This document shows positions 1 to 64,000 of a DNA stretch of 64,000 nt, piece after piece (the first letter of the stretch is position 1; every line of letters begins with the position of its first letter). Origin of the DNA: a bacterium (GTDB lineage Bacteria > JAMCPX01); assembly GCA_021792615.1 (NCBI GenBank), contig JAJYUJ010000005.1, positions 23,116 through 87,115 on the forward strand, in the 5' to 3' direction. A model generated the notes under the pieces. That model worked only from the letters and a program-made list of their open reading frames with translations, had not been told where the DNA came from and did no database searches. Made by a program: the position numbers and the translations under genes.

Positions 1-1394
1 GATATCCCGGGATTTTGTATAAGCAACCCGGCAAGTTCGTTCAATATGCCGAATGAAACAGGCATGATCCTCGATTTACCGAGCTGGAAAAAGATCTTCT
101 CGGTTATCACGATCCTCTTTTTGTCTTTTTCTATGAATACCCGCTGCTTGTTCATTGCAACAGGCGGCGGTGCAGATTGTTCCGTCTCCAGAACAAAATC
201 AACCGCTGTCTTGAAACCTTTGTCTATATGGATGTCCTTTGCCTGCGCCTTATACCCTGCCATCGAAGCAGACAGGGTATAATCGCCTGCCGGAAGTTTT
301 ATAAAGAACCCGCCGGTTGCAGCATCCCCGGTGACCTGTTGGCTTATCTGAGGCATACCGACAGCACGGGAATACACCGCAGCACTTATTGTTGCCGTCA
401 ATGGTTTGCCCTCAAGATTTGTTACCCTGCCATAAGCAGCACCAATCGTGGATTGCTTTTCCAGTGCAATGACTGTGGAAACTGTCGCTCCCGGCTGTAC
501 GGTCACCGTGACCGTGCTGGCTGTATACCCTTCTTTATATGCAGACAGGGTAACACTGCCGGGTTTAAGGCCGGGTGTTGTAAAACTACCGTTGATCGGG
601 TCCGTCGAGAGATCCGTCAAGCCCGTATTTACCATCCGGACAATGGCCCTGCCCAAAGGAGCTGATGTTCCTTGATCGACCACCCTGCCCTGTATCTTGC
701 CGGTATAGGTGTGTTCAGGAGACGAAAGCGGGATAAATCTCTTCACTACCCTGACGTTTTCCCGTTTGTTAAACGTATACGTAACCATACCCACGACATA
801 CGGTATATCCCGTATACCTGCCTCTGCACTGATGATAAAATCATCTATTCTTATATTCAGCCCGATGGGGATGTATATGGTAGGAAAGGGCAGGTAGTAT
901 TTTCCTATTTGGTTCTCCAGGTCTTTGGCCTTTTGCGGATCAACACTCGGGTCGGTAGGCAGGCCCCAATGATACAGGTGGACAATCCCCCAGCCCATGC
1001 CGATGCCGGTATAAAGATTTACAGGCCAGGAGGGAAATGCCGTAACAATCTCCGCCACATCAAACATAAACATATCGGCATGTGCTGCGGTAAAATCCTG
1101 TGTGTTGGGAAGTGTACGGTAATGGCTGTATGCAAGGCTGTACCTGCTCGAGAAAACCCCTTTGGGCCCGTCGCTTCCATAAGAAATGTAGCTCACCCCG
1201 ACGGTATATCCTTCCATGTTATAGGTACTGTCCGTAGTTTTGAGTGCATTTCTTGCAAATGAAGGCAGCCCTGTCCAGCCGGAACTTACAGAGATGCCGC
1301 TACGTGCGACAGGATCCGCCATGACTCGGGGTACCAAAACCATGGAAACCACACCCATAAGAAACAGTACTAAGACATAACGGTTTTTTTTCAT
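1..1394 (-). CDS. OmpA-like outer-membrane protein (3' end beyond window)
   Basis: The frame is open from the ATG at 1394 to the window edge (464 codons), so the C-terminus is missing. Residues 1-26 form a signal peptide (MKKNRYVLVLFLMGVVSMVL... ending VMA). Residues of about 27-220 alternate like a small beta-barrel. Two carboxypeptidase-regulatory-like (beta-sandwich) modules follow at about 230-305 and 318-395, each with the pattern GRV...G.PL...D...G.F....L..G.YTLSA. The last visible stretch, from about 416 (RIVITEKIFFQLGKSRI), is the first strand and helix of an OmpA C-terminal peptidoglycan-binding domain. The protein probably links the outer membrane to the wall. It lies 28 bp after a lipoprotein gene in the same direction. 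The SD is weak; an in-frame GTG at 1418 is the alternative start. The barrel assignment is inference. Confidence 0.8.
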   Translation of the reverse strand, partial: MKKNRYVLVLFLMGVVSMVLVPRVMADPVARSGISVSSGWTGLPSFARNALKTTDSTYNMEGYTVGVSYISYGSDGPKGVFSSRYSLAYSHYRTLPNTQDFTAAHADMFMFDVAEIVTAFPSWPVNLYTGIGMGWGIVHLYHWGLPTDPSVDPQKAKDLENQIGKYYLPFPTIYIPIGLNIRIDDFIISAEAGIRDIPYVVGMVTYTFNKRENVRVVKRFIPLSSPEHTYTGKIQGRVVDQGTSAPLGRAIVRMVNTGLTDLSTDPINGSFTTPGLKPGSVTLSAYKEGYTASTVTVTVQPGATVSTVIALEKQSTIGAAYGRVTNLEGKPLTATISAAVYSRAVGMPQISQQVTGDAATGGFFIKLPAGDYTLSASMAGYKAQAKDIHIDKGFKTAVDFVLETEQSAPPPVAMNKQRVFIEKDKKRIVITEKIFFQLGKSRIMPVSFGILNELAGLLIQNPGI

Positions 1395-1422
1395 GAAAGC
1401 GTCTTTTATGTTTATCACAATT

Positions 1423-1908
1423 CTATTTTGATTTTGAGTTGGAGGCCTTCTGCCTGCTGCGTGCTTTCATTACTTCCATCATATTGTTATAGAGAAAAAC
1501 TCCCTGTTTATTGCCGTCTGCCTGCGAACCTTTCAGTTTTTCCATGCTGCTGCTGGGCACATAACAATCGTACAGTTTCCAGCCTGCAGTGTCTCCGTCA
1601 ATGCGTGCATCATAGCAGTTCCAATCTTTCACTATCCCGTAATACCATGAAACATCGGGCATGGTGTTGAGACAGCTTCCCATCACGGCCCACTGGTCAA
1701 CATCACTCATCAGGGAAGTGCGCTGACAATCCCGTACATCCGCGCTGACCTGGGGATTGTCCGGTATTTTATAGTAAAAAGCATGGAGTGCCGGCATACA
1801 CCCCGACACTATCGAAAATATACCCGCACCGAACAGAAGAGCGAATAAACTTTTCACCCTTTTACGAATCCCTGCACCTTTTTGAATGAATAAGCCTCTC
1901 GATTCCAT
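1423..1908 (-). CDS. Small lipoprotein of unknown function
   Basis: 161 residues. A basic N-terminus and hydrophobic stretch (about 20-34) end in the lipobox IVSGC, with Cys37 as the predicted lipidated residue, so the mature protein should be membrane-anchored on the periplasmic side. The mature part has four further Cys residues (in DCQRTSL, SCLNTM, NCYDAR and DCYVPS), which could form two disulfides. The C-terminus is basic and low in complexity. AAGGAGG sits 7 nt upstream of the ATG, fixing the start. A good promoter precedes it at 1968-1996, and the OmpA-like gene follows 28 bp downstream, so the two probably form one envelope operon. I do not recognise the family. Confidence 0.75.
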   Translation of the reverse strand: MESRGLFIQKGAGIRKRVKSLFALLFGAGIFSIVSGCMPALHAFYYKIPDNPQVSADVRDCQRTSLMSDVDQWAVMGSCLNTMPDVSWYYGIVKDWNCYDARIDGDTAGWKLYDCYVPSSSMEKLKGSQADGNKQGVFLYNNMMEVMKARSRQKASNSKSK

Positions 1909-1967
1909 AACTTGCCTCCTTATGAATTTATGAGAGCATAAACTCGCTAAAACCTCAAACGGGAAAG

Positions 1968-1996
1968 TATATATTGGACGAATCTATGCTTGTCAA
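1968..1996 (-). promoter_or_regulatory. Sigma-70-like promoter of the lipoprotein/OmpA operon
   Basis: On the minus strand a perfect -35 TTGACA (1991-1996) is followed by a 17-nt spacer and -10 TATATA (1968-1973). It lies 60 bp upstream of the lipoprotein start. Confidence 0.6.
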
Positions 1997-2032
1997 GGCT
2001 CTGGAGGAGCCCATGGCAGAAACATTACTTCA

Positions 2033-3739
2033 TCATACACCAGCACCCTGCATCTTTTCCCGGTCGATGGTATCGGGCGTAACCCCTTCTTTTGATAAAA
2101 CACCTTTGATGACCCGCTGGGTTTCTGTCTTCGGCAGTTCCTGCATAATGCGAAAATAACGCGGAATGGCAAACAGGGCGAGGTGTTCTTTCAAAAAGGA
2201 GCTCACTTCTTTGACATCCAGCTTCCCGCCTTCAACCGGTACCACGGCAGCCATAACATCATCCTCGCCAAGCTCCGAAGGTACGCCGTAAACCGCGCAT
2301 TCGAGGATGCCCGGGTACTGCAGAATTGCATGTTCAACCTCATAGGCGGAAATGTTCTCCCCCCTGCGTCTCAGAGATTCCGTTTTCCTGCCGATAAAAT
2401 AGAGATATCCTTTTTTGTCCGCATGGACGAGGTCTCCGGTATGCAGCCATCCGTCCCTGAGTTTCGACGAGGTCGCCTTTTCGTCCTTGTAGTATACCAC
2501 GTCCTTATTGGCTTTTTTGCCGGTGAAGAAAATCAGCTCGCCGGACTGTCCCTGCCGTACGTCCTTGTTCTCATCGTCAACGATCCGGTACTTTGCGCCG
2601 AGCGGCTTGCCCATACTGCCGGCAGGCGCCTGCCCGTAGTTCATGACGATGATACCGCCGCCGTCCACCGCACCGTAACCCTCGATCAGCTGAACGCCGA
2701 ACCGTTTCTCGAACGGCCCCCACATGTCGGACGGGCACGCTGCAGAGAGCACGTGTTTCACCGAGTGATTGCGATCGCCGGCTTGCTGCGGCTGTTTCAT
2801 CAAAATCGGGATGATACCGCCAATAGTGTTGAATACCGTCGCTTTGGTTTCGCGTACCTCGTTCCAGAACCTGCTCGCACTGAATTTCTCCCTGAGCGCT
2901 ACCTGTGCTCCGACGTTCATGGCTGCAGTAACGGTGAGCAGGATCGCGTTCGCATGGAACAGGGGCAGGCAGGTGAAATACACGTCGTCCCTGGTGAGGA
3001 GCACGCGGTTGATAAGCTTCATCTTCCGGACGTTCGTACGTCCGTAAAAGGTCGGTACGCCTTTCGGAAGGCCGGTCGTGCCGGACGTGTAGAGAAGCAT
3101 GCACCGATCGCCTTCCCGCGCGCTCACCCCCGGCTTCGCGGTGCTGATGCCGGGACCGTACGCCTCGTCCAGCACTTGCCGGGACAGAGAGGATGCCGGG
3201 ACCTGTTTGTCGGCACCGTTCGCGGTGATAACGAGCGGAGGCGAAGGAAGATCGCTTTTTATCTTTTCGTAGTACTGCAGGAGTTCCTGATCGATGCACG
3301 CATAACGCGCATCCGAGTGCTTGAATATATGCGCGAGCTGGGTCGAGCGCAGGGCTATGTTCACCGGCACCGCACACATACCGAGCTTTTGCGCACCGAA
3401 GAATACGTCGAGCCATCGCGGTGAATTCTTCATCACGATCGCGATCGCCTGACCGGGTTCTGCACCGAGTCCCCTCAAATAGTTTGCGACCCTGTTTGCG
3501 TTCCCGTCCATCTCCGCATAGGTATATGACCTGCCATAGAAGTCCAGAAACAGCCTGTCTCCGTGCCGGGCCGCGCACTCTTCTAATAGCCCTGCGTGAG
3601 AAACATCGTGCGCTATGGTCAGCTTGCCCCGCGACCGGCTCAGGCGGATGGTATCCCCCAGCGTGCCGCGCCTGAATTCTTCCCATCCCAGCACAACGGC
3701 CCCGGCGAATAATTTCCTCAGAAAGGTAGACGTCTTCAT
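2033..3739 (-). CDS. AMP-forming acyl-CoA synthetase (fatty-acid/CaiC-like ligase)
   Basis: 568 residues from the ATG at 3739; an upstream in-frame extension lies inside the thiolase gene and has no support. It is an ANL-superfamily enzyme that should activate a carboxylic acid with ATP and join it to CoA. The phosphate-binding motif LLYTSGTTGLPKG is at 216-228, the TGD motif at 434-436 and the hinge region IGRKTES just after. The C-terminal A10 motif reads LPKTETQRVIK, so the usual GK catalytic pair appears as QR (Arg about 542) with a Lys three residues on, as in some carnitine-CoA-ligase relatives. It is the last gene of a ten-gene operon, 19 bp after the thiolase stop, with GGAG about 9 nt before the start. 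The substrate is unknown; the context suggests a long-chain or polycyclic acid. Confidence 0.85.
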   Translation of the reverse strand: MKTSTFLRKLFAGAVVLGWEEFRRGTLGDTIRLSRSRGKLTIAHDVSHAGLLEECAARHGDRLFLDFYGRSYTYAEMDGNANRVANYLRGLGAEPGQAIAIVMKNSPRWLDVFFGAQKLGMCAVPVNIALRSTQLAHIFKHSDARYACIDQELLQYYEKIKSDLPSPPLVITANGADKQVPASSLSRQVLDEAYGPGISTAKPGVSAREGDRCMLLYTSGTTGLPKGVPTFYGRTNVRKMKLINRVLLTRDDVYFTCLPLFHANAILLTVTAAMNVGAQVALREKFSASRFWNEVRETKATVFNTIGGIIPILMKQPQQAGDRNHSVKHVLSAACPSDMWGPFEKRFGVQLIEGYGAVDGGGIIVMNYGQAPAGSMGKPLGAKYRIVDDENKDVRQGQSGELIFFTGKKANKDVVYYKDEKATSSKLRDGWLHTGDLVHADKKGYLYFIGRKTESLRRRGENISAYEVEHAILQYPGILECAVYGVPSELGEDDVMAAVVPVEGGKLDVKEVSSFLKEHLALFAIPRYFRIMQELPKTETQRVIKGVLSKEGVTPDTIDREKMQGAGV

Positions 3740-3758
3740 GTGCGATACTCCGGTCTGC

Positions 3759-5153
3759 CTACTTTTCCAGGATATGGATACACAGTGCGGCCTCTTCGTT
3801 GCCGAGTGCTCCGCCGCCGTTCTCTGCCAGCGCAATGTGCGCGTCCCGGACCTGCCGTTTCCCCGCCTCGCCCCTGAGTTGCGTAACAAGCTCGTTGATC
3901 TGCGCAAGGCCCGACGCACCGATGGGATGCCCGCGTGAGAGCAGCCCCCCGGAGGTGTTGATGGGTTTTTTCCCGCCGACCCTGGTCTCTCCCCGCTCCG
4001 CGTATACGCCGCCTTCTCCCTCGGGGAAAAATCCGAGTGCCTCGGTCTGGTGCAGCTCGCCGTACGCGGTCGCATCGTGCACTTCGGCAAGGTCTATGTC
4101 TTTCGGACCCAGCCCCGACTTCTCATACGCAATCCTGCCTGCCCGTTCCCCGATGTCCGGCTCGTCCTGGGTTCGCGTCCGTCCGGATGCAAGCACCGAT
4201 GCCCTGACCTTCACCGCCCGCGCCAGCATGCCCAGCCGTTTCACGACGTCTCCGCTGGCGAGAATTGCAGAAGCGGCACCATCGCCGATCGGTGCGCACA
4301 TCGCCCTCGTGAGGGGATAAGAGACCATGCGGTCGTTGAGGACATCGTCAACGGACACGTCGAAGGTATACTGGGCATTGGGATTCATGGTCGAGTGCCA
4401 GTGGTTCTTCGATGCTATGACGGCGAGCTGCCGCGGCGTGCTGCCGTACTTCTTCATATGTGCCCGTGCAGCAAATGCGTAGACATCCATGAACGGCGAG
4501 TGATCGGCACCCGCTCCCTTGCCGGTGCCATTGAGGCCCGTGAGCAATTTTTTTACATTTCCGTAGCCCATGCTCTCGCCGAGAATGACATACGTTGCAA
4601 ACATGTCCCAGTAGTTCTGCAGTTTTCCGCGCATACCGGCCTTGTTCTTTTTCGTCCGCGGCCTCGTGACGCCGGCCGGTACGTTCTTCGGTACTTCGAG
4701 CATCTCCGGTGCTGTCTTCTTAATATATTCGATCTGATCAAAGATACCGCCCACATCGAGCCCGCTCATAAACCCGGCGAACATCAGGTACTTATTCATC
4801 GCGTAAACCTTTTCCACGCCGATCGCCAGGGACACGTCCGTCATCCCGGACGCGACGTCCTTCCATGCGCTGTGAAAGGCCGTTGACCCTCCGGCGCATG
4901 CGTTTTCGACATTGGTTATGGGTATACCCTCTATGCCGAGGGGCCGCAGGGCGACCTGACCGCGGATACAGTGCTGGAAGTTCCTCATCCCCCAGCCAGA
5001 GTTGGAAAACCATGCGGACTGGATGTCCTTTTTTTCGATACCCGCATCCTTGAATACCCCCTCGATAGTCCAGGCCGCAAGTTCCTTGATGCTGTTATCA
5101 AGGTACCTGCCGAACTTAATGGTGTGCGAACCGATTACATAAACGTCTCTCAT
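3759..5153 (-). CDS. SCP2-type thiolase / acetyl-CoA acetyltransferase-like lipid-transfer protein
   Basis: 464 residues. Thiolase fold with the nucleophile Cys86 in NACAGGS and the C-terminal RGHPIGASG motif carrying the catalytic His. The usual CxG motif near the end is replaced by NGGGALGNEEA, as in the SCP2-thiolase/lipid-transfer branch rather than FadA or PhaA. Members of this branch cleave 3-ketoacyl-CoA or, in steroid catabolism, act as retro-aldolases. It sits between ferredoxin (12-bp gap) and the acyl-CoA ligase (19 bp), so it is probably the chain-shortening step of this operon. The exact reaction is inference. Confidence 0.85.
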   Translation of the reverse strand: MRDVYVIGSHTIKFGRYLDNSIKELAAWTIEGVFKDAGIEKKDIQSAWFSNSGWGMRNFQHCIRGQVALRPLGIEGIPITNVENACAGGSTAFHSAWKDVASGMTDVSLAIGVEKVYAMNKYLMFAGFMSGLDVGGIFDQIEYIKKTAPEMLEVPKNVPAGVTRPRTKKNKAGMRGKLQNYWDMFATYVILGESMGYGNVKKLLTGLNGTGKGAGADHSPFMDVYAFAARAHMKKYGSTPRQLAVIASKNHWHSTMNPNAQYTFDVSVDDVLNDRMVSYPLTRAMCAPIGDGAASAILASGDVVKRLGMLARAVKVRASVLASGRTRTQDEPDIGERAGRIAYEKSGLGPKDIDLAEVHDATAYGELHQTEALGFFPEGEGGVYAERGETRVGGKKPINTSGGLLSRGHPIGASGLAQINELVTQLRGEAGKRQVRDAHIALAENGGGALGNEEAALCIHILEK

Positions 5154-5165
5154 CCTAAAATCCTC

Positions 5166-5489
5166 CTAAAATTTGCGCGGTGGTTCGGCACTGCCGCGGT
5201 CGAGATAATAGAAATGTTTCGTGAATTTAATGAATTCTTTGATCTCTATTGAATGCTGCGGACATATTGCAACACAATCCCCGCATGATATGCAGAACGG
5301 CAATTCTTCGACCATGCGCGCTTTTTTATTCACGACTTCGAGGGAATGGGCCGGACACGGTTTGATACAGTAACCGCATCCGTCACAGGTGTTCTGATCG
5401 ATAACAACAACCCCGAAGGTAACATCCCTGCCGAGCTTATTGAAGCTCTCGATGTATATTCTTTTCTTTATCGTTAAGTGTTCAGACAT
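5166..5489 (-). CDS. 2[4Fe-4S] ferredoxin-like protein
   Basis: 107 residues from the ATG at 5489, chosen because GAGAGG lies 8 nt upstream and this start leaves a 10-bp gap to the nitroreductase. Two classic cluster motifs are present, CDGCGYCIKPCP and CISCGDCVAICP, so it should carry two [4Fe-4S] clusters. About 35 residues precede the first motif, and a C-terminal tail of about 30 residues follows the second. Its place between a flavin nitroreductase-type enzyme and a thiolase suggests it passes electrons to or from the flavoenzymes of the operon. Confidence 0.85.
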   Translation of the reverse strand: MSEHLTIKKRIYIESFNKLGRDVTFGVVVIDQNTCDGCGYCIKPCPAHSLEVVNKKARMVEELPFCISCGDCVAICPQHSIEIKEFIKFTKHFYYLDRGSAEPPRKF

Positions 5490-5499
5490 AGTATGCCTC

Positions 5500-6246
5500 T
5501 CAGTAAACGACTTTAAAGGTTCCATTCTCGCCGAACCAGTCGATCGCCTGCGTTTCCCGGCTGACATTCCCGTCGGGAACCCCGCGCGGATAGCCTATCG
5601 CAATAGACGTAACAAGCTTGTACGGATAGCGGATACCAAGACGTTTCCTCCACTTCGCGTACATCTTCAGCGGCGTCATAAAACTGACCCAGCATGTCCC
5701 CAGACCGTAGCTGTGTGCGGTCAGTACCATGTTCTCTCCTGCAATACCCGTGTCGAGTGACGGGTCACCCGGCGAACGCTTGTCCGCAAGCAGAATGAGC
5801 ACGGTCGGCGCACCATGCCATAATCCAAGTTTTCCATCGGCGATAAGCCGCATGGCTCCGAACGGTACCGGATGGAACATATTCGGCAGAAAGCGCATCA
5901 GGAATTTTGCAACCCATTCCTTATGCTTTGTCCATGAACCGAGGTACCATGCAAACCGCATTACCAGTTTCAACTTTTTTATCACATCATCTTCCATTTC
6001 TTTGATCATCTTCTGGTCCTGCACCACGATAAACTTCCACGGCTGTCCGTTGCCGGCGGATGGTGCAAACCTGCCTGCTTCTATAATCCTCCGGACGATG
6101 TATTCCGGAACTTGTTTGTTTTTCTCATAAAACCGGACGCTCCTGCGGCTGTAAATAACGTTTTCGACGGAATTAAACGCATCACCAGGCTCCGGGAAGC
6201 GGGTACCCGTCTCAGGTGCAATTCGTGTATCATTCAGGTGTATCAT
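5500..6246 (-). CDS. Nitroreductase-family flavoprotein
   Basis: 248 residues from the ATG at 6246, which has AAGGAG 7 nt upstream. A longer version from 6309 would overlap the upstream dehydrogenase and has no such site. The FMN-binding nitroreductase signature is clear (SRRSVRFYEK near the start, RFAPSAGNGQPW, then GIAGENMVLTAHSYGLGTCW). An insertion of about 40 basic and aromatic residues between these motifs is longer than in simple NfsB-type enzymes. Such proteins reduce nitro groups, quinones or enones with NAD(P)H or ferredoxin. With a ferredoxin gene 10 bp downstream, a ferredoxin-linked reduction of an unsaturated intermediate is plausible. Confidence 0.85.
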   Translation of the reverse strand: MIHLNDTRIAPETGTRFPEPGDAFNSVENVIYSRRSVRFYEKNKQVPEYIVRRIIEAGRFAPSAGNGQPWKFIVVQDQKMIKEMEDDVIKKLKLVMRFAWYLGSWTKHKEWVAKFLMRFLPNMFHPVPFGAMRLIADGKLGLWHGAPTVLILLADKRSPGDPSLDTGIAGENMVLTAHSYGLGTCWVSFMTPLKMYAKWRKRLGIRYPYKLVTSIAIGYPRGVPDGNVSRETQAIDWFGENGTFKVVY

Positions 6247-6286
6247 AGGTATTCTCCTTGCGGCACAAATGTATTCTTTGTGATCT

Positions 6287-7414
6287 TTATTGACCTTTCG
6301 CCATCGCACTTACCAGTCCGAGCTTACGCAGGGGGAACAGCCCCAGCAGCGCTTGTACCTGCTTGGCGTCCCGGAAACGCTTCTCCTGACCATAGTCTTT
6401 CATGTAACCGTTACCACCCAGGATCTGTATGCCGTCCGTAGTCAGTTTGCACGCCAGCTCGGACAGGTGCAGTGCAGCGGCACGGGCTGAGAGCCCCCAC
6501 TGCGGGTCCTGCTGATCCACAGCCATCGCAGCCCCGGAAACTACCATGTCCGCTATCCCGGCCTGTACGGCCATGTCACCGAGCAACATGCGCAGTGCCG
6601 ACCAGTTGATAATCTCCCGGCCGCCCTGAAAGCGCTCCTGACTGTAGGAAAGGGCCTCCTGAAATGCACCCTTCATGATACCGCACTGGATGGCGGCAAC
6701 TGCCGCGTGCATTCGGTCGGAAGCATGATCGAAACAACGCGCTCCGTCGCCTTCCTTGCCTACCGGTCTTCCTTCAACCCCTGCAAGTGTAAGATCCACG
6801 CCGGGACATGCATGCAGACCCAGACTGAATATGGGCTCGCTCTTCGTAAGTCCCTTTCCTCCCTGGTCGATGAGAAAGAACGTATACCCGTCCTGACCTT
6901 TGATGCGTGCCGGTACCAGAGCATGACCTGCCATACCGCCAAGAACAACGTATTCGATCGTGCCGCTGAGACTGTAGGTACCACCGGTCCTGACGGCATC
7001 GAGACGGGTTTGGGTCTCGCCGGGGTTGCAGAAAGCCGGGTAAGCGATCAAGGTGGAGCGGGCATCGGTTGCCTGTCCCATGATGTCTTTCAGGGTATCT
7101 TTACCTCCGGCCGCAAGCATAATCTCCTGGGCAAGGACATTGGTAAAAATAATACCGCTCAAGCTGGCGTCCACCGCACTGATCCGGTCGAGGATGACGC
7201 ACAGGGCACCGATGCCCTGCCCGGCACCGCTGCACTCCTCCGGTACGGTTATGCCCAGCAGCCCGGCTTCGTAAGCCCTGGCCACCACGGGATCGAAAAA
7301 AGGTCCGAAGGGGTAGCTGTCGTTGACCTTCCGGTTAGCCGTGAGTTCTCTGACTGCGAAATTGTGTGCCAGGTCTTCAAAAGGTTTTAATTCGGATTTT
7401 ATCGTCGTTAACAT
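6287..7414 (-). CDS. Acyl-CoA dehydrogenase-like subunit lacking the catalytic Glu
   Basis: 375 residues with N-terminal, middle and C-terminal acyl-CoA dehydrogenase domains. The C-terminal signature GGNGYMKDYGQEKRFRDAK is intact. The segment that normally reads YEGT, with the catalytic base, is ALLG here, with Leu357 aligned to that Glu. The family's FAD-contact segment in the middle domain is also poorly kept. It lies 12 bp after a second dehydrogenase gene that does have YEGT. In actinobacterial steroid side-chain degradation, adjacent genes of this kind form alpha2-beta2 enzymes in which one subunit is catalytically incomplete. I infer the same arrangement here; an alternative catalytic Glu elsewhere in the chain remains possible. 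Confidence 0.85.
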   Translation of the reverse strand: MLTTIKSELKPFEDLAHNFAVRELTANRKVNDSYPFGPFFDPVVARAYEAGLLGITVPEECSGAGQGIGALCVILDRISAVDASLSGIIFTNVLAQEIMLAAGGKDTLKDIMGQATDARSTLIAYPAFCNPGETQTRLDAVRTGGTYSLSGTIEYVVLGGMAGHALVPARIKGQDGYTFFLIDQGGKGLTKSEPIFSLGLHACPGVDLTLAGVEGRPVGKEGDGARCFDHASDRMHAAVAAIQCGIMKGAFQEALSYSQERFQGGREIINWSALRMLLGDMAVQAGIADMVVSGAAMAVDQQDPQWGLSARAAALHLSELACKLTTDGIQILGGNGYMKDYGQEKRFRDAKQVQALLGLFPLRKLGLVSAMAKGQ

Positions 7415-7426
7415 GGTTACCTCCGC

Positions 7427-8935
7427 CTATTCATCAAATGAACGGGCCTGCGGGATGGAACTCCCGATCAGGTTATTGAAAAGGTTGATACGGTTCAACT
7501 GATTGGTGCCTTCGTAGATCTGCAGGAGCTTGGAGTCCCGCAGGAACTTTTCGGCACCGCGCTCGTGCCGCAGTCCGGCCTGTCCCATCAACTCAACGGC
7601 CATCTGGCTGTTCTTTACTCCCATGTCTGTTCCTACGATTTTTGCCAGAGACGCCCACCCGGAACAGCGCTGCTGCACCTCCATGGACTGGCTGTCCACA
7701 AAAAGCCTGCGGAATATCCGCTGTGTGATCTCAAAGTCCAGGAGCGGGCTTATCAGGTAATTAAAAATGAATTTCGGCGCGTACTTCTGGTAATAATAGA
7801 CCGGCTTTCGCTGGAGGATATTGTAGATGCCCCCCGGCAGCCCGTTGGCATAGTTCGCCTCGGTATAGCTCAGCCTGCCGATGACGACGTTCTTGTACAT
7901 CTCCGCCAGCATTGCCTGGGCCCACTCATGGTTGATGAGGAGCTTTCCGTCGACCTCGGTCTCGCCGGCGAACTTGAGGGCCGTCTCGTATGCCCCCCTG
8001 GCCACGCCGGTACCGAACGCCCCGACTGCCGGCCTGGTGACTGAGACAACAAAATGGATATACTGCTCTATGAGGTCCGCAATCGGCCGTGTCCCGAAGC
8101 CCTCCCGTATGCGGGAATCTCTCAGGACATATTCATCCGGTATAAAACAATCTTCAAAGATCAATTCGCTTGCTGGGCATGCCCGCTGGCCCATTTTGTC
8201 CTCGTGCTTGCCGAAGGTAAATCCTTTCGTACCGGTCCTGACCGCAAACGTCACGGTATTTTCCGAGGCCTTTTTCAGGTCCGAATAGGCTATGAGGCAG
8301 CACCATTCGGAGACATGACCCATGGAAATGAAGATCTTGCTTCCGTTCACGATATAACCGCCCTTGACCTTCTCGGCGTGGCAGTTCAGACGGGCACGGT
8401 CGATCAGCTCATTCTCTTCCACATCCGTACCCGCGCCGGGCTCTGTTAAAGCAAGGGAAATGATGCACGGTTTGCCGGTCTTTTGTCCCCTGACCACCTC
8501 CCTGAATATCTTGTTGGCAAGGGACACGTTCCATGAAGCGAGGATCCCCGCCACACCAAGATAGTGGACAAAGACCACGTTTGCTATGCCTACGCAGGCC
8601 GAGGAAAGCTCTTCGACCACATACGCGCTGGCAGGCATGTTGAACCCCTGCCCGCCGAACAACTTCGGAATAAACATGGTGTAAAAACCCCATTCATTGG
8701 CCTTTTTGACAAGGTCCCAGGGCAGGTACTCCGGGTCAGCATGCGTCTGCCGGTCAATCTCGAGTGCATGCGGCCGGACGACCTCATCGTTGAATTTTTT
8801 TGCCAGGGCAACGGCCTTTCGGGTTTCTTTCAGCATACCCCTGGGTAGTTTCGGCATGGCCTGCAAACTGAACAGGCTTTCATCGAAGCGCGATTCACGG
8901 TCCGGCAAAGATTTACTTCCTTCCGGTGAAATCAT
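7427..8935 (-). CDS. Acyl-CoA dehydrogenase (catalytic Glu present)
   Basis: 502 residues from the ATG at 8935, chosen for GGAGGAG immediately upstream; a further 28 in-frame residues are unsupported. All three acyl-CoA dehydrogenase domains are recognisable: helical N-terminus, middle beta domain (LALTEPGAGTDVEEN) and C-terminal four-helix domain ending with LRDSKLLQIYEGTNQLNR, where Glu475 is the expected catalytic base. At about 500 residues it is longer than the usual 380, with an extra region between the middle domain and the C-terminal signature (about 350-430). It should introduce an alpha-beta double bond in an acyl-CoA with FAD as acceptor. It lies 16 bp after the ADC-like gene and 12 bp before the Glu-less partner. 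Confidence 0.9.
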   Translation of the reverse strand: MISPEGSKSLPDRESRFDESLFSLQAMPKLPRGMLKETRKAVALAKKFNDEVVRPHALEIDRQTHADPEYLPWDLVKKANEWGFYTMFIPKLFGGQGFNMPASAYVVEELSSACVGIANVVFVHYLGVAGILASWNVSLANKIFREVVRGQKTGKPCIISLALTEPGAGTDVEENELIDRARLNCHAEKVKGGYIVNGSKIFISMGHVSEWCCLIAYSDLKKASENTVTFAVRTGTKGFTFGKHEDKMGQRACPASELIFEDCFIPDEYVLRDSRIREGFGTRPIADLIEQYIHFVVSVTRPAVGAFGTGVARGAYETALKFAGETEVDGKLLINHEWAQAMLAEMYKNVVIGRLSYTEANYANGLPGGIYNILQRKPVYYYQKYAPKFIFNYLISPLLDFEITQRIFRRLFVDSQSMEVQQRCSGWASLAKIVGTDMGVKNSQMAVELMGQAGLRHERGAEKFLRDSKLLQIYEGTNQLNRINLFNNLIGSSIPQARSFDE

Positions 8936-8951
8936 AACTCCTCCTTTATCC

Positions 8952-9722
8952 TCAATCGTCGATGAGGTTCCTCGGCGGAAACAGGACCATCTCATTGACC
9001 GGTATATACTGGAACACAAGCGGTTTTTTGCTCAAACCTATACTGTTCAGTTCCATGGCTATTTTGTGGTCATTGCCGATATCGAGCACCGCCGCATTCC
9101 TGTCCATGGTCTGCTTGAATTCGATGGGATTTGTATAGATGTTCGCGCAAAGGGGTACGCCGTCTTTCACGGAATAAGTCTTGAACCTGAGTGTCTTACC
9201 CTGTGAAGTGCTTTGTTTTTTGCCCCGGAGTGAAAGGATCTTTTTGCCGTTCTCGGAAAGCGTACATTCGAGATACTCCTTTTCCCTCTTGAAGGCTATG
9301 TCCGCAATGAATTTTGGATAGCCGTAAAGCTCCACACCGGCATATCGGGCTATCTCCGTTGTAACAGGCAGGTGCCAGACATATGCATGGAAGCAGTGCT
9401 TGCCCATATCCGATAGTATCGTAATGCCCGGCACAGGCTTTTTACCGAAACCGATTATAATGGAGATGCTGAACTCATTGTACGGATCGATGTCCGTTTT
9501 ACGGTACTCGAACGCCGAGAATCCGACAAGACACCTTCCGGGGAATACCTCTGCAGGATGCATATCCGGATGCGGCAGGTATTTCTTCACCTTTTTTGTC
9601 GAGGCTGTGAATATTGCCGTCATGGCGGTGTTGTCGTAATAAAATACCGGGATCGTGCCTTTAAACCCCGATTCGTTCTGAACCTCCCATTGAACAATAC
9701 CCTTGAACAGTTCTCCTTTCAT
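8952..9722 (-). CDS. Acetoacetate decarboxylase-family protein
   Basis: 256 residues, close to the family length. ADC-like features include FSAFEYRKTDIDPYNEFS, the region holding active-site acids in true acetoacetate decarboxylase, and LYGYPKFIADIAF, where Lys137 aligns with the Schiff-base Lys. True decarboxylases have a second Lys directly after it to lower the pKa; here it is Phe. Proteins of this superfamily lacking the second Lys often do other Schiff-base chemistry such as aldol or dehydratase reactions. AAGGAGGAACAT directly precedes the ATG region, and the gene is 10 bp from the SDR stop. The function in the operon is unknown: decarboxylation of a beta-keto acid or an aldolase-type step. 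Confidence 0.75.
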   Translation of the reverse strand: MKGELFKGIVQWEVQNESGFKGTIPVFYYDNTAMTAIFTASTKKVKKYLPHPDMHPAEVFPGRCLVGFSAFEYRKTDIDPYNEFSISIIIGFGKKPVPGITILSDMGKHCFHAYVWHLPVTTEIARYAGVELYGYPKFIADIAFKREKEYLECTLSENGKKILSLRGKKQSTSQGKTLRFKTYSVKDGVPLCANIYTNPIEFKQTMDRNAAVLDIGNDHKIAMELNSIGLSKKPLVFQYIPVNEMVLFPPRNLIDD

Positions 9723-9732
9723 ATGTTCCTCC

Positions 9733-10659
9733 TTATTTTGCTTTCAGGCTATCCACCATCTCGATAAACGCCTCTTCTGCCGTTTTTGTCGGCCTCCAGT
9801 GCAGATCTTTTTCGGCCTTTGCATTGCTTATGTTCATCGGATACCTGCCGAGTTCGACCCAATGGCTTGAAAAACTCATAATGCCGAGCTTGAAATTCAG
9901 GTCCGCAAGTACCTTTGCGATCCTGTAGGGAATGCCGATCGCTTTTTTATCCAATATCTCAGACATCCTCTTGATAGTCAGGGCACCGGTGTGGATATTG
10001 AAAGCACCGGGATGGTCCTCGATAATGGCTGTAAAAAATGCACTGCTTACATCACCTTCATACACCAGCGGCAACCCGTATGTATTCCCCCGCACGTACG
10101 TTATCACCGGAAACTTAACGACATCTGCGAAAAAGTTGTTGACATTTTTGCCGCAGAAAATGGAAGGGCGCATCCTCGTAAGGATCATGTTTGGATTTTT
10201 TCTTTCAAACTCATCGAGCATCCCTTCAACGATCCGTTTGGTGTCTGAATAATAGGAAGCTTTATTCCCCTGAAGGGGAGAATCCTCGGTAATCGTATAA
10301 TCACGATCAACACAACCATACGCTGCAACACTGCTTGCGATGACCAGTTTCCCGGGTTTATTTTCCTCACAGGAGGCGAGGAGATTTTTTGTTCCGTTGA
10401 GATTGATATCATAGGTGAGCTTCTTGTCTTTTATCTCCTGAACAATGAAGGTCAGGTGAACAATGGTATCACAGCCTTTCAGCGCGTTTCCCAGGGCATT
10501 ATCCCGCACATCGCACCGGACAAAGGTGAGCTTCTTATGCTGGAACAAAGGCTCCTTCAGATCGATACCGGTTATGGATTCGACCGCATCGCTGCGTACG
10601 AGGGATTTTGTGAGGAGCGTGCCCAGATAGCCGGATATACCGGTTATGCCTACCTTCAT
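9733..10659 (-). CDS. NAD(P)-dependent epimerase/3beta-HSD-like SDR
   Basis: 308 residues of the extended short-chain dehydrogenase type. The Rossmann motif GITGISGYLG is at residues 4-13, the Asp after strand 2 (GIDLKE) suggests NAD, and the catalytic YYSDTK (YxxxK) follows an SSVAAYG serine motif. Family members epimerise nucleotide sugars or oxidise 3-hydroxy groups of steroids and isoprenoids; the setting among acyl-CoA genes favours the second kind. The start overlaps the TetR stop by 4 bp (ATGA), so the two are translationally coupled. Confidence 0.8.
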   Translation of the reverse strand: MKVGITGISGYLGTLLTKSLVRSDAVESITGIDLKEPLFQHKKLTFVRCDVRDNALGNALKGCDTIVHLTFIVQEIKDKKLTYDINLNGTKNLLASCEENKPGKLVIASSVAAYGCVDRDYTITEDSPLQGNKASYYSDTKRIVEGMLDEFERKNPNMILTRMRPSIFCGKNVNNFFADVVKFPVITYVRGNTYGLPLVYEGDVSSAFFTAIIEDHPGAFNIHTGALTIKRMSEILDKKAIGIPYRIAKVLADLNFKLGIMSFSSHWVELGRYPMNISNAKAEKDLHWRPTKTAEEAFIEMVDSLKAK

Positions 10660-11288
10660 GACCCGCTCCTTTCTCTGTGAATGCCGTCGAGCGTAAAACT
10701 TACGAGAATTTTTACCAGTTCATCCCGTTCATATCCATCGTAAATATACAATTGTGCAACCTGCGAAAGCATTCCAACCATCGCCCATCCAATGGTTTTA
10801 GCCTCCAGACGCTTCATGGGCCTGATGAATCCAAGCTGGGACGCGGTCAAAACCCTTATGCTCGTGTCTTCTGCAATGTTCTTATAGGTCTGCCATAAAA
10901 TACCCGCCAATTCTTCATTGTGGCTCAAGCCTTCGCGGAAAAGGATCATGAAGTGGCTTCTGTAATTGTCCACATACTCGAAGAACGAACTGTATATGGC
11001 GTGCTGTGCGGTGGTTATGTCCCCGGGGCCGGCTGTCCTGCCTTTAAATGACTCCAGTTGTTTTTGAAACACATCCTCTATGTAATTTCTCAACTCAGAG
11101 CCTATTCGTACAACCGCTTCGCCGAACACATGGGATTTGTCTTTGAAGTACAGGTAAAACGTTCCGGTACCAACACCTGCTTTCTTTGTAATCATAGGAA
11201 CGGTTGTCTTTCTGAATCCCTTTGCCCCTATTACCTTGATTGCCGCATCTATCAAGCGCCTCTTGATAATCTCTTTTTTATTTACCAT
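10656..11288 (-). CDS. TetR-family transcriptional regulator
   Basis: 210 residues. The N-terminal helix-turn-helix is typical of TetR/FadR-like repressors (RRLIDAAIKVIGAKGFRKTT, then GVGTGTFYLYFKDKSHV). The rest is a helical ligand-binding domain. GAGAGG sits 7 nt before the ATG. It lies second in the operon, 27 bp after the oleate hydratase gene and overlapping the SDR by 4 bp. It is therefore most likely the operon's own repressor, released by a fatty acid, acyl-CoA or related lipid. The ligand is inference. Confidence 0.9.
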   Translation of the reverse strand: MVNKKEIIKRRLIDAAIKVIGAKGFRKTTVPMITKKAGVGTGTFYLYFKDKSHVFGEAVVRIGSELRNYIEDVFQKQLESFKGRTAGPGDITTAQHAIYSSFFEYVDNYRSHFMILFREGLSHNEELAGILWQTYKNIAEDTSIRVLTASQLGFIRPMKRLEAKTIGWAMVGMLSQVAQLYIYDGYERDELVKILVSFTLDGIHRERSGS

Positions 11289-11315
11289 ATCGATCCTCTC
11301 GGAAACGCATCGAAC

Positions 11316-12935
11316 TTACCTGAGCAGGGTGGGAAGCATCTTGAACAATGCCAGAGGGTTATTGACCTGCGTGTAAACCGGAGGGACCTTCTCACCTGTA
11401 TTTAAAAGATTACTCACTGCTATTTTCGCACATCTGATCGAAGACTCGACCAGCATGACGCATTCTCCGCTCTCGGTAAACTGCCCCATAAAAGCAAGGT
11501 TGGTCGATCCTTGCGGTACTACCTGTGGCCTGTCGCTCCTTTTTCTCGGCAAAAAGTGACTCATGACATACGGCAGCATCGCCGGGACACAGGTCGAATT
11601 CTTGAGGATGAGCGGCAGCTCTTTATCAAACCCAAGATGGCCGCACACTTCCGTCATGATGTCCTCACCGTTGCATTCGGACATCTTCTTGTTTACATAG
11701 TTTCCCTTTTCAAACGGCATAAATCCGCATGCGGCCCATATATATCTGCCATTGGGCTGATTACGGAAGTGCGGCTGGGCGGGGACAAGCACCGACGAAT
11801 GCCAGTTGGACTCTGTTAACGTTACCATGTTTGCCTGGCCAGGCTTGTTTCCGGTAAACTTTTCGTACAAATTTATAAATGTCCGGTCCCTGCTGTCTAC
11901 CATGAAAATCATCCACGCGGACTGATCTCTATGACTGTCGAAATTAGCAGGATTGCCCAGTCCGGAACCCGGACGTTTTTTTACGATATTTTCCCAGAGT
12001 GTCCATGAGCCGTCCAGTTTCCCGCTTTCAAGGGCTGCCGGTTCCGTTACGGAACCCCGTCTCAAATCTGCAACCATCGATCCGTTGGTGACGAATACAA
12101 AGTCATTGTCTCCGACATCAATCTTTTCGTTTTTTCCGTTTCTTGCATAGTAGAAGCGTTCAACGGTCAACTCGTCCTGTACCGGTTTAAAATCGAGGTC
12201 TGTTACCTTGCACCGCATCTCAAAATGAACGCCTTTTTCTTCCAGCCATTTCCGCATTGGCTCGGTCATTGAATTATAATTATTGTACGGTGTGACCACT
12301 TCCGCCCTGCCGCTCACCATTTTATGGACATCCTGCATAAATCTGCGCGCATAGCGCTTCATCTCAACAAGATCATTCCAATACTCGATGGCAAACATCG
12401 AAGAAAAAACCTTCCAGAAATTGGTAGTAAAAAAGGTGGGATCGAACCATGAGTCAATCCGGCGGTTCTCGATCCGGCTTTCCGGGATGTATACCAGCTT
12501 TAACAACTTGCCCAGATGCTTCCATTTCAACCCCATGGACTCCGCATTATCGGTGCGTTGATGGGCATGGATTAAGCGCGATCTGGCGTTCTTTTTGTGT
12601 TTATCGTTATATTCGAAAATTTCATCCGTGACCGATTTATCCGGTTGATCCAAAGAAGGTATCTCCGATAAGACATCCCAGGTACAATTGTAGACCTTAC
12701 GATGAAACTTCCAGTCGCCGAACGTAAAGTAACTCGTATCAGGCGTGCCTTCACCGTATAAACTCCCGCCAACACTTTCCCGTCCCTCAAAAATATGGAT
12801 ATTCTTCCCCGAAACGTGTGCATCCCTCACAGCAAAAATAGCTGCGGACAAACCGGCCATTCCGCCTCCGGCAATATAGACCTTCGTTTTATCCGTTACA
12901 GCGGGGACCCGTCCGACAACACCTTTCACCTTCAT
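11316..12935 (-). CDS. ohyA: Oleate hydratase (myosin-cross-reactive antigen family)
   Basis: 539 residues, slightly shorter than most members (560-650). It starts with the FAD dinucleotide-binding motif KVYIAGGGMAGLSAAIFAVRD. The hydratase family hallmarks follow: HIFEGRESVGGSLYGEG, RSRLIHAHQ and WWxT-type aromatic stretches around HRKVYNCTWDVL. These FAD enzymes add water to cis-9 double bonds of free fatty acids to give 10-hydroxy acids. It is the first gene of the operon, with AAGGAGG 10 nt before the ATG and a promoter candidate at 13031-13058. Its presence suggests that unsaturated fatty acids are either the substrate or a toxic signal that this operon handles. Confidence 0.9.
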   Translation of the reverse strand: MKVKGVVGRVPAVTDKTKVYIAGGGMAGLSAAIFAVRDAHVSGKNIHIFEGRESVGGSLYGEGTPDTSYFTFGDWKFHRKVYNCTWDVLSEIPSLDQPDKSVTDEIFEYNDKHKKNARSRLIHAHQRTDNAESMGLKWKHLGKLLKLVYIPESRIENRRIDSWFDPTFFTTNFWKVFSSMFAIEYWNDLVEMKRYARRFMQDVHKMVSGRAEVVTPYNNYNSMTEPMRKWLEEKGVHFEMRCKVTDLDFKPVQDELTVERFYYARNGKNEKIDVGDNDFVFVTNGSMVADLRRGSVTEPAALESGKLDGSWTLWENIVKKRPGSGLGNPANFDSHRDQSAWMIFMVDSRDRTFINLYEKFTGNKPGQANMVTLTESNWHSSVLVPAQPHFRNQPNGRYIWAACGFMPFEKGNYVNKKMSECNGEDIMTEVCGHLGFDKELPLILKNSTCVPAMLPYVMSHFLPRKRSDRPQVVPQGSTNLAFMGQFTESGECVMLVESSIRCAKIAVSNLLNTGEKVPPVYTQVNNPLALFKMLPTLLR

Positions 12936-13030
12936 AGTACGTTACCCTCCTTGAGCTGAAATTAAAAAAATATCTCTGAAAAATATCTTTCAATAAGCAT
13001 CTCCCTGAAAGCGCCCCCACTAAAATTAGC

Positions 13031-13058
13031 TTTTTACACATATTCCATGCGATGTCAA
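13031..13058 (-). promoter_or_regulatory. Candidate promoter of the oleate-hydratase operon
   Basis: Minus-strand perfect -35 TTGACA (13053-13058), 16-nt spacer, weak -10 TAAAAA (13031-13036). It lies about 95 bp upstream of the hydratase ATG in AT-rich DNA. No clear TetR palindrome was found by eye. Confidence 0.4.
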
Positions 13059-13295
13059 GAAAAATATATTCAGTATTATTGATTATGTTATATCCATATT
13101 TTACATGTAGTTACATTATATATATGAATATTATTTCATATTTATTTCTCTTTTGTGAATTAACTTATAAAAAATATGCGTTTGATAAATAGGAAAGTTT
13201 ATGCAATGAACGAGGGGGTATCCACCCGGCAGTGAAGGGGCGAGCGTCAAATAAAGGTAGTCTTCGAAAATCCGGGAAAAGAAACACAGAAGTTC

Positions 13296-13399
13296 TGTCA
13301 TTGCAGGCCGACGGGCACACAGCGAAGCTGGGTCGAGCAATCCCTATGCTTGTAGATTGCTTCGTCTTCCCGCCTCCGGCTGGACTCCTCGCAATGACA
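13296..13399. repeat. Dispersed palindromic intergenic repeat, copy 1
   Basis: An imperfect inverted repeat running from TGTCATTGCAGG to CCTCGCAATGACA, with inner arms GAGCAATC / GATTGCTTCG around a short loop. The element class (CATTGCGAGG...GCAATGAC) is widespread in bacterial intergenic DNA. A second, inverted copy of its left half lies at 36983-37028. It sits in the 613-bp gap 12936-13548, which holds no gene. Confidence 0.7.
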
Positions 13400-13427
13400 A
13401 GCTTACAGAGGACTTAAACCTCGTCTT

Positions 13428-13490
13428 AACCCCCCTTTTCCCACTTATCAGGGGGGGTACTTTCACCTGTCAAGGGAGAATGAGGGGGTT
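13428..13490. repeat. Palindromic element AACCCCC...GGGGGTT
   Basis: The outer arms AACCCCCCTTTTCCC and GGGAGAATGAGGGGGTT can pair across about 30 nt containing a second C/G-rich pair. It lies just downstream of the thioesterase stop, next to copy 1 of the dispersed repeat, so it may be part of the same repeat cluster or act as a transcript end. Confidence 0.5.
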
Positions 13491-13548
13491 ACGGATCGCG
13501 GGATTGAGCGAATAAGTAAACTTTTCTCCCGTATGTTCCGGGTAACTA

Positions 13549-14022
13549 TTACGTTCCCTGCACCTTGCGGCCAAGGCGTTCTCTCTGACGCATCTCGCCC
13601 TGCTGCCATCGCTCGCGCTCTTCATCTGATACCAGCGATAGACGCGGGACCTCTACGGGACGTCCCTCTCCATTCAGTGCAACGTAGACGATATACGCCC
13701 GGTTCGTTATTCTTCGTCTGCCGGTTAGGATCTCTTCCGCTTCGACCACAACCTCTGTTTCCATGGAGGTGCGGCCCACATATGTAAGACGTGCACTGAA
13801 AGTGACAAGGTCACCTATATGGACGGGCTCAAGAAATGTAAGGGAATCCACGGCAACCGTGACAGCCGGTTCCCTTGCATGACGTGTGGCACACATAGCA
13901 CCGGCATCATCCATAAGCTTCATGAGCACACCACCGTGTATATTGCCGAGGTTGTTTGCGTGCTCGGGCTGCATAAGCTGGCTCAAAACGAGTTCAGAAT
14001 CTTTAACCTTTTTGGCTTCCAT
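13549..14022 (-). CDS. Hotdog-fold acyl-CoA thioesterase (YciA/ACOT type)
   Basis: 157 residues. A single hotdog domain with the family signature N.GNIHGGVLMKLMDDAGAMCA, where the HGG loop and Asp place the catalytic site. The usual strand FLEPVHIGDLVTFSARLTYVGRTSME follows. The enzyme hydrolyses acyl-CoA to free acid and CoA. GAAAGGATACTTTCT precedes the ATG (SD AAAGG). It stands alone between the dcw cluster and the oleate-hydratase operon; a hairpin at 14069-14096 lies in the leader region. Its lipid-related role fits the next-door acyl-CoA operon, but it is not transcribed with it on the evidence here. Confidence 0.85.
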   Translation of the reverse strand: MEAKKVKDSELVLSQLMQPEHANNLGNIHGGVLMKLMDDAGAMCATRHAREPAVTVAVDSLTFLEPVHIGDLVTFSARLTYVGRTSMETEVVVEAEEILTGRRRITNRAYIVYVALNGEGRPVEVPRLSLVSDEERERWQQGEMRQRERLGRKVQGT

Positions 14023-14068
14023 AGAAAGTATCCTTTCTCTTTTTTATCATTTAAAAGCCGTTCTACCC

Positions 14069-14100
14069 TTTTCAGTAACGGTTTTTGTTTAAATATAATC
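14069..14100 (-). terminator. Possible hairpin terminator downstream of purM
   Basis: On the minus strand AAACCGTTA...AACGGCTTTT can form an 8-bp stem with a 14-nt loop followed by TTTT. It is about 170 bp past the purM stop, and the T-tract is short, so it may end the dcw transcript. Confidence 0.3.
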
Positions 14101-14271
14101 CTCAAAAGTGAATTGGGAAGACTGGCCCTCGTGAAAACGGGGTGAAGGAAGGTTGTGCTCAGAATACTCTGTAGTAAAAAGAACTTGTTTTTGCGGGCAG
14201 AAACGAATAACTCTGTCATCAGTACGGACAAACAAACCTTTGTATAGTATGTTCCGGGTTACTCTTCGATA

Positions 14272-15303
14272 TTATATAAATTCCACCCTTTGCATTTTTT
14301 CGCCAAAGCGGCGCATTTCCCCTATGACAAATGCCTTCTGCCGCTGGGCTCGTATTGTGGTTAAGGCCTTTTGAGCGCTGTTCTTGTCCACAACGAGTAC
14401 CATACCGAGTCCGTTATTGAATGTCCTTATCATCTCCATGTCATCGACATTGCCGAGCCCCTTGATCATCTCAAAGACCACTGGCCTGTCCCATGAATCC
14501 GTTTCAATAACAGCACTGAACTGTTTCGGGAAGACGCGCGGCAGGTTTTCGGTTATACCGCCCCCTGTTATGTGCGCCGCTGCCTTTATGAGCTTTTGTT
14601 GTACCAGCTTTTCTATGACCCGCACATAGATGATCGTCGGCTTGAGCAGCTCTTCACCGAGGGTGCACCCGAGCTCATCGATATAAGCGCCGAGCTTCAT
14701 CTTTTTCTTTTCGAGGAGTACATACCGTGCCAGGGAATAACCGTTGCTGTGGAGCCCGCTGGAGCCTATGCCGATCAGCACATCCCCCTGCCGTATCGCA
14801 GACCCGTCTATGATCCTGTCTTTCTCGACAACGCCGGTCACAAATCCTGCAAGGTCATACTCGTCGTCCGCATAAAAACCGGGCAGTTCCGCTGTTTCTC
14901 CTCCTATCAATGTACAATCGGCCTGTTTACATCCGTTCACGATCCCCTTCACGATATCCGTAACGATGTCGAGACGGATCTTCGATGTGGCTATATAATC
15001 GAGGAACACCGCGGGCCGCGCTCCGTTCACCACGATATCGTTCACATTCATGGCCACGAGATCGATGCCGACCGTATCGTGAATGTCCATCTCAAAGGCG
15101 ATCTTGAGTTTTGTTCCCACACCGTCGGTCGACGTGACTATCACCGGATGCCTGTACTGCCTCCTGTCTATCTCAAACAGGCCTGCAAAACCGCCGATGC
15201 CCGACAGTACGCCTTTTTTGATGGTACTCCGCGCCAAAGGCTTTATCCGTTCGACAAAGGCATTGCCCTTGTCTATACTGACACCGGCATCGCTGTACTT
15301 CAT
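14272..15303 (-). CDS. purM: Phosphoribosylformylglycinamidine cyclo-ligase
   Basis: 343 residues, the normal length. AIR synthetase converts FGAM and ATP to AIR, the fifth step of purine synthesis. Family motifs are present: KYSDAGVSIDKGNAFVERIK at the start, TDGVGTKLKIA, VGIDLVAMNVNDIVVNGA, TLIGGETAELPG and HITGGGITENLPRV. The start is 1 bp after the ftsZ stop, with the SD inside the end of ftsZ, so it must be read from the same transcript. A purine gene as the last member of the division cluster is unusual; it has no purine-pathway neighbours here. Confidence 0.95.
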   Translation of the reverse strand: MKYSDAGVSIDKGNAFVERIKPLARSTIKKGVLSGIGGFAGLFEIDRRQYRHPVIVTSTDGVGTKLKIAFEMDIHDTVGIDLVAMNVNDIVVNGARPAVFLDYIATSKIRLDIVTDIVKGIVNGCKQADCTLIGGETAELPGFYADDEYDLAGFVTGVVEKDRIIDGSAIRQGDVLIGIGSSGLHSNGYSLARYVLLEKKKMKLGAYIDELGCTLGEELLKPTIIYVRVIEKLVQQKLIKAAAHITGGGITENLPRVFPKQFSAVIETDSWDRPVVFEMIKGLGNVDDMEMIRTFNNGLGMVLVVDKNSAQKALTTIRAQRQKAFVIGEMRRFGEKMQRVEFI

Positions 15304-15304
15304 G

Positions 15305-16456
15305 TTAATCTGCTTTCTTTCTCAGAAATGTGGGAATATCGAGTTCATCTTCGTCATATCCGGTCAGCATGACCTTTTTAACGGATTTCACAGAATCGAT
15401 CTCGTCTATCTTTTTATCCGTGCGCTTAAACGCCGGGATATCCCTGTCTCCGTTGTTGTGGATAACCGAAAGCTTGCCCGGGTACTTGTCCTTCGTATTC
15501 CTCTCTCCGAAGCCGGTCGCAATCACCGTAACATTGAGGTTTTCACCCATATTGTCGTCAATGACCGTGCCGTAGATCACATTGGCATTTTCATCGACCT
15601 GTTCCTTGACAAGCTCGCATGCCTCTTTCACTTCGTTGAGCGTAAGGGACGCATCGCCGGTAATATTGATCAACACACCTTTCGCACCGTTTATGGATAT
15701 ATCCTCGAGCAAGGGGTTCGATATGGCTTCCTGAGCAGCATCCTTTGCCCTCTTCTCACCGCCGCTTTTCCCGGTACCCATCATGGCCATACCCATCTCG
15801 CCCATGACCGTTTTTACATCGGCAAAATCAACATTCACGAGCCCCGGGATTGTTATGATGTCCGATATGCCTCTGACGGCATGAACGAGCACATCATCAA
15901 CCTTCACGTAGGCTTCGAGTACCGTGGTCTTATTATCCGAGATATTGAACAACCGGTCGTTCGGAATAACGATCAGGGTGTCGACATACTGGCTCAGCTC
16001 TTCGATGCCCTTTTCCGCCTTTGAAATTCTCTTCTTCCCTTCAAATTCGAACGGCTTGGTCACTACGGCCACGACGAGCGCACCGAGAGACTTGGCGAGC
16101 TCCGCTATTACCGGACTTGCGCCGGTCCCGGTTCCTCCTCCCATACCCGCGGTCAGGAAGATCATGTCGGCACCGGTCAACGCATCTTTTATCTTCGCCT
16201 CATCCTCCAACGCTGCTTCTTTCCCAATGTCCGGATTTGCACCAGCACCGAGCCCTTTCGTCAATTTGGCGCCGAGCTGAATTTTGTAGGTCGCCTTGTT
16301 TCTCGTCAGCACCTGCATATCCGTATTGGCAGCAATAAAGTCTACACCTTTCATTCCCTGCTTTATCATTGTATTCACGGCATTTCCTCCGCCGCCGCCC
16401 ACACCAATCACCTTGATCTTTGCAGAATGATGATACTCATTACTTAACTCAAACAT
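15305..16456 (-). CDS. ftsZ: Cell division GTPase FtsZ
   Basis: 383 residues from the ATG at 16456, chosen for the strong AAAAGGAGG upstream; an extra 7 residues are possible. The tubulin signature GGGTGTG is at 106-112, the N-terminal [15 protein letters not shown] nucleotide loop is intact, and the C-terminal conserved peptide [14 protein letters not shown] should bind FtsA. FtsZ polymerises at midcell and directs septal wall synthesis. The start is 1 bp after the ftsA stop, and its SD overlaps the last ftsA codons. Confidence 0.98.
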
Positions 16457-16457
16457 T

Positions 16458-17702
16458 TTATCCTCCTTTTCTAACAAACAATTTTGAAGCTATATTCGAA
16501 AAAAACTCTCTGATACTTCTCAGCAGATCTATGTCCCTGCCGTTGTACGCCCTGACATGTGTATGTTTACTCCCGTAGATGACCAACCCCACCGCTGTTG
16601 CGTACGACGGGTCCTTCACGACGTCCGTAAGCCCTCCGACACCGAGGGGAAAACCGATCCGTACCGGCAGATTGAATATCTGTTCACCGAGGTCGACAAT
16701 GCCGTCCAGCAAAGAACTACCGCCGGTCAGGACAACACCCGCCGAAATAAACTCCTTGAATCCGGACTTCACGAGCTCCTTGTCGACGAGAGACAGGATC
16801 TCTTCGACCCTGAGTTCTATTATCTCTGCGAGCGTCGAGCGGGATATTGTCCTCGGCTTCCTGTTGCCGATACCCGGGACTTCGACCATCTCGGCCTTGT
16901 CCACGTTTGTCCTCAGCGCAGTGCCGTATTTTATCTTGATCTTCTCGGCTTCATGGATGGGCGTTCTTAAACCAACGGACACGTCCTTGGTGATGTGTTC
17001 GCCTCCAAGGCCTATAACACTCGTGTATTTTATGCTTCCGTCGTAGAATATCGCTATGTCAGTCGTGCCCCCGCCGATATCTACGATAACGACACCGAGG
17101 TCCTTCTCTTCCGGGTTCAACACTGCTTCACTCGAGGCTATGGATTGAAGGGCGATGTCGGAAACGATAAGTCCCGACCTGTTGCATGCCTTTATGATGT
17201 TCATCGAAGACGACATGTTCGCAGTCACGATGTGCACCTTGGCTTCAAGCCGTACGCCGGACATTCCGGTCGGGTCCTTTATACCTCCCTGATCGTCGAT
17301 TATGAACTCATACGGTATAACATGGATGACCTCCCTGTCCTGGGGTATGGGCATAGCCTTTGCGGCATCAACGACCCTCTTGATATCGCTTGCTTTCACT
17401 TCCCGGTCTTTTATCGCGATCACACCGTTACTGTTGAAGCTCTTGATGTGATCCCCGGCTATGCCGGTGTAGATACTCGATATGTCATAGTCGGACATAA
17501 GCTCCGCTTCTTCGATGGCCTGCCGAATTGCCTTGACCGTCGCTTCGATATTGATGATGTTCCCCTTGCTCAAGCCGTGAGACGGCGACACCTTCCCTAT
17601 ACCGACGATATCTATCATGCCTTCTTTCAGCTCTCCCACAATCGCGCATATCTTTGTTGTGCCTATATCAAGGCCAACAATCATATTATCCTTTTTTGGC
17701 AC
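16458..17702 (-). CDS. ftsA: Cell division protein FtsA
   Basis: 414 residues of the actin-like ATPase family that tethers FtsZ to the membrane. Phosphate-1 motif [16 protein letters not shown] at the N-terminus, phosphate-2 [16 protein letters not shown], adenosine motif [13 protein letters not shown]. The C-terminal amphipathic membrane-targeting helix is visible as [18 protein letters not shown]. The gene overlaps the end of ftsQ by 17 bp. Confidence 0.97.
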
Positions 17703-18609
17703 TGTTGTTCACCTCCTTTAATGGATTCGCAACACCTGTGTTGCCTGTCAAAGAATGGCTGTTATGCCCCTGTCCATCCGTGCCGGACAGGACGCCCTGC
17801 TTATAACGGAAAACCCCCATACCGGAAAAACGCAGATCGACACGGGAAAACAGCTGCATCCTGTCTCCGAAATGCCGTATTAAATCGTTCAACTTGTCTA
17901 TCCTCGAAACAAGCTCGTTCCTGCCGAACTTGATTAGCAGTCCGTCTGTCGTGATTACCGAATACCCGGTAGCGTCGACGTGAAGCTCCGATATATCCTT
18001 TCCGACGACAATCGAATTCCGGTCGAGTTCCTGTATAAAGGACACAGCATCGGCGACGGGCTGCAGCGGTACGTCCATAAAGCCGGGGTTTCTGAACACA
18101 AAACCGGTAATAACCGGATAATTGGTTGAATCGTTTTCGTTCAACTGCTTGAAAATGATGCCGTGATCATCAACATAGTACAGCCTGTCCAGCAGGATCA
18201 TACAGTATGCCTTTCGCTCGGTAACCGTAATATCGATCCTGTGCGGCGGCGACTTTCTTATGGACACGCTGTTTATCCAGGGTATGGACAAAATGTTCTT
18301 TCTTATGGTTTTCAGCGGAATGGAGAAGATATTCTCTCCCATGCTCAGTCCTGAAGCCTTTATGATCTCCATCGGCAGAACGTGTTCGTATCCTCTGACA
18401 CTCACCTGTTTCAGGGCAAATATTTTCGATGTGCTGACAAAGCCCGCAGCTTTATTGTACAAGACATAGCTGCCGAAACACAGACCCGCGACGGCAAGGA
18501 GAGAGCCGGAATATTTCAGGTAGGAACGCATCCCGACGCGCCTCTTAAGGCGCATGTGCGATGCGTTCTTATGCCGCGCTTTGAAATCAAAACCCACGAA
18601 TTCACTCAT
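17686..18609 (-). CDS. ftsQ: Cell division protein FtsQ
   Basis: 307 residues. A basic cytoplasmic N-terminus (about 1-32) is followed by one membrane helix (about 33-52, YSGSLLAVAGLCFGSYVLY). A POTRA domain begins at KQVSVRGYEHV, with the FtsQ segment RKSPPHRIDITVTERKAYC, then the beta domain. FtsQ links the division ring to FtsL and FtsB in the periplasm. A Ser/Asn/Gly-rich tail of about 35 residues is longer than usual. It overlaps ddl by 4 bp. Confidence 0.92.
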   Translation of the reverse strand: MSEFVGFDFKARHKNASHMRLKRRVGMRSYLKYSGSLLAVAGLCFGSYVLYNKAAGFVSTSKIFALKQVSVRGYEHVLPMEIIKASGLSMGENIFSIPLKTIRKNILSIPWINSVSIRKSPPHRIDITVTERKAYCMILLDRLYYVDDHGIIFKQLNENDSTNYPVITGFVFRNPGFMDVPLQPVADAVSFIQELDRNSIVVGKDISELHVDATGYSVITTDGLLIKFGRNELVSRIDKLNDLIRHFGDRMQLFSRVDLRFSGMGVFRYKQGVLSGTDGQGHNSHSLTGNTGVANPLKEVNNSAKKG

Positions 18610-19559
18610 TCAATTTTTCCTTTTAACGAAGCAGATTGCAGTATGCCTTCAATAAGGCCTTCATAATTCATACCCTTGCTCTCGGCTATTTTCGGCACGT
18701 AGCTCAACGAGGTAAGTCCCGGGAGCGTATTGACTTCCAGCAGATATGGCCGGCCGGCAGATGCAACCTTGAAATCGATCCTCGAGTAAAAGCTGCATCC
18801 GAGCAGTGCATGCGCATTCAAAGCGGCCTCTTCAATAGACTTGACCACGCTGTCCGGAAACGATGGAGGGATATTGAACACCTCCATTCCCTCCGTATAC
18901 TTGACTTCGTAATCCAGGAACTCTCTTTGGGATCCGCCCTGAATCCCGATCTCCATGGATCCGAGGACTTTATCGTCATAAATCGCAACGGTAATATCCT
19001 TGCCCTCTATGAATTTTTCTATGAGCACACGGCGGTCATACTTGAAGGCCCCTGCAAATGCCGCGGGCAGATCTCCGGGCGCCGTTACCTTGCTGATCCC
19101 GATACTCGAACCTTCGCAGGCCGGTTTTATGATGTATGGCAGGTTCATACCACTCTCTTTTATCAGTTGCGCATACTCGATAGGCTTGTTCACGGCAAGG
19201 TATTGCGGCGTCAGTATGCCTGCACTGGTAAGAAGGTGCTTCGTAAAGATTTTATCCATTGCGACCGCACTTGCCGTCGTACCGGAACCTGTATACGGAA
19301 TACCCATCAGTTCCAAAAGCCCCTGTACAACGCCGTCTTCTCCCCATTTGCCGTGGAGTGCGTTGAATGCTATCTCTATGTTCATTTCTTTCAGTTTTAA
19401 GGGCAGGCCCCGGTCTACTTCCACCGTAACCGCATGATACCCGAGTGCGGTCAGCGCATGAAAAACCGCTTCGCCGGTCATCTTCGAGATGCCCCTCTCT
19501 GCGGACAGGCCGCCGAGCAAAACGCCGATCTTCATTTTTTTCGTTACCGTGTTCTTCAT
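18606..19559 (-). CDS. ddl: D-alanine--D-alanine ligase
   Basis: 317 residues of ATP-grasp type, making D-Ala-D-Ala for the peptidoglycan stem. Motifs: VLLGGLSAERGISKMTG near the N-terminus, HGKWGEDGVVQGLLELMGIPYTGSG, PYIIKPACEGSSIGI and the metal-site region YLLEVNTLPGLTSLSYVPKIA. The first motif reads GISKMTG where most Ddl enzymes have EVSxxSG, a mild difference. ATGA overlaps at both ends (with murB upstream and ftsQ downstream) indicate coupled translation. Confidence 0.95.
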   Translation of the reverse strand: MKNTVTKKMKIGVLLGGLSAERGISKMTGEAVFHALTALGYHAVTVEVDRGLPLKLKEMNIEIAFNALHGKWGEDGVVQGLLELMGIPYTGSGTTASAVAMDKIFTKHLLTSAGILTPQYLAVNKPIEYAQLIKESGMNLPYIIKPACEGSSIGISKVTAPGDLPAAFAGAFKYDRRVLIEKFIEGKDITVAIYDDKVLGSMEIGIQGGSQREFLDYEVKYTEGMEVFNIPPSFPDSVVKSIEEAALNAHALLGCSFYSRIDFKVASAGRPYLLEVNTLPGLTSLSYVPKIAESKGMNYEGLIEGILQSASLKGKIE

Positions 19560-20473
19560 TGTTCACCTATAATAACGACTTCCAGTTCAAGTTTTACCTT
19601 GGTTTTCTCTTTTACTTTCTCCATACCCGCATCAATAAGCGTCATCACGTCTTCCGCATGCGCATTCCCCGTATTGACGATGAAATTCGTGTGGAGCTCC
19701 GAATACTTCGCTCCCCGTACCCTGACACCACGCATACCGGCTTCGTCCAGCAGCATCCAGGCCTTTGTCCCATGAGGGTTCTTGAATATCGAACCGCTGC
19801 TCGGGTAGTTGAGGGGTTGTGATTGCGTTTTTTCTTTAAGGACGGCCGCTATTTTTTTGCTCACGGCAGCCTTATCCGCCTTGCGGAGGTTGAAAACGGC
19901 CGATACGACGATGCTGCTCGAAGAGAGTTCTTTGCATGTTCTGTAGCCGAACCCCATTGCTTTTTTATTGAGTGTCCTTGTCTTGCCCGTCCTTTCTATA
20001 AAAGTAACGGTCTCTATGACATCCGACAGCGTGCCGTGCCCGGTACCGGCATTCATGACGATCGCGCCTCCGGTTGTGCCCGGTATGCCGGCGAGCGGTT
20101 CCATGCCGGACAATCCGTTTTCCTCACAGTACTTAACGAGCCCTGCGAGAGGCTTGCCTGCCCCGGCTCTTATGCGCAAAACGGATTCATCCTCAGAGAC
20201 AACTTCAATAGAATCGAACGTGCCCTTCATCCTGAGCACCGGATTCTGAATGCCTCCGTCCCGTACGATAAGGTTGGTTCCGGCACCTATAACAAAGTAT
20301 CGCTGCTCGTTACGCTTGGCCCAATCTATGAAATTGAATATATCGTCTTCATCGCGCGGCGTAACCATGCACGCACAGAGGCCTCCGACCTGCATGCTGG
20401 TATATTCTTTCATCGGGACATCGAACAGGACATCACCTTTTACAATCTCTTTTATTTCTTTAAAATCAGGCAT
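19556..20473 (-). CDS. murB: UDP-N-acetylenolpyruvoylglucosamine reductase
   Basis: 305 residues. An FAD enzyme that reduces the enolpyruvyl group to form UDP-MurNAc. The FAD domain shows YTSMQVGGLCACMVTPRDE, VIGAGTNLIVRDGGI and GMEPLAGIPGTTGGAIVMNAG; the catalytic Ser lies in PSSGSIFKNP, the form typical of short type II MurB. It is placed between murC (8-bp overlap) and ddl (4-bp overlap), an order common outside enterics. Confidence 0.96.
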   Translation of the reverse strand: MPDFKEIKEIVKGDVLFDVPMKEYTSMQVGGLCACMVTPRDEDDIFNFIDWAKRNEQRYFVIGAGTNLIVRDGGIQNPVLRMKGTFDSIEVVSEDESVLRIRAGAGKPLAGLVKYCEENGLSGMEPLAGIPGTTGGAIVMNAGTGHGTLSDVIETVTFIERTGKTRTLNKKAMGFGYRTCKELSSSSIVVSAVFNLRKADKAAVSKKIAAVLKEKTQSQPLNYPSSGSIFKNPHGTKAWMLLDEAGMRGVRVRGAKYSELHTNFIVNTGNAHAEDVMTLIDAGMEKVKEKTKVKLELEVVIIGEQ

Positions 20474-21842
20474 TCTTTTTTAACCTCTTAATAAACGCAT
20501 CTCCGACCGTTAGTATATCACCGGCTCCCTGGGTTATGACCATGTCGCCCGGAACAACGATTTTTTCCAGCGCATCCACGATCTTGTCCTTATCCGGTAT
20601 GTACCGGACGTCCTTGTACCCCATATCCTTCATGGCGCTGTAGAGCTTATACGCGTCCACACCTTCTATAGGCTCTTCTCCCGCAGGATATATGTCCGTG
20701 ATAATGAGGACATCGGCCTGATAAAATGCCGTAAGAAAATCGTTGAACAACAGCATGGTCCTCGTGTACCGGTGCGGCTGAAAAACGACAATGAGTCTGC
20801 GATTCCAGCCGTTTTTCGCACCCGCAAGCGTGGCCTTGATCTCTTTCGGATGATGACCGTAATCGTCCACGACGATGATATCGTTGATGTTCGCTTTTAT
20901 CTGGAACCGTCTCTCCACACCATTGAATTTCTCTATCCCTTCCCGTATCTTTCCAGGCTCGAGTTCAAGCTCAACACCGGCGGCAATTCCCGCAAGCGCA
21001 TTGTATACGTTGTGTATGCCCGGCATATGAATGGTGAAAGAGCCGAAAGGCTTGCCCCGCACGATAACGGAGAAATCGCACGCTCCGCCTCTCTGAACCA
21101 CATTGTATCCCTGAACGTCTGCCTGTGCGGACAGGCCGTACGTCATCCTTCTCACCTTGAGTCTCGGCATAATGGATGCGACGTTTTCTTCATCGAGACA
21201 TAAGATCGCAAGGCCGTAGAAAGGTACCTTGTTGATAAATTCCACGTACGCATCCTTCTCCTTCTCAAACGTCTTGTAGTAATCCAGGTGTTCGGGGTCT
21301 ATGTTCGTTACAATCGCGATGGTCGGGGTAAGCTTCAGGAAGCTGCCGTCGCTTTCATCCGCTTCGGCGACAAGGTACTCGCTCTGGCCGAGTTTGGCGT
21401 TGGAACCGAATATGTTGACCTTACCGCCGACGATGCTCGTAGGATCGAGCCCGCCCTCCGCGAGCACCAGGGAAACGAGGGAGGTCGTCGTGGTCTTTCC
21501 ATGACTCCCCGCTATCGCAACGGCATACTTGACCCGCATTAGCTCGGCAAGCATCTCTGCTCTCGGTATAGCGGGTATGTTATGTTCACGTGCGTAGACG
21601 AGTTCGGGGTTGTCGTCTTTTACCGCTGAGGAGAACACAACGACGTGTGCGTCTTTTGCGTTCACCGCCTTATGACCGATCATAATTGCAGCACCGAGGG
21701 CCTGGAGCCTTTCCGTTACCTTGGATGATTTGAGGTCGGAACCGCTTACCTCGTATCCTATATTCAGGAGAAGCTCGGCTATCCCGCTCATGCCGGCCCC
21801 CCCGATACCCACAAAATGTATGTGCCTTATTCTTTTGTGCAT
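20466..21842 (-). CDS. murC: UDP-N-acetylmuramate--L-alanine ligase
   Basis: 458 residues from the ATG at 21842 (AGGAAAGG upstream); 23 extra in-frame residues inside murG are unlikely. The N-terminal UDP-binding motif HFVGIGGAGMSGIAELLL, the ATP loop AGSHGKTTTTSLVSLVL, the catalytic region NIDPEHLDYY and the Mur ligase C-domain DDYGHHPKEI are all present. It adds the first stem residue, L-Ala, to UDP-MurNAc. It overlaps murG by 16 bp and murB by 8 bp. Confidence 0.97.
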   Translation of the reverse strand: MHKRIRHIHFVGIGGAGMSGIAELLLNIGYEVSGSDLKSSKVTERLQALGAAIMIGHKAVNAKDAHVVVFSSAVKDDNPELVYAREHNIPAIPRAEMLAELMRVKYAVAIAGSHGKTTTTSLVSLVLAEGGLDPTSIVGGKVNIFGSNAKLGQSEYLVAEADESDGSFLKLTPTIAIVTNIDPEHLDYYKTFEKEKDAYVEFINKVPFYGLAILCLDEENVASIMPRLKVRRMTYGLSAQADVQGYNVVQRGGACDFSVIVRGKPFGSFTIHMPGIHNVYNALAGIAAGVELELEPGKIREGIEKFNGVERRFQIKANINDIIVVDDYGHHPKEIKATLAGAKNGWNRRLIVVFQPHRYTRTMLLFNDFLTAFYQADVLIITDIYPAGEEPIEGVDAYKLYSAMKDMGYKDVRYIPDKDKIVDALEKIVVPGDMVITQGAGDILTVGDAFIKRLKKNA

Positions 21843-22927
21843 GTTTTTGCCTTTCCTGCCAGCGTTATCATTGCATCCACAATGTCTGACGCTGCACCGG
21901 GTTTTGCCCATTTCATCATCGCTGCGGACATGTCTTTCATCCTGCCTTCGTCGGCGATCAGGTCGTGGATATGTTTTACGAGGAGTCCCGGTTCTGTAGT
22001 TGAGGCAGGTATCGTAACAGCTCCGCCATGAAATAAAACTTCCCTTGCATTGAGCGTCTGGTGATCCGAGGCAGCGGACGGGTACGGTATGAGGATGGAC
22101 GGTATCCCGTAAGCTGCAAGCTCGAACAGGGTGGATGCGCCTGCCCGTGATACCGCAATATCCGCCTGCCCGAATACCGGTGCCATATTGTCTATAAAAT
22201 CAAACACATCCGCCTTGAATCCAAACCGGTCGTATGCGCTCTTGACAGAGCCGCGGTCCGCTGTTCCTGTCTGGTGTATGAACCTGACCATGTCCCTTAT
22301 ATCCCTGAGGCCGTCGAGCCCCTGCACCATCATCTCGTTTATCTGGTGCGCGCCCTGGCTCCCGCCGAGTATGAGGATGGTTTTTACCGCTGCTGCATGC
22401 GACTTCCGCTCTTGCATTGCGTACCGGACCGGCAGGCCCGTCAACCGCGTCTTGCCGTCAGGCAGGTACTTTTGGGATGTTTCGAAGGATATAAATATCT
22501 CTTTCACGAACCTTGCAAGGACCTTGTTCGCAAGGCCGGGTACGGAGTTCTGTTCATGGATAGCGGCAGGGATACGCATCAGGATTGCCGTCATGACGAT
22601 CGGAAACGAGGCATACCCTCCTACACCGAGTACGGCATCCGGCATGAATTCCCGTATTATTCTTTTTGATTCTACCATAGATTCGAGCAGGAGGAATAGA
22701 GACGACAGTTTTTCCCCGGCTGTTTTGTTCTTGAAGCCCTTAACGCTCAGGAGCCTCCGGTTACCCGGAGGAAGCGTCCATTTTCTGCTTTCTATACCAG
22801 AATCCGATCCAACATACATATAGACAATACCTTCTTTTCTCTTTATGATCTCATTCATAACTGCCTGTGCGGGGAAAAAGTGTCCACCGCTACCCCCACC
22901 TGCTATTATCAGCCTCATCGCTTCCAT
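21827..22927 (-). CDS. murG: Undecaprenyldiphospho-muramoylpentapeptide GlcNAc transferase
   Basis: 366 residues. A GT-B glycosyltransferase that turns lipid I into lipid II at the inner membrane face. It has the N-terminal glycine loop IIAGGGSGGHFFPAQAV, VGGYASFPI, HEQNSVPGLANKVL and the donor-site signature VSRAGASTLFELAAYGIPSILIPYPSAASDHQ. AAGGGTG precedes the first ATG; a second ATG three codons on is possible. The start lies inside the end of ftsW. Confidence 0.97.
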   Translation of the reverse strand: MEAMRLIIAGGGSGGHFFPAQAVMNEIIKRKEGIVYMYVGSDSGIESRKWTLPPGNRRLLSVKGFKNKTAGEKLSSLFLLLESMVESKRIIREFMPDAVLGVGGYASFPIVMTAILMRIPAAIHEQNSVPGLANKVLARFVKEIFISFETSQKYLPDGKTRLTGLPVRYAMQERKSHAAAVKTILILGGSQGAHQINEMMVQGLDGLRDIRDMVRFIHQTGTADRGSVKSAYDRFGFKADVFDFIDNMAPVFGQADIAVSRAGASTLFELAAYGIPSILIPYPSAASDHQTLNAREVLFHGGAVTIPASTTEPGLLVKHIHDLIADEGRMKDMSAAMMKWAKPGAASDIVDAMITLAGKAKTCTKE

Positions 22928-24008
22928 CGTTCACCCTTCTTGATAAATTCAATATTATGCCAACCGAGATAAGCTCTGCCGTCAATGAACTGCCGCCGTA
23001 GCTTATAAACGGCATGGTAAGCCCCTTTGTCGGCAGCAGCCCCAGCGTAACCGCTATGTTTATAATCACCTGGAGGGCAATAAATAAGGTCAATCCATAG
23101 ACCGTTGCCTTCGTAAAGGTGCTCCCGGAACGTGCCGCTATGGAAAAAGCCCGGGTGATCAGAAAGATGAATACCCCGATCACCGCCGCTACACCGATAA
23201 ACCCGAGCTCTTCCGCGATAACCGAAAAGATAAAGTCCGTATGTGCCTCGGGCAGATAAAACAACTTTTCAAAGCTGTTGCCGATCCCGACACCCGTTAT
23301 GCCGCCTGCACCGTAAGCAAGGGTGGACTGCACAATCTGGAACCCGCCCGTTTGCGCATGCTGCCAGGGATCAAGGAATGCCTTCACACGGTTCAGCCTG
23401 TACGTGGAATGCATTACGAGTAACACGGCAACAGGTATGACGGGAATAATGACCAGAGCCAGAGACACAACGCTCGCACCCGTCAGATAGAGGATCGAGA
23501 ACACCACGGTCGTGATAATGACTGCGCTTCCGAAATCGGGTTCCCTCAGGATCAGCACCAGGACGACGGCCGTGTAGATCAACGGCAGTAAAACAGGCGG
23601 TGCATTGTTGAGTCTCTGACCTTTTTCTTCGAGCACATGGGCTATAAGCACTATCAATACGGGCTTTGCGAATTCCGACGGCTGGAGCGTAAATGCACCG
23701 AGTCGCAGCCACCGGTGTGAGCCGCTGACGACAACACCGATATGCGGTACAAAGACAAGGACCAGCAATAAAATGATAAACCCGTATAAGATGTTCGAGT
23801 ATTTTCTCAGCAAATCGATGTTTATGACAGCGGCAAAACTTCCCGCGAGCAGCCCGAGGACGAGATACACAAGCTGACGCTCAACAAAATAGTACTTTGT
23901 GCCGTACGCCTTCAATGCATAGATCGAACTTGCACTGAAGACCATGATCACGCCGAAAAGGCATAGTGCCAGGGTTGCAAGTATGATGCCGCGGTCATAG
24001 TCCTTCAT
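22890..24008 (-). CDS. ftsW: Septal peptidoglycan polymerase FtsW
   Basis: 372 residues with about ten membrane helices, a SEDS-family glycosyltransferase that polymerises lipid II at the septum together with the PBP encoded upstream. Family signatures: MVFSASSIYALKAYGTKYYFVERQ, LRLGAFTLQPSEFAK, the ANSTYRLNR-like HSTYRLNRVKAFLDPW and TKGLTMPFISYGGSSL near the C-terminus. It overlaps murD by 14 bp and murG by 38 bp. Confidence 0.96.
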   Translation of the reverse strand: MKDYDRGIILATLALCLFGVIMVFSASSIYALKAYGTKYYFVERQLVYLVLGLLAGSFAAVINIDLLRKYSNILYGFIILLLVLVFVPHIGVVVSGSHRWLRLGAFTLQPSEFAKPVLIVLIAHVLEEKGQRLNNAPPVLLPLIYTAVVLVLILREPDFGSAVIITTVVFSILYLTGASVVSLALVIIPVIPVAVLLVMHSTYRLNRVKAFLDPWQHAQTGGFQIVQSTLAYGAGGITGVGIGNSFEKLFYLPEAHTDFIFSVIAEELGFIGVAAVIGVFIFLITRAFSIAARSGSTFTKATVYGLTLFIALQVIINIAVTLGLLPTKGLTMPFISYGGSSLTAELISVGIILNLSRRVNDGSDEADNSRWG

Positions 24009-25365
24009 GCGGAGCCTCCCCGTTTATTTTTATAACCGCGGATGTAAACATGTCGCCCCTTTGCTTGTAATCGAGGAACATATCAAAGCTTGAACAAGCA
24101 GGGGACAGGAGTACACTATCACCGCGCCGTGCATCGTGGACCGCTGCAGCAACCGCGGATTCCATCGAATCAACCGGCGTTATTCTTACAAGGTCATGGA
24201 ATGCCTTTGTGATCCGTTCTTTCGCTTCACCCATGACGATGAGCAGCTTCACCTTTTCCCTGATGAGCCCCGACAAAGGACTGTAATCACCTTCCTTGTC
24301 CCTTCCTCCCATGATTAGGATCACCGGGGCAGACATGGTTTTCAGTGCAACAACCACTGCATCGACATTCGTGGCCTTTGAATCGTCATAGTATTTTATA
24401 CCCCGGATATCCGCCACAAGCTGAATCCTGTGAGGAAGACCTTTGAAGCCGTTTATCGTTTCCTGGATAACACCGTCCGGCACATCGAGCAGTTTTGACA
24501 CGATAATGCATGCCATCACATTCTGGACATTGTGCTTGCCTGTCAAAACCGGGTTATTCAGAGTAAAGGCAGTTTTATATCCGGACCCGTCAATAAAGAG
24601 TATCTCCCCGTTTTTATAATAAGCACCCCTCCTCGTCCTCTTGCTCGTGGTAAAACAGTAGGGCCTTGACTTGATCGTTCTCTTCCCTTTTACCGTGTAT
24701 TTGTCTTCGGCATTGATGACCGCATAATCGTCTATGGATTGGTTCATGAATATCCTGAGTTTCGCCTTTGCGTAATCGTTTATGTCTTTATACCGGTCGA
24801 GATGATCGTCCGTGATGTTGAGCAATCCCGCTATCCATGGTCTGAAGCTGACGATACCCTCGAGCTGGTAGCTTGACAGCTCGAGAAGGTACAATCCGTA
24901 TTCGCTGTCATGCTCAACGAGCTGAATAAACGGTGTGCCGATATTCCCCCCGACTCCGGCCTTTTTGCCCGCATTGTTCACTATCATGCCGAGCAGGGTA
25001 ACCGTGGTGGTTTTCCCATTGGTCCCGGTAATGCCGATGATTTTTTTCTCCGTGAATCTGGACGCAAACTCGATCTCGCTTATCACCTCCGCACCTTTTT
25101 GCCGGGCCGTTTGAATGCCTTTCAATGCCATAGGCACACCCGGGCTGACAATAACAAGTTCTTCGTTGTCCAGCGCATTGCCGTCCCAGCCGCCGACCAT
25201 GGTTATCGCGGATTTCATACTGTCGAGGCCGTTGATCTCCGAACCGGGTTTCCGGTCATAGCAGGTAACCCGGGCACCTCTCTTCAGGATAAAGCCGGTA
25301 ACGGCAAGACCCGTACCGCCCATGCCGATAACCGCTGTTTTTTTGCCCCGTAATTCCATCATCAC
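23995..25365 (-). CDS. murD: UDP-N-acetylmuramoylalanine--D-glutamate ligase
   Basis: 456 residues. It adds D-Glu to UDP-MurNAc-L-Ala. The Rossmann-like N-domain starts AVIGMGGTGLAVTGF; ATP loop GITGTNGKTTTVTLLG, NITDDHLDRY and DDSKATNVDAVVVAL follow. Three start codons lie in a row (GTG 25365, ATG 25362, ATG 25359); GAGGTG lies just before, so ATG 25359 has the best spacing, although the reading frame is the same. The mraY stop overlaps the start (GTGATG). Confidence 0.96.
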   Translation of the reverse strand: MMMELRGKKTAVIGMGGTGLAVTGFILKRGARVTCYDRKPGSEINGLDSMKSAITMVGGWDGNALDNEELVIVSPGVPMALKGIQTARQKGAEVISEIEFASRFTEKKIIGITGTNGKTTTVTLLGMIVNNAGKKAGVGGNIGTPFIQLVEHDSEYGLYLLELSSYQLEGIVSFRPWIAGLLNITDDHLDRYKDINDYAKAKLRIFMNQSIDDYAVINAEDKYTVKGKRTIKSRPYCFTTSKRTRRGAYYKNGEILFIDGSGYKTAFTLNNPVLTGKHNVQNVMACIIVSKLLDVPDGVIQETINGFKGLPHRIQLVADIRGIKYYDDSKATNVDAVVVALKTMSAPVILIMGGRDKEGDYSPLSGLIREKVKLLIVMGEAKERITKAFHDLVRITPVDSMESAVAAAVHDARRGDSVLLSPACSSFDMFLDYKQRGDMFTSAVIKINGEAPHEGL

Positions 25366-26438
25366 CTCAACTTGAGCGTTGCCAGGCCGAGGAGTGCGAG
25401 CAAAATGGATATGATCCAGAACCTAACCGTTATTTTCGGCTCGACCCATCCCTTCAATTCAAAATGGTGGTGAATCGGCGCCATTGCAAATACGCGCCTG
25501 CCGATCAATTTGAAGGAACTCACCTGTGTTATTACCGAGAGGGCCTCAATCACGAAAACACCTCCGATAATCGCAAGCAGTATCTCCTGCTTGAGTATAA
25601 TGGCCACGATACCGAGAACACCTCCCAGTCCGAGAGAACCCGTATCACCCATGAATATCTCTGCAGGGTAGGTGTTAAACCACAGGAATCCCATAGAGGC
25701 GCCGATAACGGCGCCTGCGAAGGTTGCTATTTCTCCTGTCCCGGGAATGGCGGCGAACATCAGATATTCGGAGAATTTTACGTTGCCGAGCACATAGGCG
25801 AACACCGCATACACGCCGAAACAGGTCATAACAGGGACGATTGCAAGGCCGTCCTGCCCGTCGGTGAGATTAACCGCATTCGATGTCCCTATGACGATAA
25901 AGAGGAATAACACAAAGTACACCCAGCCCAGATTAACGACGAATCTTTTGAAGAACGGGAATGTGAGCGTATAATTCAAGTCGTCAAACCGTAAGAGCAA
26001 ATAGATAACCGCAATGGTCAGGACCGTCTCAAGCACCAGCTTGTAGCTTCCCTTCAGCCCCTTTGAACTCCTGTCTTTAAGCTTTTTATAGTCATCCGTA
26101 AAACCGATGGCTCCAAAACCCAGGAGTGCGAACAGGAGTATCCATACATACACATTGGCGATATCCATCCACAGTAAGGTCGAAACAAGAATGGACAGTA
26201 TCATCAAGACCCCGCCCATGGTCGGCGTTCCTTTCTTGCTGATGTGGTTTTTGGGGCCGTCGGACCGCACAACCTGTCCCATGCCTATTCTCGTCATGAA
26301 CTTTATAAAGGGGGCCCCGAAGATCATGCTGATAACCAATGCGGTTATCATCGCACTCAAGGTCCTGAATGTTATGTACTTTAAAACATGAAATATAATA
26401 AATTGCTTTGCCAGTGGATATAAAAGATATTCAAGCAT
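25362..26438 (-). CDS. mraY: Phospho-N-acetylmuramoyl-pentapeptide transferase
   Basis: 358 residues, ten membrane helices. It transfers phospho-MurNAc-pentapeptide to undecaprenyl phosphate, making lipid I. Signatures: KKGTPTMGGVLMI, GFTDDYKKL, NLTDGQDGLAI with the Asp residues that bind Mg and NAFMGDTGSL-like EIFMGDTGSLGLGG, and the C-terminal APIHHHFELKGW. It overlaps murF by 8 bp. Confidence 0.97.
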   Translation of the reverse strand: MLEYLLYPLAKQFIIFHVLKYITFRTLSAMITALVISMIFGAPFIKFMTRIGMGQVVRSDGPKNHISKKGTPTMGGVLMILSILVSTLLWMDIANVYVWILLFALLGFGAIGFTDDYKKLKDRSSKGLKGSYKLVLETVLTIAVIYLLLRFDDLNYTLTFPFFKRFVVNLGWVYFVLFLFIVIGTSNAVNLTDGQDGLAIVPVMTCFGVYAVFAYVLGNVKFSEYLMFAAIPGTGEIATFAGAVIGASMGFLWFNTYPAEIFMGDTGSLGLGGVLGIVAIILKQEILLAIIGGVFVIEALSVITQVSSFKLIGRRVFAMAPIHHHFELKGWVEPKITVRFWIISILLALLGLATLKLR

Positions 26439-27837
26439 CTTTGCTCCTCATAATACTATCGTACCCGCTCAATACCTGCTCCAGTTTCATGCTCCTTGAC
26501 CCTTTTATATAAATCACGGTACCGTCTTTCGATAACGATACCAGTTCCCGGACAGCGGACTGGATATCGCCGGCCTGGAGAGCATAAATCTGTTTTTTCC
26601 CGGATGAACGGATACCTTCAAACGTGTTGTCCGAGAACCTGCCCATCAAAATAAATTTGTTTATACCCTGTCCGGCAAGATACAGGCCGAGATCGAAATG
26701 GTGCTGCGCCGTCTGCTCGCCGAGTTCGAGCATATCTCCTATAACGGCTACGATCCTTTCTGCCCCGTACCGCTCTATAGCTGACTGGAAACCACCTTGC
26801 ATCGAATCCGGGTTGGCGTTGTACGTATCATCGATAATCGTTATGTTATTTTTATAGGACATGCTGTTGCCTCTCCCTTTGAATACCGTAAACCGCTCGC
26901 ACGCCGAGCGTATGGCGTCCCATCCTACCTGCAAGTGTCTTGCACACAGCATGGAGAGAGCCATATCGTAAAGATAGTGCTTGCCTGAAACCGGCGTGCT
27001 GAAGCTGCGCTCTTCGCCTTCATACAGAATCCTGAAATCCATGCCCTTATCCGTAAGGTTGTAAGAAAGTATTCGCAGCTGGGCATGCCCGGAAAAACCC
27101 GCCGTGATGACCCTGCCCTTAAAGCGATTGGCTATATCCATGACAAAAGGATCGTCTGCATTCATCACCGCAGTCCCCTGCTGTGACATGGCGGAAAACA
27201 TCTCTGATTTTGCCCGTGCAACGCCCTGGAGGTCTTTGAAAAATTCAAGGTGCGCCCTGCCGATGTTCGTCAGAATGCCTATGTCCGGGGAAGCTATACC
27301 GGCAAGGTTTGCCAATTCTCCATACCTGCTTGTCCCGAGTTCCAGCACCCACACCTGCGTGTCCTGCTCCATGTTGAGTATGGACAGGGGCAGGCCTATA
27401 AGATTGTTGAGATTACCCTGTGTCTTCCCGCACCTGAACGATTCCGACAGAAGCGCATACAGCATTTCTTTTGTGGTTGTTTTCCCGTTGCTGCCGGTGA
27501 CGGTTATGACGGCCGGCTTGTACCGTTCCCGTAGAGCATGCGCCAGCGCTCCAAGGGATTGGACCGTATCCGGAACGGAAAAAACAGCGGTCTTACCGCT
27601 GAATCCGCCGGCCAGATGCTCCAGGCTTTTATTGAGCACGACACCGGCAGCCCCCTGACGGACGGCATCGTTCGCAAAGGTATGACCATCGAATCGTTCG
27701 CCTTTGATAGCAAAGAACAGCATATTCTGAAGAGGCTTCCTTGTGTCCGTCGATGCACCCTGAGCGCACCAGTCCGTGCCGGCATGGGACACCGTTATGT
27801 TTTTTAACTTCTGCATATCCTGCATATCTATCTTCAA
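26431..27837 (-). CDS. murF: UDP-MurNAc-tripeptide--D-alanyl-D-alanine ligase
   Basis: 468 residues. It adds D-Ala-D-Ala to the UDP-MurNAc-tripeptide. The N-domain carries STDTRKPLQNMLFFAIKGERFDGHTF, the ATP loop is ITVTGSNGKTTTKEML, then NIGRAHLEFF and DDTYNANPDSM in the C-domain. It overlaps murE by 4 bp and mraY by 8 bp. Confidence 0.96.
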   Translation of the reverse strand: MKIDMQDMQKLKNITVSHAGTDWCAQGASTDTRKPLQNMLFFAIKGERFDGHTFANDAVRQGAAGVVLNKSLEHLAGGFSGKTAVFSVPDTVQSLGALAHALRERYKPAVITVTGSNGKTTTKEMLYALLSESFRCGKTQGNLNNLIGLPLSILNMEQDTQVWVLELGTSRYGELANLAGIASPDIGILTNIGRAHLEFFKDLQGVARAKSEMFSAMSQQGTAVMNADDPFVMDIANRFKGRVITAGFSGHAQLRILSYNLTDKGMDFRILYEGEERSFSTPVSGKHYLYDMALSMLCARHLQVGWDAIRSACERFTVFKGRGNSMSYKNNITIIDDTYNANPDSMQGGFQSAIERYGAERIVAVIGDMLELGEQTAQHHFDLGLYLAGQGINKFILMGRFSDNTFEGIRSSGKKQIYALQAGDIQSAVRELVSLSKDGTVIYIKGSRSMKLEQVLSGYDSIMRSKDA

Positions 27838-29351
27838 TGTTTTATTCCAAAATAATCATGGACGTTTTCCCGGTCGCTGAAGTGAATGGTTTTGTCTTTG
27901 AATATTTGATAGTCTTCATGTCCTTTGCCCGCTATGAGCAGGACATCGCCTTTCTCGGCTATCTCCAGTGCTTTCCTGATCGCCTGTTTCCTGTCCGCAA
28001 CCACGGTATAAACCTTTGAATCGTAACGTCTGCCGGAATCCATCGATTCGACTTTCGGTGTATTTGTTATGCCTCTCTCTATTTCCGAGATAATGGTTTC
28101 CGGCTGTTCGGAGCGCGGGTTGTCGGATGTTATGACGGTTATATCCGCAAGCCGTACTGCAATTTCACCCATGATCGGCCTCTTGCCCTTATCCCTGTCT
28201 CCTCCGCACCCGAACACACATATTATCCTTTTCTTCTTCAACCCGCTCAATGCGGTCAAAACCTTTTCGAGCGCATCAGGACTGTGCGCATAATCCACGA
28301 ACACATAAACATCCTTGGGGTTTTCTACCCGTTCCACCCTTCCCGGCACATGCTTCAACGCTCCAATCCCGTGTTTGATGTGATCGATGGATATGTTCGA
28401 CACGATGGCAGTGGCAACCGCTGCCATGATATTATAAATATTGTAGGAACCCACAAGGGGTGACTTCAGGTCTATGATACCTATGGGGGTTGAAAGTTTC
28501 ATCGTGATGCCGTCGAGCGATGCCGTTGACTCCACCGGCCTGATATCTGCCTGTTTTGAATTCCCGAATCTGAGAATATGGATGCCCCTTTTTATCCTGA
28601 GCTTGTTTATCCAGGGATCATCGCTGTTCAGGATGGCAAATTTCTTGCTCTTATGGCTTGCGACAAGCAGTTTCTCGAACAAGAGCGATTTTGCGGCAAA
28701 ATAGTTTTCCATGGTCTTGTGATAATCAAGGTGGTCCTGCGTAAGATTGGTGAAGATTGCCACATCGAAGTCGATGCCGTTTACCCTGCCCTGTGCGATT
28801 GCATGCGAGGATACTTCCATGACGAGATCGGTCGCCCCCTGCGACAGATACTCGCTCATCATCATATTGAGGTCCAGAGACTCGGGTGTTGTATTGACGG
28901 CCTTTACCTTCTTATTCATATACCGGTAATTGATGGTGCCTATCACCATGGGTTTTTTTTTGGCTGAAGCGAGTATGGATTCTACAAGATACGTCGTCGT
29001 CGTCTTGCCGTTCGTACCGGTTATCCCGACTACAAACAAGTCCGCAGCCGGGTTATTATAAAACTCCCTTGATAGTAGCGACAGTGCACTGCGGGGATCA
29101 TCCACAATGATCTGTACTGCCCCGTCCATTGAAGGGTTGTATGTCTTTGCAACGATTGCAACCGCACCGTTGCGGACAGCTTCCTGCTCGTACTTTACGC
29201 CGTCCTCTTTTTCTCCGGGCATTGCTACAAACAAATAATTGTTGTGCACTTTCCTTGAATCATACGCAATGCCTTTGATTTCTCCGGATACATCTCCATG
29301 AAGAGATACAACATGGATGCTTTTCAATAGTTTCTTTATGTCCATACTCAT
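27834..29351 (-). CDS. murE: UDP-MurNAc-dipeptide--2,6-diaminopimelate ligase
   Basis: 505 residues. It adds the third stem residue to UDP-MurNAc-L-Ala-D-Glu. ATP loop VGITGTNGKTTTTYLVE, substrate region EVSSHAIAQGRVNGI and NLTQDHLDYHKTMENYF. The motif SDNPRSEQP matches the DNPR signature for meso-diaminopimelate, so the wall is of the DAP type. This fits the DapL gene at 37782. The first two residues may be skipped (second ATG at 29345). It overlaps ftsI by 4 bp. Confidence 0.97.
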   Translation of the reverse strand: MSMDIKKLLKSIHVVSLHGDVSGEIKGIAYDSRKVHNNYLFVAMPGEKEDGVKYEQEAVRNGAVAIVAKTYNPSMDGAVQIIVDDPRSALSLLSREFYNNPAADLFVVGITGTNGKTTTTYLVESILASAKKKPMVIGTINYRYMNKKVKAVNTTPESLDLNMMMSEYLSQGATDLVMEVSSHAIAQGRVNGIDFDVAIFTNLTQDHLDYHKTMENYFAAKSLLFEKLLVASHKSKKFAILNSDDPWINKLRIKRGIHILRFGNSKQADIRPVESTASLDGITMKLSTPIGIIDLKSPLVGSYNIYNIMAAVATAIVSNISIDHIKHGIGALKHVPGRVERVENPKDVYVFVDYAHSPDALEKVLTALSGLKKKRIICVFGCGGDRDKGKRPIMGEIAVRLADITVITSDNPRSEQPETIISEIERGITNTPKVESMDSGRRYDSKVYTVVADRKQAIRKALEIAEKGDVLLIAGKGHEDYQIFKDKTIHFSDRENVHDYFGIKH

Positions 29352-31417
29352 CCCTTCGTCGCCTTCATGGAGTGAGGGCCGTCCCGTTTGCCGCTATACA
29401 CGGACTTCTTCGCTTGCGGGATATACCGTGTGCCCGATCGCACGACGCGCCCGCCCTGCATACCCATTTTCATGGAAAACAACACCCGTACGGGTCCCCC
29501 GGAATACGGGGTATAGGATCGGGGGCTCTGATCAACGGCATAACCGGAACCTTTTATCACGACATCGCTTATGCCTGCCTGCTTTGCTTGTTTTAGCACG
29601 GCCCTCATTGTTTTGCCCGCGAAATCGGGCACGAAGCCCGTCTGGGTTATTCCGTTGAACTGCGCCTGTTCTATATCCACGGACGAGGGCTCGCCGGAAG
29701 GCATTGCCATGATATTCAATTTCGAAGGAACACCGAGATACGGCAGCACCTTTTCCGCCACATCTTTGAAAACCGGTGCAGCGCTCGATCCTCCGTAAGG
29801 ATTTTTTTGAGGATCGACAAGCATGATAAGCATAACAATCTTTGGATTGTGTGCGGGTACAAATCCGAGGAAAGATGCAACAAACCTGTTTTTATAATAC
29901 GTGCCCGTTAATGGATCGGGGATCTGTGCTGTTCCGGTTTTACCCGCCACCGTATAGCCGTTCATCGCCGCATTGATTCCCGTTCCTCCGTCATTGACGA
30001 CACCGATCATCATATCGGTCATGATCCGTGCCGTATGCCCGGATATGACCCTTCTTCTGATGACGGGCTGAAACGTCTGGACCCTGCCGTCCGGTTTCCT
30101 TATCTCTTTTATGATCCTCGGTGCAAGCAGCAACCCTCCGTTGGCTATTGCAGACATTGCCGTAACAAGCTGAATGGGGGTTGCGGATACACCCTGGCCG
30201 AACGGTATGGTATCTATGGAAACGCCAGACCATTTGTCCACGGGGTTCAGTATGCCCGGGGATTCTCCCGGCAATTCAATGCCGGTCTGGCTGCCGAACC
30301 CGAATTGTCTCAGATACCGGTAAAGACTGGTACTGCCCAGTTTCTCCCCTATTTTCGCGGCACCGATGTTGCTGCTATACTTGAGAATATCTCCGATGCT
30401 GAGCATGTTGAAATCGCCTTCTGCGTCCTTTATGACTATGTTGTACACCTTGTAGTGGCCGTCCTCACAGAATATTTTTTCATTCGGGGAAATCACGCCG
30501 GCATCAAGGGCCGATGAAATCACAAACGGCTTGAATATAGAGCCAGGTTCATAGGTATTTTCAACAGCCGTATCCTTGAACACGGACATGGGATAATCCC
30601 TGTACACATTGGGATTGAAGTCCGGTATGCTTGCCATTGCAAGTATCCCGCCTGTCGCGGGGTTCATGATGATACCGATGCCCTTCTTTGCTTCCTGCTC
30701 TGCTACGGCTTTCTTGAGCGCCTCCTGCAGTATGAACTGGATGTTCAGATCGAGAGTCGTCACGACACTGTCTCCGCTCGGTGAAACATCGTCGGTGAGG
30801 TCACCCGTATAAATGGGGCTGTTGCGTCCATCGACATCGATGACCGCCGAAAACGGGGTGCCGCTTAAATACCCGTTCAGGGACAGTTCTATACCCGCAA
30901 GACCGTTGGAGTCTATACCGACAAAACCCAGTACATTGCTTGCAAGTTTAAGGTCGGGATAATACCTTCTGTATTCTTTCAAAGAGTATATACCCGGTAA
31001 ATGGTATTGCATGAGTTTGCGTGCCGTGTCCGGATCGACAAGTCTTTTTATCCAGACAAACTGCCGGTCCGATTCCAGTTTTTTGAGAACGGTATCCGCG
31101 TTAAGCTTGAGGATGTTACCGGTAATGATCGCTGTCCTGCTTTTGTTTTTTATCTTTGCAGGGTCCGCATAAAACGAGTCTACCAGCACACTCTGTGCAA
31201 GTATCCTGCCGTCCCTGTCCATGATTAAACCCCGTGCCGGAAGAAGGGTGACCTCTCTCGAATACTGCTTTCTCGCTAACTCCGCATACCTCCTGCCCTT
31301 TATTACCTCGAGGTAAAATGCCTTTGACAGCACAACTGCAAAACCTGCCATGATACACAGGTATATAATGAATAGTCTTACGAGATGTTGTTCATGTATA
31401 CGCTTTACCGAGTCCAT
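29348..31417 (-). CDS. ftsI: Septal transpeptidase FtsI/PBP3 with C-terminal PASTA domain
   Basis: 689 residues, longer than the E. coli protein (588). One N-terminal membrane helix (about 14-32), a PBP dimerisation domain starting at GRRYAELARKQYS, then the transpeptidase with Ser293 in SIFK, SSN 348-350 and KTGTA 493-497. A single PASTA domain at about 594-650 (VPDFAGKTMRAVLKQAKQAG) follows, which is more usual in Gram-positive SpoVD/PBP2x-like enzymes. It cross-links septal peptidoglycan with FtsW. It is 1 bp downstream of ftsL and overlaps murE by 4 bp. Confidence 0.96.
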   Translation of the reverse strand: MDSVKRIHEQHLVRLFIIYLCIMAGFAVVLSKAFYLEVIKGRRYAELARKQYSREVTLLPARGLIMDRDGRILAQSVLVDSFYADPAKIKNKSRTAIITGNILKLNADTVLKKLESDRQFVWIKRLVDPDTARKLMQYHLPGIYSLKEYRRYYPDLKLASNVLGFVGIDSNGLAGIELSLNGYLSGTPFSAVIDVDGRNSPIYTGDLTDDVSPSGDSVVTTLDLNIQFILQEALKKAVAEQEAKKGIGIIMNPATGGILAMASIPDFNPNVYRDYPMSVFKDTAVENTYEPGSIFKPFVISSALDAGVISPNEKIFCEDGHYKVYNIVIKDAEGDFNMLSIGDILKYSSNIGAAKIGEKLGSTSLYRYLRQFGFGSQTGIELPGESPGILNPVDKWSGVSIDTIPFGQGVSATPIQLVTAMSAIANGGLLLAPRIIKEIRKPDGRVQTFQPVIRRRVISGHTARIMTDMMIGVVNDGGTGINAAMNGYTVAGKTGTAQIPDPLTGTYYKNRFVASFLGFVPAHNPKIVMLIMLVDPQKNPYGGSSAAPVFKDVAEKVLPYLGVPSKLNIMAMPSGEPSSVDIEQAQFNGITQTGFVPDFAGKTMRAVLKQAKQAGISDVVIKGSGYAVDQSPRSYTPYSGGPVRVLFSMKMGMQGGRVVRSGTRYIPQAKKSVYSGKRDGPHSMKATKG

Positions 31418-31418
31418 C

Positions 31419-31739
31419 CTACCTGTCTATTGATAGTAACTGTTTGCTGTCCGGATAAACCATATTCAACCTCGTTTTCGCTATCGTTTCGATCCTGCTC
31501 CTGCTTTTGAGCGTGGCTATTTCAAGATTGTACTTATCGATCTGCTCGGTCAAGTTCTGTGTTTGTAAAGCCAGCGCGGACATCCGGTAACTTGCCGCTA
31601 TGAAGTTTATCCGGCTCCATATCAGGATCAGGGTAAAGAAAAGGATCACCGCAAGCGTTATGAGGATCTTGAATGGAGCTATACTTATTGCCGGTACTGC
31701 CTGATAATCTATTGCTCTGTTATCTGCATAAGCTTTCAT
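31419..31739 (-). CDS. ftsL: FtsL-like division protein
   Basis: 106 residues. A short cytoplasmic N-terminus, one membrane helix (about 26-46, ILITLAVILFFTLILIWSR), then a periplasmic coiled coil (about 50-85) ending ARTRLNMVYPDSKQL-like AKTRLNMVYPDSKQ, which matches FtsL. Sequence conservation in this family is low; position between rsmH and ftsI, size and topology make the call. Confidence 0.85.
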   Translation of the reverse strand: MKAYADNRAIDYQAVPAISIAPFKILITLAVILFFTLILIWSRINFIAASYRMSALALQTQNLTEQIDKYNLEIATLKSRSRIETIAKTRLNMVYPDSKQLLSIDR

Positions 31740-31752
31740 ATACTATTACCTC

Positions 31753-32634
31753 CTAAGCTATCCGTTTTATGGCCCTCAGGCGTGCGCTCCGCGCCCTGGT
31801 GTTGTTCCGTAATTCTTCCGCATCCGGCACTGCCGGTTTGCGGGTAAGTATTTTGAATACCGGCTTTGCAAGAAGCGCAAACTGCCTGAATGCCTGTTTG
31901 ACAATTCTGTCTTCGAGAGAATGGAACGATATGACGATCAGCACGCCGCCTACATTCAGAAAGTCTCCTGCCTTTTGCAGAAAGGCCTTCAGGTTTTCCA
32001 ATTCATCGTTTACAAATATCCTTATTGCCTGAAATGTTTTCGTGGCCGGATGTATGCCGTGACGGCCGTGGACGGTACCCGATATTACCGATGCGAGTTC
32101 TGCCGTATTTTTCAGGTGTGATTTTTTCCTTGCATCAACAATCGCTTTTGCAATTTTTCTGTACTGTCTTTCTTCGCCATATTCTTTTATAATTTTTGCA
32201 AGCCTTTCCTGGGCAAACTTGTTGACGACTTCGTAAGCGGTAATACCTTTTGACCTGTCATATCGCATGTCGAGCGGTCCCTCACTTGAAAAGCTGAAAC
32301 CACGGACGCTATCCTGTATCTGGGCAGTATTAAACCCGAGATCGACGATAATACCGTCAAATTTTTCACCGCCCGTTTCTTGTACAATATCTTCGATATC
32401 CCTGTAATTGGCCTGGAGAAAACGTGTTCTTGCTTTAAATGCATCCAGATTTTCCTTTGCCCTGCTCAGCATGGTGTCATCCGCATCCGAACAAACGACA
32501 AAGCCTCCCGGGACGGACGCTTCAAGGATAGCACGTGCATGCCCGCCCTCACCGGTTGTCGCATCCAGATACCTGCCGGTATCACGTGGATTCATGTAGT
32601 CGATGACCTTGTTTAACATTACCGGTATGTGCAT
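31753..32634 (-). CDS. rsmH: 16S rRNA (cytosine-1402 N4) methyltransferase
   Basis: 293 residues. A SAM-dependent enzyme that methylates C1402 of 16S rRNA. Signatures: HIPVMLNKVIDYMNP at the start, YLDATTGEGGHARAIL as SAM loop, DGIIVDLGFNTAQIQDSVRGFSF (family form DLGvSS is DLGFNT here), FQAIRIFVNDELENL and ISFHSLEDRIVKQAFR. It begins at the base after the mraZ stop. Confidence 0.96.
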   Translation of the reverse strand: MHIPVMLNKVIDYMNPRDTGRYLDATTGEGGHARAILEASVPGGFVVCSDADDTMLSRAKENLDAFKARTRFLQANYRDIEDIVQETGGEKFDGIIVDLGFNTAQIQDSVRGFSFSSEGPLDMRYDRSKGITAYEVVNKFAQERLAKIIKEYGEERQYRKIAKAIVDARKKSHLKNTAELASVISGTVHGRHGIHPATKTFQAIRIFVNDELENLKAFLQKAGDFLNVGGVLIVISFHSLEDRIVKQAFRQFALLAKPVFKILTRKPAVPDAEELRNNTRARSARLRAIKRIA

Positions 32635-33078
32635 CTATACTCCCAACTGAGCAATGCCTTTTTTGATATTCGAGAAGTTGTTTTTTATCCTCTGGTGTTC
32701 CTGTTCGAAGGTTGCAACATCCCAGATGGAAAAAATCTCGTCACCGCCTGCGATGATAACCTCTTCCCCGAGGTGTGCTTCTTCCCGGAGGTATGCGGGG
32801 ATAAAAAGCCTCCCGAGGCCGTCTATCTCATATTCAAATGCATCACCGTAGTGGAACAGCTTATAATCTTCCACAACATCCAGCGTCGGCGGTAATGCCT
32901 TGATCCTTTCCTTGCGCAGTTTGAATACCTGATACGGGTATACCTCGAGCCAATTCTGGTTATTTGTCAGTATTACCCTGTTATCGTACTCATCGGTCAG
33001 TATTTTTCTGAATGCCGATGGCACGCTGACGCGCCCTTTTTTGTCAATCCTATGTCTGTATCTCCCAATAAACTCCAT
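32635..33078 (-). CDS. mraZ: Transcriptional regulator MraZ
   Basis: 147 residues with two SpoVT/AbrB-like half domains, each with the DxxxR-type motif: HRIDKKGRVSVPSAFR and YEIDGLGRLFIPAYLR. MraZ forms a ring that binds direct repeats at its own promoter and represses the dcw cluster. The first gene of the cluster, it is preceded by a promoter and three 10-bp repeats (33095-33142). The 5' leader lacks a strong SD. Confidence 0.96.
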   Translation of the reverse strand: MEFIGRYRHRIDKKGRVSVPSAFRKILTDEYDNRVILTNNQNWLEVYPYQVFKLRKERIKALPPTLDVVEDYKLFHYGDAFEYEIDGLGRLFIPAYLREEAHLGEEVIIAGGDEIFSIWDVATFEQEHQRIKNNFSNIKKGIAQLGV

Positions 33079-33094
33079 ACAATTTTGTTATACT

Positions 33095-33124
33095 CTTATG
33101 CCCCTTTATACCACTTCATACCAC
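33095..33124 (-). promoter_or_regulatory. MraZ operator: three tandem 10-bp repeats
   Basis: On the minus strand, reading towards mraZ, GTGGTATGAA, GTGGTATAAA and GGGGCATAAG follow each other without gaps (33124 down to 33095). Known MraZ sites are GTGG/TGGG-type boxes repeated every 10 bp upstream of mraZ. The first box overlaps the -10 hexamer, which would explain autorepression. Confidence 0.65.
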
Positions 33125-33142
33125 CATATAATTAAATGTCAA
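33115..33142 (-). promoter_or_regulatory. Promoter of the dcw cluster
   Basis: Perfect -35 TTGACA (33137-33142), 16-nt spacer, -10 TATGAA (33115-33120), minus strand. Transcription would begin about 30 nt before the mraZ ATG. Confidence 0.6.
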
Positions 33143-33239
33143 GTTCTTATTGATAAAAAAACAGGGTACGGAACGCCAACAAAACTGGAATTGCTATTGA
33201 GGAATCGAACGACCGCCAAAAGCAGCGGTTTCAATAATC

Positions 33240-34250
33240 CTAACTCACCTTTACGATTTGTTTACCGAGGTTTTCACCTTTGAATAGTCCGATAAACGCC
33301 CTGGGTGCATTTTCAAGTCCCTCGACAACATGCTCTGCATATTTCAATTTCTTCTGCGAAACCCATTGTGCAAGCTGTCGGATACCTTCATCGCTTCTGT
33401 CTGCATAATCCATCACGATGAACCCTTTCATCAATGCGCTCTTTACCAGCAGGTATGACTGCACCCTGGGGCCGGTTTCTGGCTTGGTCATATTATACTG
33501 GGATATCTGTCCGCACAGAACAACGCGTGCCTTATAGTTGAGCAGCGGCATAACGGCGTCCGAAATCTCTCCCCCAACATTATCGAAATAAATATCGACC
33601 CCGTTCGGACAGACATCTTTAATCGCTTTCTTTATGTCCGGGGCCGTTTTATAGTTTATTGCCGTATCAAACCCGAGATCGTGAACGAGATAGCCGGTCT
33701 TTTCATCCGAGCCTGCAATCCCGATGACCCGGCAGCCTTTTATCTTTGCAATCTGACCCGCCACAGTTCCCACCGCTCCTGCCGCACCGGATACGACAAC
33801 GGTTTCTCCGGACGATGGTTTACCGATATCGAGTAAGCCGAAGTATGCCGTAAGCCCGGGCATGCCGAGTATGCCGAGTGCCGTTGATACGGGTGCGATC
33901 CCGGGATCGAACTTTCTGAGTTCCCTGCTGTCCGCCCCGTTGTAATCGCGCCAGCCCAGGTTGCCGGTAACGATGTCACCTGCTTTAAGATCCGGAGACT
34001 TGGTCTGCACAACCTCCCCAACAATGCCTCCTGTTATGGCCTTTTCGAGCTCGAAGGGGGAAATATAGGTTTTTACGCCGCTCATCCGCCCCCGCATATA
34101 CGGGTCGACGGAAAGGTACAGGGTCTTGACGAGCACCATACCGTCCCTGCACACGGGCATCTCCGTTTCGATAAGACTGAAATCTTCTTCCCGCGGCATA
34201 CCCTCGGGTCTTCTTATCAAGATTATTTCTCTGTTTTTGTTCGTCGTCAT
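33240..34250 (-). CDS. NADP-dependent oxidoreductase (zinc-free MDR, PTGR/CurA type)
   Basis: 336 residues from the ATG at 34250, since AAGGAGGA is correctly spaced for it and too close to the ATG six bases earlier. It is a medium-chain reductase without zinc ligands: VDPYMRGRMSG, TAYFGLLDIGKPSSGETVVVSGAAGAVGTVAGQIAK (dinucleotide loop) and YFDNVGGEISDAV. Relatives (leukotriene B4 12-hydroxydehydrogenase, curcumin reductase, YncB) reduce the double bond of alpha,beta-unsaturated ketones and aldehydes with NADPH. It diverges from sufS and lies upstream of the dcw promoter; no clear terminator separates it from that. Confidence 0.9.
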   Translation of the reverse strand: MTTNKNREIILIRRPEGMPREEDFSLIETEMPVCRDGMVLVKTLYLSVDPYMRGRMSGVKTYISPFELEKAITGGIVGEVVQTKSPDLKAGDIVTGNLGWRDYNGADSRELRKFDPGIAPVSTALGILGMPGLTAYFGLLDIGKPSSGETVVVSGAAGAVGTVAGQIAKIKGCRVIGIAGSDEKTGYLVHDLGFDTAINYKTAPDIKKAIKDVCPNGVDIYFDNVGGEISDAVMPLLNYKARVVLCGQISQYNMTKPETGPRVQSYLLVKSALMKGFIVMDYADRSDEGIRQLAQWVSQKKLKYAEHVVEGLENAPRAFIGLFKGENLGKQIVKVS

Positions 34251-34342
34251 GTGCATTCCTCCTTTGCACAGAATATAAGTACTCGAACACCCTCATTCCA
34301 GACACGGGAACAACCGGATGTTATAACGAGTCGTGCTGCTTG

Positions 34343-34371
34343 TTGATTTACAAACCAAAATGCTTTATATA
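34343..34371 (+). promoter_or_regulatory. Promoter of the sufS-sufU operon
   Basis: -35 TTGATT (34343-34348), 17-nt spacer, -10 TATATA (34366-34371), about 25-30 nt before the sufS start. Confidence 0.55.
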
Positions 34372-34394
34372 AAGTAACTTATTAAAAATGGAGC

Positions 34395-35630
34395 ATGGAG
34401 ATGGATATTGAACGAATAAGAAAAGATTTTCCGGTACTGTCCCGCATGGTAAGGGACAAGAAGCTTGTATATCTTGACAACGCCGCAACCACGCAAAAGC
34501 CATCGGTCGTCATAGATGCGGTAGCCGACCTTTACAAGAACTATAATGCAAACGTTCACCGGGGCGTATACCTGCTTGCAGAGGAATCGACACAGGCTTA
34601 TGAAGATTCACGGGAAGCTGTGCGCAGGTTCATCAACGCGAACAGCACCAAAGAGATTGTTTTTACCCGCAATGCAACCGAGGCACTGAATCTTATAGCC
34701 TATACATGGGGAGAAGCGAACATCCATGCCGGCGATGAGATCGTTGTGAGCATTATGGAGCATCACAGCAACTATGTACCGTGGTTCAGGCTTGCTCACA
34801 GAAAGGGTGCCGTTATCAAGATCGTGCCCTCAAGGATGGATGGAGAGCTTGATATGGACGCTTTCAAATCCATGCTGTCGGATAAAACCAAACTTGTCGG
34901 TATTGTACATATGTCGAACGTTTTCGGCACGATAAACCCGGTAAAAGAAATCACGGCGCTTGCGCACAAGAAGGGTGCCGCCGTCGTCGTTGACGGTGCA
35001 CAGAGTGCACCGCACATGAAGATTGATGTCCGGGACATTGATTGCGATTTCTTTGCCGTATCGGGGCATAAGATGCTCGGACCGACCGGCATCGGCGCAT
35101 TGTACGCAAAAGAATCATATCTCGAATCCATGGAGCCCTTCTTAAGCGGCGGCGAAATGATCCTGAAGGTCACACTTGACAGCGTCGTGTACAATGAACT
35201 GCCGTGGAAGTTTGAAGCGGGTACTCCGAACTATGAGGGAGCGATCGGGTTAAAGGCTGCAATAGGGTATCTCGAAAAAATGGGGATGGACACTATCGAA
35301 TCCTATGAAAGAGAGCTGACGGCATATGCACTCGAAAAGATGAAAACGGTGCCGGGAATCTTTATCTATGGTCCTCTGCGTGCGGAAAAGAAGGGGGGCA
35401 TCATTGCATTCAACATCAAGGGCGTTCACTCGCATGACATCGGTACGATTCTCGACAGCGAGGGTATAGCGATAAGGGCCGGCCATCACTGTGCACAGCC
35501 GCTCATGATAGACTGCGGCGTATCCGCAATGGCAAGAGCGAGTTTCTATTTCTACAACACGAAGCAGGAGATAGATTCATTGGTTGCCGCGTTAAAGAAA
35601 TCAAAGGAGATATTCGGTCATGTCGCTTGA
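34395..35630 (+). CDS. sufS: Cysteine desulfurase SufS
   Basis: 411 residues of the group II (SufS/CsdA) type. PLP-dependent release of sulfur from cysteine for Fe-S cluster assembly. N-terminal MDIERIRKDFPVL...YLDNAATTQKP, PLP Lys in FFAVSGHKMLGPTGIGALY, and catalytic Cys in RAGHHCAQPLM. The start is ATG 34395 or ATG 34401; the GGAG at 34390-34393 suits the second. It overlaps sufU by 11 bp. No sufBCD genes are present in the window. Confidence 0.96.
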   Translation: MEMDIERIRKDFPVLSRMVRDKKLVYLDNAATTQKPSVVIDAVADLYKNYNANVHRGVYLLAEESTQAYEDSREAVRRFINANSTKEIVFTRNATEALNLIAYTWGEANIHAGDEIVVSIMEHHSNYVPWFRLAHRKGAVIKIVPSRMDGELDMDAFKSMLSDKTKLVGIVHMSNVFGTINPVKEITALAHKKGAAVVVDGAQSAPHMKIDVRDIDCDFFAVSGHKMLGPTGIGALYAKESYLESMEPFLSGGEMILKVTLDSVVYNELPWKFEAGTPNYEGAIGLKAAIGYLEKMGMDTIESYERELTAYALEKMKTVPGIFIYGPLRAEKKGGIIAFNIKGVHSHDIGTILDSEGIAIRAGHHCAQPLMIDCGVSAMARASFYFYNTKQEIDSLVAALKKSKEIFGHVA

Positions 35631-36042
35631 AGAACTCTTCAAAGAAATTATCATAGAACACTATCAGCACCCGAAAAACCAGGGACACCTTGAGCATCCG
35701 GACGCCAAATCGGACGGCTCCAATCCCCTTTGCGGCGATGAAATAGCAATGGAACTCATCTTTGATGGTAACGTCGTACGGAATGTCATGTTTACCGGCA
35801 ATGGCTGTTCGATCAGCCAGTCCGCAGCCTCACTGATAACAGAAGCGATAAAGGGAAAGACCATCGAAGAAACAAGGACCATCATGAACGAGTATAAAAA
35901 TATGCTCGCGGGAAAAGAATATAATGCAGACATACTCGGGGACCTCGAGGCCCTTTCCGATGTTAAGAGGTACCCTGCAAGGGTCAAGTGCGCGAGCCTG
36001 AGCGTCGCCGTGCTGGACCAGGCGTTACAGCAAAAAAAATAG
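35620..36042 (+). CDS. sufU: SufU-type iron-sulfur scaffold/sulfur acceptor
   Basis: 140 residues. Starts LFKEIIIEHYQHPKNQG, with the three Cys ligands in NPLCGDEIA, GNGCSISQSA and RVKCASL and the insert after the second Cys (KGKTIEETRTIMNEY) that distinguishes SufU from IscU. In firmicutes SufU is a zinc protein that accepts sulfur from SufS. It overlaps the sufS end by 11 bp, so the pair is coupled. Confidence 0.93.
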   Translation: MSLEELFKEIIIEHYQHPKNQGHLEHPDAKSDGSNPLCGDEIAMELIFDGNVVRNVMFTGNGCSISQSAASLITEAIKGKTIEETRTIMNEYKNMLAGKEYNADILGDLEALSDVKRYPARVKCASLSVAVLDQALQQKK

Positions 36043-36105
36043 TACACACAGCATGATGCACTTCATGGGTGAAACCAAGTTCTTTATACGAAGGGGGAAC
36101 AGAGG

Positions 36106-36894
36106 ATGAAAATAGATTATTTCGGTGATTTGAAAAAGATCAGAAATACTAAACCGCTGGTGCACCACATAACGAACTATGTCGTTATGAATGTGAGTGC
36201 AAATATTACACTCTCGCTCGGAGCTTCGCCGGTCATGGCACATGCGCTGCCCGAGGTCGAGGACATGGTCTCGATTGCCGGTGTGCTGTATATAAACATC
36301 GGCACGCTGAGCGACCGCTGGATCGAATCCATGCTTGCTGCCGGAAAAATGGCAAACAAGAAACACATTCCTGTATTGCTTGATCCCGTTGGTGCCGGCG
36401 CAACACGCTATAGAACGGAAACGGCAAAAAAGATTTTAAAGGAAGTAAAAGTCGACGTTCTCAAAGGCAATGCCGGAGAGATGCAGTCGCTTGCGGGAGA
36501 GAAGGTCATGGTCAAGGGCGTCGATTCCACAACCTCCGCAGGTATGGGAACGGCCGGGGCGCTTGCAAAAGAGTACGGATTGACTGCAGTCATTACGGGG
36601 CAAGAGGATTATGTATCAAACGGCAGTCAGTCGGCCACAGTAAAAAACGGAACCGAAATGTTTTCGCGCATTACCGGTGCAGGATGCATGCTGGGATCCG
36701 TTATCGCAAGCTTCATGGCTGTTCAAAAGGATATGTTTGCGTCAGCGATCGAAGGGCTTGTTACGTTCGAAATTGCAGGAGAAAAGGCAGCGGCACGTAC
36801 AAAGCTTCCGGGCAGTTTCATGACCGCACTCATAGACGAGATTTCACTTTTGAATGAGGACACGTACAAGCTCTCTGATGTTACTATCAAGTGA
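36106..36894 (+). CDS. thiM: Hydroxyethylthiazole kinase
   Basis: 262 residues, the standard length. It phosphorylates the thiazole alcohol in thiamine salvage. Motifs: LVHHITNYVVMNVSANITLSLGASPVMAHA, IPVLLDPVGAGATRYRT, KGNAGEMQSL and the catalytic ITGAGCMLGSVIASF. GGGGGAACAGAGG precedes the ATG. No TPP riboswitch could be seen in the 63-bp gap after sufU. It is followed by thiE after a gap that carries a dispersed repeat. Confidence 0.96.
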   Translation: MKIDYFGDLKKIRNTKPLVHHITNYVVMNVSANITLSLGASPVMAHALPEVEDMVSIAGVLYINIGTLSDRWIESMLAAGKMANKKHIPVLLDPVGAGATRYRTETAKKILKEVKVDVLKGNAGEMQSLAGEKVMVKGVDSTTSAGMGTAGALAKEYGLTAVITGQEDYVSNGSQSATVKNGTEMFSRITGAGCMLGSVIASFMAVQKDMFASAIEGLVTFEIAGEKAAARTKLPGSFMTALIDEISLLNEDTYKLSDVTIK

Positions 36895-36926
36895 ATTTTA
36901 TGCAGATACAGTCACTCTCGTTATGC

Positions 36927-37028
36927 TATCATTGCCATGAGCCTCAGAGTATGCCGCGCCGGAGCAGTCCCGCGACACGAGCGGATTGCCGGACCCGGCT
37001 TTGCTGTGTACCCGCCGATCGCAATGAC
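36927..37028 (-). repeat. Dispersed palindromic intergenic repeat, copy 2
   Basis: It fills most of the thiM-thiE gap. The outer arms TCATTGCC / GCAATGA are inverted. Read on the minus strand, 37028-36983 aligns with 13297-13343: about 37 of 47 positions match, including the exact blocks GTCATTGC, ACACAGC and GCAATCC. Confidence 0.65.
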
Positions 37029-37057
37029 TCCGTAACGATGCTGAATACCCGCGCCGG

Positions 37058-37699
37058 GTGAATTCGAATATGCTCGTAAAACCCGAACTCCCGTCAGGCA
37101 TATACGGCATTACCTCGCGTGATTTTGGAACATCCCACGAGCAATCTGCTCTCTATCTGCTGCAGGCAGGGGTAAAGATCATCCAATACCGTGAAAAGGA
37201 CGCACAAACACGGACAATGTTCGATGAGGCAATGAAGATCAAACTATTGTGCAAACAATACAATGCCCTGTTTATAGTCAATGACAGAATAGATATCGCG
37301 CTTGCCGTTGATGCAGACGGCGTTCATGTCGGGCAGGATGATATGCCTGCCGAGATCGCCAGGAAGTACCTCGGCGATAAGATCGTAGGGGTATCGGTCA
37401 GGAATGAAGAAGAGGTAAGGACCGCACAAGCCCGGGGAGCTGATTACTTCGGTGCAGGCGCTGTTTACCCGACATCGACAAAGCAGGACAGCACCTGTAT
37501 CGGTTTAGCCATGTTTGCAAAGATAGCAAAAATGGCAAAGGTCCCTGTTTATGCTATCGGCGGCATTACCATGAATAACCTCGGGGAATTAAAGCGATAT
37601 AACATCCGCGGGGCAGCTGTGATTTCAGCCATCCTGAATACCCCTGCCCCGGAACATACTGCCCGGGAATTCATCCGCATCTGGGAATCAAAAGACTGA
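37058..37699 (+). CDS. thiE: Thiamine-phosphate synthase
   Basis: 213 residues from GTG 37058, or 209 from ATG 37070; neither has a strong SD. It joins HMP-PP and thiazole phosphate. Motifs of the TIM-barrel family: IYGITSRDF, KIIQYREKDAQTR, LFIVNDRIDIALAVDADGVHVGQDDMP, GVSVRNEEEV, YFGAGAVYPTSTKQD and VYAIGGITMNNL. It probably works with thiM just upstream; the gap between them is a repeat. Confidence 0.95.
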   Translation: MNSNMLVKPELPSGIYGITSRDFGTSHEQSALYLLQAGVKIIQYREKDAQTRTMFDEAMKIKLLCKQYNALFIVNDRIDIALAVDADGVHVGQDDMPAEIARKYLGDKIVGVSVRNEEEVRTAQARGADYFGAGAVYPTSTKQDSTCIGLAMFAKIAKMAKVPVYAIGGITMNNLGELKRYNIRGAAVISAILNTPAPEHTAREFIRIWESKD

Positions 37700-37781
37700 C
37701 CAAAACATTTCACGCCGGTTGCTTTTTTTTGCACAATCTTTTATAGAGCAACATGAATACAAAGAAGAGAAGGAGACTGAC

Positions 37782-38951
37782 ATGCCGTTCAAATATGCAC
37801 AAAGACTCGGGATGCTGCCGAAATACTTATTTGCCGAACTCGACAGGATTAAATCCGAACAGATTGCCGCAGGAAAGGACATCATAGACCTCGGAGTCGG
37901 TGACCCCGATCTGCCGACATCCGTTGAGGTGGTCGAAGCCCTGCAATCCGCAGCTCAGGACCCGGCAAACCATATTTATCCCTCTTATTCGGGCATGGAC
38001 AGGTTCAGGGAGGTTGCAGCACAATGGTTTTATGAACGATTCGGCGTCAAGCTCGATTACAAAAAACATGTCCTCTCGCTCATAGGATCAAAGGAAGGTA
38101 TTGCGCATTTCCCTCTGGCATTCGTCAACCCGGGGGATGTCGTACTCTACACAGAGCCCGGTTATCCGGTGTATTTTGCTTCGACCATCTTTGCAGGTGG
38201 AACAGCGTATGCCCTGCCCCTGACGCGGGAGAACGACTTTATACCGTCACTTGAGGACATTCCGGAGCAGATCCTGCAAAAAGCAAAGATGCTGTTTATC
38301 AATTATCCGAACAACCCGACATCCGCAACTGCCGGGGAAGCCTTCTTCAAAAAGGTCATTGCCTTTGCGAAGAAACACCATATCATCATAGCCCATGATG
38401 CGGCATACTCAGAGATCTACTTCGGGGAGAAAACGCATTCCATACTCGAATATCCCGGTGCAATGGATGTTGCCATAGAGTTCCATTCCCTGTCGAAAAC
38501 ATTCAGCATGACAGGATGGAGGATCGGGTTTGCCTGCGGCAACGAGGAGTTGATAGCAGGTATCGGCAAGATAAAGACGAACATAGATTCCGGTGTGTTC
38601 CAGGCAGTTCAGTGGGCCGGAATCAAAGCATTGACCCTTGGAGATGCGCTCACTGAGCCGCTGAGAAAGATATACAAAAAACGCGTACACATGGTTACTT
38701 CTGCGCTGTCCGCTGCAGGGCTTGATCCGTTCAACGGAAACTCCACGTTCTATATCTGGACGAAACTGCCCAACAATATCGATTCGATGTCCTTTACGAT
38801 GAAGCTGATCCAACAGGCAGGCATCGTGGTTTCACCGGGCATAGGGTTCGGCAAGTCCGGCGAAGGTTATTTCAGGATCTCTGTGACCAATAAAGATGAG
38901 CTTATCCAACAGGCATGCGAAAAAATAACGAAGGTATTGACTAAAGGTTGA
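37782..38951 (+). CDS. dapL: LL-diaminopimelate aminotransferase
   Basis: 389 residues from the ATG at 37782, which has GAAGGAG 7 nt upstream; 21 in-frame residues before it are discarded. A class I PLP aminotransferase: YLFAELDRIKSEQIAAGKDIIDLGVGDPDLPT, NYPNNPTSAT, AHDAAYSEIYF and PLP Lys in HSLSKTFSMTGWRIGFACGN. DapL converts tetrahydrodipicolinate straight to LL-DAP, a shortcut found in chlamydiae, cyanobacteria, desulfobacteria and others. It would supply DAP for MurE. The closest alternative is another aspartate/alanine-type aminotransferase. Confidence 0.88.
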   Translation: MPFKYAQRLGMLPKYLFAELDRIKSEQIAAGKDIIDLGVGDPDLPTSVEVVEALQSAAQDPANHIYPSYSGMDRFREVAAQWFYERFGVKLDYKKHVLSLIGSKEGIAHFPLAFVNPGDVVLYTEPGYPVYFASTIFAGGTAYALPLTRENDFIPSLEDIPEQILQKAKMLFINYPNNPTSATAGEAFFKKVIAFAKKHHIIIAHDAAYSEIYFGEKTHSILEYPGAMDVAIEFHSLSKTFSMTGWRIGFACGNEELIAGIGKIKTNIDSGVFQAVQWAGIKALTLGDALTEPLRKIYKKRVHMVTSALSAAGLDPFNGNSTFYIWTKLPNNIDSMSFTMKLIQQAGIVVSPGIGFGKSGEGYFRISVTNKDELIQQACEKITKVLTKG

Positions 38952-39061
38952 CCAGGACATGCAAGAGGGAAGCCAGCTCATCCATGATAAGAAAGAGTTG
39001 TTCGTGTCTGCCCGCAAAACACATTCGAGGAATACCTTTATGTGTATGATTTTATTCGTGG

Positions 39062-39436
39062 CTAATGGATATGATTATGTCCGTGGTTATGTTCCAACTC
39101 ATGCATGTTCCGGCCGCCTTGCAGTTCGCCGGTAATGAATTTCTCAATGGTATGTTTGATATCTCCACTTACCCCTACAATCGTTTGAATACCGAACCCG
39201 GAAAAAAAGTCCACTGCCCTCGGTCCCATACCACCGGCAATTATATAGTTTGCACCTTTTTGGTGTAAGAACTGTGGTATTTCGCCAGGCTGATGGTCTT
39301 CCAGCCCTGGATTATCTATTACCTCTTTTTTGCCAATCTTACCGTCTTCAATGTCCACAAGGGTATACGATTGACATCTTCCGAAATGGGGCGATACAAA
39401 ATCACCGTCCGTTGCTATTGCAACTCTTATCTGCAT
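39062..39436 (-). CDS. NifX/NifB-domain (dinitrogenase iron-molybdenum cofactor family) protein
   Basis: 124 residues from the ATG at 39436 with AAGGAGG upstream; a 13-residue extension is unlikely. The fold signature is VAIATDGDFVSPHFGRCQSYTLVDIEDG, then QFLHQKGANYIIAGGMGPRAVDFFSGFGIQTIVG. A His-rich tail of about 12 residues (HELEHNHGHNHIH) may bind metal. Such stand-alone domains are common in anaerobes near Fe-S or Mrp/NBP35 genes and need not mean nitrogen fixation. It stands alone here. Confidence 0.88.
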   Translation of the reverse strand: MQIRVAIATDGDFVSPHFGRCQSYTLVDIEDGKIGKKEVIDNPGLEDHQPGEIPQFLHQKGANYIIAGGMGPRAVDFFSGFGIQTIVGVSGDIKHTIEKFITGELQGGRNMHELEHNHGHNHIH

Positions 39437-39511
39437 ATTTTCCTCCTTAAATTTAATGCCGTCAGAAACCCGCATTTTATTCTCATGGGGCGAACGAACA
39501 ATCTTTTTTAG

Positions 39512-39540
39512 AAAATAAGCATATGTTCATAACTTGTCAA
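39512..39540 (-). promoter_or_regulatory. Promoter of the NifX-like gene
   Basis: Minus-strand TTGACA (39535-39540), 17-nt spacer, TATTTT (39512-39517), about 75 bp before the start at 39436. Confidence 0.5.
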
Positions 39541-39604
39541 GGCTTTCGGAATTTTATGATTATGAACCAAGCGCGGCAGAAACATGCCGTTCAATCTGAA
39601 GACC

Positions 39605-41179
39605 CTAAAGATAATTTTTATAGTCTATCCATGAAAAGACGTTGTCTTTTGACTCGAGTTCGTCCAGCAGCCTGTGTTCTATCCGGTTGTTCTGTATCTG
39701 CTCATAGAGTTTCGTAAACCTCGCTATGTGAGATATAAAACGCCTTTTGGCGTATGCAACCATAGTGCCGGAATTCATGATAAACGGCCAGTCGCTTGAC
39801 TGAGCAAGCAGCAACTCCCGCAATGCCTGGTTTATTGCCCTGTGCAGTTTGAGGGATACGCCCGATATCTGCATGAGTTCATTCATTCTGTCCTGAGCAA
39901 TGTGCAGGTGCCGGTATATCCAATCGTTTGTCCCGTTCAGCCATACCTCATGGTATCCTTTATCGCCCCAGCTTGACTGGGAAGGCTGCGCAATCTGGTT
40001 CTCAGGGTACTCCTTGAGATACATGGCCGGGGTTATTGATTTTACAGGTCCGTTAATCTCGTGCAGTTTTCTGAAAACCTGTTCAAGAAAATCCGGCCCT
40101 TCAAACCACCAATGACCGAACAACTCCGCATCATACGTTGCTATAATAAGCGGCTTTCTGTCCATATTGTCTGCAAGGTATTCGATATGTTTTCCCCGGT
40201 TAAATACAAAGTTGCCCGCATGTGTTATTATCTTATCCGCTGCCCGTTGAGGAACGTACGGCTGTTTTTGATCCGTTTTCCCTGTGATCCGGTAATACTT
40301 GATGCCGAGGTTCGAACGTGAACCGTCGCTGTGCAAGTAAGGCTTTACATACTCGAAATCGAGGTCATAGCCGACATCCCGGTAAAATTCCCGGTAATCG
40401 TAGTCCCCGGGATAGCCTTCTTTTGCACTCCAGACCTGTTTTGCAGACTGAATGTCCCTGCCAAAAAAGTTTACACCTGCCTCAGAGCAAAGAGGTGCAT
40501 AAACGCCGTACCGCGGTCTGACGGATGCGTTCAATATTCCGTGTGCATCAAGAAAGGTATAGTGTATGCCATGGTGATTCAATATTTTATCAAGTCCTTC
40601 TATGTACGCATTCTCAGGGAGCCATATACCTTTAGGTTGTGTTCCCAGATGGCGGATATAGGTTTCAACTCCGACATGCACCTGCGCATCCTGCCATTTT
40701 TCATCTACGATAAGAGGGAGGTATGCGTGCGTCGCTGCGGACGTTACGATCTCCACCGGTCCGGCCTCCATAAATTCCCTGAAACCCAGTATGATATTTC
40801 CATGGTACTTGTTTTCGAACATATCCCTAAAATGGACAAACCGGCTGTGGTACATCTTCGCAAGAGGATTTATAGCCGGATCATTTGCTGTGCGCACTAT
40901 TTCTTTTTCGCTTAACTCTATGAGGTTCGAGAGGTACCGCCTGTACCGTTTCATCAAAAGGTCATCACCGAGCATTTCAAGCAGCGTCGGGGTAAGGCTG
41001 AGTGTTATGTGAAAATCGATGTTATCTCTTGTTAAACGGTCAAACACATCAAGCAGGGGAATATAGGTTTCTGTTATGGCTTCGTACAGCCAGTCCTCTT
41101 CGAGAAAATCATTGTATTCAGGGTGCCGGACGTACGGAAGGTGAGAGTGCAGGACGATTGCAAGGTATCCGGCGGTCAT
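39605..41179 (-). CDS. GH57 1,4-alpha-glucan branching enzyme
   Basis: 524 residues. A GH57 catalytic barrel: HSHLPYVRHP (11-20), the nucleophile Glu189 in GIWLPENAY and acid Asp350 in TYDAELFGHWWFEG. This matches the E183/D354 layout of characterised thermophile GH57 branching enzymes. A C-terminal helical domain holds SSWGDKGYHEVWLNGTNDW. It makes alpha-1,6 branches in glycogen. It overlaps the DUF4912 gene by 4 bp. No other glycogen gene lies in the window. Confidence 0.9.
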   Translation of the reverse strand: MTAGYLAIVLHSHLPYVRHPEYNDFLEEDWLYEAITETYIPLLDVFDRLTRDNIDFHITLSLTPTLLEMLGDDLLMKRYRRYLSNLIELSEKEIVRTANDPAINPLAKMYHSRFVHFRDMFENKYHGNIILGFREFMEAGPVEIVTSAATHAYLPLIVDEKWQDAQVHVGVETYIRHLGTQPKGIWLPENAYIEGLDKILNHHGIHYTFLDAHGILNASVRPRYGVYAPLCSEAGVNFFGRDIQSAKQVWSAKEGYPGDYDYREFYRDVGYDLDFEYVKPYLHSDGSRSNLGIKYYRITGKTDQKQPYVPQRAADKIITHAGNFVFNRGKHIEYLADNMDRKPLIIATYDAELFGHWWFEGPDFLEQVFRKLHEINGPVKSITPAMYLKEYPENQIAQPSQSSWGDKGYHEVWLNGTNDWIYRHLHIAQDRMNELMQISGVSLKLHRAINQALRELLLAQSSDWPFIMNSGTMVAYAKRRFISHIARFTKLYEQIQNNRIEHRLLDELESKDNVFSWIDYKNYL

Positions 41180-41850
41180 CGCTTTCTTGATGTTATATTT
41201 TCCCTGACATAAGGGGCTGCCTTTTCGTACGCTGCGTACGAGTCCATAAATGAATTTGTTTGCCGATCCATAGGGCTTTTACCCGAACCGGTATAATCTA
41301 TATCAGACGGCCATGCACGCGGCATTCTTACCGTATTAGACACGGCAATGACACGGAATTCGCCTCCGGGTTTGATATAGCCAAGTTCGCTTCTCACGGT
41401 ATCCGCCGGATCCGGTAAATTAATATACCAATTACTGGAATTACCTACATTGATGCTTGCGTACAAATGATTGTTCTGCCGGTAAACCCGGAGTATCAAT
41501 GATTTCCCGGCGACGAGTGATCTGTCTACCTCCCAGTAAACAAAGATCCACCACGGATCCCGCGGCAAGAGCATAAGCTTTGATATGCCGGTATACACAG
41601 GCAGGACCTCTTCATACGCCGGCTCAACAACCCGTTGCTTCAGAGCAACATGAGGCTTTGGATGCAGTATCGCTGTTCGCTGCTGTTTTTTGCCCTTTAA
41701 TGTTGCGGATATGGCACGAGATCGCGCAGAAAGTACAATGGCTTTGATGAGCTGCGGCTTCGTCATGGTACGCTTCAGGCTTACCTTAAGCTGCTTTGCA
41801 AGTTTTCTTAACTCGATTATAGTCAGTACTTTGAGGTCCTTGCTCTTCAT
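41176..41850 (-). CDS. DUF4912 protein with Rho-N-like (SAP-like) helical domain
   Basis: 224 residues. The first 45 form a Rho N-terminal-like helix bundle (LKVLTIIELRKLAKQLKVSL). A basic linker follows, then a DUF4912 beta-sandwich from about 87 (LPRDPWWIFVYWEVDRSL to GSELGYIKPGGEFRVIAVSNTVRMPR), resembling carbohydrate-binding modules. A TATAAT (41852-41857) sits one base before the ATG. The gene is coupled to the GH57 enzyme by a 4-bp overlap; the pair is recurrent in bacteria. I infer it targets the enzyme to polyglucan or to another partner; there is no direct evidence. Confidence 0.8.
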   Translation of the reverse strand: MKSKDLKVLTIIELRKLAKQLKVSLKRTMTKPQLIKAIVLSARSRAISATLKGKKQQRTAILHPKPHVALKQRVVEPAYEEVLPVYTGISKLMLLPRDPWWIFVYWEVDRSLVAGKSLILRVYRQNNHLYASINVGNSSNWYINLPDPADTVRSELGYIKPGGEFRVIAVSNTVRMPRAWPSDIDYTGSGKSPMDRQTNSFMDSYAAYEKAAPYVRENITSRKR

Positions 41851-42006
41851 AATTATACCATAATACCTTTACCCTTTTTGTCAATCAGACACACGAAAAC
41901 TGTGCCCTGTACGTGCATTCCGTAACCAGCCCATCTACACCTCCTTGTTGCATTTTCCGGGTTAATGAGCCGGGTTTTTAAAGGAGTAAATGGTAACCCC
42001 TGAAAT

Positions 42007-42037
42007 AAAAAAAAGGCAGGGTAATTTCCCTGCCTTT
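42007..42037 (-). terminator. Strong intrinsic terminator of the RRM-gene transcript
   Basis: Ten-base-pair stem AAAGGCAGGG / CCCTGCCTTT with 6-nt loop, followed on the minus strand by eight T residues. It lies about 280 nt beyond the RRM stop, implying a long 3' UTR or a separate small RNA in between. The interval 42041-42320 has no convincing gene. Confidence 0.8.
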
Positions 42038-42320
42038 AGGTTTACCTTCACAATTCAACAAGCTATAACTAACGTCTGAGAAACGTTACGTTCTCTGTTC
42101 GAAAGTGAAGGTTGTCTTATAACAAAGATAATGCTCATTGTAAGCACTTTCAAGTTAAGTCTAACCTCTTATTCCCGTCATATATGGCGGGACTTTCTAC
42201 TGAGATAAAGATTTAACCTTTCGTTCAGACAATACGCTTATCGGTATCGCTACAACAACAGATCTCTTATGTCTTACTGGCGGGGTGAATCTCCCGCCTA
42301 TACTGATCTTAAACGAATTA

Positions 42321-42623
42321 TTATCTGTATCCGCCGCCGTTTCCTCCGTATCCGCCTTTTCTGGGGCCGTCTCTCTTTTCCATGGGCTTCGCTTCATTTA
42401 CTTTGATGCTCCTGCCCTTGAAGTCATTGCCATTCAGTTGTTCAATGGCCTTTTTTGCCTCTTCATCGTTTGTCATTTCAACGAATCCAAAACCTTTTGA
42501 CCGATCCGAATACTTATCCTTAATTACGGTAGCACTCTGAACCGCGCCAATCTTCCCGAACAATCCCTTGAGATCGTCTTCCGTGGTGTCAAACGTCAAG
42601 TTGCCTACATACAGTTTCAACAT
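42321..42623 (-). CDS. RRM-domain RNA-binding protein
   Basis: 100 residues, a single RNA recognition motif with RNP2 LYVGNL (4-9) and RNP1 KGFGFVEM (43-50), then a basic glycine-rich tail of about 20 residues (GGYGGNGGGYR). This architecture matches the small cold-inducible RNA-binding proteins of cyanobacteria and other bacteria. AAAGGAG lies 8 nt before the ATG. A promoter candidate is at 42681-42709, and a terminator far downstream at 42007. Confidence 0.95.
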   Translation of the reverse strand: MLKLYVGNLTFDTTEDDLKGLFGKIGAVQSATVIKDKYSDRSKGFGFVEMTNDEEAKKAIEQLNGNDFKGRSIKVNEAKPMEKRDGPRKGGYGGNGGGYR

Positions 42624-42680
42624 TTTTCTTCTCCTTTGTTTTAGTATGGATCATTTTTTGATAAAAGTAACTAATTTTTT

Positions 42681-42709
42681 TATACACCGGCAACAGGGAA
42701 CGAAGTCAA
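42681..42709 (-). promoter_or_regulatory. Candidate promoter of the RRM gene
   Basis: Minus-strand TTGACT (42704-42709), 17-nt spacer, TGTATA (42681-42686), giving a leader of about 50 nt. Confidence 0.4.
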
Positions 42710-42749
42710 GACTTTATTTTCAGCATGATTTTCTGTTCACCTGCCATGG

Positions 42750-44381
42750 TTACGGCTGAGCCTGGACACGCTTTTGTTTTTCAAATGCCTTTATAAACGC
42801 CCCTACAAACTGCGGATCGAACTGTGTTCCGGAGAATCTTTTCAATTCTGCAATGGCAACCTCAGACGTCAGTCCCTTCCGGTACGGCCTGTCGGTCGTC
42901 ATGGCATCATAGGTGTCCGCTATAGCTATTATTCTGGCGATCCTCGGGAGGCCATCACCGGAAAGTCCGTCGGGGTAGCCTTCCCCGTTGTACCATTCAT
43001 GATGATGAAGTATACCAGGGATAATATTTTTTATCTGCGGGATCTTGCCGAGTATGTCGGCTCCGATGGAAGGATGTGCCTTCATTTTTTCAAACTCTGT
43101 CTCATCAAGCTTTGCAGGCTTCCGCAGCACACTGTCGTCGATACCAATCTTCCCGACATCGTGAAGAAGCGCGCCCATCTTTAATCTGTCTTTCTCTTCT
43201 GCCTCAAGATGTATTTCATCAGCAATCATAAGCGAGTATTTCACTACCCGCTTTGTGTGCCCCCCTGTATAGGGGTCTCTTTTTTCAATCGCTTCTGCAA
43301 GGGATTCTACAACCTCGACAAATGTTCTTTTTAGTTCCTCATGCAGTGACGCATTCTCGAGAGCTATAGCCACTTGGTCAGACAGGGATGTCAGAAGTTT
43401 AAGATCTTGTTTTGTGAATAGCCCCTCTTTCTTGTTTAAAGCCTGCATGACACCGACGACCTCGCCGCTGGACATCACCGGCACGCACAGTATGTTTTTC
43501 GTCACAAAACCGGTCTTTTCGTCAGCCTTCTTATAAAACCGTTCATCCTGCGCAGTATCATTTACAATGACGGGCTGTTTTTGCTGGGCAACCCAGCCCG
43601 CTATGCCCTGCCCGAATTTAAGGCGTATTTCCTTGAGGGTCTTTTCGCTGTCACCGAGCGCTACCTCGAAAAATAATTCCCTTTTCTCCTTATCGACCAG
43701 CAGGAGGGAACCGACTTCGGCTTTGACCAATGAGATAATCGCTTTCATAGCGCCCCGGACGACAGCCCTTGTATCAAGATTGGAGTTGAGCATCTTCGAC
43801 AGCTCATACAGCTTTGCCTGCATATCGATAAACTTCTTTTGTTCCGACTCATCGATAAGGTGTTTCATAAAAACAGCAATATGCCGCGATAGTCCGGACA
43901 ATGTGCGCATATCCTGCCTGTTGAACATACCGTTTTTTTTATTCAGTACCTCAACGACACCGATAATGCGATCCCCGTATTTTATGGGACAAGCGAGAAT
44001 GTCGCTCGTTGAAAAGCTTTTGTTCGAGCTGACTTCTCCCATCCATGCCGGATCTTTTGAAGCATCTTTGGTAAGATAGTTTTTGCCGGTGATCGCCACC
44101 TTACCGACAATGCCTTTGCCCTTTTCAAGCTTTTTCCCCAGAAGGTTTTCGTCCCCGCCTTTTACGGCGATGAAAATCGGGGACCCATCCTCGCTGTCGA
44201 TGATAAACAAGCTGCCTGCCTTACATGTCAGTTCTTTTATGATGAGACGCAGGAGCTCGCTGTAAATCCTGTCGATAATAGCGGCACCGGTGCTCTGTTG
44301 GGGGAGCAGTTCATAGATATCAAGCAGCTCTTTCAAAAAGTTGCGTTCCTGTGTGCTGGTTTTGATTGCTTGAGCAGACAC
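42750..44381 (-). CDS. GAF-GAF-HD-GYP cyclic-di-nucleotide phosphodiesterase
   Basis: 543 residues, cytoplasmic. Two GAF sensor domains (about 30-175 and 205-345) precede an HD-GYP domain from about 360. The latter has HTKRVV (375-380), HD at 407-408 in LLHDVGKIG, HH at 460-461 and an intact GYP at 468-470, so it should hydrolyse c-di-GMP or a related dinucleotide with a metal pair. It lies 8 bp after the cyclic-nucleotide-binding protein gene. The GAF ligand is unknown. Confidence 0.92.
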   Translation of the reverse strand: MSAQAIKTSTQERNFLKELLDIYELLPQQSTGAAIIDRIYSELLRLIIKELTCKAGSLFIIDSEDGSPIFIAVKGGDENLLGKKLEKGKGIVGKVAITGKNYLTKDASKDPAWMGEVSSNKSFSTSDILACPIKYGDRIIGVVEVLNKKNGMFNRQDMRTLSGLSRHIAVFMKHLIDESEQKKFIDMQAKLYELSKMLNSNLDTRAVVRGAMKAIISLVKAEVGSLLLVDKEKRELFFEVALGDSEKTLKEIRLKFGQGIAGWVAQQKQPVIVNDTAQDERFYKKADEKTGFVTKNILCVPVMSSGEVVGVMQALNKKEGLFTKQDLKLLTSLSDQVAIALENASLHEELKRTFVEVVESLAEAIEKRDPYTGGHTKRVVKYSLMIADEIHLEAEEKDRLKMGALLHDVGKIGIDDSVLRKPAKLDETEFEKMKAHPSIGADILGKIPQIKNIIPGILHHHEWYNGEGYPDGLSGDGLPRIARIIAIADTYDAMTTDRPYRKGLTSEVAIAELKRFSGTQFDPQFVGAFIKAFEKQKRVQAQP

Positions 44382-44389
44382 ACTCTCTC

Positions 44390-45550
44390 CTATTTTACCT
44401 TCTCGAACAAATGTTTTATCGTGTCCTCTGCCCGTTCATTCACTATTTTTAAAACCATAGATTTCACGGAATCATACTTTTTTACGATATCCTGGAAATC
44501 TTCTTTTTTCAGTTTCATCAGCCTGCTCTGATTGAGTGTCTTTACGGTTGCAGTTCTTTCTTTTCCCGTAATGAGAGCGACCTCGCCGAATATATCGCCT
44601 TCGCCGAGTTGGGCGAGTATGACATTGTTGCCGTTTTGATCCACCGTACTTACCTGAAGTGCACCATCTTTGACCACATACATCGCATCTCCCCGTTCTC
44701 CTTCTTTTACGATGACTTTGCCGGCATCGACGACCATAAGACTAAACCTGTTTACAATTTCTGCTCTTTCGTTATAGTTTAAATCGCTGAAGACAGGCGT
44801 CAAGGCAATGATATTGTCCAGGACCCGCTTCTTGTAGAAATCAACCAGCACTTTTGAAACATTTGGATGCCTCTGCGCGACATCCTCCATGTCCTGTTTT
44901 TTAAATTCGTAAACCTCAACCATGCTTGTAGCGGCAATGGTTGCCTGCCTCTTCCCTCCCGTAAAGAAGCCGAATTCGCCGAAAAAATCCCCGTCCGAGA
45001 GCGTATCGAGCAGGACGTCTTTACCGTCTTTGTCTCTTTTATACACACTGACAATACCGGATATGATGAAATAAATGGAATCACCCTTGCTGCCTTCTTT
45101 TACTATGACCGTCTGGTCCTCAAATGTTAAGTCCTTCGCAATCTTGAGTATATCTTTCAATTCTGGTTCTTCAATCTCCGAAAAGATTGGAATCTTTTTT
45201 GTAATATCCCTGACTGGTTTATTACCCTCTTTGGACAACTTTTTGAGCAGATTATTTTTTTCCTCCGCAGCTTCTTTATTGGTAGAATCAAAAGAAAGGA
45301 TTCTCTCAATCGAAGAAAGGGCCGATTGCATATCATTCTGACGTATAAATTTTTTGTATGCCATCATGAAGTTCTTTACAGCCTTTTTTTCTTCATTGAT
45401 GTTTGCATAACATTCCCCCAGAGAGTTCCAGATCCAGGGATCGTTGGTCTCTATGACGGAAAGCTTTTCGAGCTCCTCGATGGCTTTTTCATAACTACCG
45501 TCCATAAGATAGTGTTCCGTATCTTTTCTTATCTTGTTTTTATCCAGCAT
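44390..45550 (-). CDS. TPR-like protein with two cyclic-nucleotide-binding domains
   Basis: 386 residues. The N-terminal 100 residues are helical and TPR-like (YEKAIEELEKL...WNSLGECYANINEEKKAV). Two cNMP-binding domains follow at about 120-235 and 252-365. Each has the phosphate cassette (FGEFGFFTGGKRQAT and FGEVALITGKERTAT) with the Arg that contacts the cyclic phosphate. No DNA-binding or enzymatic domain is visible, so it is probably a cNMP-responsive adaptor. It is in an operon with the downstream HD-GYP gene (8-bp gap) and diverges from a PilZ gene. No adenylate cyclase gene is in the window. Confidence 0.9.
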   Translation of the reverse strand: MLDKNKIRKDTEHYLMDGSYEKAIEELEKLSVIETNDPWIWNSLGECYANINEEKKAVKNFMMAYKKFIRQNDMQSALSSIERILSFDSTNKEAAEEKNNLLKKLSKEGNKPVRDITKKIPIFSEIEEPELKDILKIAKDLTFEDQTVIVKEGSKGDSIYFIISGIVSVYKRDKDGKDVLLDTLSDGDFFGEFGFFTGGKRQATIAATSMVEVYEFKKQDMEDVAQRHPNVSKVLVDFYKKRVLDNIIALTPVFSDLNYNERAEIVNRFSLMVVDAGKVIVKEGERGDAMYVVKDGALQVSTVDQNGNNVILAQLGEGDIFGEVALITGKERTATVKTLNQSRLMKLKKEDFQDIVKKYDSVKSMVLKIVNERAEDTIKHLFEKVK

Positions 45551-45695
45551 ATTCGCGGTTTCCCTTACCGATCATAAAACCCAAATACAACGTAACCTGA
45601 AAAATTGCAACAGCTATGCGTACGGTGCAATAGTATTGAAACATAAAAAATATCACTTGCGGATGTCATTGGTATGGGGTATACAAGCATGCAAG

Positions 45696-46058
45696 ATGCA
45701 TACCTATAATGAACATAGGAAAAGCAAGCGGGTAAAAACCAGGCTGAGGGTAAATTGCAAGAGTGACGGTATTTTCTTTTCTGACTTTACAAGGGATGTT
45801 GGTCTTGGGGGAATGGGGGTAGAAACAGCGACATTGATCAGAGAGGGAACTGTTGTGGAATTATTTCTTCATCTTCCAAACGAAAAAGATCCACTTATCC
45901 TGAGTGGAAAGGTTGTCTGGTCAAAATCCACAGATGCTCCGGAGAAAACCACGTCCAATGTTGTTATAGGCATACAGTTTGAGAACATGAAACCCGAACA
46001 TAACAATAAACTTCATAATTTTATCGAAAATCATACCATCGACAGTTCATTGTCATGA
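45696..46058 (+). CDS. PilZ-domain protein
   Basis: 120 residues from the ATG at 45696; another ATG at 45663 adds 11 residues and neither has a clear SD. The N-terminal EHRKSKRVKTR resembles the RxxxR switch of PilZ, and DFTRDVGLGGMGVE is the D/NxSxxG motif in slightly altered form (DVGLGG). A beta barrel follows. It should bind c-di-GMP, though the changed Ser makes that less certain. It is divergent from the cNMP-binding/HD-GYP operon. Confidence 0.85.
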   Translation: MHTYNEHRKSKRVKTRLRVNCKSDGIFFSDFTRDVGLGGMGVETATLIREGTVVELFLHLPNEKDPLILSGKVVWSKSTDAPEKTTSNVVIGIQFENMKPEHNNKLHNFIENHTIDSSLS

Positions 46059-46092
46059 ACTGCGGATTATTTCCCGGCAAAACGTAAAAATA

Positions 46093-46457
46093 GATCAGGA
46101 TAACTGTAAGCCGGATTCTGTTCATTATGGCTATTTATCTGGGACTGCCATTGCTGACAGCCTCAAGCAGCCGACCCGCAGGCATCGGACGGGCAGCCCT
46201 CAAGCGCCTGCTTATTCGGTTTTGCTTCGGATGGGGTTTACAGAGCTGCCCTGTTCGCACAGGGCACTGGTAAGCTCTTACCTCACCGTTTCACCCTTAT
46301 CCCGCCATAGGCGGGACGGTTTGCTTTCTGTTGCACTCTCCTTATGCCGTCTGTGACGGCACAGCCGCCGTTAGCGGCCATCCTGCCCTTTGAAGTCCGG
46401 ACTTTCCTCCCTGTTGTACCTGAAGGGTAAGCAGAGCAGCCATCCATTATCCTGATC
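46093..46457 (-). ncRNA. rnpB: RNase P RNA (bacterial class A)
   Basis: About 365 nt on the minus strand. The terminal P1 helix pairs TTATCCTGATC-type ends (46448-46457 with 46093-46103). The universal core elements are present: GAGGAAAGTCCGGAC near the 5' end (46397-46411), AGAGTGCAACAGAAAGC, GGTGAAACGGTGAGGTAAGAGC and ACAGAATCCGGCTTA near the 3' end. It is the catalytic RNA that matures tRNA 5' ends. It has its own promoter at 46464-46491 inside the end of fmt. Confidence 0.96.
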
Positions 46458-46463
46458 AAAAGT

Positions 46464-46491
46464 ATTGTAACCTATACTGTAAAAGAGTCAA
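46464..46491 (-). promoter_or_regulatory. Promoter of rnpB
   Basis: Minus-strand TTGACT (46486-46491), 16-nt spacer, TACAAT (46464-46469). The predicted start is about 7 nt later, exactly at the rnpB 5' end. Confidence 0.75.
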
Positions 46492-47420
46492 CCCAAAAGA
46501 TCCCCGGTCTTTGTTCGTCTTCCATTGGCATAACTGAAGGCATCCATTGTTTTACGGCCGGAAGGTTTTACCGATTTTATTATAAGCACTCCGGCACCGG
46601 TTGCCACATGAATGCCCTGTTTATCTATAGTTATGATGCTGCCAGCCTGCTCGCTTGATTTATCATTCAACGCCTCGGTACCACGTACCTGTATAATTTC
46701 CCCATTATGGGATGTCCACGCACCCGGCCATTCGATCAATGCCCTGACCAGATTATGGAGTTCCACAGCCGGCCTGGTAAAGTCCAGCCTGCCTTCTTCT
46801 TTGCTTATTTTGGGAGCTAATGTCGCAAGCTCATGTTGTTGGGCAACAGGCTCAATTTGTTTTCTTTCGAGGAGGTCGAGGGTTTTTAACAGCATGTCCG
46901 CACCGAATACCGCGAGCTTTTCACCGAGTGTTATGGCATCATCGTTCGGTGCAATGCCTACCTCTTTTTGCATCAAAACAGGTCCGCTGTCCATGCCCTC
47001 ATCGAGAAGCATTACACTGACCCCTGTTATAGCCTCGCCGTTCATAATGGCCCTCTGGATGGGTGCCGCACCCCTGTACTTCGGCAGGAGCGACGGGTGC
47101 AGGTTTAAACAGCCGAATGCGGGTATAGGTAAAATATCCGGTGGTATAAATTTTCCGTATGCCACAACAACCAGTACATCGGGTGCATGGCGCCGTATCC
47201 AGGCGTTTGTTTCGCTATTGTTCCTTAACGTAACCGGGGTCAATATATCTATGTTGTGCTGAAGAGCCATTTGTGCAACAGGCGTAGCCCTGTTTTTAAG
47301 ACCTCTGCCCGCCGGTTTTTCAGGATTTGAGATGACACCGGCAACATGATGGGATGATTTTATGATGGCATCCAGCGAAGGTATGCTGAACGCGGCACTG
47401 CCCATAAATATAATGTTCAT
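46488..47420 (-). CDS. fmt: Methionyl-tRNA formyltransferase
   Basis: 310 residues. It formylates initiator Met-tRNA using 10-formyl-THF. It has the N-terminal IIFMGSAAFSIPSLDAI, the formyltransferase core LNLHPSLLPKYRGAAPIQRAIMNGEAITGVSVMLLDEGMDSGP with catalytic Asn-His-Asp, and the C-terminal OB-like domain. It lies between hppA and rnpB; the rnpB promoter overlaps its stop codon. Confidence 0.96.
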   Translation of the reverse strand: MNIIFMGSAAFSIPSLDAIIKSSHHVAGVISNPEKPAGRGLKNRATPVAQMALQHNIDILTPVTLRNNSETNAWIRRHAPDVLVVVAYGKFIPPDILPIPAFGCLNLHPSLLPKYRGAAPIQRAIMNGEAITGVSVMLLDEGMDSGPVLMQKEVGIAPNDDAITLGEKLAVFGADMLLKTLDLLERKQIEPVAQQHELATLAPKISKEEGRLDFTRPAVELHNLVRALIEWPGAWTSHNGEIIQVRGTEALNDKSSEQAGSIITIDKQGIHVATGAGVLIIKSVKPSGRKTMDAFSYANGRRTKTGDLLG

Positions 47421-47452
47421 GGAATATTGTGTAGACCTTCAACAATAAAAAT

Positions 47453-47488
47453 GCAAATAAAAAGCCCTCCCGCTTACGGCGGGAGGGC
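47453..47488 (-). terminator. Intrinsic terminator of the hppA operon
   Basis: Perfect 10-bp stem GCCCTCCCGC (47464-47473) / GCGGGAGGGC (47479-47488), then a T-rich run on the minus strand (TTTTTATTTGC). It ends the pyrophosphatase transcript before fmt. Confidence 0.85.
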
Positions 47489-47523
47489 ATCATGAACAAA
47501 CTTGTTAATCTTTCTTACAGCTC

Positions 47524-49695
47524 TTACAGGAACAAAGGTGCCATAACAAGGGTCACCGTTGCCAGCAATTTGATGAGAACGTGGAGAGATGGACCTGCTG
47601 TGTCCTTGAACGGGTCGCCAACGGTGTCTCCGACGACTGCTGCCTTATGTGCGTCAGAACCTTTCCCGCCCAATGCACCGGTTTCTACGTACTTCTTTGC
47701 GTTATCCCATGCACCACCGCCGTTGTTCAACACAATCGCAAAGAGTACACCGACAATGGTTGCAACCATAATGAAGCCTGCAACAGCCTGTGCACCGTAG
47801 CCGAATTCCCTGAATATCAATCCTATGACAATCGGTGAAAGTATAGGCAGGATGCCGGGAAGCACCATCTTCTTCAGTGCAGTTTTTGTAACGATATCGA
47901 CCGTACGTCCGTAATCCGGTTTTGATGTTCCTTTCATAATGCCGGGGTTTTCCTTGAACTGTGCCCTGACATCGCTGATGACCGAATAAGCCGCTTTCCC
48001 GACAGCCGCTATCGCCAATGATGCGAATATGAATACCAGCATTGCGCCAAGTAACCCGGCAACAAATACATGTACATCCGCAAGGTTGATGGTATGCGAT
48101 AGATGATAAATCTGTTGTGCGGTCTGCCCTATATAAGCTTTTGACTTCATCATTAACTCGCCTACATCATCAAGATACGCATTGAAGAGCAGGAATGCCG
48201 CAAGAGCCGCACTGCCGACTGCATAGCCTTTTGTCAATGCCTTCGTCGTATTTCCAACAGCGTCGAGCTTGTCTGTCTTTTTCCTGATCGCTTCCGGTTG
48301 ATCAGACATCTCGATGATACCGCCTGCATTATCCGTTATCGGACCGAAGGTATCCATTGCCAGAACATACGCCGATGTTGAAAGCATACCCATGGTCGCG
48401 ATCGCAGTACCAAAAAAGCCACCGCCTGTTATTGGGCCTCCGGCCGGGTTATTGGCAAATTCAAGTGCGCTGCCCTTGAGACCGAAGTAGTAAGACATAA
48501 TCAAGGCAACGCCTATTACTATGGCTGGCAGCACGGTATTCTCAAGTGCAACCGCAAAGCCGGTAATAATAACGGTCGCAGGTCCTGTTTTTGCCGACTC
48601 GGCAATCTCCTTAACCGGCCTGTACCGGTACTCTGTGTAGTACTGTGTGATGAAGACAAACAGAATGCTTGTTACAATACCGACCAGCCCGGCATAGAAA
48701 AACCACATATTGTTGTTCAGCAGAAGGTCTGTTGCAAGCCAAAAACCGCCTGCAGCAAGTATACTGGTAAGGTAATACCCTTTATTGAGTGCCTGCATCG
48801 GTTCTCCATCTTCCTTTGTCTTTACAACGAGTACGCCAAACATGGCTGCAATAAGACCAAAGGCCCTTGCAAGAAGCGGGAATAAGATGCCGTTGATTCC
48901 AAAATGCTGATACAGCGCTATACCGAGTATCATGGCTCCGATGTTCTCTGCTGCGGTTGACTCAAACAGGTCGGCACCCCTTCCTGCACAGTCGCCGACA
49001 TTGTCACCGACAAGGTCTGCTATGACCGCAGGGTTTCGCGGGTCATCCTCGGGAATGCCTGCCTCAACCTTACCGACAAGGTCTGCACCGACATCGGCTG
49101 CTTTTGTATAAATACCGCCGCCGAGCTGTGCAAACAATGCAACAAAGCTTGCGCCGAACCCGTATCCAACCAACATGTATGGTACATGCTGCGGGTTTGC
49201 AAGTCCCCCGTAGAGCAGGAACAGTATCGAGATACCGAGCAGACTCATTGCAACAATGGTAATGCCGGAAACAGCACCGCCGCGAAGCGATACCTTCAAC
49301 GCTTCATCAAGGCTGCGGGTTGATGCTGCCGCTGTTCTCACATTCGATCTGATCGCAATGTGCATACCCACATATCCTGCGAGGGCAGATGAGAAAGACC
49401 CGAAGATAAAGGCTATACCTGTTTTCCATGCAAGGCCCGCATTATGCTGTACACCATAATAGATACCAAAGATGATCGCGGCCGTGAGGATTGCAAGCGA
49501 AATGATCGTTTTATACTGTCTGTTTAAAAATGCGACAGCACCTTCCTTGATCGCATTGCTGATCTCCTGCATCTTTGGCGTCCCCATGTCCTTTTTGAGG
49601 ACCCAACTCGCCAGCCAGCCCGCGTATCCCAGCGATACGAGACTGACTCCGACAATGAAAGTCAATATTATCTGAGCTACATGTTCCTGTGTCAT
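47524..49695 (-). CDS. hppA: Membrane-bound proton-translocating pyrophosphatase
   Basis: 723 residues with about 16 membrane helices. It couples PPi hydrolysis to ion pumping across the inner membrane. Substrate motif DVGADLVGKVEAGIPEDDPRNPAVIADLVGDNVGD is complete (shown in part by GADLVGKVE and DLVGDNVGD). The segment GNTTKALTKGYAVGSAAL carries Lys and Thr at the positions that define potassium-independent enzymes (potassium-dependent ones have Ala and Gly/Ala), so I infer a K-independent H+ pump. It follows the exchanger-like gene by 11 bp and ends at a strong terminator. Confidence 0.95.
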   Translation of the reverse strand: MTQEHVAQIILTFIVGVSLVSLGYAGWLASWVLKKDMGTPKMQEISNAIKEGAVAFLNRQYKTIISLAILTAAIIFGIYYGVQHNAGLAWKTGIAFIFGSFSSALAGYVGMHIAIRSNVRTAAASTRSLDEALKVSLRGGAVSGITIVAMSLLGISILFLLYGGLANPQHVPYMLVGYGFGASFVALFAQLGGGIYTKAADVGADLVGKVEAGIPEDDPRNPAVIADLVGDNVGDCAGRGADLFESTAAENIGAMILGIALYQHFGINGILFPLLARAFGLIAAMFGVLVVKTKEDGEPMQALNKGYYLTSILAAGGFWLATDLLLNNNMWFFYAGLVGIVTSILFVFITQYYTEYRYRPVKEIAESAKTGPATVIITGFAVALENTVLPAIVIGVALIMSYYFGLKGSALEFANNPAGGPITGGGFFGTAIATMGMLSTSAYVLAMDTFGPITDNAGGIIEMSDQPEAIRKKTDKLDAVGNTTKALTKGYAVGSAALAAFLLFNAYLDDVGELMMKSKAYIGQTAQQIYHLSHTINLADVHVFVAGLLGAMLVFIFASLAIAAVGKAAYSVISDVRAQFKENPGIMKGTSKPDYGRTVDIVTKTALKKMVLPGILPILSPIVIGLIFREFGYGAQAVAGFIMVATIVGVLFAIVLNNGGGAWDNAKKYVETGALGGKGSDAHKAAVVGDTVGDPFKDTAGPSLHVLIKLLATVTLVMAPLFL

Positions 49696-49706
49696 ACTTC
49701 CTCCTT

Positions 49707-50873
49707 TTAAATTTTTATATATTTTTTGTAAGTACTGACAAAATTGCCTGCCATATCCATACCCTTAACCCTGAGCAGTATCAGGGTAACCTCTACAAAT
49801 GTCCATCCAAAGAACATATACGTTACCATCTCCCGTGTTGAGGGTACAAAAAATTGTATACACCATACAATAAACATACCACCTGCTTCATATAAATTGA
49901 ACTTCATGTCAATCAAAAGTAACATTGTTGTACTGCACTGGGCAAAAGTCAGAAGCAATTCCGATCTCTGGTAGGCGTCGAAATGGATAGCCGTTGCACC
50001 GCCTACGGCATAAGAATAAACGAACGGGAGCAATGCTGGTAGCAGGGTGAGCTGGTTTATGGTGGACGATGTTATGTTCATGAGGCCCATGGTCGCACCT
50101 TCTTTCTTTTTGGCCCAGTAAAAGGCACTCAACTTTTCCGGAAACTCCGATAAGAACGGGGACACCCATTGAATGAAGATAAACTCAGATATACCGGCGG
50201 TCAGTGCAATGCTCTTCATACTCCCTATAAACGGGTCTACGGCGAATACCAGGCCAACCCCTCCTATAATGAACAGCAGGATTATCGTTGAAGTCCGGTA
50301 AACGCTTTTCATGCCGATAATTTTAGCGGGTATGTATTCCATTTGGGATTGTTCTTCTCTTTCCTTTGAGGGAAGCTTCGTAAGAAAAAACAGATAAACA
50401 AGGTATATCAGGAGCATGACAACGCCGTCTACAATGCTGAGACTGCCTTTGAGATATACGATAAAAAGGTACAATACACCTATTCCAAAGAAGACGACTT
50501 CTATGGAATGCGCCTTTTCTATGTGGATTGTCGAACCATTCTTGCGCTTCCTGTTGTAAAAATATGACACGAAGAATACAAGCGGCAATCCCACACCGGT
50601 CAGCAGTCGTAAAGAGCCCGTGAGGTTGGCAAGCATTAAATGCACCTCTTTATGCCATGCGAGATCCGCCTCAACCATAAATTCCGGGGCTGTCTGAAAC
50701 CATGCAAGCAATGCAAGTGCAAGTCCCTGCGATATAAAATATTGGGCGGATTCCGCCGACCATGCGATGATCAGCGCAAGCACAACAATAGCGGGAAATG
50801 TCCACAGTGCATGCAGTGCACCAACATTTTCATTGCTCATAAAAACAGGGATTATAGAGGAGAACCAGTGCAT
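49707..50873 (-). CDS. Divergent sodium/calcium-exchanger-family membrane protein
   Basis: 388 residues, about ten to eleven membrane helices. Two inverted segments resemble CaCA alpha repeats, each with an acidic residue after Pro: AWFQTAPEFMVEADLAWH and VSPFLSEFPEKLSAFYWAKKKEGATMGLMNITSSTINQ. A charged loop of about 25 residues (KLPSKEREEQSQMEY) separates the halves. It is 11 bp upstream of hppA, and the two are surely cotranscribed, suggesting exchange driven by the PPase-made gradient. The ion is unknown. Confidence 0.7.
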   Translation of the reverse strand: MHWFSSIIPVFMSNENVGALHALWTFPAIVVLALIIAWSAESAQYFISQGLALALLAWFQTAPEFMVEADLAWHKEVHLMLANLTGSLRLLTGVGLPLVFFVSYFYNRKRKNGSTIHIEKAHSIEVVFFGIGVLYLFIVYLKGSLSIVDGVVMLLIYLVYLFFLTKLPSKEREEQSQMEYIPAKIIGMKSVYRTSTIILLFIIGGVGLVFAVDPFIGSMKSIALTAGISEFIFIQWVSPFLSEFPEKLSAFYWAKKKEGATMGLMNITSSTINQLTLLPALLPFVYSYAVGGATAIHFDAYQRSELLLTFAQCSTTMLLLIDMKFNLYEAGGMFIVWCIQFFVPSTREMVTYMFFGWTFVEVTLILLRVKGMDMAGNFVSTYKKYIKI

Positions 50874-50910
50874 AGAAAATCGGTAACTTTAAATACGCGG
50901 TAAGTCAAGC

Positions 50911-50939
50911 AAAAAGGGGCTGGACACCTCCGGCCCCTT
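50911..50939 (-). terminator. Hairpin terminator 1 (stacked set)
   Basis: AAGGGGC.GG / CC.GCCCCTT stem, followed on the minus strand by T5. It is the last of three similar GC-rich hairpins between the gene remnant and the exchanger gene. The exchanger promoter must lie between this hairpin and 50873. Confidence 0.6.
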
Positions 50940-50944
50940 CCAAT

Positions 50945-50970
50945 AAAAAAGGGCGGGGCAAACCCCGCCC
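50945..50970 (-). terminator. Hairpin terminator 2 (stacked set)
   Basis: GGGCGGGG / CCCCGCCC stem with CAAA loop, then T6 on the minus strand. Confidence 0.7.
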
Positions 50971-51040
50971 CTGCTTCTGCATCATCCCCCAGAAAAGTGG
51001 GAAAGAAGGGGTTGTTTTTATGTGATGATTAAAACAAATA

Positions 51041-51070
51041 AAAAGGGGCAGGCACCAATGTGCCTGCCCC
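51041..51070 (-). terminator. Hairpin terminator 3 (stacked set)
   Basis: Eleven-base-pair stem GGGGCAGGCAC / GTGCCTGCCCC with CAAT loop, then TTTT on the minus strand. It is the first terminator met by transcription through the gene remnant at 51135-51329. Confidence 0.8.
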
Positions 51071-51134
51071 TGTATTCAATCCTTCTTTTCCCCTCCAAAA
51101 AGAGGAGCAGGTGGTGTGTTAACCTTCGCCTCTC

Positions 51135-51329
51135 CTACGGATACACCCTGTTTATCAAATATACGCCTGATGTTAACAAGCTGCCGTCAGGCATTGTGCT
51201 GATCTGATACCTCTGAGGTACAGCAACCACTAAGGATATATCGCCATTCGCAGGGTTTATAAGAAAGATGTTCGTACCGTCTATGCCATAAAACTGTCCG
51301 GCCGGTGCCGCAGATATATTGTATAAACC
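51135..51329 (-). pseudogene. C-terminal remnant of an unidentified (exported, beta-rich) protein
   Basis: An open frame of 64 codons ends at the TAG at 51135-51137 but has no start and is closed upstream by TAA at 51330-51332. The reading (GQFYGIDGTNIFLINPANGD, later QRYQISTMPDGSLLTSGVYL) looks like real beta-propeller or adhesin-type protein rather than noise. A terminator 65 bp downstream fits the 3' end of an old gene. Directly upstream a dispersed repeat (51403-51515) may mark the truncation point. The family is not recognised. Confidence 0.55.
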
Positions 51330-51402
51330 TTAATCCTTCTTTTCAAAGGGTAAAATAAGACATGTATCCTCCCTCTTTGCCAAAAAGCGTTAGGGAGATT
51401 TT

Positions 51403-51515
51403 GAAGGACCACTCCGTAAACAGCGTGGATTCTTCGTCGGTATGGAACAGGTTCATCATAGAGTTCGCCTTGACCCTCCCACCGTAGGCGGGGGGATTGC
51501 GGCGAACGCCCATTC
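51403..51515. repeat. Dispersed mosaic repeat, copy 1
   Basis: Shares with 54994-55127 a left block (TTGAAG.ACCAC.CCGTAAAC.GC.TGGATTCTTCGTCGGTATGGAA) and a right block (ATTGCGGCGAAC.CCC.TTCA). The middle differs. The arms GTTCGCC and GGCGAAC are inverted, so the unit can fold. Confidence 0.7.
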
Positions 51516-51581
51516 ATGTTACCCCTCCTATAATAACACCAAAATGTTTATGCCCTCTGAGGAGCTTTCGGGTAAGTTTAG

Positions 51582-51610
51582 TTGATTTATGCCGGTTGCT
51601 TTACTATGAT
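51582..51610 (+). promoter_or_regulatory. Promoter of the nucleotidyltransferase module
   Basis: TTGATT (51582-51587), 17-nt spacer, TATGAT (51605-51610). The first ATG is at 51620, so the leader would be only 2-4 nt: a leaderless start, consistent with the absence of an SD. Confidence 0.55.
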
Positions 51611-51619
51611 AACGACATT

Positions 51620-51946
51620 ATGGATAAGGAAGAAAAAAACTGGACAAAGATTCTCTCTTTTTACACAGGGAGAAAATATAAAAACATCCACGATGTTTTA
51701 AAGGACAAAACCGCTCTCGATATGCTGTGGCTCGAAATTCTTGTGAATGACAATGTACCCTGGGAAGAATATTTACATATACCGGCATTGAGAAAAAATT
51801 ACAGGAAAGCAAGTATCTGGTATGCCAATTTTAAAACACTTATGGGGATTTGTGGAATACAAAGAAAAGCATTGAAACCGAGCAAGGGTGTGTTTGATAT
51901 GAGAGAGTACAGAAAGTTTATAGAGGTATTACGTAATGTCTCTTAA
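51620..51946 (+). CDS. Small partner protein of a nucleotidyltransferase module (unknown)
   Basis: 108 residues, helical and charged, no membrane segment (starts MDKEEKNWTKILSFYTGRKY). I recognise no family. The stop overlaps the next gene's start by 11 bp, an arrangement typical of toxin-antitoxin pairs. A promoter 10 bp upstream implies a leaderless message. It resembles neither the winged-helix AbiEi antitoxin nor HEPN toxins (no RxxxxH). Its codon use and AT content are clearly more AT-rich than the surrounding housekeeping genes, which suggests acquisition. Confidence 0.75.
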   Translation: MDKEEKNWTKILSFYTGRKYKNIHDVLKDKTALDMLWLEILVNDNVPWEEYLHIPALRKNYRKASIWYANFKTLMGICGIQRKALKPSKGVFDMREYRKFIEVLRNVS

Positions 51947-52535
51947 CTTAGATACAACTATTGAATCACTTAAAGAATTTATCAAGAAGGAACATTTAAG
52001 CCTTGAGATAATCATTCTGGGCGGGATTGCAATGGAATACTACGGGGAAAAAAATAGAATGACCATGGACCTGGATGCGGAAGTAAAAGGTTGTGATGCA
52101 GACAAACTACATGATTATTTAGAAAGCAAAGGTATTTATTCGGACATAGGGGAAGACATTTCACGCCGGGGTGTTGTCTCTATGCCACCAGATTACAGGA
52201 AAAAAGCTATTTCTATTTACCATGACCTTACTCTTACGGTTAAGGTGCTTCATCCATCAGATTTTATTATATCCAAATTAAGAAGGGCAACAGAAATAGA
52301 CATACAAGACGCTCTTTTCGTAGCACAGAAATATAAATTGAATAAAGAAGAGCTGCGCAAAGATGCAGACCTTGCTATCATAAATTCACCTAAAGACAAC
52401 GCCCTGTTTATGTTCAAAAAAACAGTAGCGTACTTTTTAAATAAGTTGCAAGAGACACGAGCTATTTCTACGAAAGAGAAAACCAGTATCAAACAAACCG
52501 AAGAAGTTAAAAAGCGCCGTGGCCGGCACTATTAA
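51936..52535 (+). CDS. Nucleotidyltransferase-fold protein (DUF6036/AbiEii/MNT-like)
   Basis: 199 residues. The NTase signature is at about 28-53: ILGGIAMEYYGEKNRMTMDLDAEVKG, with the GG loop and a DLD metal triad element. The middle part (HPSDFIISKLRRATEIDIQDALFVAQ) is the substrate-binding helix region seen in these families. A Lys/Arg-rich tail (EEVKKRRGRHY) ends the protein. Related enzymes act as toxins or as antitoxins by AMP- or NMP-transfer. GAGGTATTACGT precedes the ATG (SD GAGG). A decayed copy of its C-terminal third lies 90 bp downstream. Confidence 0.8.
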   Translation: MSLNLDTTIESLKEFIKKEHLSLEIIILGGIAMEYYGEKNRMTMDLDAEVKGCDADKLHDYLESKGIYSDIGEDISRRGVVSMPPDYRKKAISIYHDLTLTVKVLHPSDFIISKLRRATEIDIQDALFVAQKYKLNKEELRKDADLAIINSPKDNALFMFKKTVAYFLNKLQETRAISTKEKTSIKQTEEVKKRRGRHY

Positions 52536-52626
52536 AAGCGGAATGTGTCAACGATTTTGAGACACTTGTCTGTTCCCAAATTTGTAGAATTTAACGTCTC
52601 CTTCATATAAATCTTGGCTTGGTTAT

Positions 52627-52830
52627 GACCTTTATCCATTGCATTTTGTTATAGCCAAATTAAGAAGGGCAACAGAGGTGGACATACAGGATGCACTTTT
52701 TGTAGCGAAAAAATATAAGTTAAAGAAAGAAGAGTTGAGTCATATTGCAGTCCTTGCTATTAAAAATTCACCCAAAGATATCTCTTTATTTCTCTTTGGA
52801 AAAACAGTAGAGCATTTTTTGAAAAAGTAA
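52627..52830 (+). pseudogene. Truncated tandem copy of the nucleotidyltransferase C-terminus
   Basis: The frame HFVIAKLRRATEVDIQDALF and onward (about 63 codons) matches residues 110-170 of the preceding gene at most positions (KLRRATE, DIQDALFVA.KYKL.KEEL, NSPKD). It lacks the NTase catalytic part and any start with SD. The DNA is also close (CCAAATTAAGAAGGGCAACAGA shared in its core), so this is a duplication followed by loss of the 5' part. Confidence 0.8.
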
Positions 52831-52844
52831 CAATAAGGGCGCAC

Positions 52845-52873
52845 AAAAAAGGGGCGGGGCTTTGCCCCGCCCC
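52845..52873 (-). terminator. Terminator of the repeat lipoprotein gene
   Basis: Perfect 10-bp stem GGGGCGGGGC / GCCCCGCCCC, 3-nt loop, T6 on the minus strand, 60 bp past the stop at 52932. It resembles the three hairpins at 50911-51070. Confidence 0.85.
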
Positions 52874-52931
52874 TTACAATTACCTCTGAGGTTACCAAGC
52901 CTTGTACCTTAAAATTCGTTTGTCTTCATTT

Positions 52932-54551
52932 TTATTGGAATCTGTTTGCATAGATCCGGTTGTATGTGCCGTCAGACTGATCCCACACAGCGATTGCATT
53001 GCCCGCGCTGTCAAAGGACACCTGCGGATAGTAGGCACCGGTCGGACCTGCATCAATAATAGCAGCAACACCCCAGCCCGTGCCAGCAACATACCTGTTT
53101 GCATAGATCCGGTAGTATGTGCCGTCATTCTGTTGCCACACAGCGATTGCATTGCCCGCGCTGTCAAAGGACACCTGCGGATTGTTGGCATTGTTCGGAT
53201 TGGTTTCAATTGCAGCAGCGGTACCCCAGCCCGTGCCCGCAACATACCTGTTTGCATAGATCCGGTAGTATGTGCCGTCAGACTGTCGCCACACAGCGAT
53301 TGCATTGCCCGTGCTGTCAAAGGACACCTGCGGATAGTAGGCATTGTTCGGACCTGCATCAATAATAGCAGCAGTGCCCCAGCCCGTGCCCGCAACATAC
53401 CTGTTTGCATAGATCCGGTAGTTTGTGCCGTCATACTGCTCCCACACAGCGATTGCATTGCCCGTGCTGTCAAAGGACACCTGCGGATAGTAGGCATTGT
53501 TCGGACCTGCATCAATAATAGCAGCAGTGCCCCAGCCCGTGCCCGCAACATACCTGTTCGCATAGATCCTGTAGTTTGTGCCGTCCCACTGCTCCCACAC
53601 AGCGATTGCATTGCCCGCGCTGTCAAAGGACACCTGCGGATTGTTGGCATTGTTCGGACCAGCATCAATTATAGCAGCAGTGCCCCAGACCGTGCCCGCA
53701 ACATACCTGTTTGCATAGATCCTGTAGTGGGTGCCGTCCCACTGCTTCCACACAGCGATTGCATTGCCCGCGCTGTCAATGGACACCTGTGGAAGGTAGG
53801 CATAATTCGGGCCTGCATCAATAATAGCAGCAGTGCCCCAGCCCGTGCCCGCAACGTACCTGTTTGCATAGATCCTGTAGTTTGTGCCGTCAGACTGATC
53901 CCACACAGCGATTGCATTGCCCGCGCTGTCAAAGGACACCTGTGGATTGTTGGCACCGGTCGAACCTGCATCAATTATAGTAGCAGGGCCCCAGCCCGTG
54001 CCCGCAACATACCTGTTTGCATAGATCCTGTAGTTTGTGCCGTCAGACTGCCCCCACACAGCGATTGCATTGCCCGCGCTGTCAATGGACACCTGTGGAT
54101 TGTTGGCACCGGTCGAACCTGCATCAATTATAGCAGCAGACCCCCAGTCGCCATACAGGGTGTTTAATATAACTACACCGGTAGCACTCCTGCTCTGTGT
54201 GTCTGAAACAGTTACCATTGCATACCCTGTCGCATCATACCCGCCTATTGCCTTGATTGTTACCGTAGGGCTTGTGCCCCCACTCTTGATGCCCCAACCG
54301 CTTGATGTAGACCAACTGTACGTTAGAGCAAGATTCTGTGCGCTCTGCGCTAAAACAACAGCCGTAATACTACTGCCTGGCAGAGCAGGCAAGCCATAAA
54401 CATTGGTGCTCTGAATTACCGGCATTGTTGGACCTGCGGGACCCTGGGGACCTGTTGCTCCGGTTGATCCCTTCGATCCGCTGCATCCTGCCATGACAAT
54501 CATGGCAAGCATGCTAAGAATAATTAGTTTACTAAATATCTTTGTCTTCAT
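52932..54551 (-). CDS. Lipoprotein with collagen-like linker and eight 49-residue repeats
   Basis: 539 residues. Signal peptide and lipobox MAGC, lipidated Cys23. A short collagen-like stretch GSTGATGPQGPAGPT follows. An Ig-like domain (about 45-130) precedes eight tandem repeats of 49 residues: WG.AAIIDAG...A..PQVS.DS.GNAIAVW.Q.DGT.YRIYANRYVAGTG. Such WxQxDG repeats form beta-propeller blades, and eight units fit a closed propeller. AAGGAGG lies just before the ATG. It is probably a surface binding protein; the ligand is unknown. The repeats are very uniform in DNA (147-bp unit), pointing to recent expansion or gene conversion. Confidence 0.85.
   Translation of the reverse strand: MKTKIFSKLIILSMLAMIVMAGCSGSKGSTGATGPQGPAGPTMPVIQSTNVYGLPALPGSSITAVVLAQSAQNLALTYSWSTSSGWGIKSGGTSPTVTIKAIGGYDATGYAMVTVSDTQSRSATGVVILNTLYGDWGSAAIIDAGSTGANNPQVSIDSAGNAIAVWGQSDGTNYRIYANRYVAGTGWGPATIIDAGSTGANNPQVSFDSAGNAIAVWDQSDGTNYRIYANRYVAGTGWGTAAIIDAGPNYAYLPQVSIDSAGNAIAVWKQWDGTHYRIYANRYVAGTVWGTAAIIDAGPNNANNPQVSFDSAGNAIAVWEQWDGTNYRIYANRYVAGTGWGTAAIIDAGPNNAYYPQVSFDSTGNAIAVWEQYDGTNYRIYANRYVAGTGWGTAAIIDAGPNNAYYPQVSFDSTGNAIAVWRQSDGTYYRIYANRYVAGTGWGTAAAIETNPNNANNPQVSFDSAGNAIAVWQQNDGTYYRIYANRYVAGTGWGVAAIIDAGPTGAYYPQVSFDSAGNAIAVWDQSDGTYNRIYANRFQ
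53010..54150 (-). repeat. Eight 147-bp tandem repeats within the lipoprotein gene
   Basis: Unit period 147 bp, for example the core CATCAATAATAGCAGCAGTG recurs at about 53358 and 53505. Variation is concentrated in the two short segments coding for the loop residues (..G..xA..P and W.Q.DGT). Because 147 is a multiple of 3, other frames stay open too. Confidence 0.85.
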
Positions 54552-54993
54552 TGTAACCTCCTTTTTGGTTAGTTTTAGGAAAGCAAATTAAAATCGTGTA
54601 TGATATGGATCACGTTATTGTAATTTACGTTAAAGAGGATTTTTGAAATATCAATTTGAGCATCCTCTCCTCCTTTGTGCAAATCTATACCACTCAAAAA
54701 GTCACAGATAAGTCACAGATTGTTTTTTTAACCCCATTTGTACCTGAACCGTTTTCCGATTCCTTGCTCTCATCTCCACACTTACAGGCGGGTAACTCTC
54801 GATAAAATAGAAGGTTCTTTATATCGATATAAATTGTAACGGATGCATTTAAAATTGAAAAATAGACTAATTTAAACGCTATTGGTTAGTTTAACAGAAT
54901 AAATGGATTGGCAGCAACATATCAATCTCAAAGAGTTCGTCATTCCTGCCCGTGGGCTTCTTCGAAGATATGCTTGAGCAGGAATCCATTTCT

Positions 54994-55127
54994 TGAAGAA
55001 CCACGCCGTAAACGGCATGGATTCTTCGTCGGTATGGAATATATCAATCGCTTAGTTCGCCCGACCCAAGCCCCGCTTGGGTACCCCGCCGCTATAAATA
55101 GCGTGGATTGCGGCGAACACCCGTTCA
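54994..55127. repeat. Dispersed mosaic repeat, copy 2
   Basis: Homologous to 51403-51515 at both ends. It contains nested palindromes GCCGTAAACGGC, ACCCAAGCCCCGCTTGGGT and CCGCTATAAATAGCG. Just upstream (54942-54985) TTCCTGC and GCAGGAA arms form another hairpin. Confidence 0.7.
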
Positions 55128-55199
55128 AAATAGTTCCCTGATTTCGCAGAGACGACGTCCAGATTCTTAATATCCTGGAAATGATTGAGTAGTGAGAAA

Positions 55200-55230
55200 C
55201 TGGATTCCCACTTTCGTGAGAATGACACAA
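55200..55230. repeat. REP-like element (GGATTCCCACTTTCGTGAGAATGAC)
   Basis: A short palindrome of the very common intergenic class TCATTCCCGCGAAAGCGGGAATCC. One copy is seen. Confidence 0.6.
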
Positions 55231-55416
55231 AACCAGTGTAGATAGATGTACATAACCTCTGTCACAGACGGTGATTCCTACTCTTATTCTCAATGGAGCA
55301 GAGATAAGATTGAGAAACGGCATTATTTTGTAAATGAAGAATTATTCGATCAAAAGTCAGTCCACTTTTCAATTTTAAGCAACATCAAATTATAATAGTT
55401 CTTAAAACAGATTGTC

Positions 55417-56832
55417 TTATGCTTTTATCATATACTTTATATCAAGTATGTCTTTCAGATGCCGTAAAAATACGTCCGTAATATGCGCATCGAACTGTGT
55501 GCCTGCTTTTGATTTTATATATTCAACTGTTTGATCGACAGGGAGGGCATCCCGGTACGGCCTTTTGATGGTCATGGAATCAAAAACATCCGCCAGTGCG
55601 GTGATCCTTCCTTCTACAGGAATACTGTCTGTCTTCAATCCATGCTGATAACCTGTTCCGTCCATCCTTTCGTGGTGTGTAAGCGCTATCTGTCCTGCCA
55701 TATCGAGTAACTTAGATCCGGAATTGGTCAATAGCGTAGAGCCTATTTGTGTATGCTTTTTTACCTGTTCGAATTCTTCCGCGGTGAGACTTGACGGCTT
55801 CAGGAGTATGAGCGATGATATACCTATCTTCCCTATATCATGCAGGGAGCTCGCTATGGATATCTTCTCAACCTCCTCTTTTGTAAAACCCATTCCGTCT
55901 GCTATACTCATGACATACTTGCTCACCCTTATATTATGGTTCCCTGTATCATTATCTATATATTCAACCGCTCTCGAAAGCCTGTAGACGATATTGATAT
56001 TGGCTTCTTTCAGTTCTAAAATTACTTTTTTTAATTCTTTTGTCTTCTCGACAATCTGATTGTTCAGGTTATCTATATGCTTTTTGACATTTAAAAGATT
56101 CCCGACTCTCACCATAAGCTCATAGCGGTCTATGGGTTTCGTCAGGAATTCATCCGCGCCTACGGAGAGCGCCTTCATCTTCGAATCTGCATCATTAAGG
56201 GCTGTTATCATGATTACGGGTATCGAAGCGTACTGTTCGTCTGATTTAATGCTCTTGCATACTTCTATGCCGTTGAGCTCCGGCATAAAAACGTTGATCA
56301 TGGCAATATCCGGACGTAGTGTTCTTATTTTTTCCATAGCCTGCACACCATTCGCTGATTTTATGATGGCATATCCCATGGGTGAAAGGGTTGCACTTAT
56401 CAATTCTATATTCTCCGGTCTGTCGTCCGCGACAAGAACAATAGGCGGATGTTTTATTGTTTTTTGTTCTTCCGCTTTTCCGTACTTCTTTATCGAATCA
56501 AGAATATCTTTTACATGGAATGGCTTGCTTATATAATCATCACAGCCGGCCTGGATGAATCTGCTTCTGTCGCCCTTCATCGCTGCTGCTGTAAGGGCTA
56601 TTACCGGGATATTATTTGTCTTAGAACTCGTTTTTATGAGTTTTGTCAACGTGATACCGTCCATGCCCGGGAGGTTCATGTCCATAAATATCAAATCGGG
56701 AATATGATCGTTGATAATTCTCATGGCGGATAAACCGTTACTTGCCTCTATAACGACATAGCCCCGCAATTCGAGTATATCCTTTATTAGCCGTGCGCTT
56801 TTGGGATCATCTTCAACAACGAGTATCCTCAT
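55417..56832 (-). CDS. REC-REC-HD-GYP response regulator
   Basis: 471 residues from the ATG at 56832 (AAGGAGG upstream). Receiver 1 (1-115) is intact: ED at 7-8, Asp51 in FMDMNLPG, Lys103 in SKPF. Receiver 2 (about 131-250) keeps the DD at 136-137 and TKP but has Asn180 where the phosphorylated Asp should be ([11 protein letters not shown]). The HD-GYP domain (about 285-465) has HD in [18 protein letters not shown] with GYQ in place of GYP. It probably hydrolyses a cyclic dinucleotide under phosphorylation control of receiver 1. The start overlaps the kinase stop by 4 bp. Confidence 0.93.
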
Positions 56833-59024
56833 GAGAACCTCCTTCCGCAAACCCTGTAAATCTCTTTTAACAGAGTCTGCCTGTCAATTGGCTTTAATAT
56901 AAACGATGATGCACCAAGCTTTAACGCGTCTTTGCCCTCTTCTATGGATGAAATAATAATCACTGGTATGCCTTTCGCATCGGGATCTGCTTGTAACGAT
57001 TTAAGGACGATCCAGCCATTTTTCTTGGGAATAGAAAGATTGAGTGTAATTATGTTCGGTTTTAAATCCTTTATCATGGTCAAAGCCTGTTCTCCATCGT
57101 ATGCAACGTCTACCTCATAACCTGCCTCCTGGAGGTAGCCCTTAATCAGTTTTGCTATGGCATGGTCATCCTCGATAACGAGTACATGGTTGCCGTCTAT
57201 CCTTTTTTGTGCCTGAGCAGCTTGAGGCGGTCTAAACGGGTGTTTTATATTTGCAGGGATTGTAAATGAGAATCTGCTGCCTTTCCCAACCTTGCTCTCC
57301 ACCCATATCTTACCACCGTGTAGTTCTATGATCGCCTTTACTATGGAAAGACCAAGGCCCGTGCCTTCGTGAATGGACGGATGCGATAACCTGATCTGGG
57401 AAAAAGGATAAAACAGCTTGGACATTGCCTCTTCAGGGATGCCTATACCGGTATCCTCTACGGTGAACATGACGTCTTTATCCGCTTTACTGACGATAAG
57501 GGATACACTACCGCTATCCGGGGTAAACTTGATTGCGTTGGTAAGAAGATTATAGAGGACCTGTTTTAATTTCCTTTCATCGGCATAGACCATGGAAACA
57601 TCCGGAGAGATTACCTCCGACAGGTTGATATAATGTCGCAATGCCCGTTCTTTTACCATGGTGATACTCTGTTCCACGATATCTCTCACATAAAATTCGG
57701 AGGGTTCAAATATCATCTGACCGGATTCTACACGCGCAAGATCCAGGATATCATTGATGAGCAAAAGCAGGTGCTCGCCTGCCTCAAGTACGTCTTTTAT
57801 ATATTCTTCCTGTTTTTGATTGAGCTCCCCGAAATTACGTTCGAGCAGCACCTCCGAGAACCCCATAATAGCGTTCAGGGGCGTACGCAGTTCATGAGAC
57901 ATACTCGCAAGAAAATCGGACTTGGCCTTGTTTGCTTTTTCAAGTTCCACATTCCTGAATTCCAATTCTGCCTGCAGTGCTTTTAAAAAGCTGATATCGG
58001 TAAAAATACCGATCTTCCCGGTAAGTACACCATCCTCTATAATAGGTGCACCGCTTGTAATGATGGGTATGCTGGTGTGATCTTTTGTGAGTATATTGAT
58101 CTCGTACGTTGACGGATCGCCCTTGGCCCGTTTTTCAAATTCCGCTGCAATTATTTTTTTATTGTTTTCGTCAAACAGCTCGAAAATCGATCTGCCGGCA
58201 ATCTCCTCTCTTGTATAGCCCAGCATCTGAGTAAATGCCGGGTTGATATCCACAATCCTGCTATCCTTATCGAGCACACACAAGCAATCGTGCATGTTGT
58301 TGATATAAAATTCCTTGTGCTTGAGCTCCCGTGTCCTGTCCTCTACCATAGCTTCGAGCTGGTTCGTGTATATCTGCAGGCTTGCGATCATAGAATTAAT
58401 GGAATGCTCTATTACCGCAAGCATGCCTTTTGCTTTTGTGTCCGCTCTCTGTGAAAGGTCGCCTTTTTCAACTGACTCCAGTATTGGAATCAGTTTCTGC
58501 ATCGGTAAAAAGATGGTGCTGTAAAAATAAAACAGCAAAAACAGGAGAACGATGACTACAAGGGACAATAAAACAGTAGTCACGGTAGAAAAATAATGTA
58601 TGTGTTTGTTGTTTATCGATTCCTGTCTCTGCAAAAAAACATCAAGGTTCTTATGGATATTCGAACCGGCACTATCAACCTCCAACCGGTCGGATGATGC
58701 GAATCCTTCTTTAAACCTGCCTATGTCGGCATTGATGCTGTTCAAAATGCGCTTGCAATCCGGATCCGGATTGGCATACAACGATAGCAATTGGATGCCA
58801 TGTTTTAAACCTGATAAAGAGGTTTGCGAGACGCGCGGAGGAGCAGGTGAATTTACCGAAACAATCACATCATCGATTATATTTCTTTCTGTATGTGCAA
58901 CTGCCTTCAGTCTATCGTTTTTTTTAAGGATGCTCAGGGTATACGATCTTAACCCTATTACAGTAATCAACAATACTATCAATAAGATTAAGAATATATA
59001 AACATGCTGCACATGCTTTTTCAA
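56829..59024 (-). CDS. Hybrid sensor histidine kinase
   Basis: 731 residues starting at TTG 59024, supported by GAGAGG 5 nt upstream. Two membrane helices (about 7-27 and 146-167) flank a periplasmic helical sensor. A HAMP region, a PAS domain (about 240-360), HisKA with [14 protein letters not shown] and an HATPase domain ([33 protein letters not shown]) follow. A C-terminal receiver begins at about 611 with EDD and LKP kept, but Asn662 replaces the phosphoacceptor Asp ([11 protein letters not shown]). The cognate partner is surely the overlapping REC-REC-HD-GYP gene. Confidence 0.94.
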
Positions 59025-59332
59025 TAGAACCTCTCAATAAAATAAAATATGTGCAAAAATGAACACTAAAACGTATCAGCAAATATCTATTATGAATAAA
59101 AGTTATATACTATTACTATTATATGATTTTGTACTATTAAAAATAGTTAAATGCAAGCTTTTTTTGAAATATGTAGTCAATTTTCAACACACCGGTAGTA
59201 TCGTTTTTCTGTTTATAAAATACCTCTCACTTCATGCCTCTCTATGTGCGATCTGTGATGTTTTAATAACAATGAATAGAATAAATATCACAACAATTTA
59301 TCCAACACTTTGATAAATAACGATTTTATTTG
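59025..59332. other. AT-rich intergenic region
   Basis: About 300 bp upstream of the kinase. An 84-codon open frame on the plus strand (59059-59313) has no SD and a random-looking composition; no gene is called. Confidence 0.5.
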
Positions 59333-59348
59333 TGGCATAAAAAATGCT
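59333..59348 (+). promoter_or_regulatory. Sigma-54-type promoter element
   Basis: TGGCATAAAAAATGCT has GG and GC separated by exactly 10 bp, matching TGGCAC-N5-TTGC except for two bases. Initiation about 12 bp on, near 59359, would leave a 20-nt leader with GGAGG before the small gene at 59379. Confidence 0.5.
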
Positions 59349-59378
59349 TTTAGTTCTTTCAGTATGGAGGCAAAGATT

Positions 59379-59516
59379 ATGTGGCTTATAAAGTTTACGT
59401 TTATAGTGTTCGGCGTGATCTACGAATTACTGCATTATGTAGTAACGAACAGTTATCATGCCATAAACAAAAAGATATCGACCTATTTTTATAAAACGAA
59501 TAAAGGACAGGCTTAA
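59379..59516 (+). CDS. 45-residue membrane protein of unknown function
   Basis: Starts at ATG 59379 with GGAGG (59366-59370) 8 nt upstream; the ATG at 59364 is part of this SD. One hydrophobic helix (MWLIKFTFIVFGVIYELLHYVV) is followed by a polar basic tail (NKKISTYFYKTNKGQA). No family recognised. A sigma-54-like element lies 30 bp upstream. It converges tail to tail with the glycosyltransferase, one base apart. The combined SD, promoter and membrane helix argue for a real gene. Confidence 0.6.
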   Translation: MWLIKFTFIVFGVIYELLHYVVTNSYHAINKKISTYFYKTNKGQA

Positions 59517-59517
59517 C

Positions 59518-60894
59518 TTATCTCGTCATCCATGATTTGCTTTTTAATGTTGCCATTGCATAGGGAAATATCCACTGCAGTGTAAATATAGAGAAATAGG
59601 AATAAAGAACACCATACAAAAAGTCTGAATTCTTCTCGGCACGAATGTAATATATCATATAAACAAGCGAAATTACCCCAACCACCGAAAGGTACCTGAA
59701 TATGTTTGCCGGATACAGTATAAGGTTTATGAAAAGGAACGCCATTGCATAATACTGAAACGGGTAACGCAGATTAACGATTATAAAATTAACAAACGGC
59801 AGCACCCTGTGTTTTTTCCTGTATTTTTTCAGAATAAAAGTTGAGAGGATGATGGACTCCCGAATGTTGCTTCTTTCCCATCGCAGATACATCTTTGAGA
59901 GTTTATTGTAATTCGTCGGGACCTGCGTCCGTACAACGGCACTGTTCTGATAGGTTGTGTAAAACCCCTTTTGCAATATCATATTGGTAAGTGCCCGGTC
60001 TTCGCCATACGTGCATACCTCCCCGAGGAACGTCTCATGAAGCCATGGGTCAATAACCTGCCTGATGACGCCCGCCCTGTACGCCGAGAACGCGCCCGGA
60101 CAGCACAAAACAGCTCCGTAGGTCGACTGGCACGCCCTTGTAAAATCAAACGACAGGATAAAACTTACACCGAGCATTTTTGGCACTATACCTTCTTGCT
60201 TGTTTAAGACCTTTACGTTGCCGGCTACCGCACCGATTTGCTCGTTTCTCAAAAACGGTGCAACAATATGATCGAGAGAGCCTTTCTCTATCAAGGAGTC
60301 GGAATCTATGGTTATGAATATATCCCCTTTTGCCTTTTTAAATCCACTGTATAAGGCATGACGTTTCCCCATATTGCGGGGTAGTTTTATTAAGGTAACA
60401 TTGCCGGCATAGCGCGCTTTTGCCTTCTGCATATAGAGAAATGTATCATCCTTTGATCCGTCATCGATGCCAAGTACCTCTATTTTATTGCGGGGATAAT
60501 CCGATTCCACGGCAGCTTTGATTGCTTTTTCTACCAGCGCACCTTCATTGTATGCGGGGATGATCACACTGACAAACGGTAAACGGTCACCCGGTTGCAG
60601 AGCATACGGTTTATATCTTAGCCATAGGACTGTTCTGAAAATCAGATATAAGAGTGTAATTGCAGAATAACTGATAGAGGCATATGTGAAAAAACTGAAT
60701 ATCCTCCCGCGGGCTATGGTAATCTCCCATATCCTCACAAATGAACCGTAATATAGAGAGGCGACTACAAACACCACGATAAGAGACAGTATGCCGGCTT
60801 TGAGCATAAAGTCTAAAATATTTGTTACCGTTGAAGTGGCGGATTCCGTACTATTCCCGTTACTTGTCCGGCCGGCGGATTTGTTTGCTGCCAC
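59518..60894 (-). CDS. Membrane family-2 glycosyltransferase (hyaluronan/poly-GlcNAc synthase type)
   Basis: 458 residues from GTG 60894, with AAGGAGG 9 nt upstream. Two N-terminal membrane helices (about 33-50 and 72-90), a GT-A catalytic domain with PAYNEG, DDGS 144-147, DxD at 197-199 (DSDS), GEDRALTN and the QxxRW-like YLRWERS motif. Three or four C-terminal helices follow. This is the processive polysaccharide synthase architecture (NodC, HasA, PgaC). Polymer unknown; no export genes nearby. Confidence 0.9.
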   Translation of the reverse strand: MAANKSAGRTSNGNSTESATSTVTNILDFMLKAGILSLIVVFVVASLYYGSFVRIWEITIARGRIFSFFTYASISYSAITLLYLIFRTVLWLRYKPYALQPGDRLPFVSVIIPAYNEGALVEKAIKAAVESDYPRNKIEVLGIDDGSKDDTFLYMQKAKARYAGNVTLIKLPRNMGKRHALYSGFKKAKGDIFITIDSDSLIEKGSLDHIVAPFLRNEQIGAVAGNVKVLNKQEGIVPKMLGVSFILSFDFTRACQSTYGAVLCCPGAFSAYRAGVIRQVIDPWLHETFLGEVCTYGEDRALTNMILQKGFYTTYQNSAVVRTQVPTNYNKLSKMYLRWERSNIRESIILSTFILKKYRKKHRVLPFVNFIIVNLRYPFQYYAMAFLFINLILYPANIFRYLSVVGVISLVYMIYYIRAEKNSDFLYGVLYSYFSIFTLQWIFPYAMATLKSKSWMTR

Positions 60895-61122
60895 AGAGCC
60901 TGTCCCTCCTTTGATTCCGCAGGCGGGTTTTGTATTCCAGCTTTTATTGCAGGGTGTACATATCCGGAATCCGTTTTCTTTATATTTCGAATCCTGTCGT
61001 CGTAAGTTTTTTCTTCAGGCATATCACAATCACCTAATATCCGGTCTTGCCAAAGTCAAGATTTTAAGAAAGTATATAAAGTCAATGCACACCACCAAAG
61101 ACGGCGGATTCGGAAACAACTA

Positions 61123-61151
61123 TTGACATTGCTGTTGAAAATCATTATCAA
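61123..61151 (+). promoter_or_regulatory. Promoter of the FeoA-like gene (leaderless)
   Basis: TTGACA (61123-61128), 17-nt spacer, TATCAA (61146-61151). The expected start is 61158, the A of the FeoA-like ATG. Confidence 0.5.
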
Positions 61152-61157
61152 GAAGGT

Positions 61158-61460
61158 ATGAGACTCAATAAAGACAAAACCGACGAGAATAAAAGAGAAC
61201 AGCCCGGTCTTAGTCCGTTAAACGCCATGAAATCGGGGCAGGAAGGGACTGTAAAACAGGTCATGGGCGAAATGGGATTCATCAAAAAACTTATCAACAT
61301 AGGGATACGCACCGGCAGTAAGATAAAGGTTGTCAATGCTTCGGGCGGACCTATCATCGTATCATCCGAAGGAACAAAGTCTGCAATAGGAAAGGGCGCA
61401 GCCTCAAGAATTTTTATCGAGGTTTATACGGCCAAAAACAGCGAGATTAACAAACTCTAA
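61158..61460 (+). CDS. FeoA-domain protein
   Basis: 100 residues. A charged N-terminal extension of about 18 residues, then a single FeoA SH3-like domain: LSPLNAMKSGQEGTVKQVMG, LINIGIRTGSKIKVVN and SKSAIGKGAASRIFIEV. Stand-alone FeoA proteins modulate ferrous iron transport or, in DtxR-like proteins, regulation; no feoB is in the window. The predicted promoter places the transcript start at the ATG itself, so it may be leaderless. Confidence 0.85.
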   Translation: MRLNKDKTDENKREQPGLSPLNAMKSGQEGTVKQVMGEMGFIKKLINIGIRTGSKIKVVNASGGPIIVSSEGTKSAIGKGAASRIFIEVYTAKNSEINKL

Positions 61461-61478
61461 AGGTGACGAACGGTGTCC

Positions 61479-61507
61479 TTGACACAGTCCAAATGCTCCT
61501 GTATGTT
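61479..61507 (+). promoter_or_regulatory. Promoter of the lipoprotein gene at 61534
   Basis: TTGACA (61479-61484), 17-nt spacer, TATGTT (61502-61507), 27 bp before the start; GGGAGG lies between. Confidence 0.55.
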
Positions 61508-61533
61508 TGTAAAAAAAGTAAGGGAGGTTACTT

Positions 61534-62475
61534 ATGAAACAAATAACAAACAATAAAGGAACGTTATTTATCGTGTTTATGTTAGTTTCTTTCATAGCCT
61601 TCATGAGTAGTTGCGGCGGTGGATCCGGATATGTGCCTGCCGGGAATAACCCTACTGTTTGTTCGCAAAATCTGCCCGCTGACATGCAGAAGCTCCTCGG
61701 ATGCACACCACAACAAACGAAGCAGCAAACTCCACCGACTAATACTACCCTGCCTCCCCCCATAATTGTGTCAAATGGCGGGACGTATGTGTCAACCTGT
61801 ACTGCCATACTTCAGGGAGGACCTATACCGGTAGGATTAAATGCACAAAATTACGGACTTGGCGGTGCTGTTGTTGGAGCATCAATCTCGCTCTTTACCT
61901 CAACAAGCAACAAGGTGGCAAACCAAACGCCGGATACTACCGTTACATCCGGTGCATCGGGAACGGTAACGACAACACTCCCCACCGGGGTTCTCTTTGC
62001 TGTGAAAGCCAGTGCCTCAGGCTATATGGATACTTACCAATTCGGGGAGATTGTCTCCGCTGCGGATGCTAATGCATTAATACCTGTGGAATTGATGTCT
62101 GGTACCATAGTGTCTCTTGCGAGCAGCAGTGCTAACGTAACTCAGGATCCGTCATTGGGTGCTATAGTCGGTACGGTAGGCAACTGTGCCGGTGATGCGA
62201 TTGAGAACGCCATAGTCACCTTACAAAATATCAGTACAGGCGCCATCGTTACACAGGGTATCTTTTATGGAAATCCGCCACTCGGCTTGCCAGACCCTTC
62301 ATTGACATGGACATCGAGCCAGGGTGATTTCCTGGCGTTCAATGTTCCGCCCGGTGCATATCAAGTGGTAGCAACTGGTGTGCTTTCAGCAAGCGATACG
62401 ACAACAACGGTTCTCGGCCAGAGCTATGCTGAAGCCATTACCGGATCCGTCAGTATCGTGAATGTCCAGCCTTGA
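61534..62475 (+). CDS. Lipoprotein with carboxypeptidase-regulatory-like domains
   Basis: 313 residues. Signal peptide with lipobox FMSSC (Cys27), then a Gly-rich and a Pro/Thr/Gln-rich linker (about 28-80). Two beta-sandwich modules follow (about 85-195 and 205-310), each with the Ig/CarboxypepD-reg pattern (GAVVGASISLFTSTS...PTGVLFAVKASASGYMDTYQ; GAIVGTVGNCAGDAIENAIVTL...VPPGAYQVVATG). SD GGGAGG. It ends at a strong terminator. Function unknown, surface-anchored. Confidence 0.8.
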   Translation: MKQITNNKGTLFIVFMLVSFIAFMSSCGGGSGYVPAGNNPTVCSQNLPADMQKLLGCTPQQTKQQTPPTNTTLPPPIIVSNGGTYVSTCTAILQGGPIPVGLNAQNYGLGGAVVGASISLFTSTSNKVANQTPDTTVTSGASGTVTTTLPTGVLFAVKASASGYMDTYQFGEIVSAADANALIPVELMSGTIVSLASSSANVTQDPSLGAIVGTVGNCAGDAIENAIVTLQNISTGAIVTQGIFYGNPPLGLPDPSLTWTSSQGDFLAFNVPPGAYQVVATGVLSASDTTTTVLGQSYAEAITGSVSIVNVQP

Positions 62476-62510
62476 TATGCTATACGGAGAGATTATAGAC
62501 GATTTGAGTA

Positions 62511-62540
62511 AGCCCCTGTCTTACAGGGGCTTTATTTTTA
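62511..62540 (+). terminator. Intrinsic terminator of the lipoprotein gene
   Basis: Nine-base-pair stem AGCCCCTGT / ACAGGGGCT with 3-nt loop, then TTATTTTTA. Confidence 0.9.
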
Positions 62541-62553
62541 GAGAATTGTAACC

Positions 62554-62949
62554 ATGAAACATATATCCGTTGTTACGAAAAAGAGGATTGAGCTCATTGA
62601 TGTTACGACCGATGTGAACGCACTGCTCAAGAAGCTGGGCATTGTGAGGGGTATTTGTTATTTATTTGTACCGCATACGACAGGTGGTATTACGATCAAT
62701 GAGAACGCAGACCCCGCTGTAAAACAGGACATCCTTGAAACACTCGACAAAATTGCCCCTGCAGACCGGGACTATAATCACAAAGAGGGCAATGCCGATG
62801 CACACATTAAATCAAGCATGATAGGCGTTACCCTGTCATTGTTTGTCGAAAACGGCAGGCTTGTGCTCGGCACATGGCAGTCAGTTTTCTTTTGTGAATT
62901 TGACGGGCCAAGGACGAGGAGCCTGCTCATAGAAGTTACACCGCTATGA
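62554..62949 (+). CDS. yjbQ: YjbQ/UPF0047 family protein
   Basis: 131 residues of the secondary thiamine-phosphate synthase/UPF0047 family. Conserved residues: VTTDVNALLKKLGIVRGICYLFVPHTTGGITINENADP, then YNHKEGNADAHIKSSMIG and GTWQSVFFCEFDGPR, where the His, Glu and Asp form the putative active site. YjbQ substitutes poorly for ThiE in E. coli, and its true reaction is unknown. The stop overlaps the next start by 4 bp (ATGA). Confidence 0.92.
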   Translation: MKHISVVTKKRIELIDVTTDVNALLKKLGIVRGICYLFVPHTTGGITINENADPAVKQDILETLDKIAPADRDYNHKEGNADAHIKSSMIGVTLSLFVENGRLVLGTWQSVFFCEFDGPRTRSLLIEVTPL

Positions 62950-63344
62950 ACGATGATTTAAATTTGCTCCACCAGATACGGAAACAACAGAGGAGGCTGA
63001 TCTGCATACCCGTTCTCCTCTCGATAGAGGACACCGATAATTTCAAGATTGACTATACAACGGATATGAGTATCGGAGGGTTCCTCATCCAGACGGGATC
63101 CCCCCTGAAAAAAGGGACAATGCTCGATATTCGGTTCAGGCTTCCTGGTGCAATCAAACTTATCGAAGCCAAGGGCGAGGTAATATGGTCGCATGAATAC
63201 AAACCGGGGACCGAACCGACTCAGGATGCCCTGCCGGGGATGGGTGTAAAGTTCATGGAACTTGACGAGCAAAGTAAAAATTACCTGATCTCGTATGTGG
63301 AAAACGAAAAGGGATCGACGCAAGAGGATATCTTTGTTGAATAA
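62946..63344 (+). CDS. PilZ-domain protein
   Basis: 132 residues. RKQQRRLICIPV carries the basic N-terminal PilZ motif (RxxRR), DYTTDMSIGGFLIQTG the D.S.GG motif, so it should bind c-di-GMP. It overlaps yjbQ by 4 bp and the DUF502 gene by up to 50 bp, so translation is coupled across all three. This is the second PilZ protein of the window. Confidence 0.88.
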   Translation: MNDDLNLLHQIRKQQRRLICIPVLLSIEDTDNFKIDYTTDMSIGGFLIQTGSPLKKGTMLDIRFRLPGAIKLIEAKGEVIWSHEYKPGTEPTQDALPGMGVKFMELDEQSKNYLISYVENEKGSTQEDIFVE

Positions 63345-63993
63345 TTCGATTCCGCAAATACATAAAATTAAAAACAAGTTAAGCGTCAAAATAAGAAATA
63401 TTTTTCTTGCAGGGGTAGCTGTTCTTATACCGGTTATCATAACGATCTTCATAATCAGGATCCTCATATCATGGTCTGACAGCCTGCTTGGTATGCTTCC
63501 GAGTATAATCAACCCTCAAACCTATATCCATGTACGCGGCATAAGTCTTATCATTGCCCTTATATTAATTTTCATAATAGGACTGATGACCTATAATTAC
63601 ATAGGACAAAAACTGCTGAGTTTCATGGAGGATATCTTTTCCAACACTCCCTTTATCAAAGGGATCTACAACGGGGCAAAACAGATCACCGATGCATTTA
63701 CAGAGAACAGGAAACAGTTCAACCATGTCGTGCTTGTAGAGTTCCCGAGGGCAGGCAGCTATGCCATAGGGTTTGTCGTCGGCAAGGCAGAGATCTCGAA
63801 TATGGAAGACCCGGAGAATTTGACTGTATTTATACCGACAGTGCCGAACCCAACATCGGGATTCTTCCTCTTTGTGAAAAAATCGAGCCTCTATGAGCTT
63901 AATATATCCATAGAGGAGGCGTTCAAGATCATCCTGACCATGGGTGTCGGCCTCAAGAAGGACATAAGGGCTGTACCGTTTACGCAGCAATAA
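63295..63993 (+). CDS. DUF502 membrane protein
   Basis: 232 residues from ATG 63295, but TTG 63334 (AGAGG 8 nt before it) is a likelier start and would give 219 residues. Two membrane helices (about 35-57 and 83-105) precede the DUF502 core (NTPFIKGIYNGAKQITDAF, VVLVEFPRAGSYAIGFV, VFIPTVPNPTSGFFLFV). The family function is not established. It is cotranscribed with yjbQ and the PilZ gene. Confidence 0.9.
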   Translation: MWKTKRDRRKRISLLNNSIPQIHKIKNKLSVKIRNIFLAGVAVLIPVIITIFIIRILISWSDSLLGMLPSIINPQTYIHVRGISLIIALILIFIIGLMTYNYIGQKLLSFMEDIFSNTPFIKGIYNGAKQITDAFTENRKQFNHVVLVEFPRAGSYAIGFVVGKAEISNMEDPENLTVFIPTVPNPTSGFFLFVKKSSLYELNISIEEAFKIILTMGVGLKKDIRAVPFTQQ

Positions 63994-64000
63994 ACCCCGG

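Follow-up and report, generated by a model that had tools for sequence, protein, structure and literature searches.

A predicted composite operon joining an OhyA-like protein and an acetoacetate-decarboxylase-family protein to an acyl-CoA degradation set

Results

Ten closely spaced genes form a predicted composite operon

Within the window (the whole stretch of 64,000 nucleotides that was analyzed), ten intact minus-strand genes without a single internal stop run from position 12935 down to 2033 (Table 1). Consecutive genes are separated by 27, −4, 10, 16, 12, 40, 10, 12 and 19 bp, in gene order, which confirmed a first-pass annotation that had described ten minus-strand genes with gaps of at most 40 bp. 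Good ribosome-binding sites lie ahead of most starts, and 124 bp separate the ligase end of the set from the next gene. The likely starts of ACAD1 (8935), the nitroreductase (6246), the ferredoxin (5489) and the ligase (3739) give shorter genes than the program-made open reading frames. Pfam and NCBIfam searches recovered all ten families named in that annotation, although the more specific identity of one protein as an oleate hydratase did not hold up, as described below.

Table 1. Features of the predicted operon, in gene order.
Feature	Length (aa)	Position	Strand	Evidence
Leader of operon		12936..13145	−	conserved TTTTCTTGACA promoter-like block and AT-rich partial palindromes; candidate TetR operator
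OhyA-like (MCRA family) FAD protein	539	11316..12935	−	Pfam MCRA 1.4e-163, 545.8 bits
TetR-family regulator	210	10656..11288	−	TetR_N 5.4e-14
Extended SDR (epimerase/3beta-HSD-like)	308	9733..10659	−	Pfam Epimerase 3.4e-23
ADC-like protein	256	8952..9722	−	Pfam ADC 5.7e-17
ACAD1, predicted catalytic subunit	502	7427..8935	−	keeps TEPGAGTD and YEGT Glu; lacks FAD Arg and GGxGY
ACAD2, predicted non-catalytic partner	375	6287..7414	−	keeps R..GG and GGNGY; lacks Glu and TEP motif
Nitroreductase-family FMN protein	248	5500..6246	−	Nitroreductase 2.9e-31
2x[4Fe-4S] ferredoxin	107	5166..5489	−	Fer4_7 1.9e-11
SCP2-type thiolase	464	3759..5153	−	catalytic Cys (NACAGG), HDAT and GHPIGASG kept
ATP-dependent acyl-CoA ligase	568	2033..3739	−	AMP-binding 4.4e-66; start corrected

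In a cross-species comparison, the leader had a near-identical counterpart in genome G003, and in G002 TTTTCTTGACA also lies upstream of the OhyA-like gene, adjoined by an inverted repeat. The leader may hold a promoter and a candidate TetR operator. For this region cross-species conservation was more useful than a scan for promoters and terminators, which returned promoter-like sites at chance level and terminator-like sites that were mostly intragenic.

The grouping of the genes is not due to chance, because the block from ACAD1 to the ligase keeps its synteny in further species of the genus, with dN/dS values of 0.04–0.15 there. This six-gene core (ACAD1, ACAD2, nitroreductase, ferredoxin, SCP2 thiolase and ligase) is kept together across the genus as far as the contigs reach. 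The complete set was seen in the source genome only, with fragments of G003 consistent with it, and the SDR, ADC-like and ACAD genes recur in other phyla without the remaining genes. The expectation that the neighborhood would be conserved was thus borne out for the core and for the SDR–ADC–ACAD group but not for all ten genes together. We regard the ten genes as one predicted composite operon, presumably transcribed as a unit; the set is a real and novel variant assembled from known parts.

The OhyA-like protein has lost the active-site loop of oleate hydratases

By sequence, the first protein belongs to the MCRA family and resembles the oleate hydratases (S. aureus OhyA, L. acidophilus 4ia5, HFam1-11) over its full length, with 350 bits to 4ia5, a shared GxGxxG FAD motif and an equivalent of Tyr201. 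It differs from them in two respects: its score of 534.5 bits falls below the cut-off of 567 for the NCBIfam oleate hydratase equivalog, and alignments with solved enzymes and relatives place FGDWKF where the solved oleate hydratases have RGGREM or RGGRML, so that both arginines and the glutamate are gone. The loop reads FGDWKF or LGDWKF within the source genus and RGDRKF in G047/G192. In oleate hydratase the RGGR(E/M) loop has a catalytic and gating function (PMC7948970). Because the competent loop required of an oleate hydratase (EC 4.2.1.53) or a CLA-type hydratase is absent from this protein, we rejected its identification as a canonical oleate hydratase, and hydration of oleate should not be assumed. 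We also rejected the possibility that the gene is a pseudogene, since its dN/dS of 0.06–0.15 indicates purifying selection.

The position of the gene varies within the genus, that in G004 differing from that in G001/G002, and an OhyA-like gene beside an ADC gene was not found at any locus examined outside the genus. The adjoining TetR gene accompanies it in G001 and G002 as well. The likeness of this regulator to fatty-acid regulators is confined to the DNA-binding part (FadR, 47 bits against a cut-off of 200).

The ADC-like protein keeps a Schiff-base lysine

The AlphaFold model of the ADC-like protein (pLDDT 96) has the ADC fold, with the closest matches to the acetoacetate decarboxylases 3c8w, 3bgt and 3bh2 (VIA Z 24) and the next best to MppR, Swit_4259 and an aldolase-dehydratase (Z 20-21). 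A sequence search of solved structures gave no orthologue; only the fold search produced relatives. The predicted Schiff-base residue, Lys137, lies in a YPKF motif, is invariant across 57 homologues, and aligns with the first lysine of PKK in 3c8w (with a weak E-value, although the fold agrees). The adjacent lysine pair of acetoacetate decarboxylase proper is absent, the second lysine being a phenylalanine (PKF). Together, the modeled fold and the lysine point to membership in the acetoacetate decarboxylase superfamily. Compared with the members 3bh2, 3bgt, 3c8w, MppR, Swit_4259 and Sbi_00515, the protein has a common fold (Z 20-24) and the Schiff-base lysine but only 11-16% identity, YPKF in place of PKK, and a context of an ACAD pair and an SDR.

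The SDR also matches the 3Beta_HSD model, and SDR genes of this kind adjoin ADC-like or ACAD genes at L013, L032, L038, L039 and L041. More broadly, ADC-like genes adjoin SDRs of two subfamilies at ~20 loci and an old-yellow-enzyme-type reductase at two. Plasmid-borne ADC relatives (Moraxella, Acinetobacter, Nostoc, Shinella) were set aside as belonging to other contexts, of which only the Shinella old-yellow-enzyme reductase and the Nostoc SDR were informative. At four loci (L028, L034-L036) a Tat-type flavoprotein of the amine oxidase family adjoins the ADC gene; no solved relative of it was found.

ACAD1 and ACAD2 probably form one heteromeric enzyme

The two ACADs are degenerate in reciprocal ways. 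The catalytic glutamate is present in every aligned ACAD1 row that covers the site, except in paralogues not adjoining an ADC gene, and in none of the 31 ACAD2 rows; the TEP motif is found in 42/42 ACAD1 rows and is lost in ACAD2; and the FAD arginine and GGxG, kept in 31/31 ACAD2 rows, are degenerate in ACAD1. ACAD2 is under constraint (dN/dS 0.135–0.146). An alternative glutamate of the isovaleryl-CoA-dehydrogenase type was considered for ACAD2 and rejected, as alignments with PDB entries, by reading, show no glutamate near that position. In the alpha2beta2 steroid ACADs only one subunit carries the catalytic glutamate (PMC8399759). ACAD1 and ACAD2 are thus probably a single alpha/beta enzyme with complementary FAD half-sites, as judged from their residues and by analogy with the steroid enzymes.

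Like ChsE4-ChsE5, ChsE1-ChsE2, Scd1AB and IpdE1-IpdE2, the pair is encoded by adjacent genes, has the glutamate in one subunit and has lost FAD half-sites in complementary fashion. Unlike those enzymes, it accompanies ADC-like genes in several phyla, its ACAD1 has a large insert, and its sequence is not particularly close to those of solved or modeled steroid ACADs: ACAD2 scores 66 bits against the solved steroid ACAD 6wy8 and 125 bits against general ACADs, and the IpdE2 model reaches 34.6 bits where its cut-off is 450.

At 35 of 62 testable loci a same-strand ACAD is found no more than 3 kb from an ADC gene, and the number of same-strand ACAD matches around ADC genes drops from 56 at distances of 0-3 kb to 3 at distances above 4 kb. 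One ADC-ACAD1 pair occurs in a Heimdallarchaeota MAG. We found no paper on this pairing. We tentatively propose, with somewhat less than even confidence, that an ADC-like Schiff-base protein and a reciprocally degenerate heteromeric ACAD, in some cases with an SDR, constitute a widespread system, of which we found no description, in several bacterial phyla and in that one archaeal pair. The system may couple double-bond isomerization of an oxo-acyl compound to dehydrogenation or saturation, and in the source genus it would have gained a ferredoxin-linked enone reductase as well as a protein of the OhyA-like kind with an altered active site.

The remaining genes and the missing steps of beta-oxidation

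The nitroreductase and ferredoxin genes are contiguous in G001, G002 and G003, and a paralogous cluster in the same genome encodes a fused ferredoxin-nitroreductase together with an SCP2 thiolase, a ligase, an ACAD and an SCP2 lipid-transfer protein. In its neighborhoods the nitroreductase goes with the thiolase/ligase set, not with ADC. A search of solved sequences did not support orthology to CLA-ER (4qlx, E 4.4e-4), as ~49 other solved sequences scored better.

The thiolase gene is syntenic in the same three genomes. Its product has the nucleophilic cysteine, HD and GHPxGA motifs in common with the SCP2-type thiolases 6hsj (type-1) and BbsB of benzoylsuccinyl-CoA thiolase (7pxp) but differs from both in the absence of a DUF35 partner among the ten genes, in a genus-specific insert at about residues 146-213, and in having EN for the HN motif. 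The YDHF or YDCY motif of the steroid aldolases Ltp2/Sal (PMC12329534) is absent, with HDAT in its place. The ligase matches PRK06155 with 464 bits, under the model cut-off.

Neither an enoyl-CoA hydratase nor a 3-hydroxyacyl-CoA dehydrogenase is encoded among the ten genes, as the first-pass annotation had stated. Its deduction that the pathway is not ordinary beta-oxidation does not follow: elsewhere in the genome there are seven clear matches to ECH_1, an eighth that is weak, and three strong matches to 3HCDH_N, so beta-oxidation is possible. The genome also has 17 Acyl-CoA_dh_N matches.

Discussion

Gene order, protein families, ACAD half-sites, the lysine, the thiolase residues, the loss of the OhyA loop and purifying selection have sequence support; all substrates and reactions, the order of the reactions and the regulation of the operon are inferred. 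In the CLA pathway, CLA-HY is an oleate hydratase, CLA-DH an SDR, CLA-DC an isomerase of the acetoacetate decarboxylase family and CLA-ER an enone reductase from the nitroreductase family, and cla-dh, cla-dc and cla-er lie in a single operon (PMC11719350, PMC9241672, PMC13365329). Proteins of all four families are encoded in the ten-gene operon, whereas an operon of Lactiplantibacillus plantarum brings together three of them. The likeness is one of families, and the ADC-like protein is likened to CLA-DC by family alone. CLA-DH, by its description a short-chain dehydrogenase, differs from the operon SDR, which belongs to the extended type; the nitroreductase is distant from CLA-ER and paired with a ferredoxin; the OhyA-like loop is lost; a ligase, an ACAD pair and a thiolase are added; a TetR regulator stands in place of LysR/ArgR2; and the CLA enzymes use free fatty acids, whereas the ligase implies CoA esters. 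By analogy, the Lactiplantibacillus pathway nonetheless appears to be the best functional template, with the caveat that its first step may not occur here because the OhyA-like loop has lost its arginine pair and glutamate.

The reading that we favor, while stopping just short of calling it probable, is a composite operon for the catabolism of a long-chain acid that is unsaturated or oxygenated, working on the CLA template and made of three joined sets: OhyA-like and TetR; SDR, ADC-like and ACAD1/ACAD2; and nitroreductase, ferredoxin, thiolase and ligase. The ligase would activate the acid, and the OhyA-like protein would add water to, or remove it from, an isolated double bond, or might merely bind such a lipid. 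The SDR would interconvert hydroxyl and ketone, the ADC-like protein could use its Schiff-base lysine to shift a neighboring double bond so that it becomes conjugated with the ketone, and the nitroreductase, with electrons from the ferredoxin, might saturate the resulting enone. The heteromeric ACAD, with ACAD1 catalytic and ACAD2 completing the FAD site, and the SCP2 thiolase would then shorten the chain with a hydratase and hydroxyacyl-CoA dehydrogenase from elsewhere in the genome. TetR would relieve repression on binding a lipid ligand. The first-pass view of the locus as a single compact unit that handles acyl-CoA compounds in an unusual way, the SDR and ADC-like protein supplying its odd steps, is supported.

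The ADC-like protein might instead genuinely decarboxylate beta-keto acids, or act as an aldolase/dehydratase of the pyruvate type, in a set that makes or breaks ketones while the SDR reduces them and the ACAD pair acts on acyl-CoA. Its closest fold matches are indeed decarboxylases, followed by MppR, Swit_4259 and aldolase-dehydratase, and the Schiff-base lysine is retained; but the second lysine of PKK is replaced, and the recurrent ACAD, SDR and ene-reductase neighbors suit double-bond chemistry better, so we consider this unlikely. The polycyclic substrate suggested by the first-pass annotation, which would make the operon one for degrading steroid, bile-acid or other polycyclic side chains, with the SCP2 thiolase, heteromeric ACAD, 3beta-HSD-like SDR and ligase acting on the side chain of a steroid or isoprenoid, finds some encouragement in the known alpha2beta2 ACADs, which act on steroid side chains (PMC8399759), in the 3Beta_HSD match of the SDR, in the SCP2 lipid-transfer protein of the paralogous cluster, and in a weak structural resemblance of the ADC-like protein to 25-phosphosteroid lyase (Z 6.5). 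That Z score, however, lies inside the common background, IpdE2 exceeded its cut-off in none of nine family genomes, and HsaA was not found in the source genome. With the HDAT motif, the missing DUF35 partner and the distance of ACAD2 from 6wy8 also against it, we judge this substrate improbable.

Thiolases and some ACAD-family enzymes can operate reductively, and a biosynthetic or lipid-remodeling unit that runs them in the synthetic direction toward a modified membrane lipid or storage compound could draw electrons from the nitroreductase and ferredoxin; ADC-SDR-ACAD sets are also found in lineages of diverse lifestyles. A dedicated ligase, a TetR with a FadR-like HTH and the genome's complement of Acyl-CoA_dh_N and other beta-oxidation genes favor catabolism, leaving synthesis a rather poor prospect. 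Very unlikely, in our estimate, is the absence of any joint pathway, with general acyl-CoA genes gathered by regulation only and the OhyA-like protein acting to sense or scavenge lipids. The restriction of the full set to one genome, the shifting position of the OhyA-like gene and its lost catalytic loop would fit such a gathering, but the tight gaps and conserved core, the ferredoxin-nitroreductase fusion and the cross-phylum association of ADC, ACAD and SDR genes speak against it.

If the catabolic reading on the CLA template is correct, hydratase-SDR-ADC-reductase chemistry is no speciality of lactobacilli and can lead into beta-oxidation in an uncultured lineage from the environment. The ADC/ACAD pairing would offer a testable function for 'acetoacetate decarboxylase family' annotations that now have none, and it predicts that, in many genomes, what is annotated as a pair of 'acyl-CoA dehydrogenases' is one heteromeric enzyme. 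The automatic label 'oleate hydratase' may mislead where the RGGR loop is missing. The CLA parallel, the reciprocal ACAD pair and the lost loop all go beyond the earlier annotation. As a separate observation, the source lineage carries dsrA.

Operon anatomy and conservation

The ten minus-strand genes described in the first-pass annotation, encoding in order an oleate hydratase-like protein of the MCRA family (OhyA-like), TetR, SDR, an acetoacetate decarboxylase (ADC)-like protein, two acyl-CoA dehydrogenases (ACAD1 and ACAD2), nitroreductase, ferredoxin, SCP2 thiolase and acyl-CoA ligase, proved to be intact, and Pfam and NCBIfam bore out every family assignment. Their intergenic gaps (27, -4, 10, 16, 12, 40, 10, 12 and 19 bp, in gene order) suggest a single transcript, and 124 bp separate the operon from the next gene. 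Four genes have likely starts later than those of the mechanical ORFs. The operon is a real, biologically coherent, new variant put together from known kinds, and its most interesting feature is the association of ADC with a predicted heteromeric ACAD, of which our literature search found no description.

Features and their coordinates (window positions unless a locus is named)
Feature	Position	Remark
Operon	12935 to 2033, minus strand	ten genes
ACAD1	8935	likely start
Nitroreductase	6246	likely start
Ferredoxin	5489	likely start
Ligase	3739	likely start
SCP2 thiolase insert	4515-4717	residues about 146-213
Dispersed repeat	13285-13425	CATTGCGAGGAG type, about 140 bp
Region upstream of operon	13549-32634	YciA-like thioesterase, PurM, division/cell-wall (dcw) cluster (ftsA, murC, ftsW, murD, a PBP, MraW-family methylase)
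Class A RNase P RNA	46091-46455	298 bits
Sodium/proton-translocating pyrophosphatase	47524-49695	near the RNase P RNA
Two tandem ADC-like + ACAD1 sets	L050:9938-16028	actinobacterial MAG
Paralogous cluster	L149:8911-14937	window genome, contig 49
Alpha/beta hydrolase	L136:3453-4301	G004, after OhyA-like
Similar hydrolase gene	L142:12794-13751	G005, contig 185

The window genome (2.54 Mb, 99.55% complete) represents an uncultured lineage whose relatives include the MAGs G003 (JAKAHI01, "bacterium isolate WY2.bin9") and G008 (JAMCVD01, "Deltaproteobacteria bacterium"); dsrA scored over the cut-off in 7 of 9 family members, and the window genome has a strong COX1 match. Within the genus, synteny from ACAD1 to the ligase was kept as far as contigs reach, with stretches running from ADC to thiolase in G003, from ACAD1 to ligase in G001 and, on two contigs of G002, from ACAD2 to thiolase and from thiolase to ligase; dN/dS for measurable genes was 0.04–0.15. 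In the window, G001 and G002 the OhyA-like gene precedes TetR (in the latter two the genes past this pair are neither SDR nor ADC); in G004 it directly follows the ligase. Because genus synteny covers pieces and OhyA-like placement varies, the full set was seen only in the window genome; the proposed joint conservation of all ten genes thus held for pieces, including consistent fragments in G003, and not for the whole.

The last 130 bp of the leader before OhyA-like are near-identical in G003, including TTTTCTTGACA, which also precedes OhyA-like in G002 beside the inverted repeat ATTCACTATA/TATAGTGAAT. Judged from sequence, the leader is a candidate promoter with an overlapping TetR operator. 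Directly upstream of it lies the dispersed repeat, for which the window genome shows 19 matches, some full and some partial, and which was not seen at the equivalent place in G003.

ADC-like genes associate with ACAD genes across phyla

From 84,980 species genomes scanned, 80 ADC-like loci were retained; among the carriers are Desulfobacterota, Myxococcota, Actinomycetota, Pseudomonadota, Gemmatimonadota, Hydrogenedentota and a Heimdallarchaeota MAG. Among the 62 loci with at least 3 kb on each side, 35 had a same-strand ACAD within 3 kb of the ADC-like gene; ACAD matches at 0–3 kb numbered 56 on the same strand and 3 on the opposite strand, and 3 same-strand matches lay beyond 4 kb. Because gene order differs among loci (SDR-ADC-ACAD, SDR-ACAD-ACAD-ADC and ACAD2-ACAD1-ADC), the association points to function rather than simple descent. 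Five loci (L013, L032, L038, L039 and L041) have an extended SDR of the window type with the set; in about a dozen others the neighbour of ADC is a classical SDR. In four genomes (L028, L034, L035 and L036) the ADC-like gene, 49–58% identical, adjoins a 630-aa amine-oxidase-family flavoprotein with a Tat-like signal and no solved relative.

An AlphaFold model of the ADC-like protein (57 homologues, pLDDT 96) matched acetoacetate decarboxylases at Z 24 and MppR, Swit_4259 and a Streptomyces aldolase-dehydratase at Z 20–21. Lys137 (YPKF), invariant in the 57 homologues, lines up with the first PKK lysine of 3c8w, and Phe occupies the position of the second. The protein can soundly be predicted to be a Schiff-base enzyme.

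In alignments of the neighbour families, the Glu of a Y/F-E-G-T motif or close form occurred in every ACAD1 row covering the site, the ACAD1 rows without it being paralogues that do not adjoin ADC, and in 0 of 31 ACAD2 rows. When aligned jointly with ordinary ACADs, all 42 ACAD1 sequences had TEPxxGSD, with the FAD arginine and GGxGY degenerate, and all 31 ACAD2 sequences had the FAD Arg and GGxG, with the TEP motif lost. The motifs are complementary, and the pair therefore resembles a single enzyme split between two proteins. The alpha2beta2 steroid ACADs, which carry Glu on one subunit alone and one FAD per interface (PMC8399759), follow the same logic. By sequence, the window pair falls outside their families.

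The remaining operon enzymes

OhyA-like belongs to the MCRA family over its whole length (350 bits against 4ia5), retains the Tyr201 equivalent and is under constraint (dN/dS 0.06 against G004). The RGGREM loop of the S. aureus enzyme holds catalytic Glu82 and gating Arg81 (PMC7948970), and two Rhodococcus families have RGGRML (PMC7306040); at this position the window, G003 and G004 have FGDWKF, G002 has LGDWKF, and the unrelated genomes G047 and G192 (64–65% identity) have RGDRKF, with none of the window's other operon genes found nearby in those two. OhyA-like belongs to a divergent clade in which hydratase activity should not be assumed. An alpha/beta hydrolase gene follows it in G004, as does a similar gene in G005. 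Although G005 is of a different genus, the C-terminus of its OhyA-like protein shares 97% identity with that of the window protein, pointing either to a recent transfer or to an error in binning.

A paralogous cluster (SCP2 protein, ACAD, ligase, ferredoxin-nitroreductase, SCP2 thiolase) occurs in the window genome and in other members of the family, among them G004 and G007; loci with it include L149, L150 and L162. In it the counterparts of the window's ferredoxin and nitroreductase are fused into one protein, which supports the prediction that ferredoxin feeds the nitroreductase for chemistry on an acyl-CoA. Its thiolase in the window genome is 51% identical to that of the operon. The operon protein retains the Cys (NACAGG), HDAT and GHPIGASG, and lacks the YDHF or YDCY that steroid aldolases have in place of HDAT (PMC12329534); we therefore read it as a thiolase. 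Its insert of ~50–65 residues is kept in the genus and missing from 412-aa paralogues.

A possible role in chain processing

The absence of a hydratase and dehydrogenase from the operon had been taken as a sign of unusual chemistry. It is no proof of this, because the window genome encodes seven clear enoyl-CoA hydratase and three strong 3-hydroxyacyl-CoA dehydrogenase matches elsewhere, one such pair adjoining an ACAD on contig 31. The suggested polycyclic substrate likewise gained no support from the two marker families tried (IpdE2 in nine family genomes, HsaA in the window genome). A parallel comes from the conjugated linoleic acid (CLA) pathway of Lactiplantibacillus plantarum (PMC11719350, PMC9241672, PMC13365329), which uses an oleate hydratase (CLA-HY), an SDR (CLA-DH), an isomerase of the acetoacetate decarboxylase family (CLA-DC) and a nitroreductase-family enone reductase (CLA-ER), and in which dh, dc and er share one operon: all four of its enzyme families are in the window operon, together with ligase, ACAD and thiolase. 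The likeness is one between families; the window nitroreductase is distantly related to CLA-ER, and for the CLA hydratase step the window OhyA-like protein has lost the hydratase loop. On the simplest joint reading, double bonds or oxygen functions within a long chain might be processed, through hydroxyl/ketone conversion, double-bond shift and enone reduction, so that beta-oxidation could go on. We offer this full model tentatively, as somewhat short of an even chance, and place much more confidence in the operon anatomy and in the reading of the ACAD pair.
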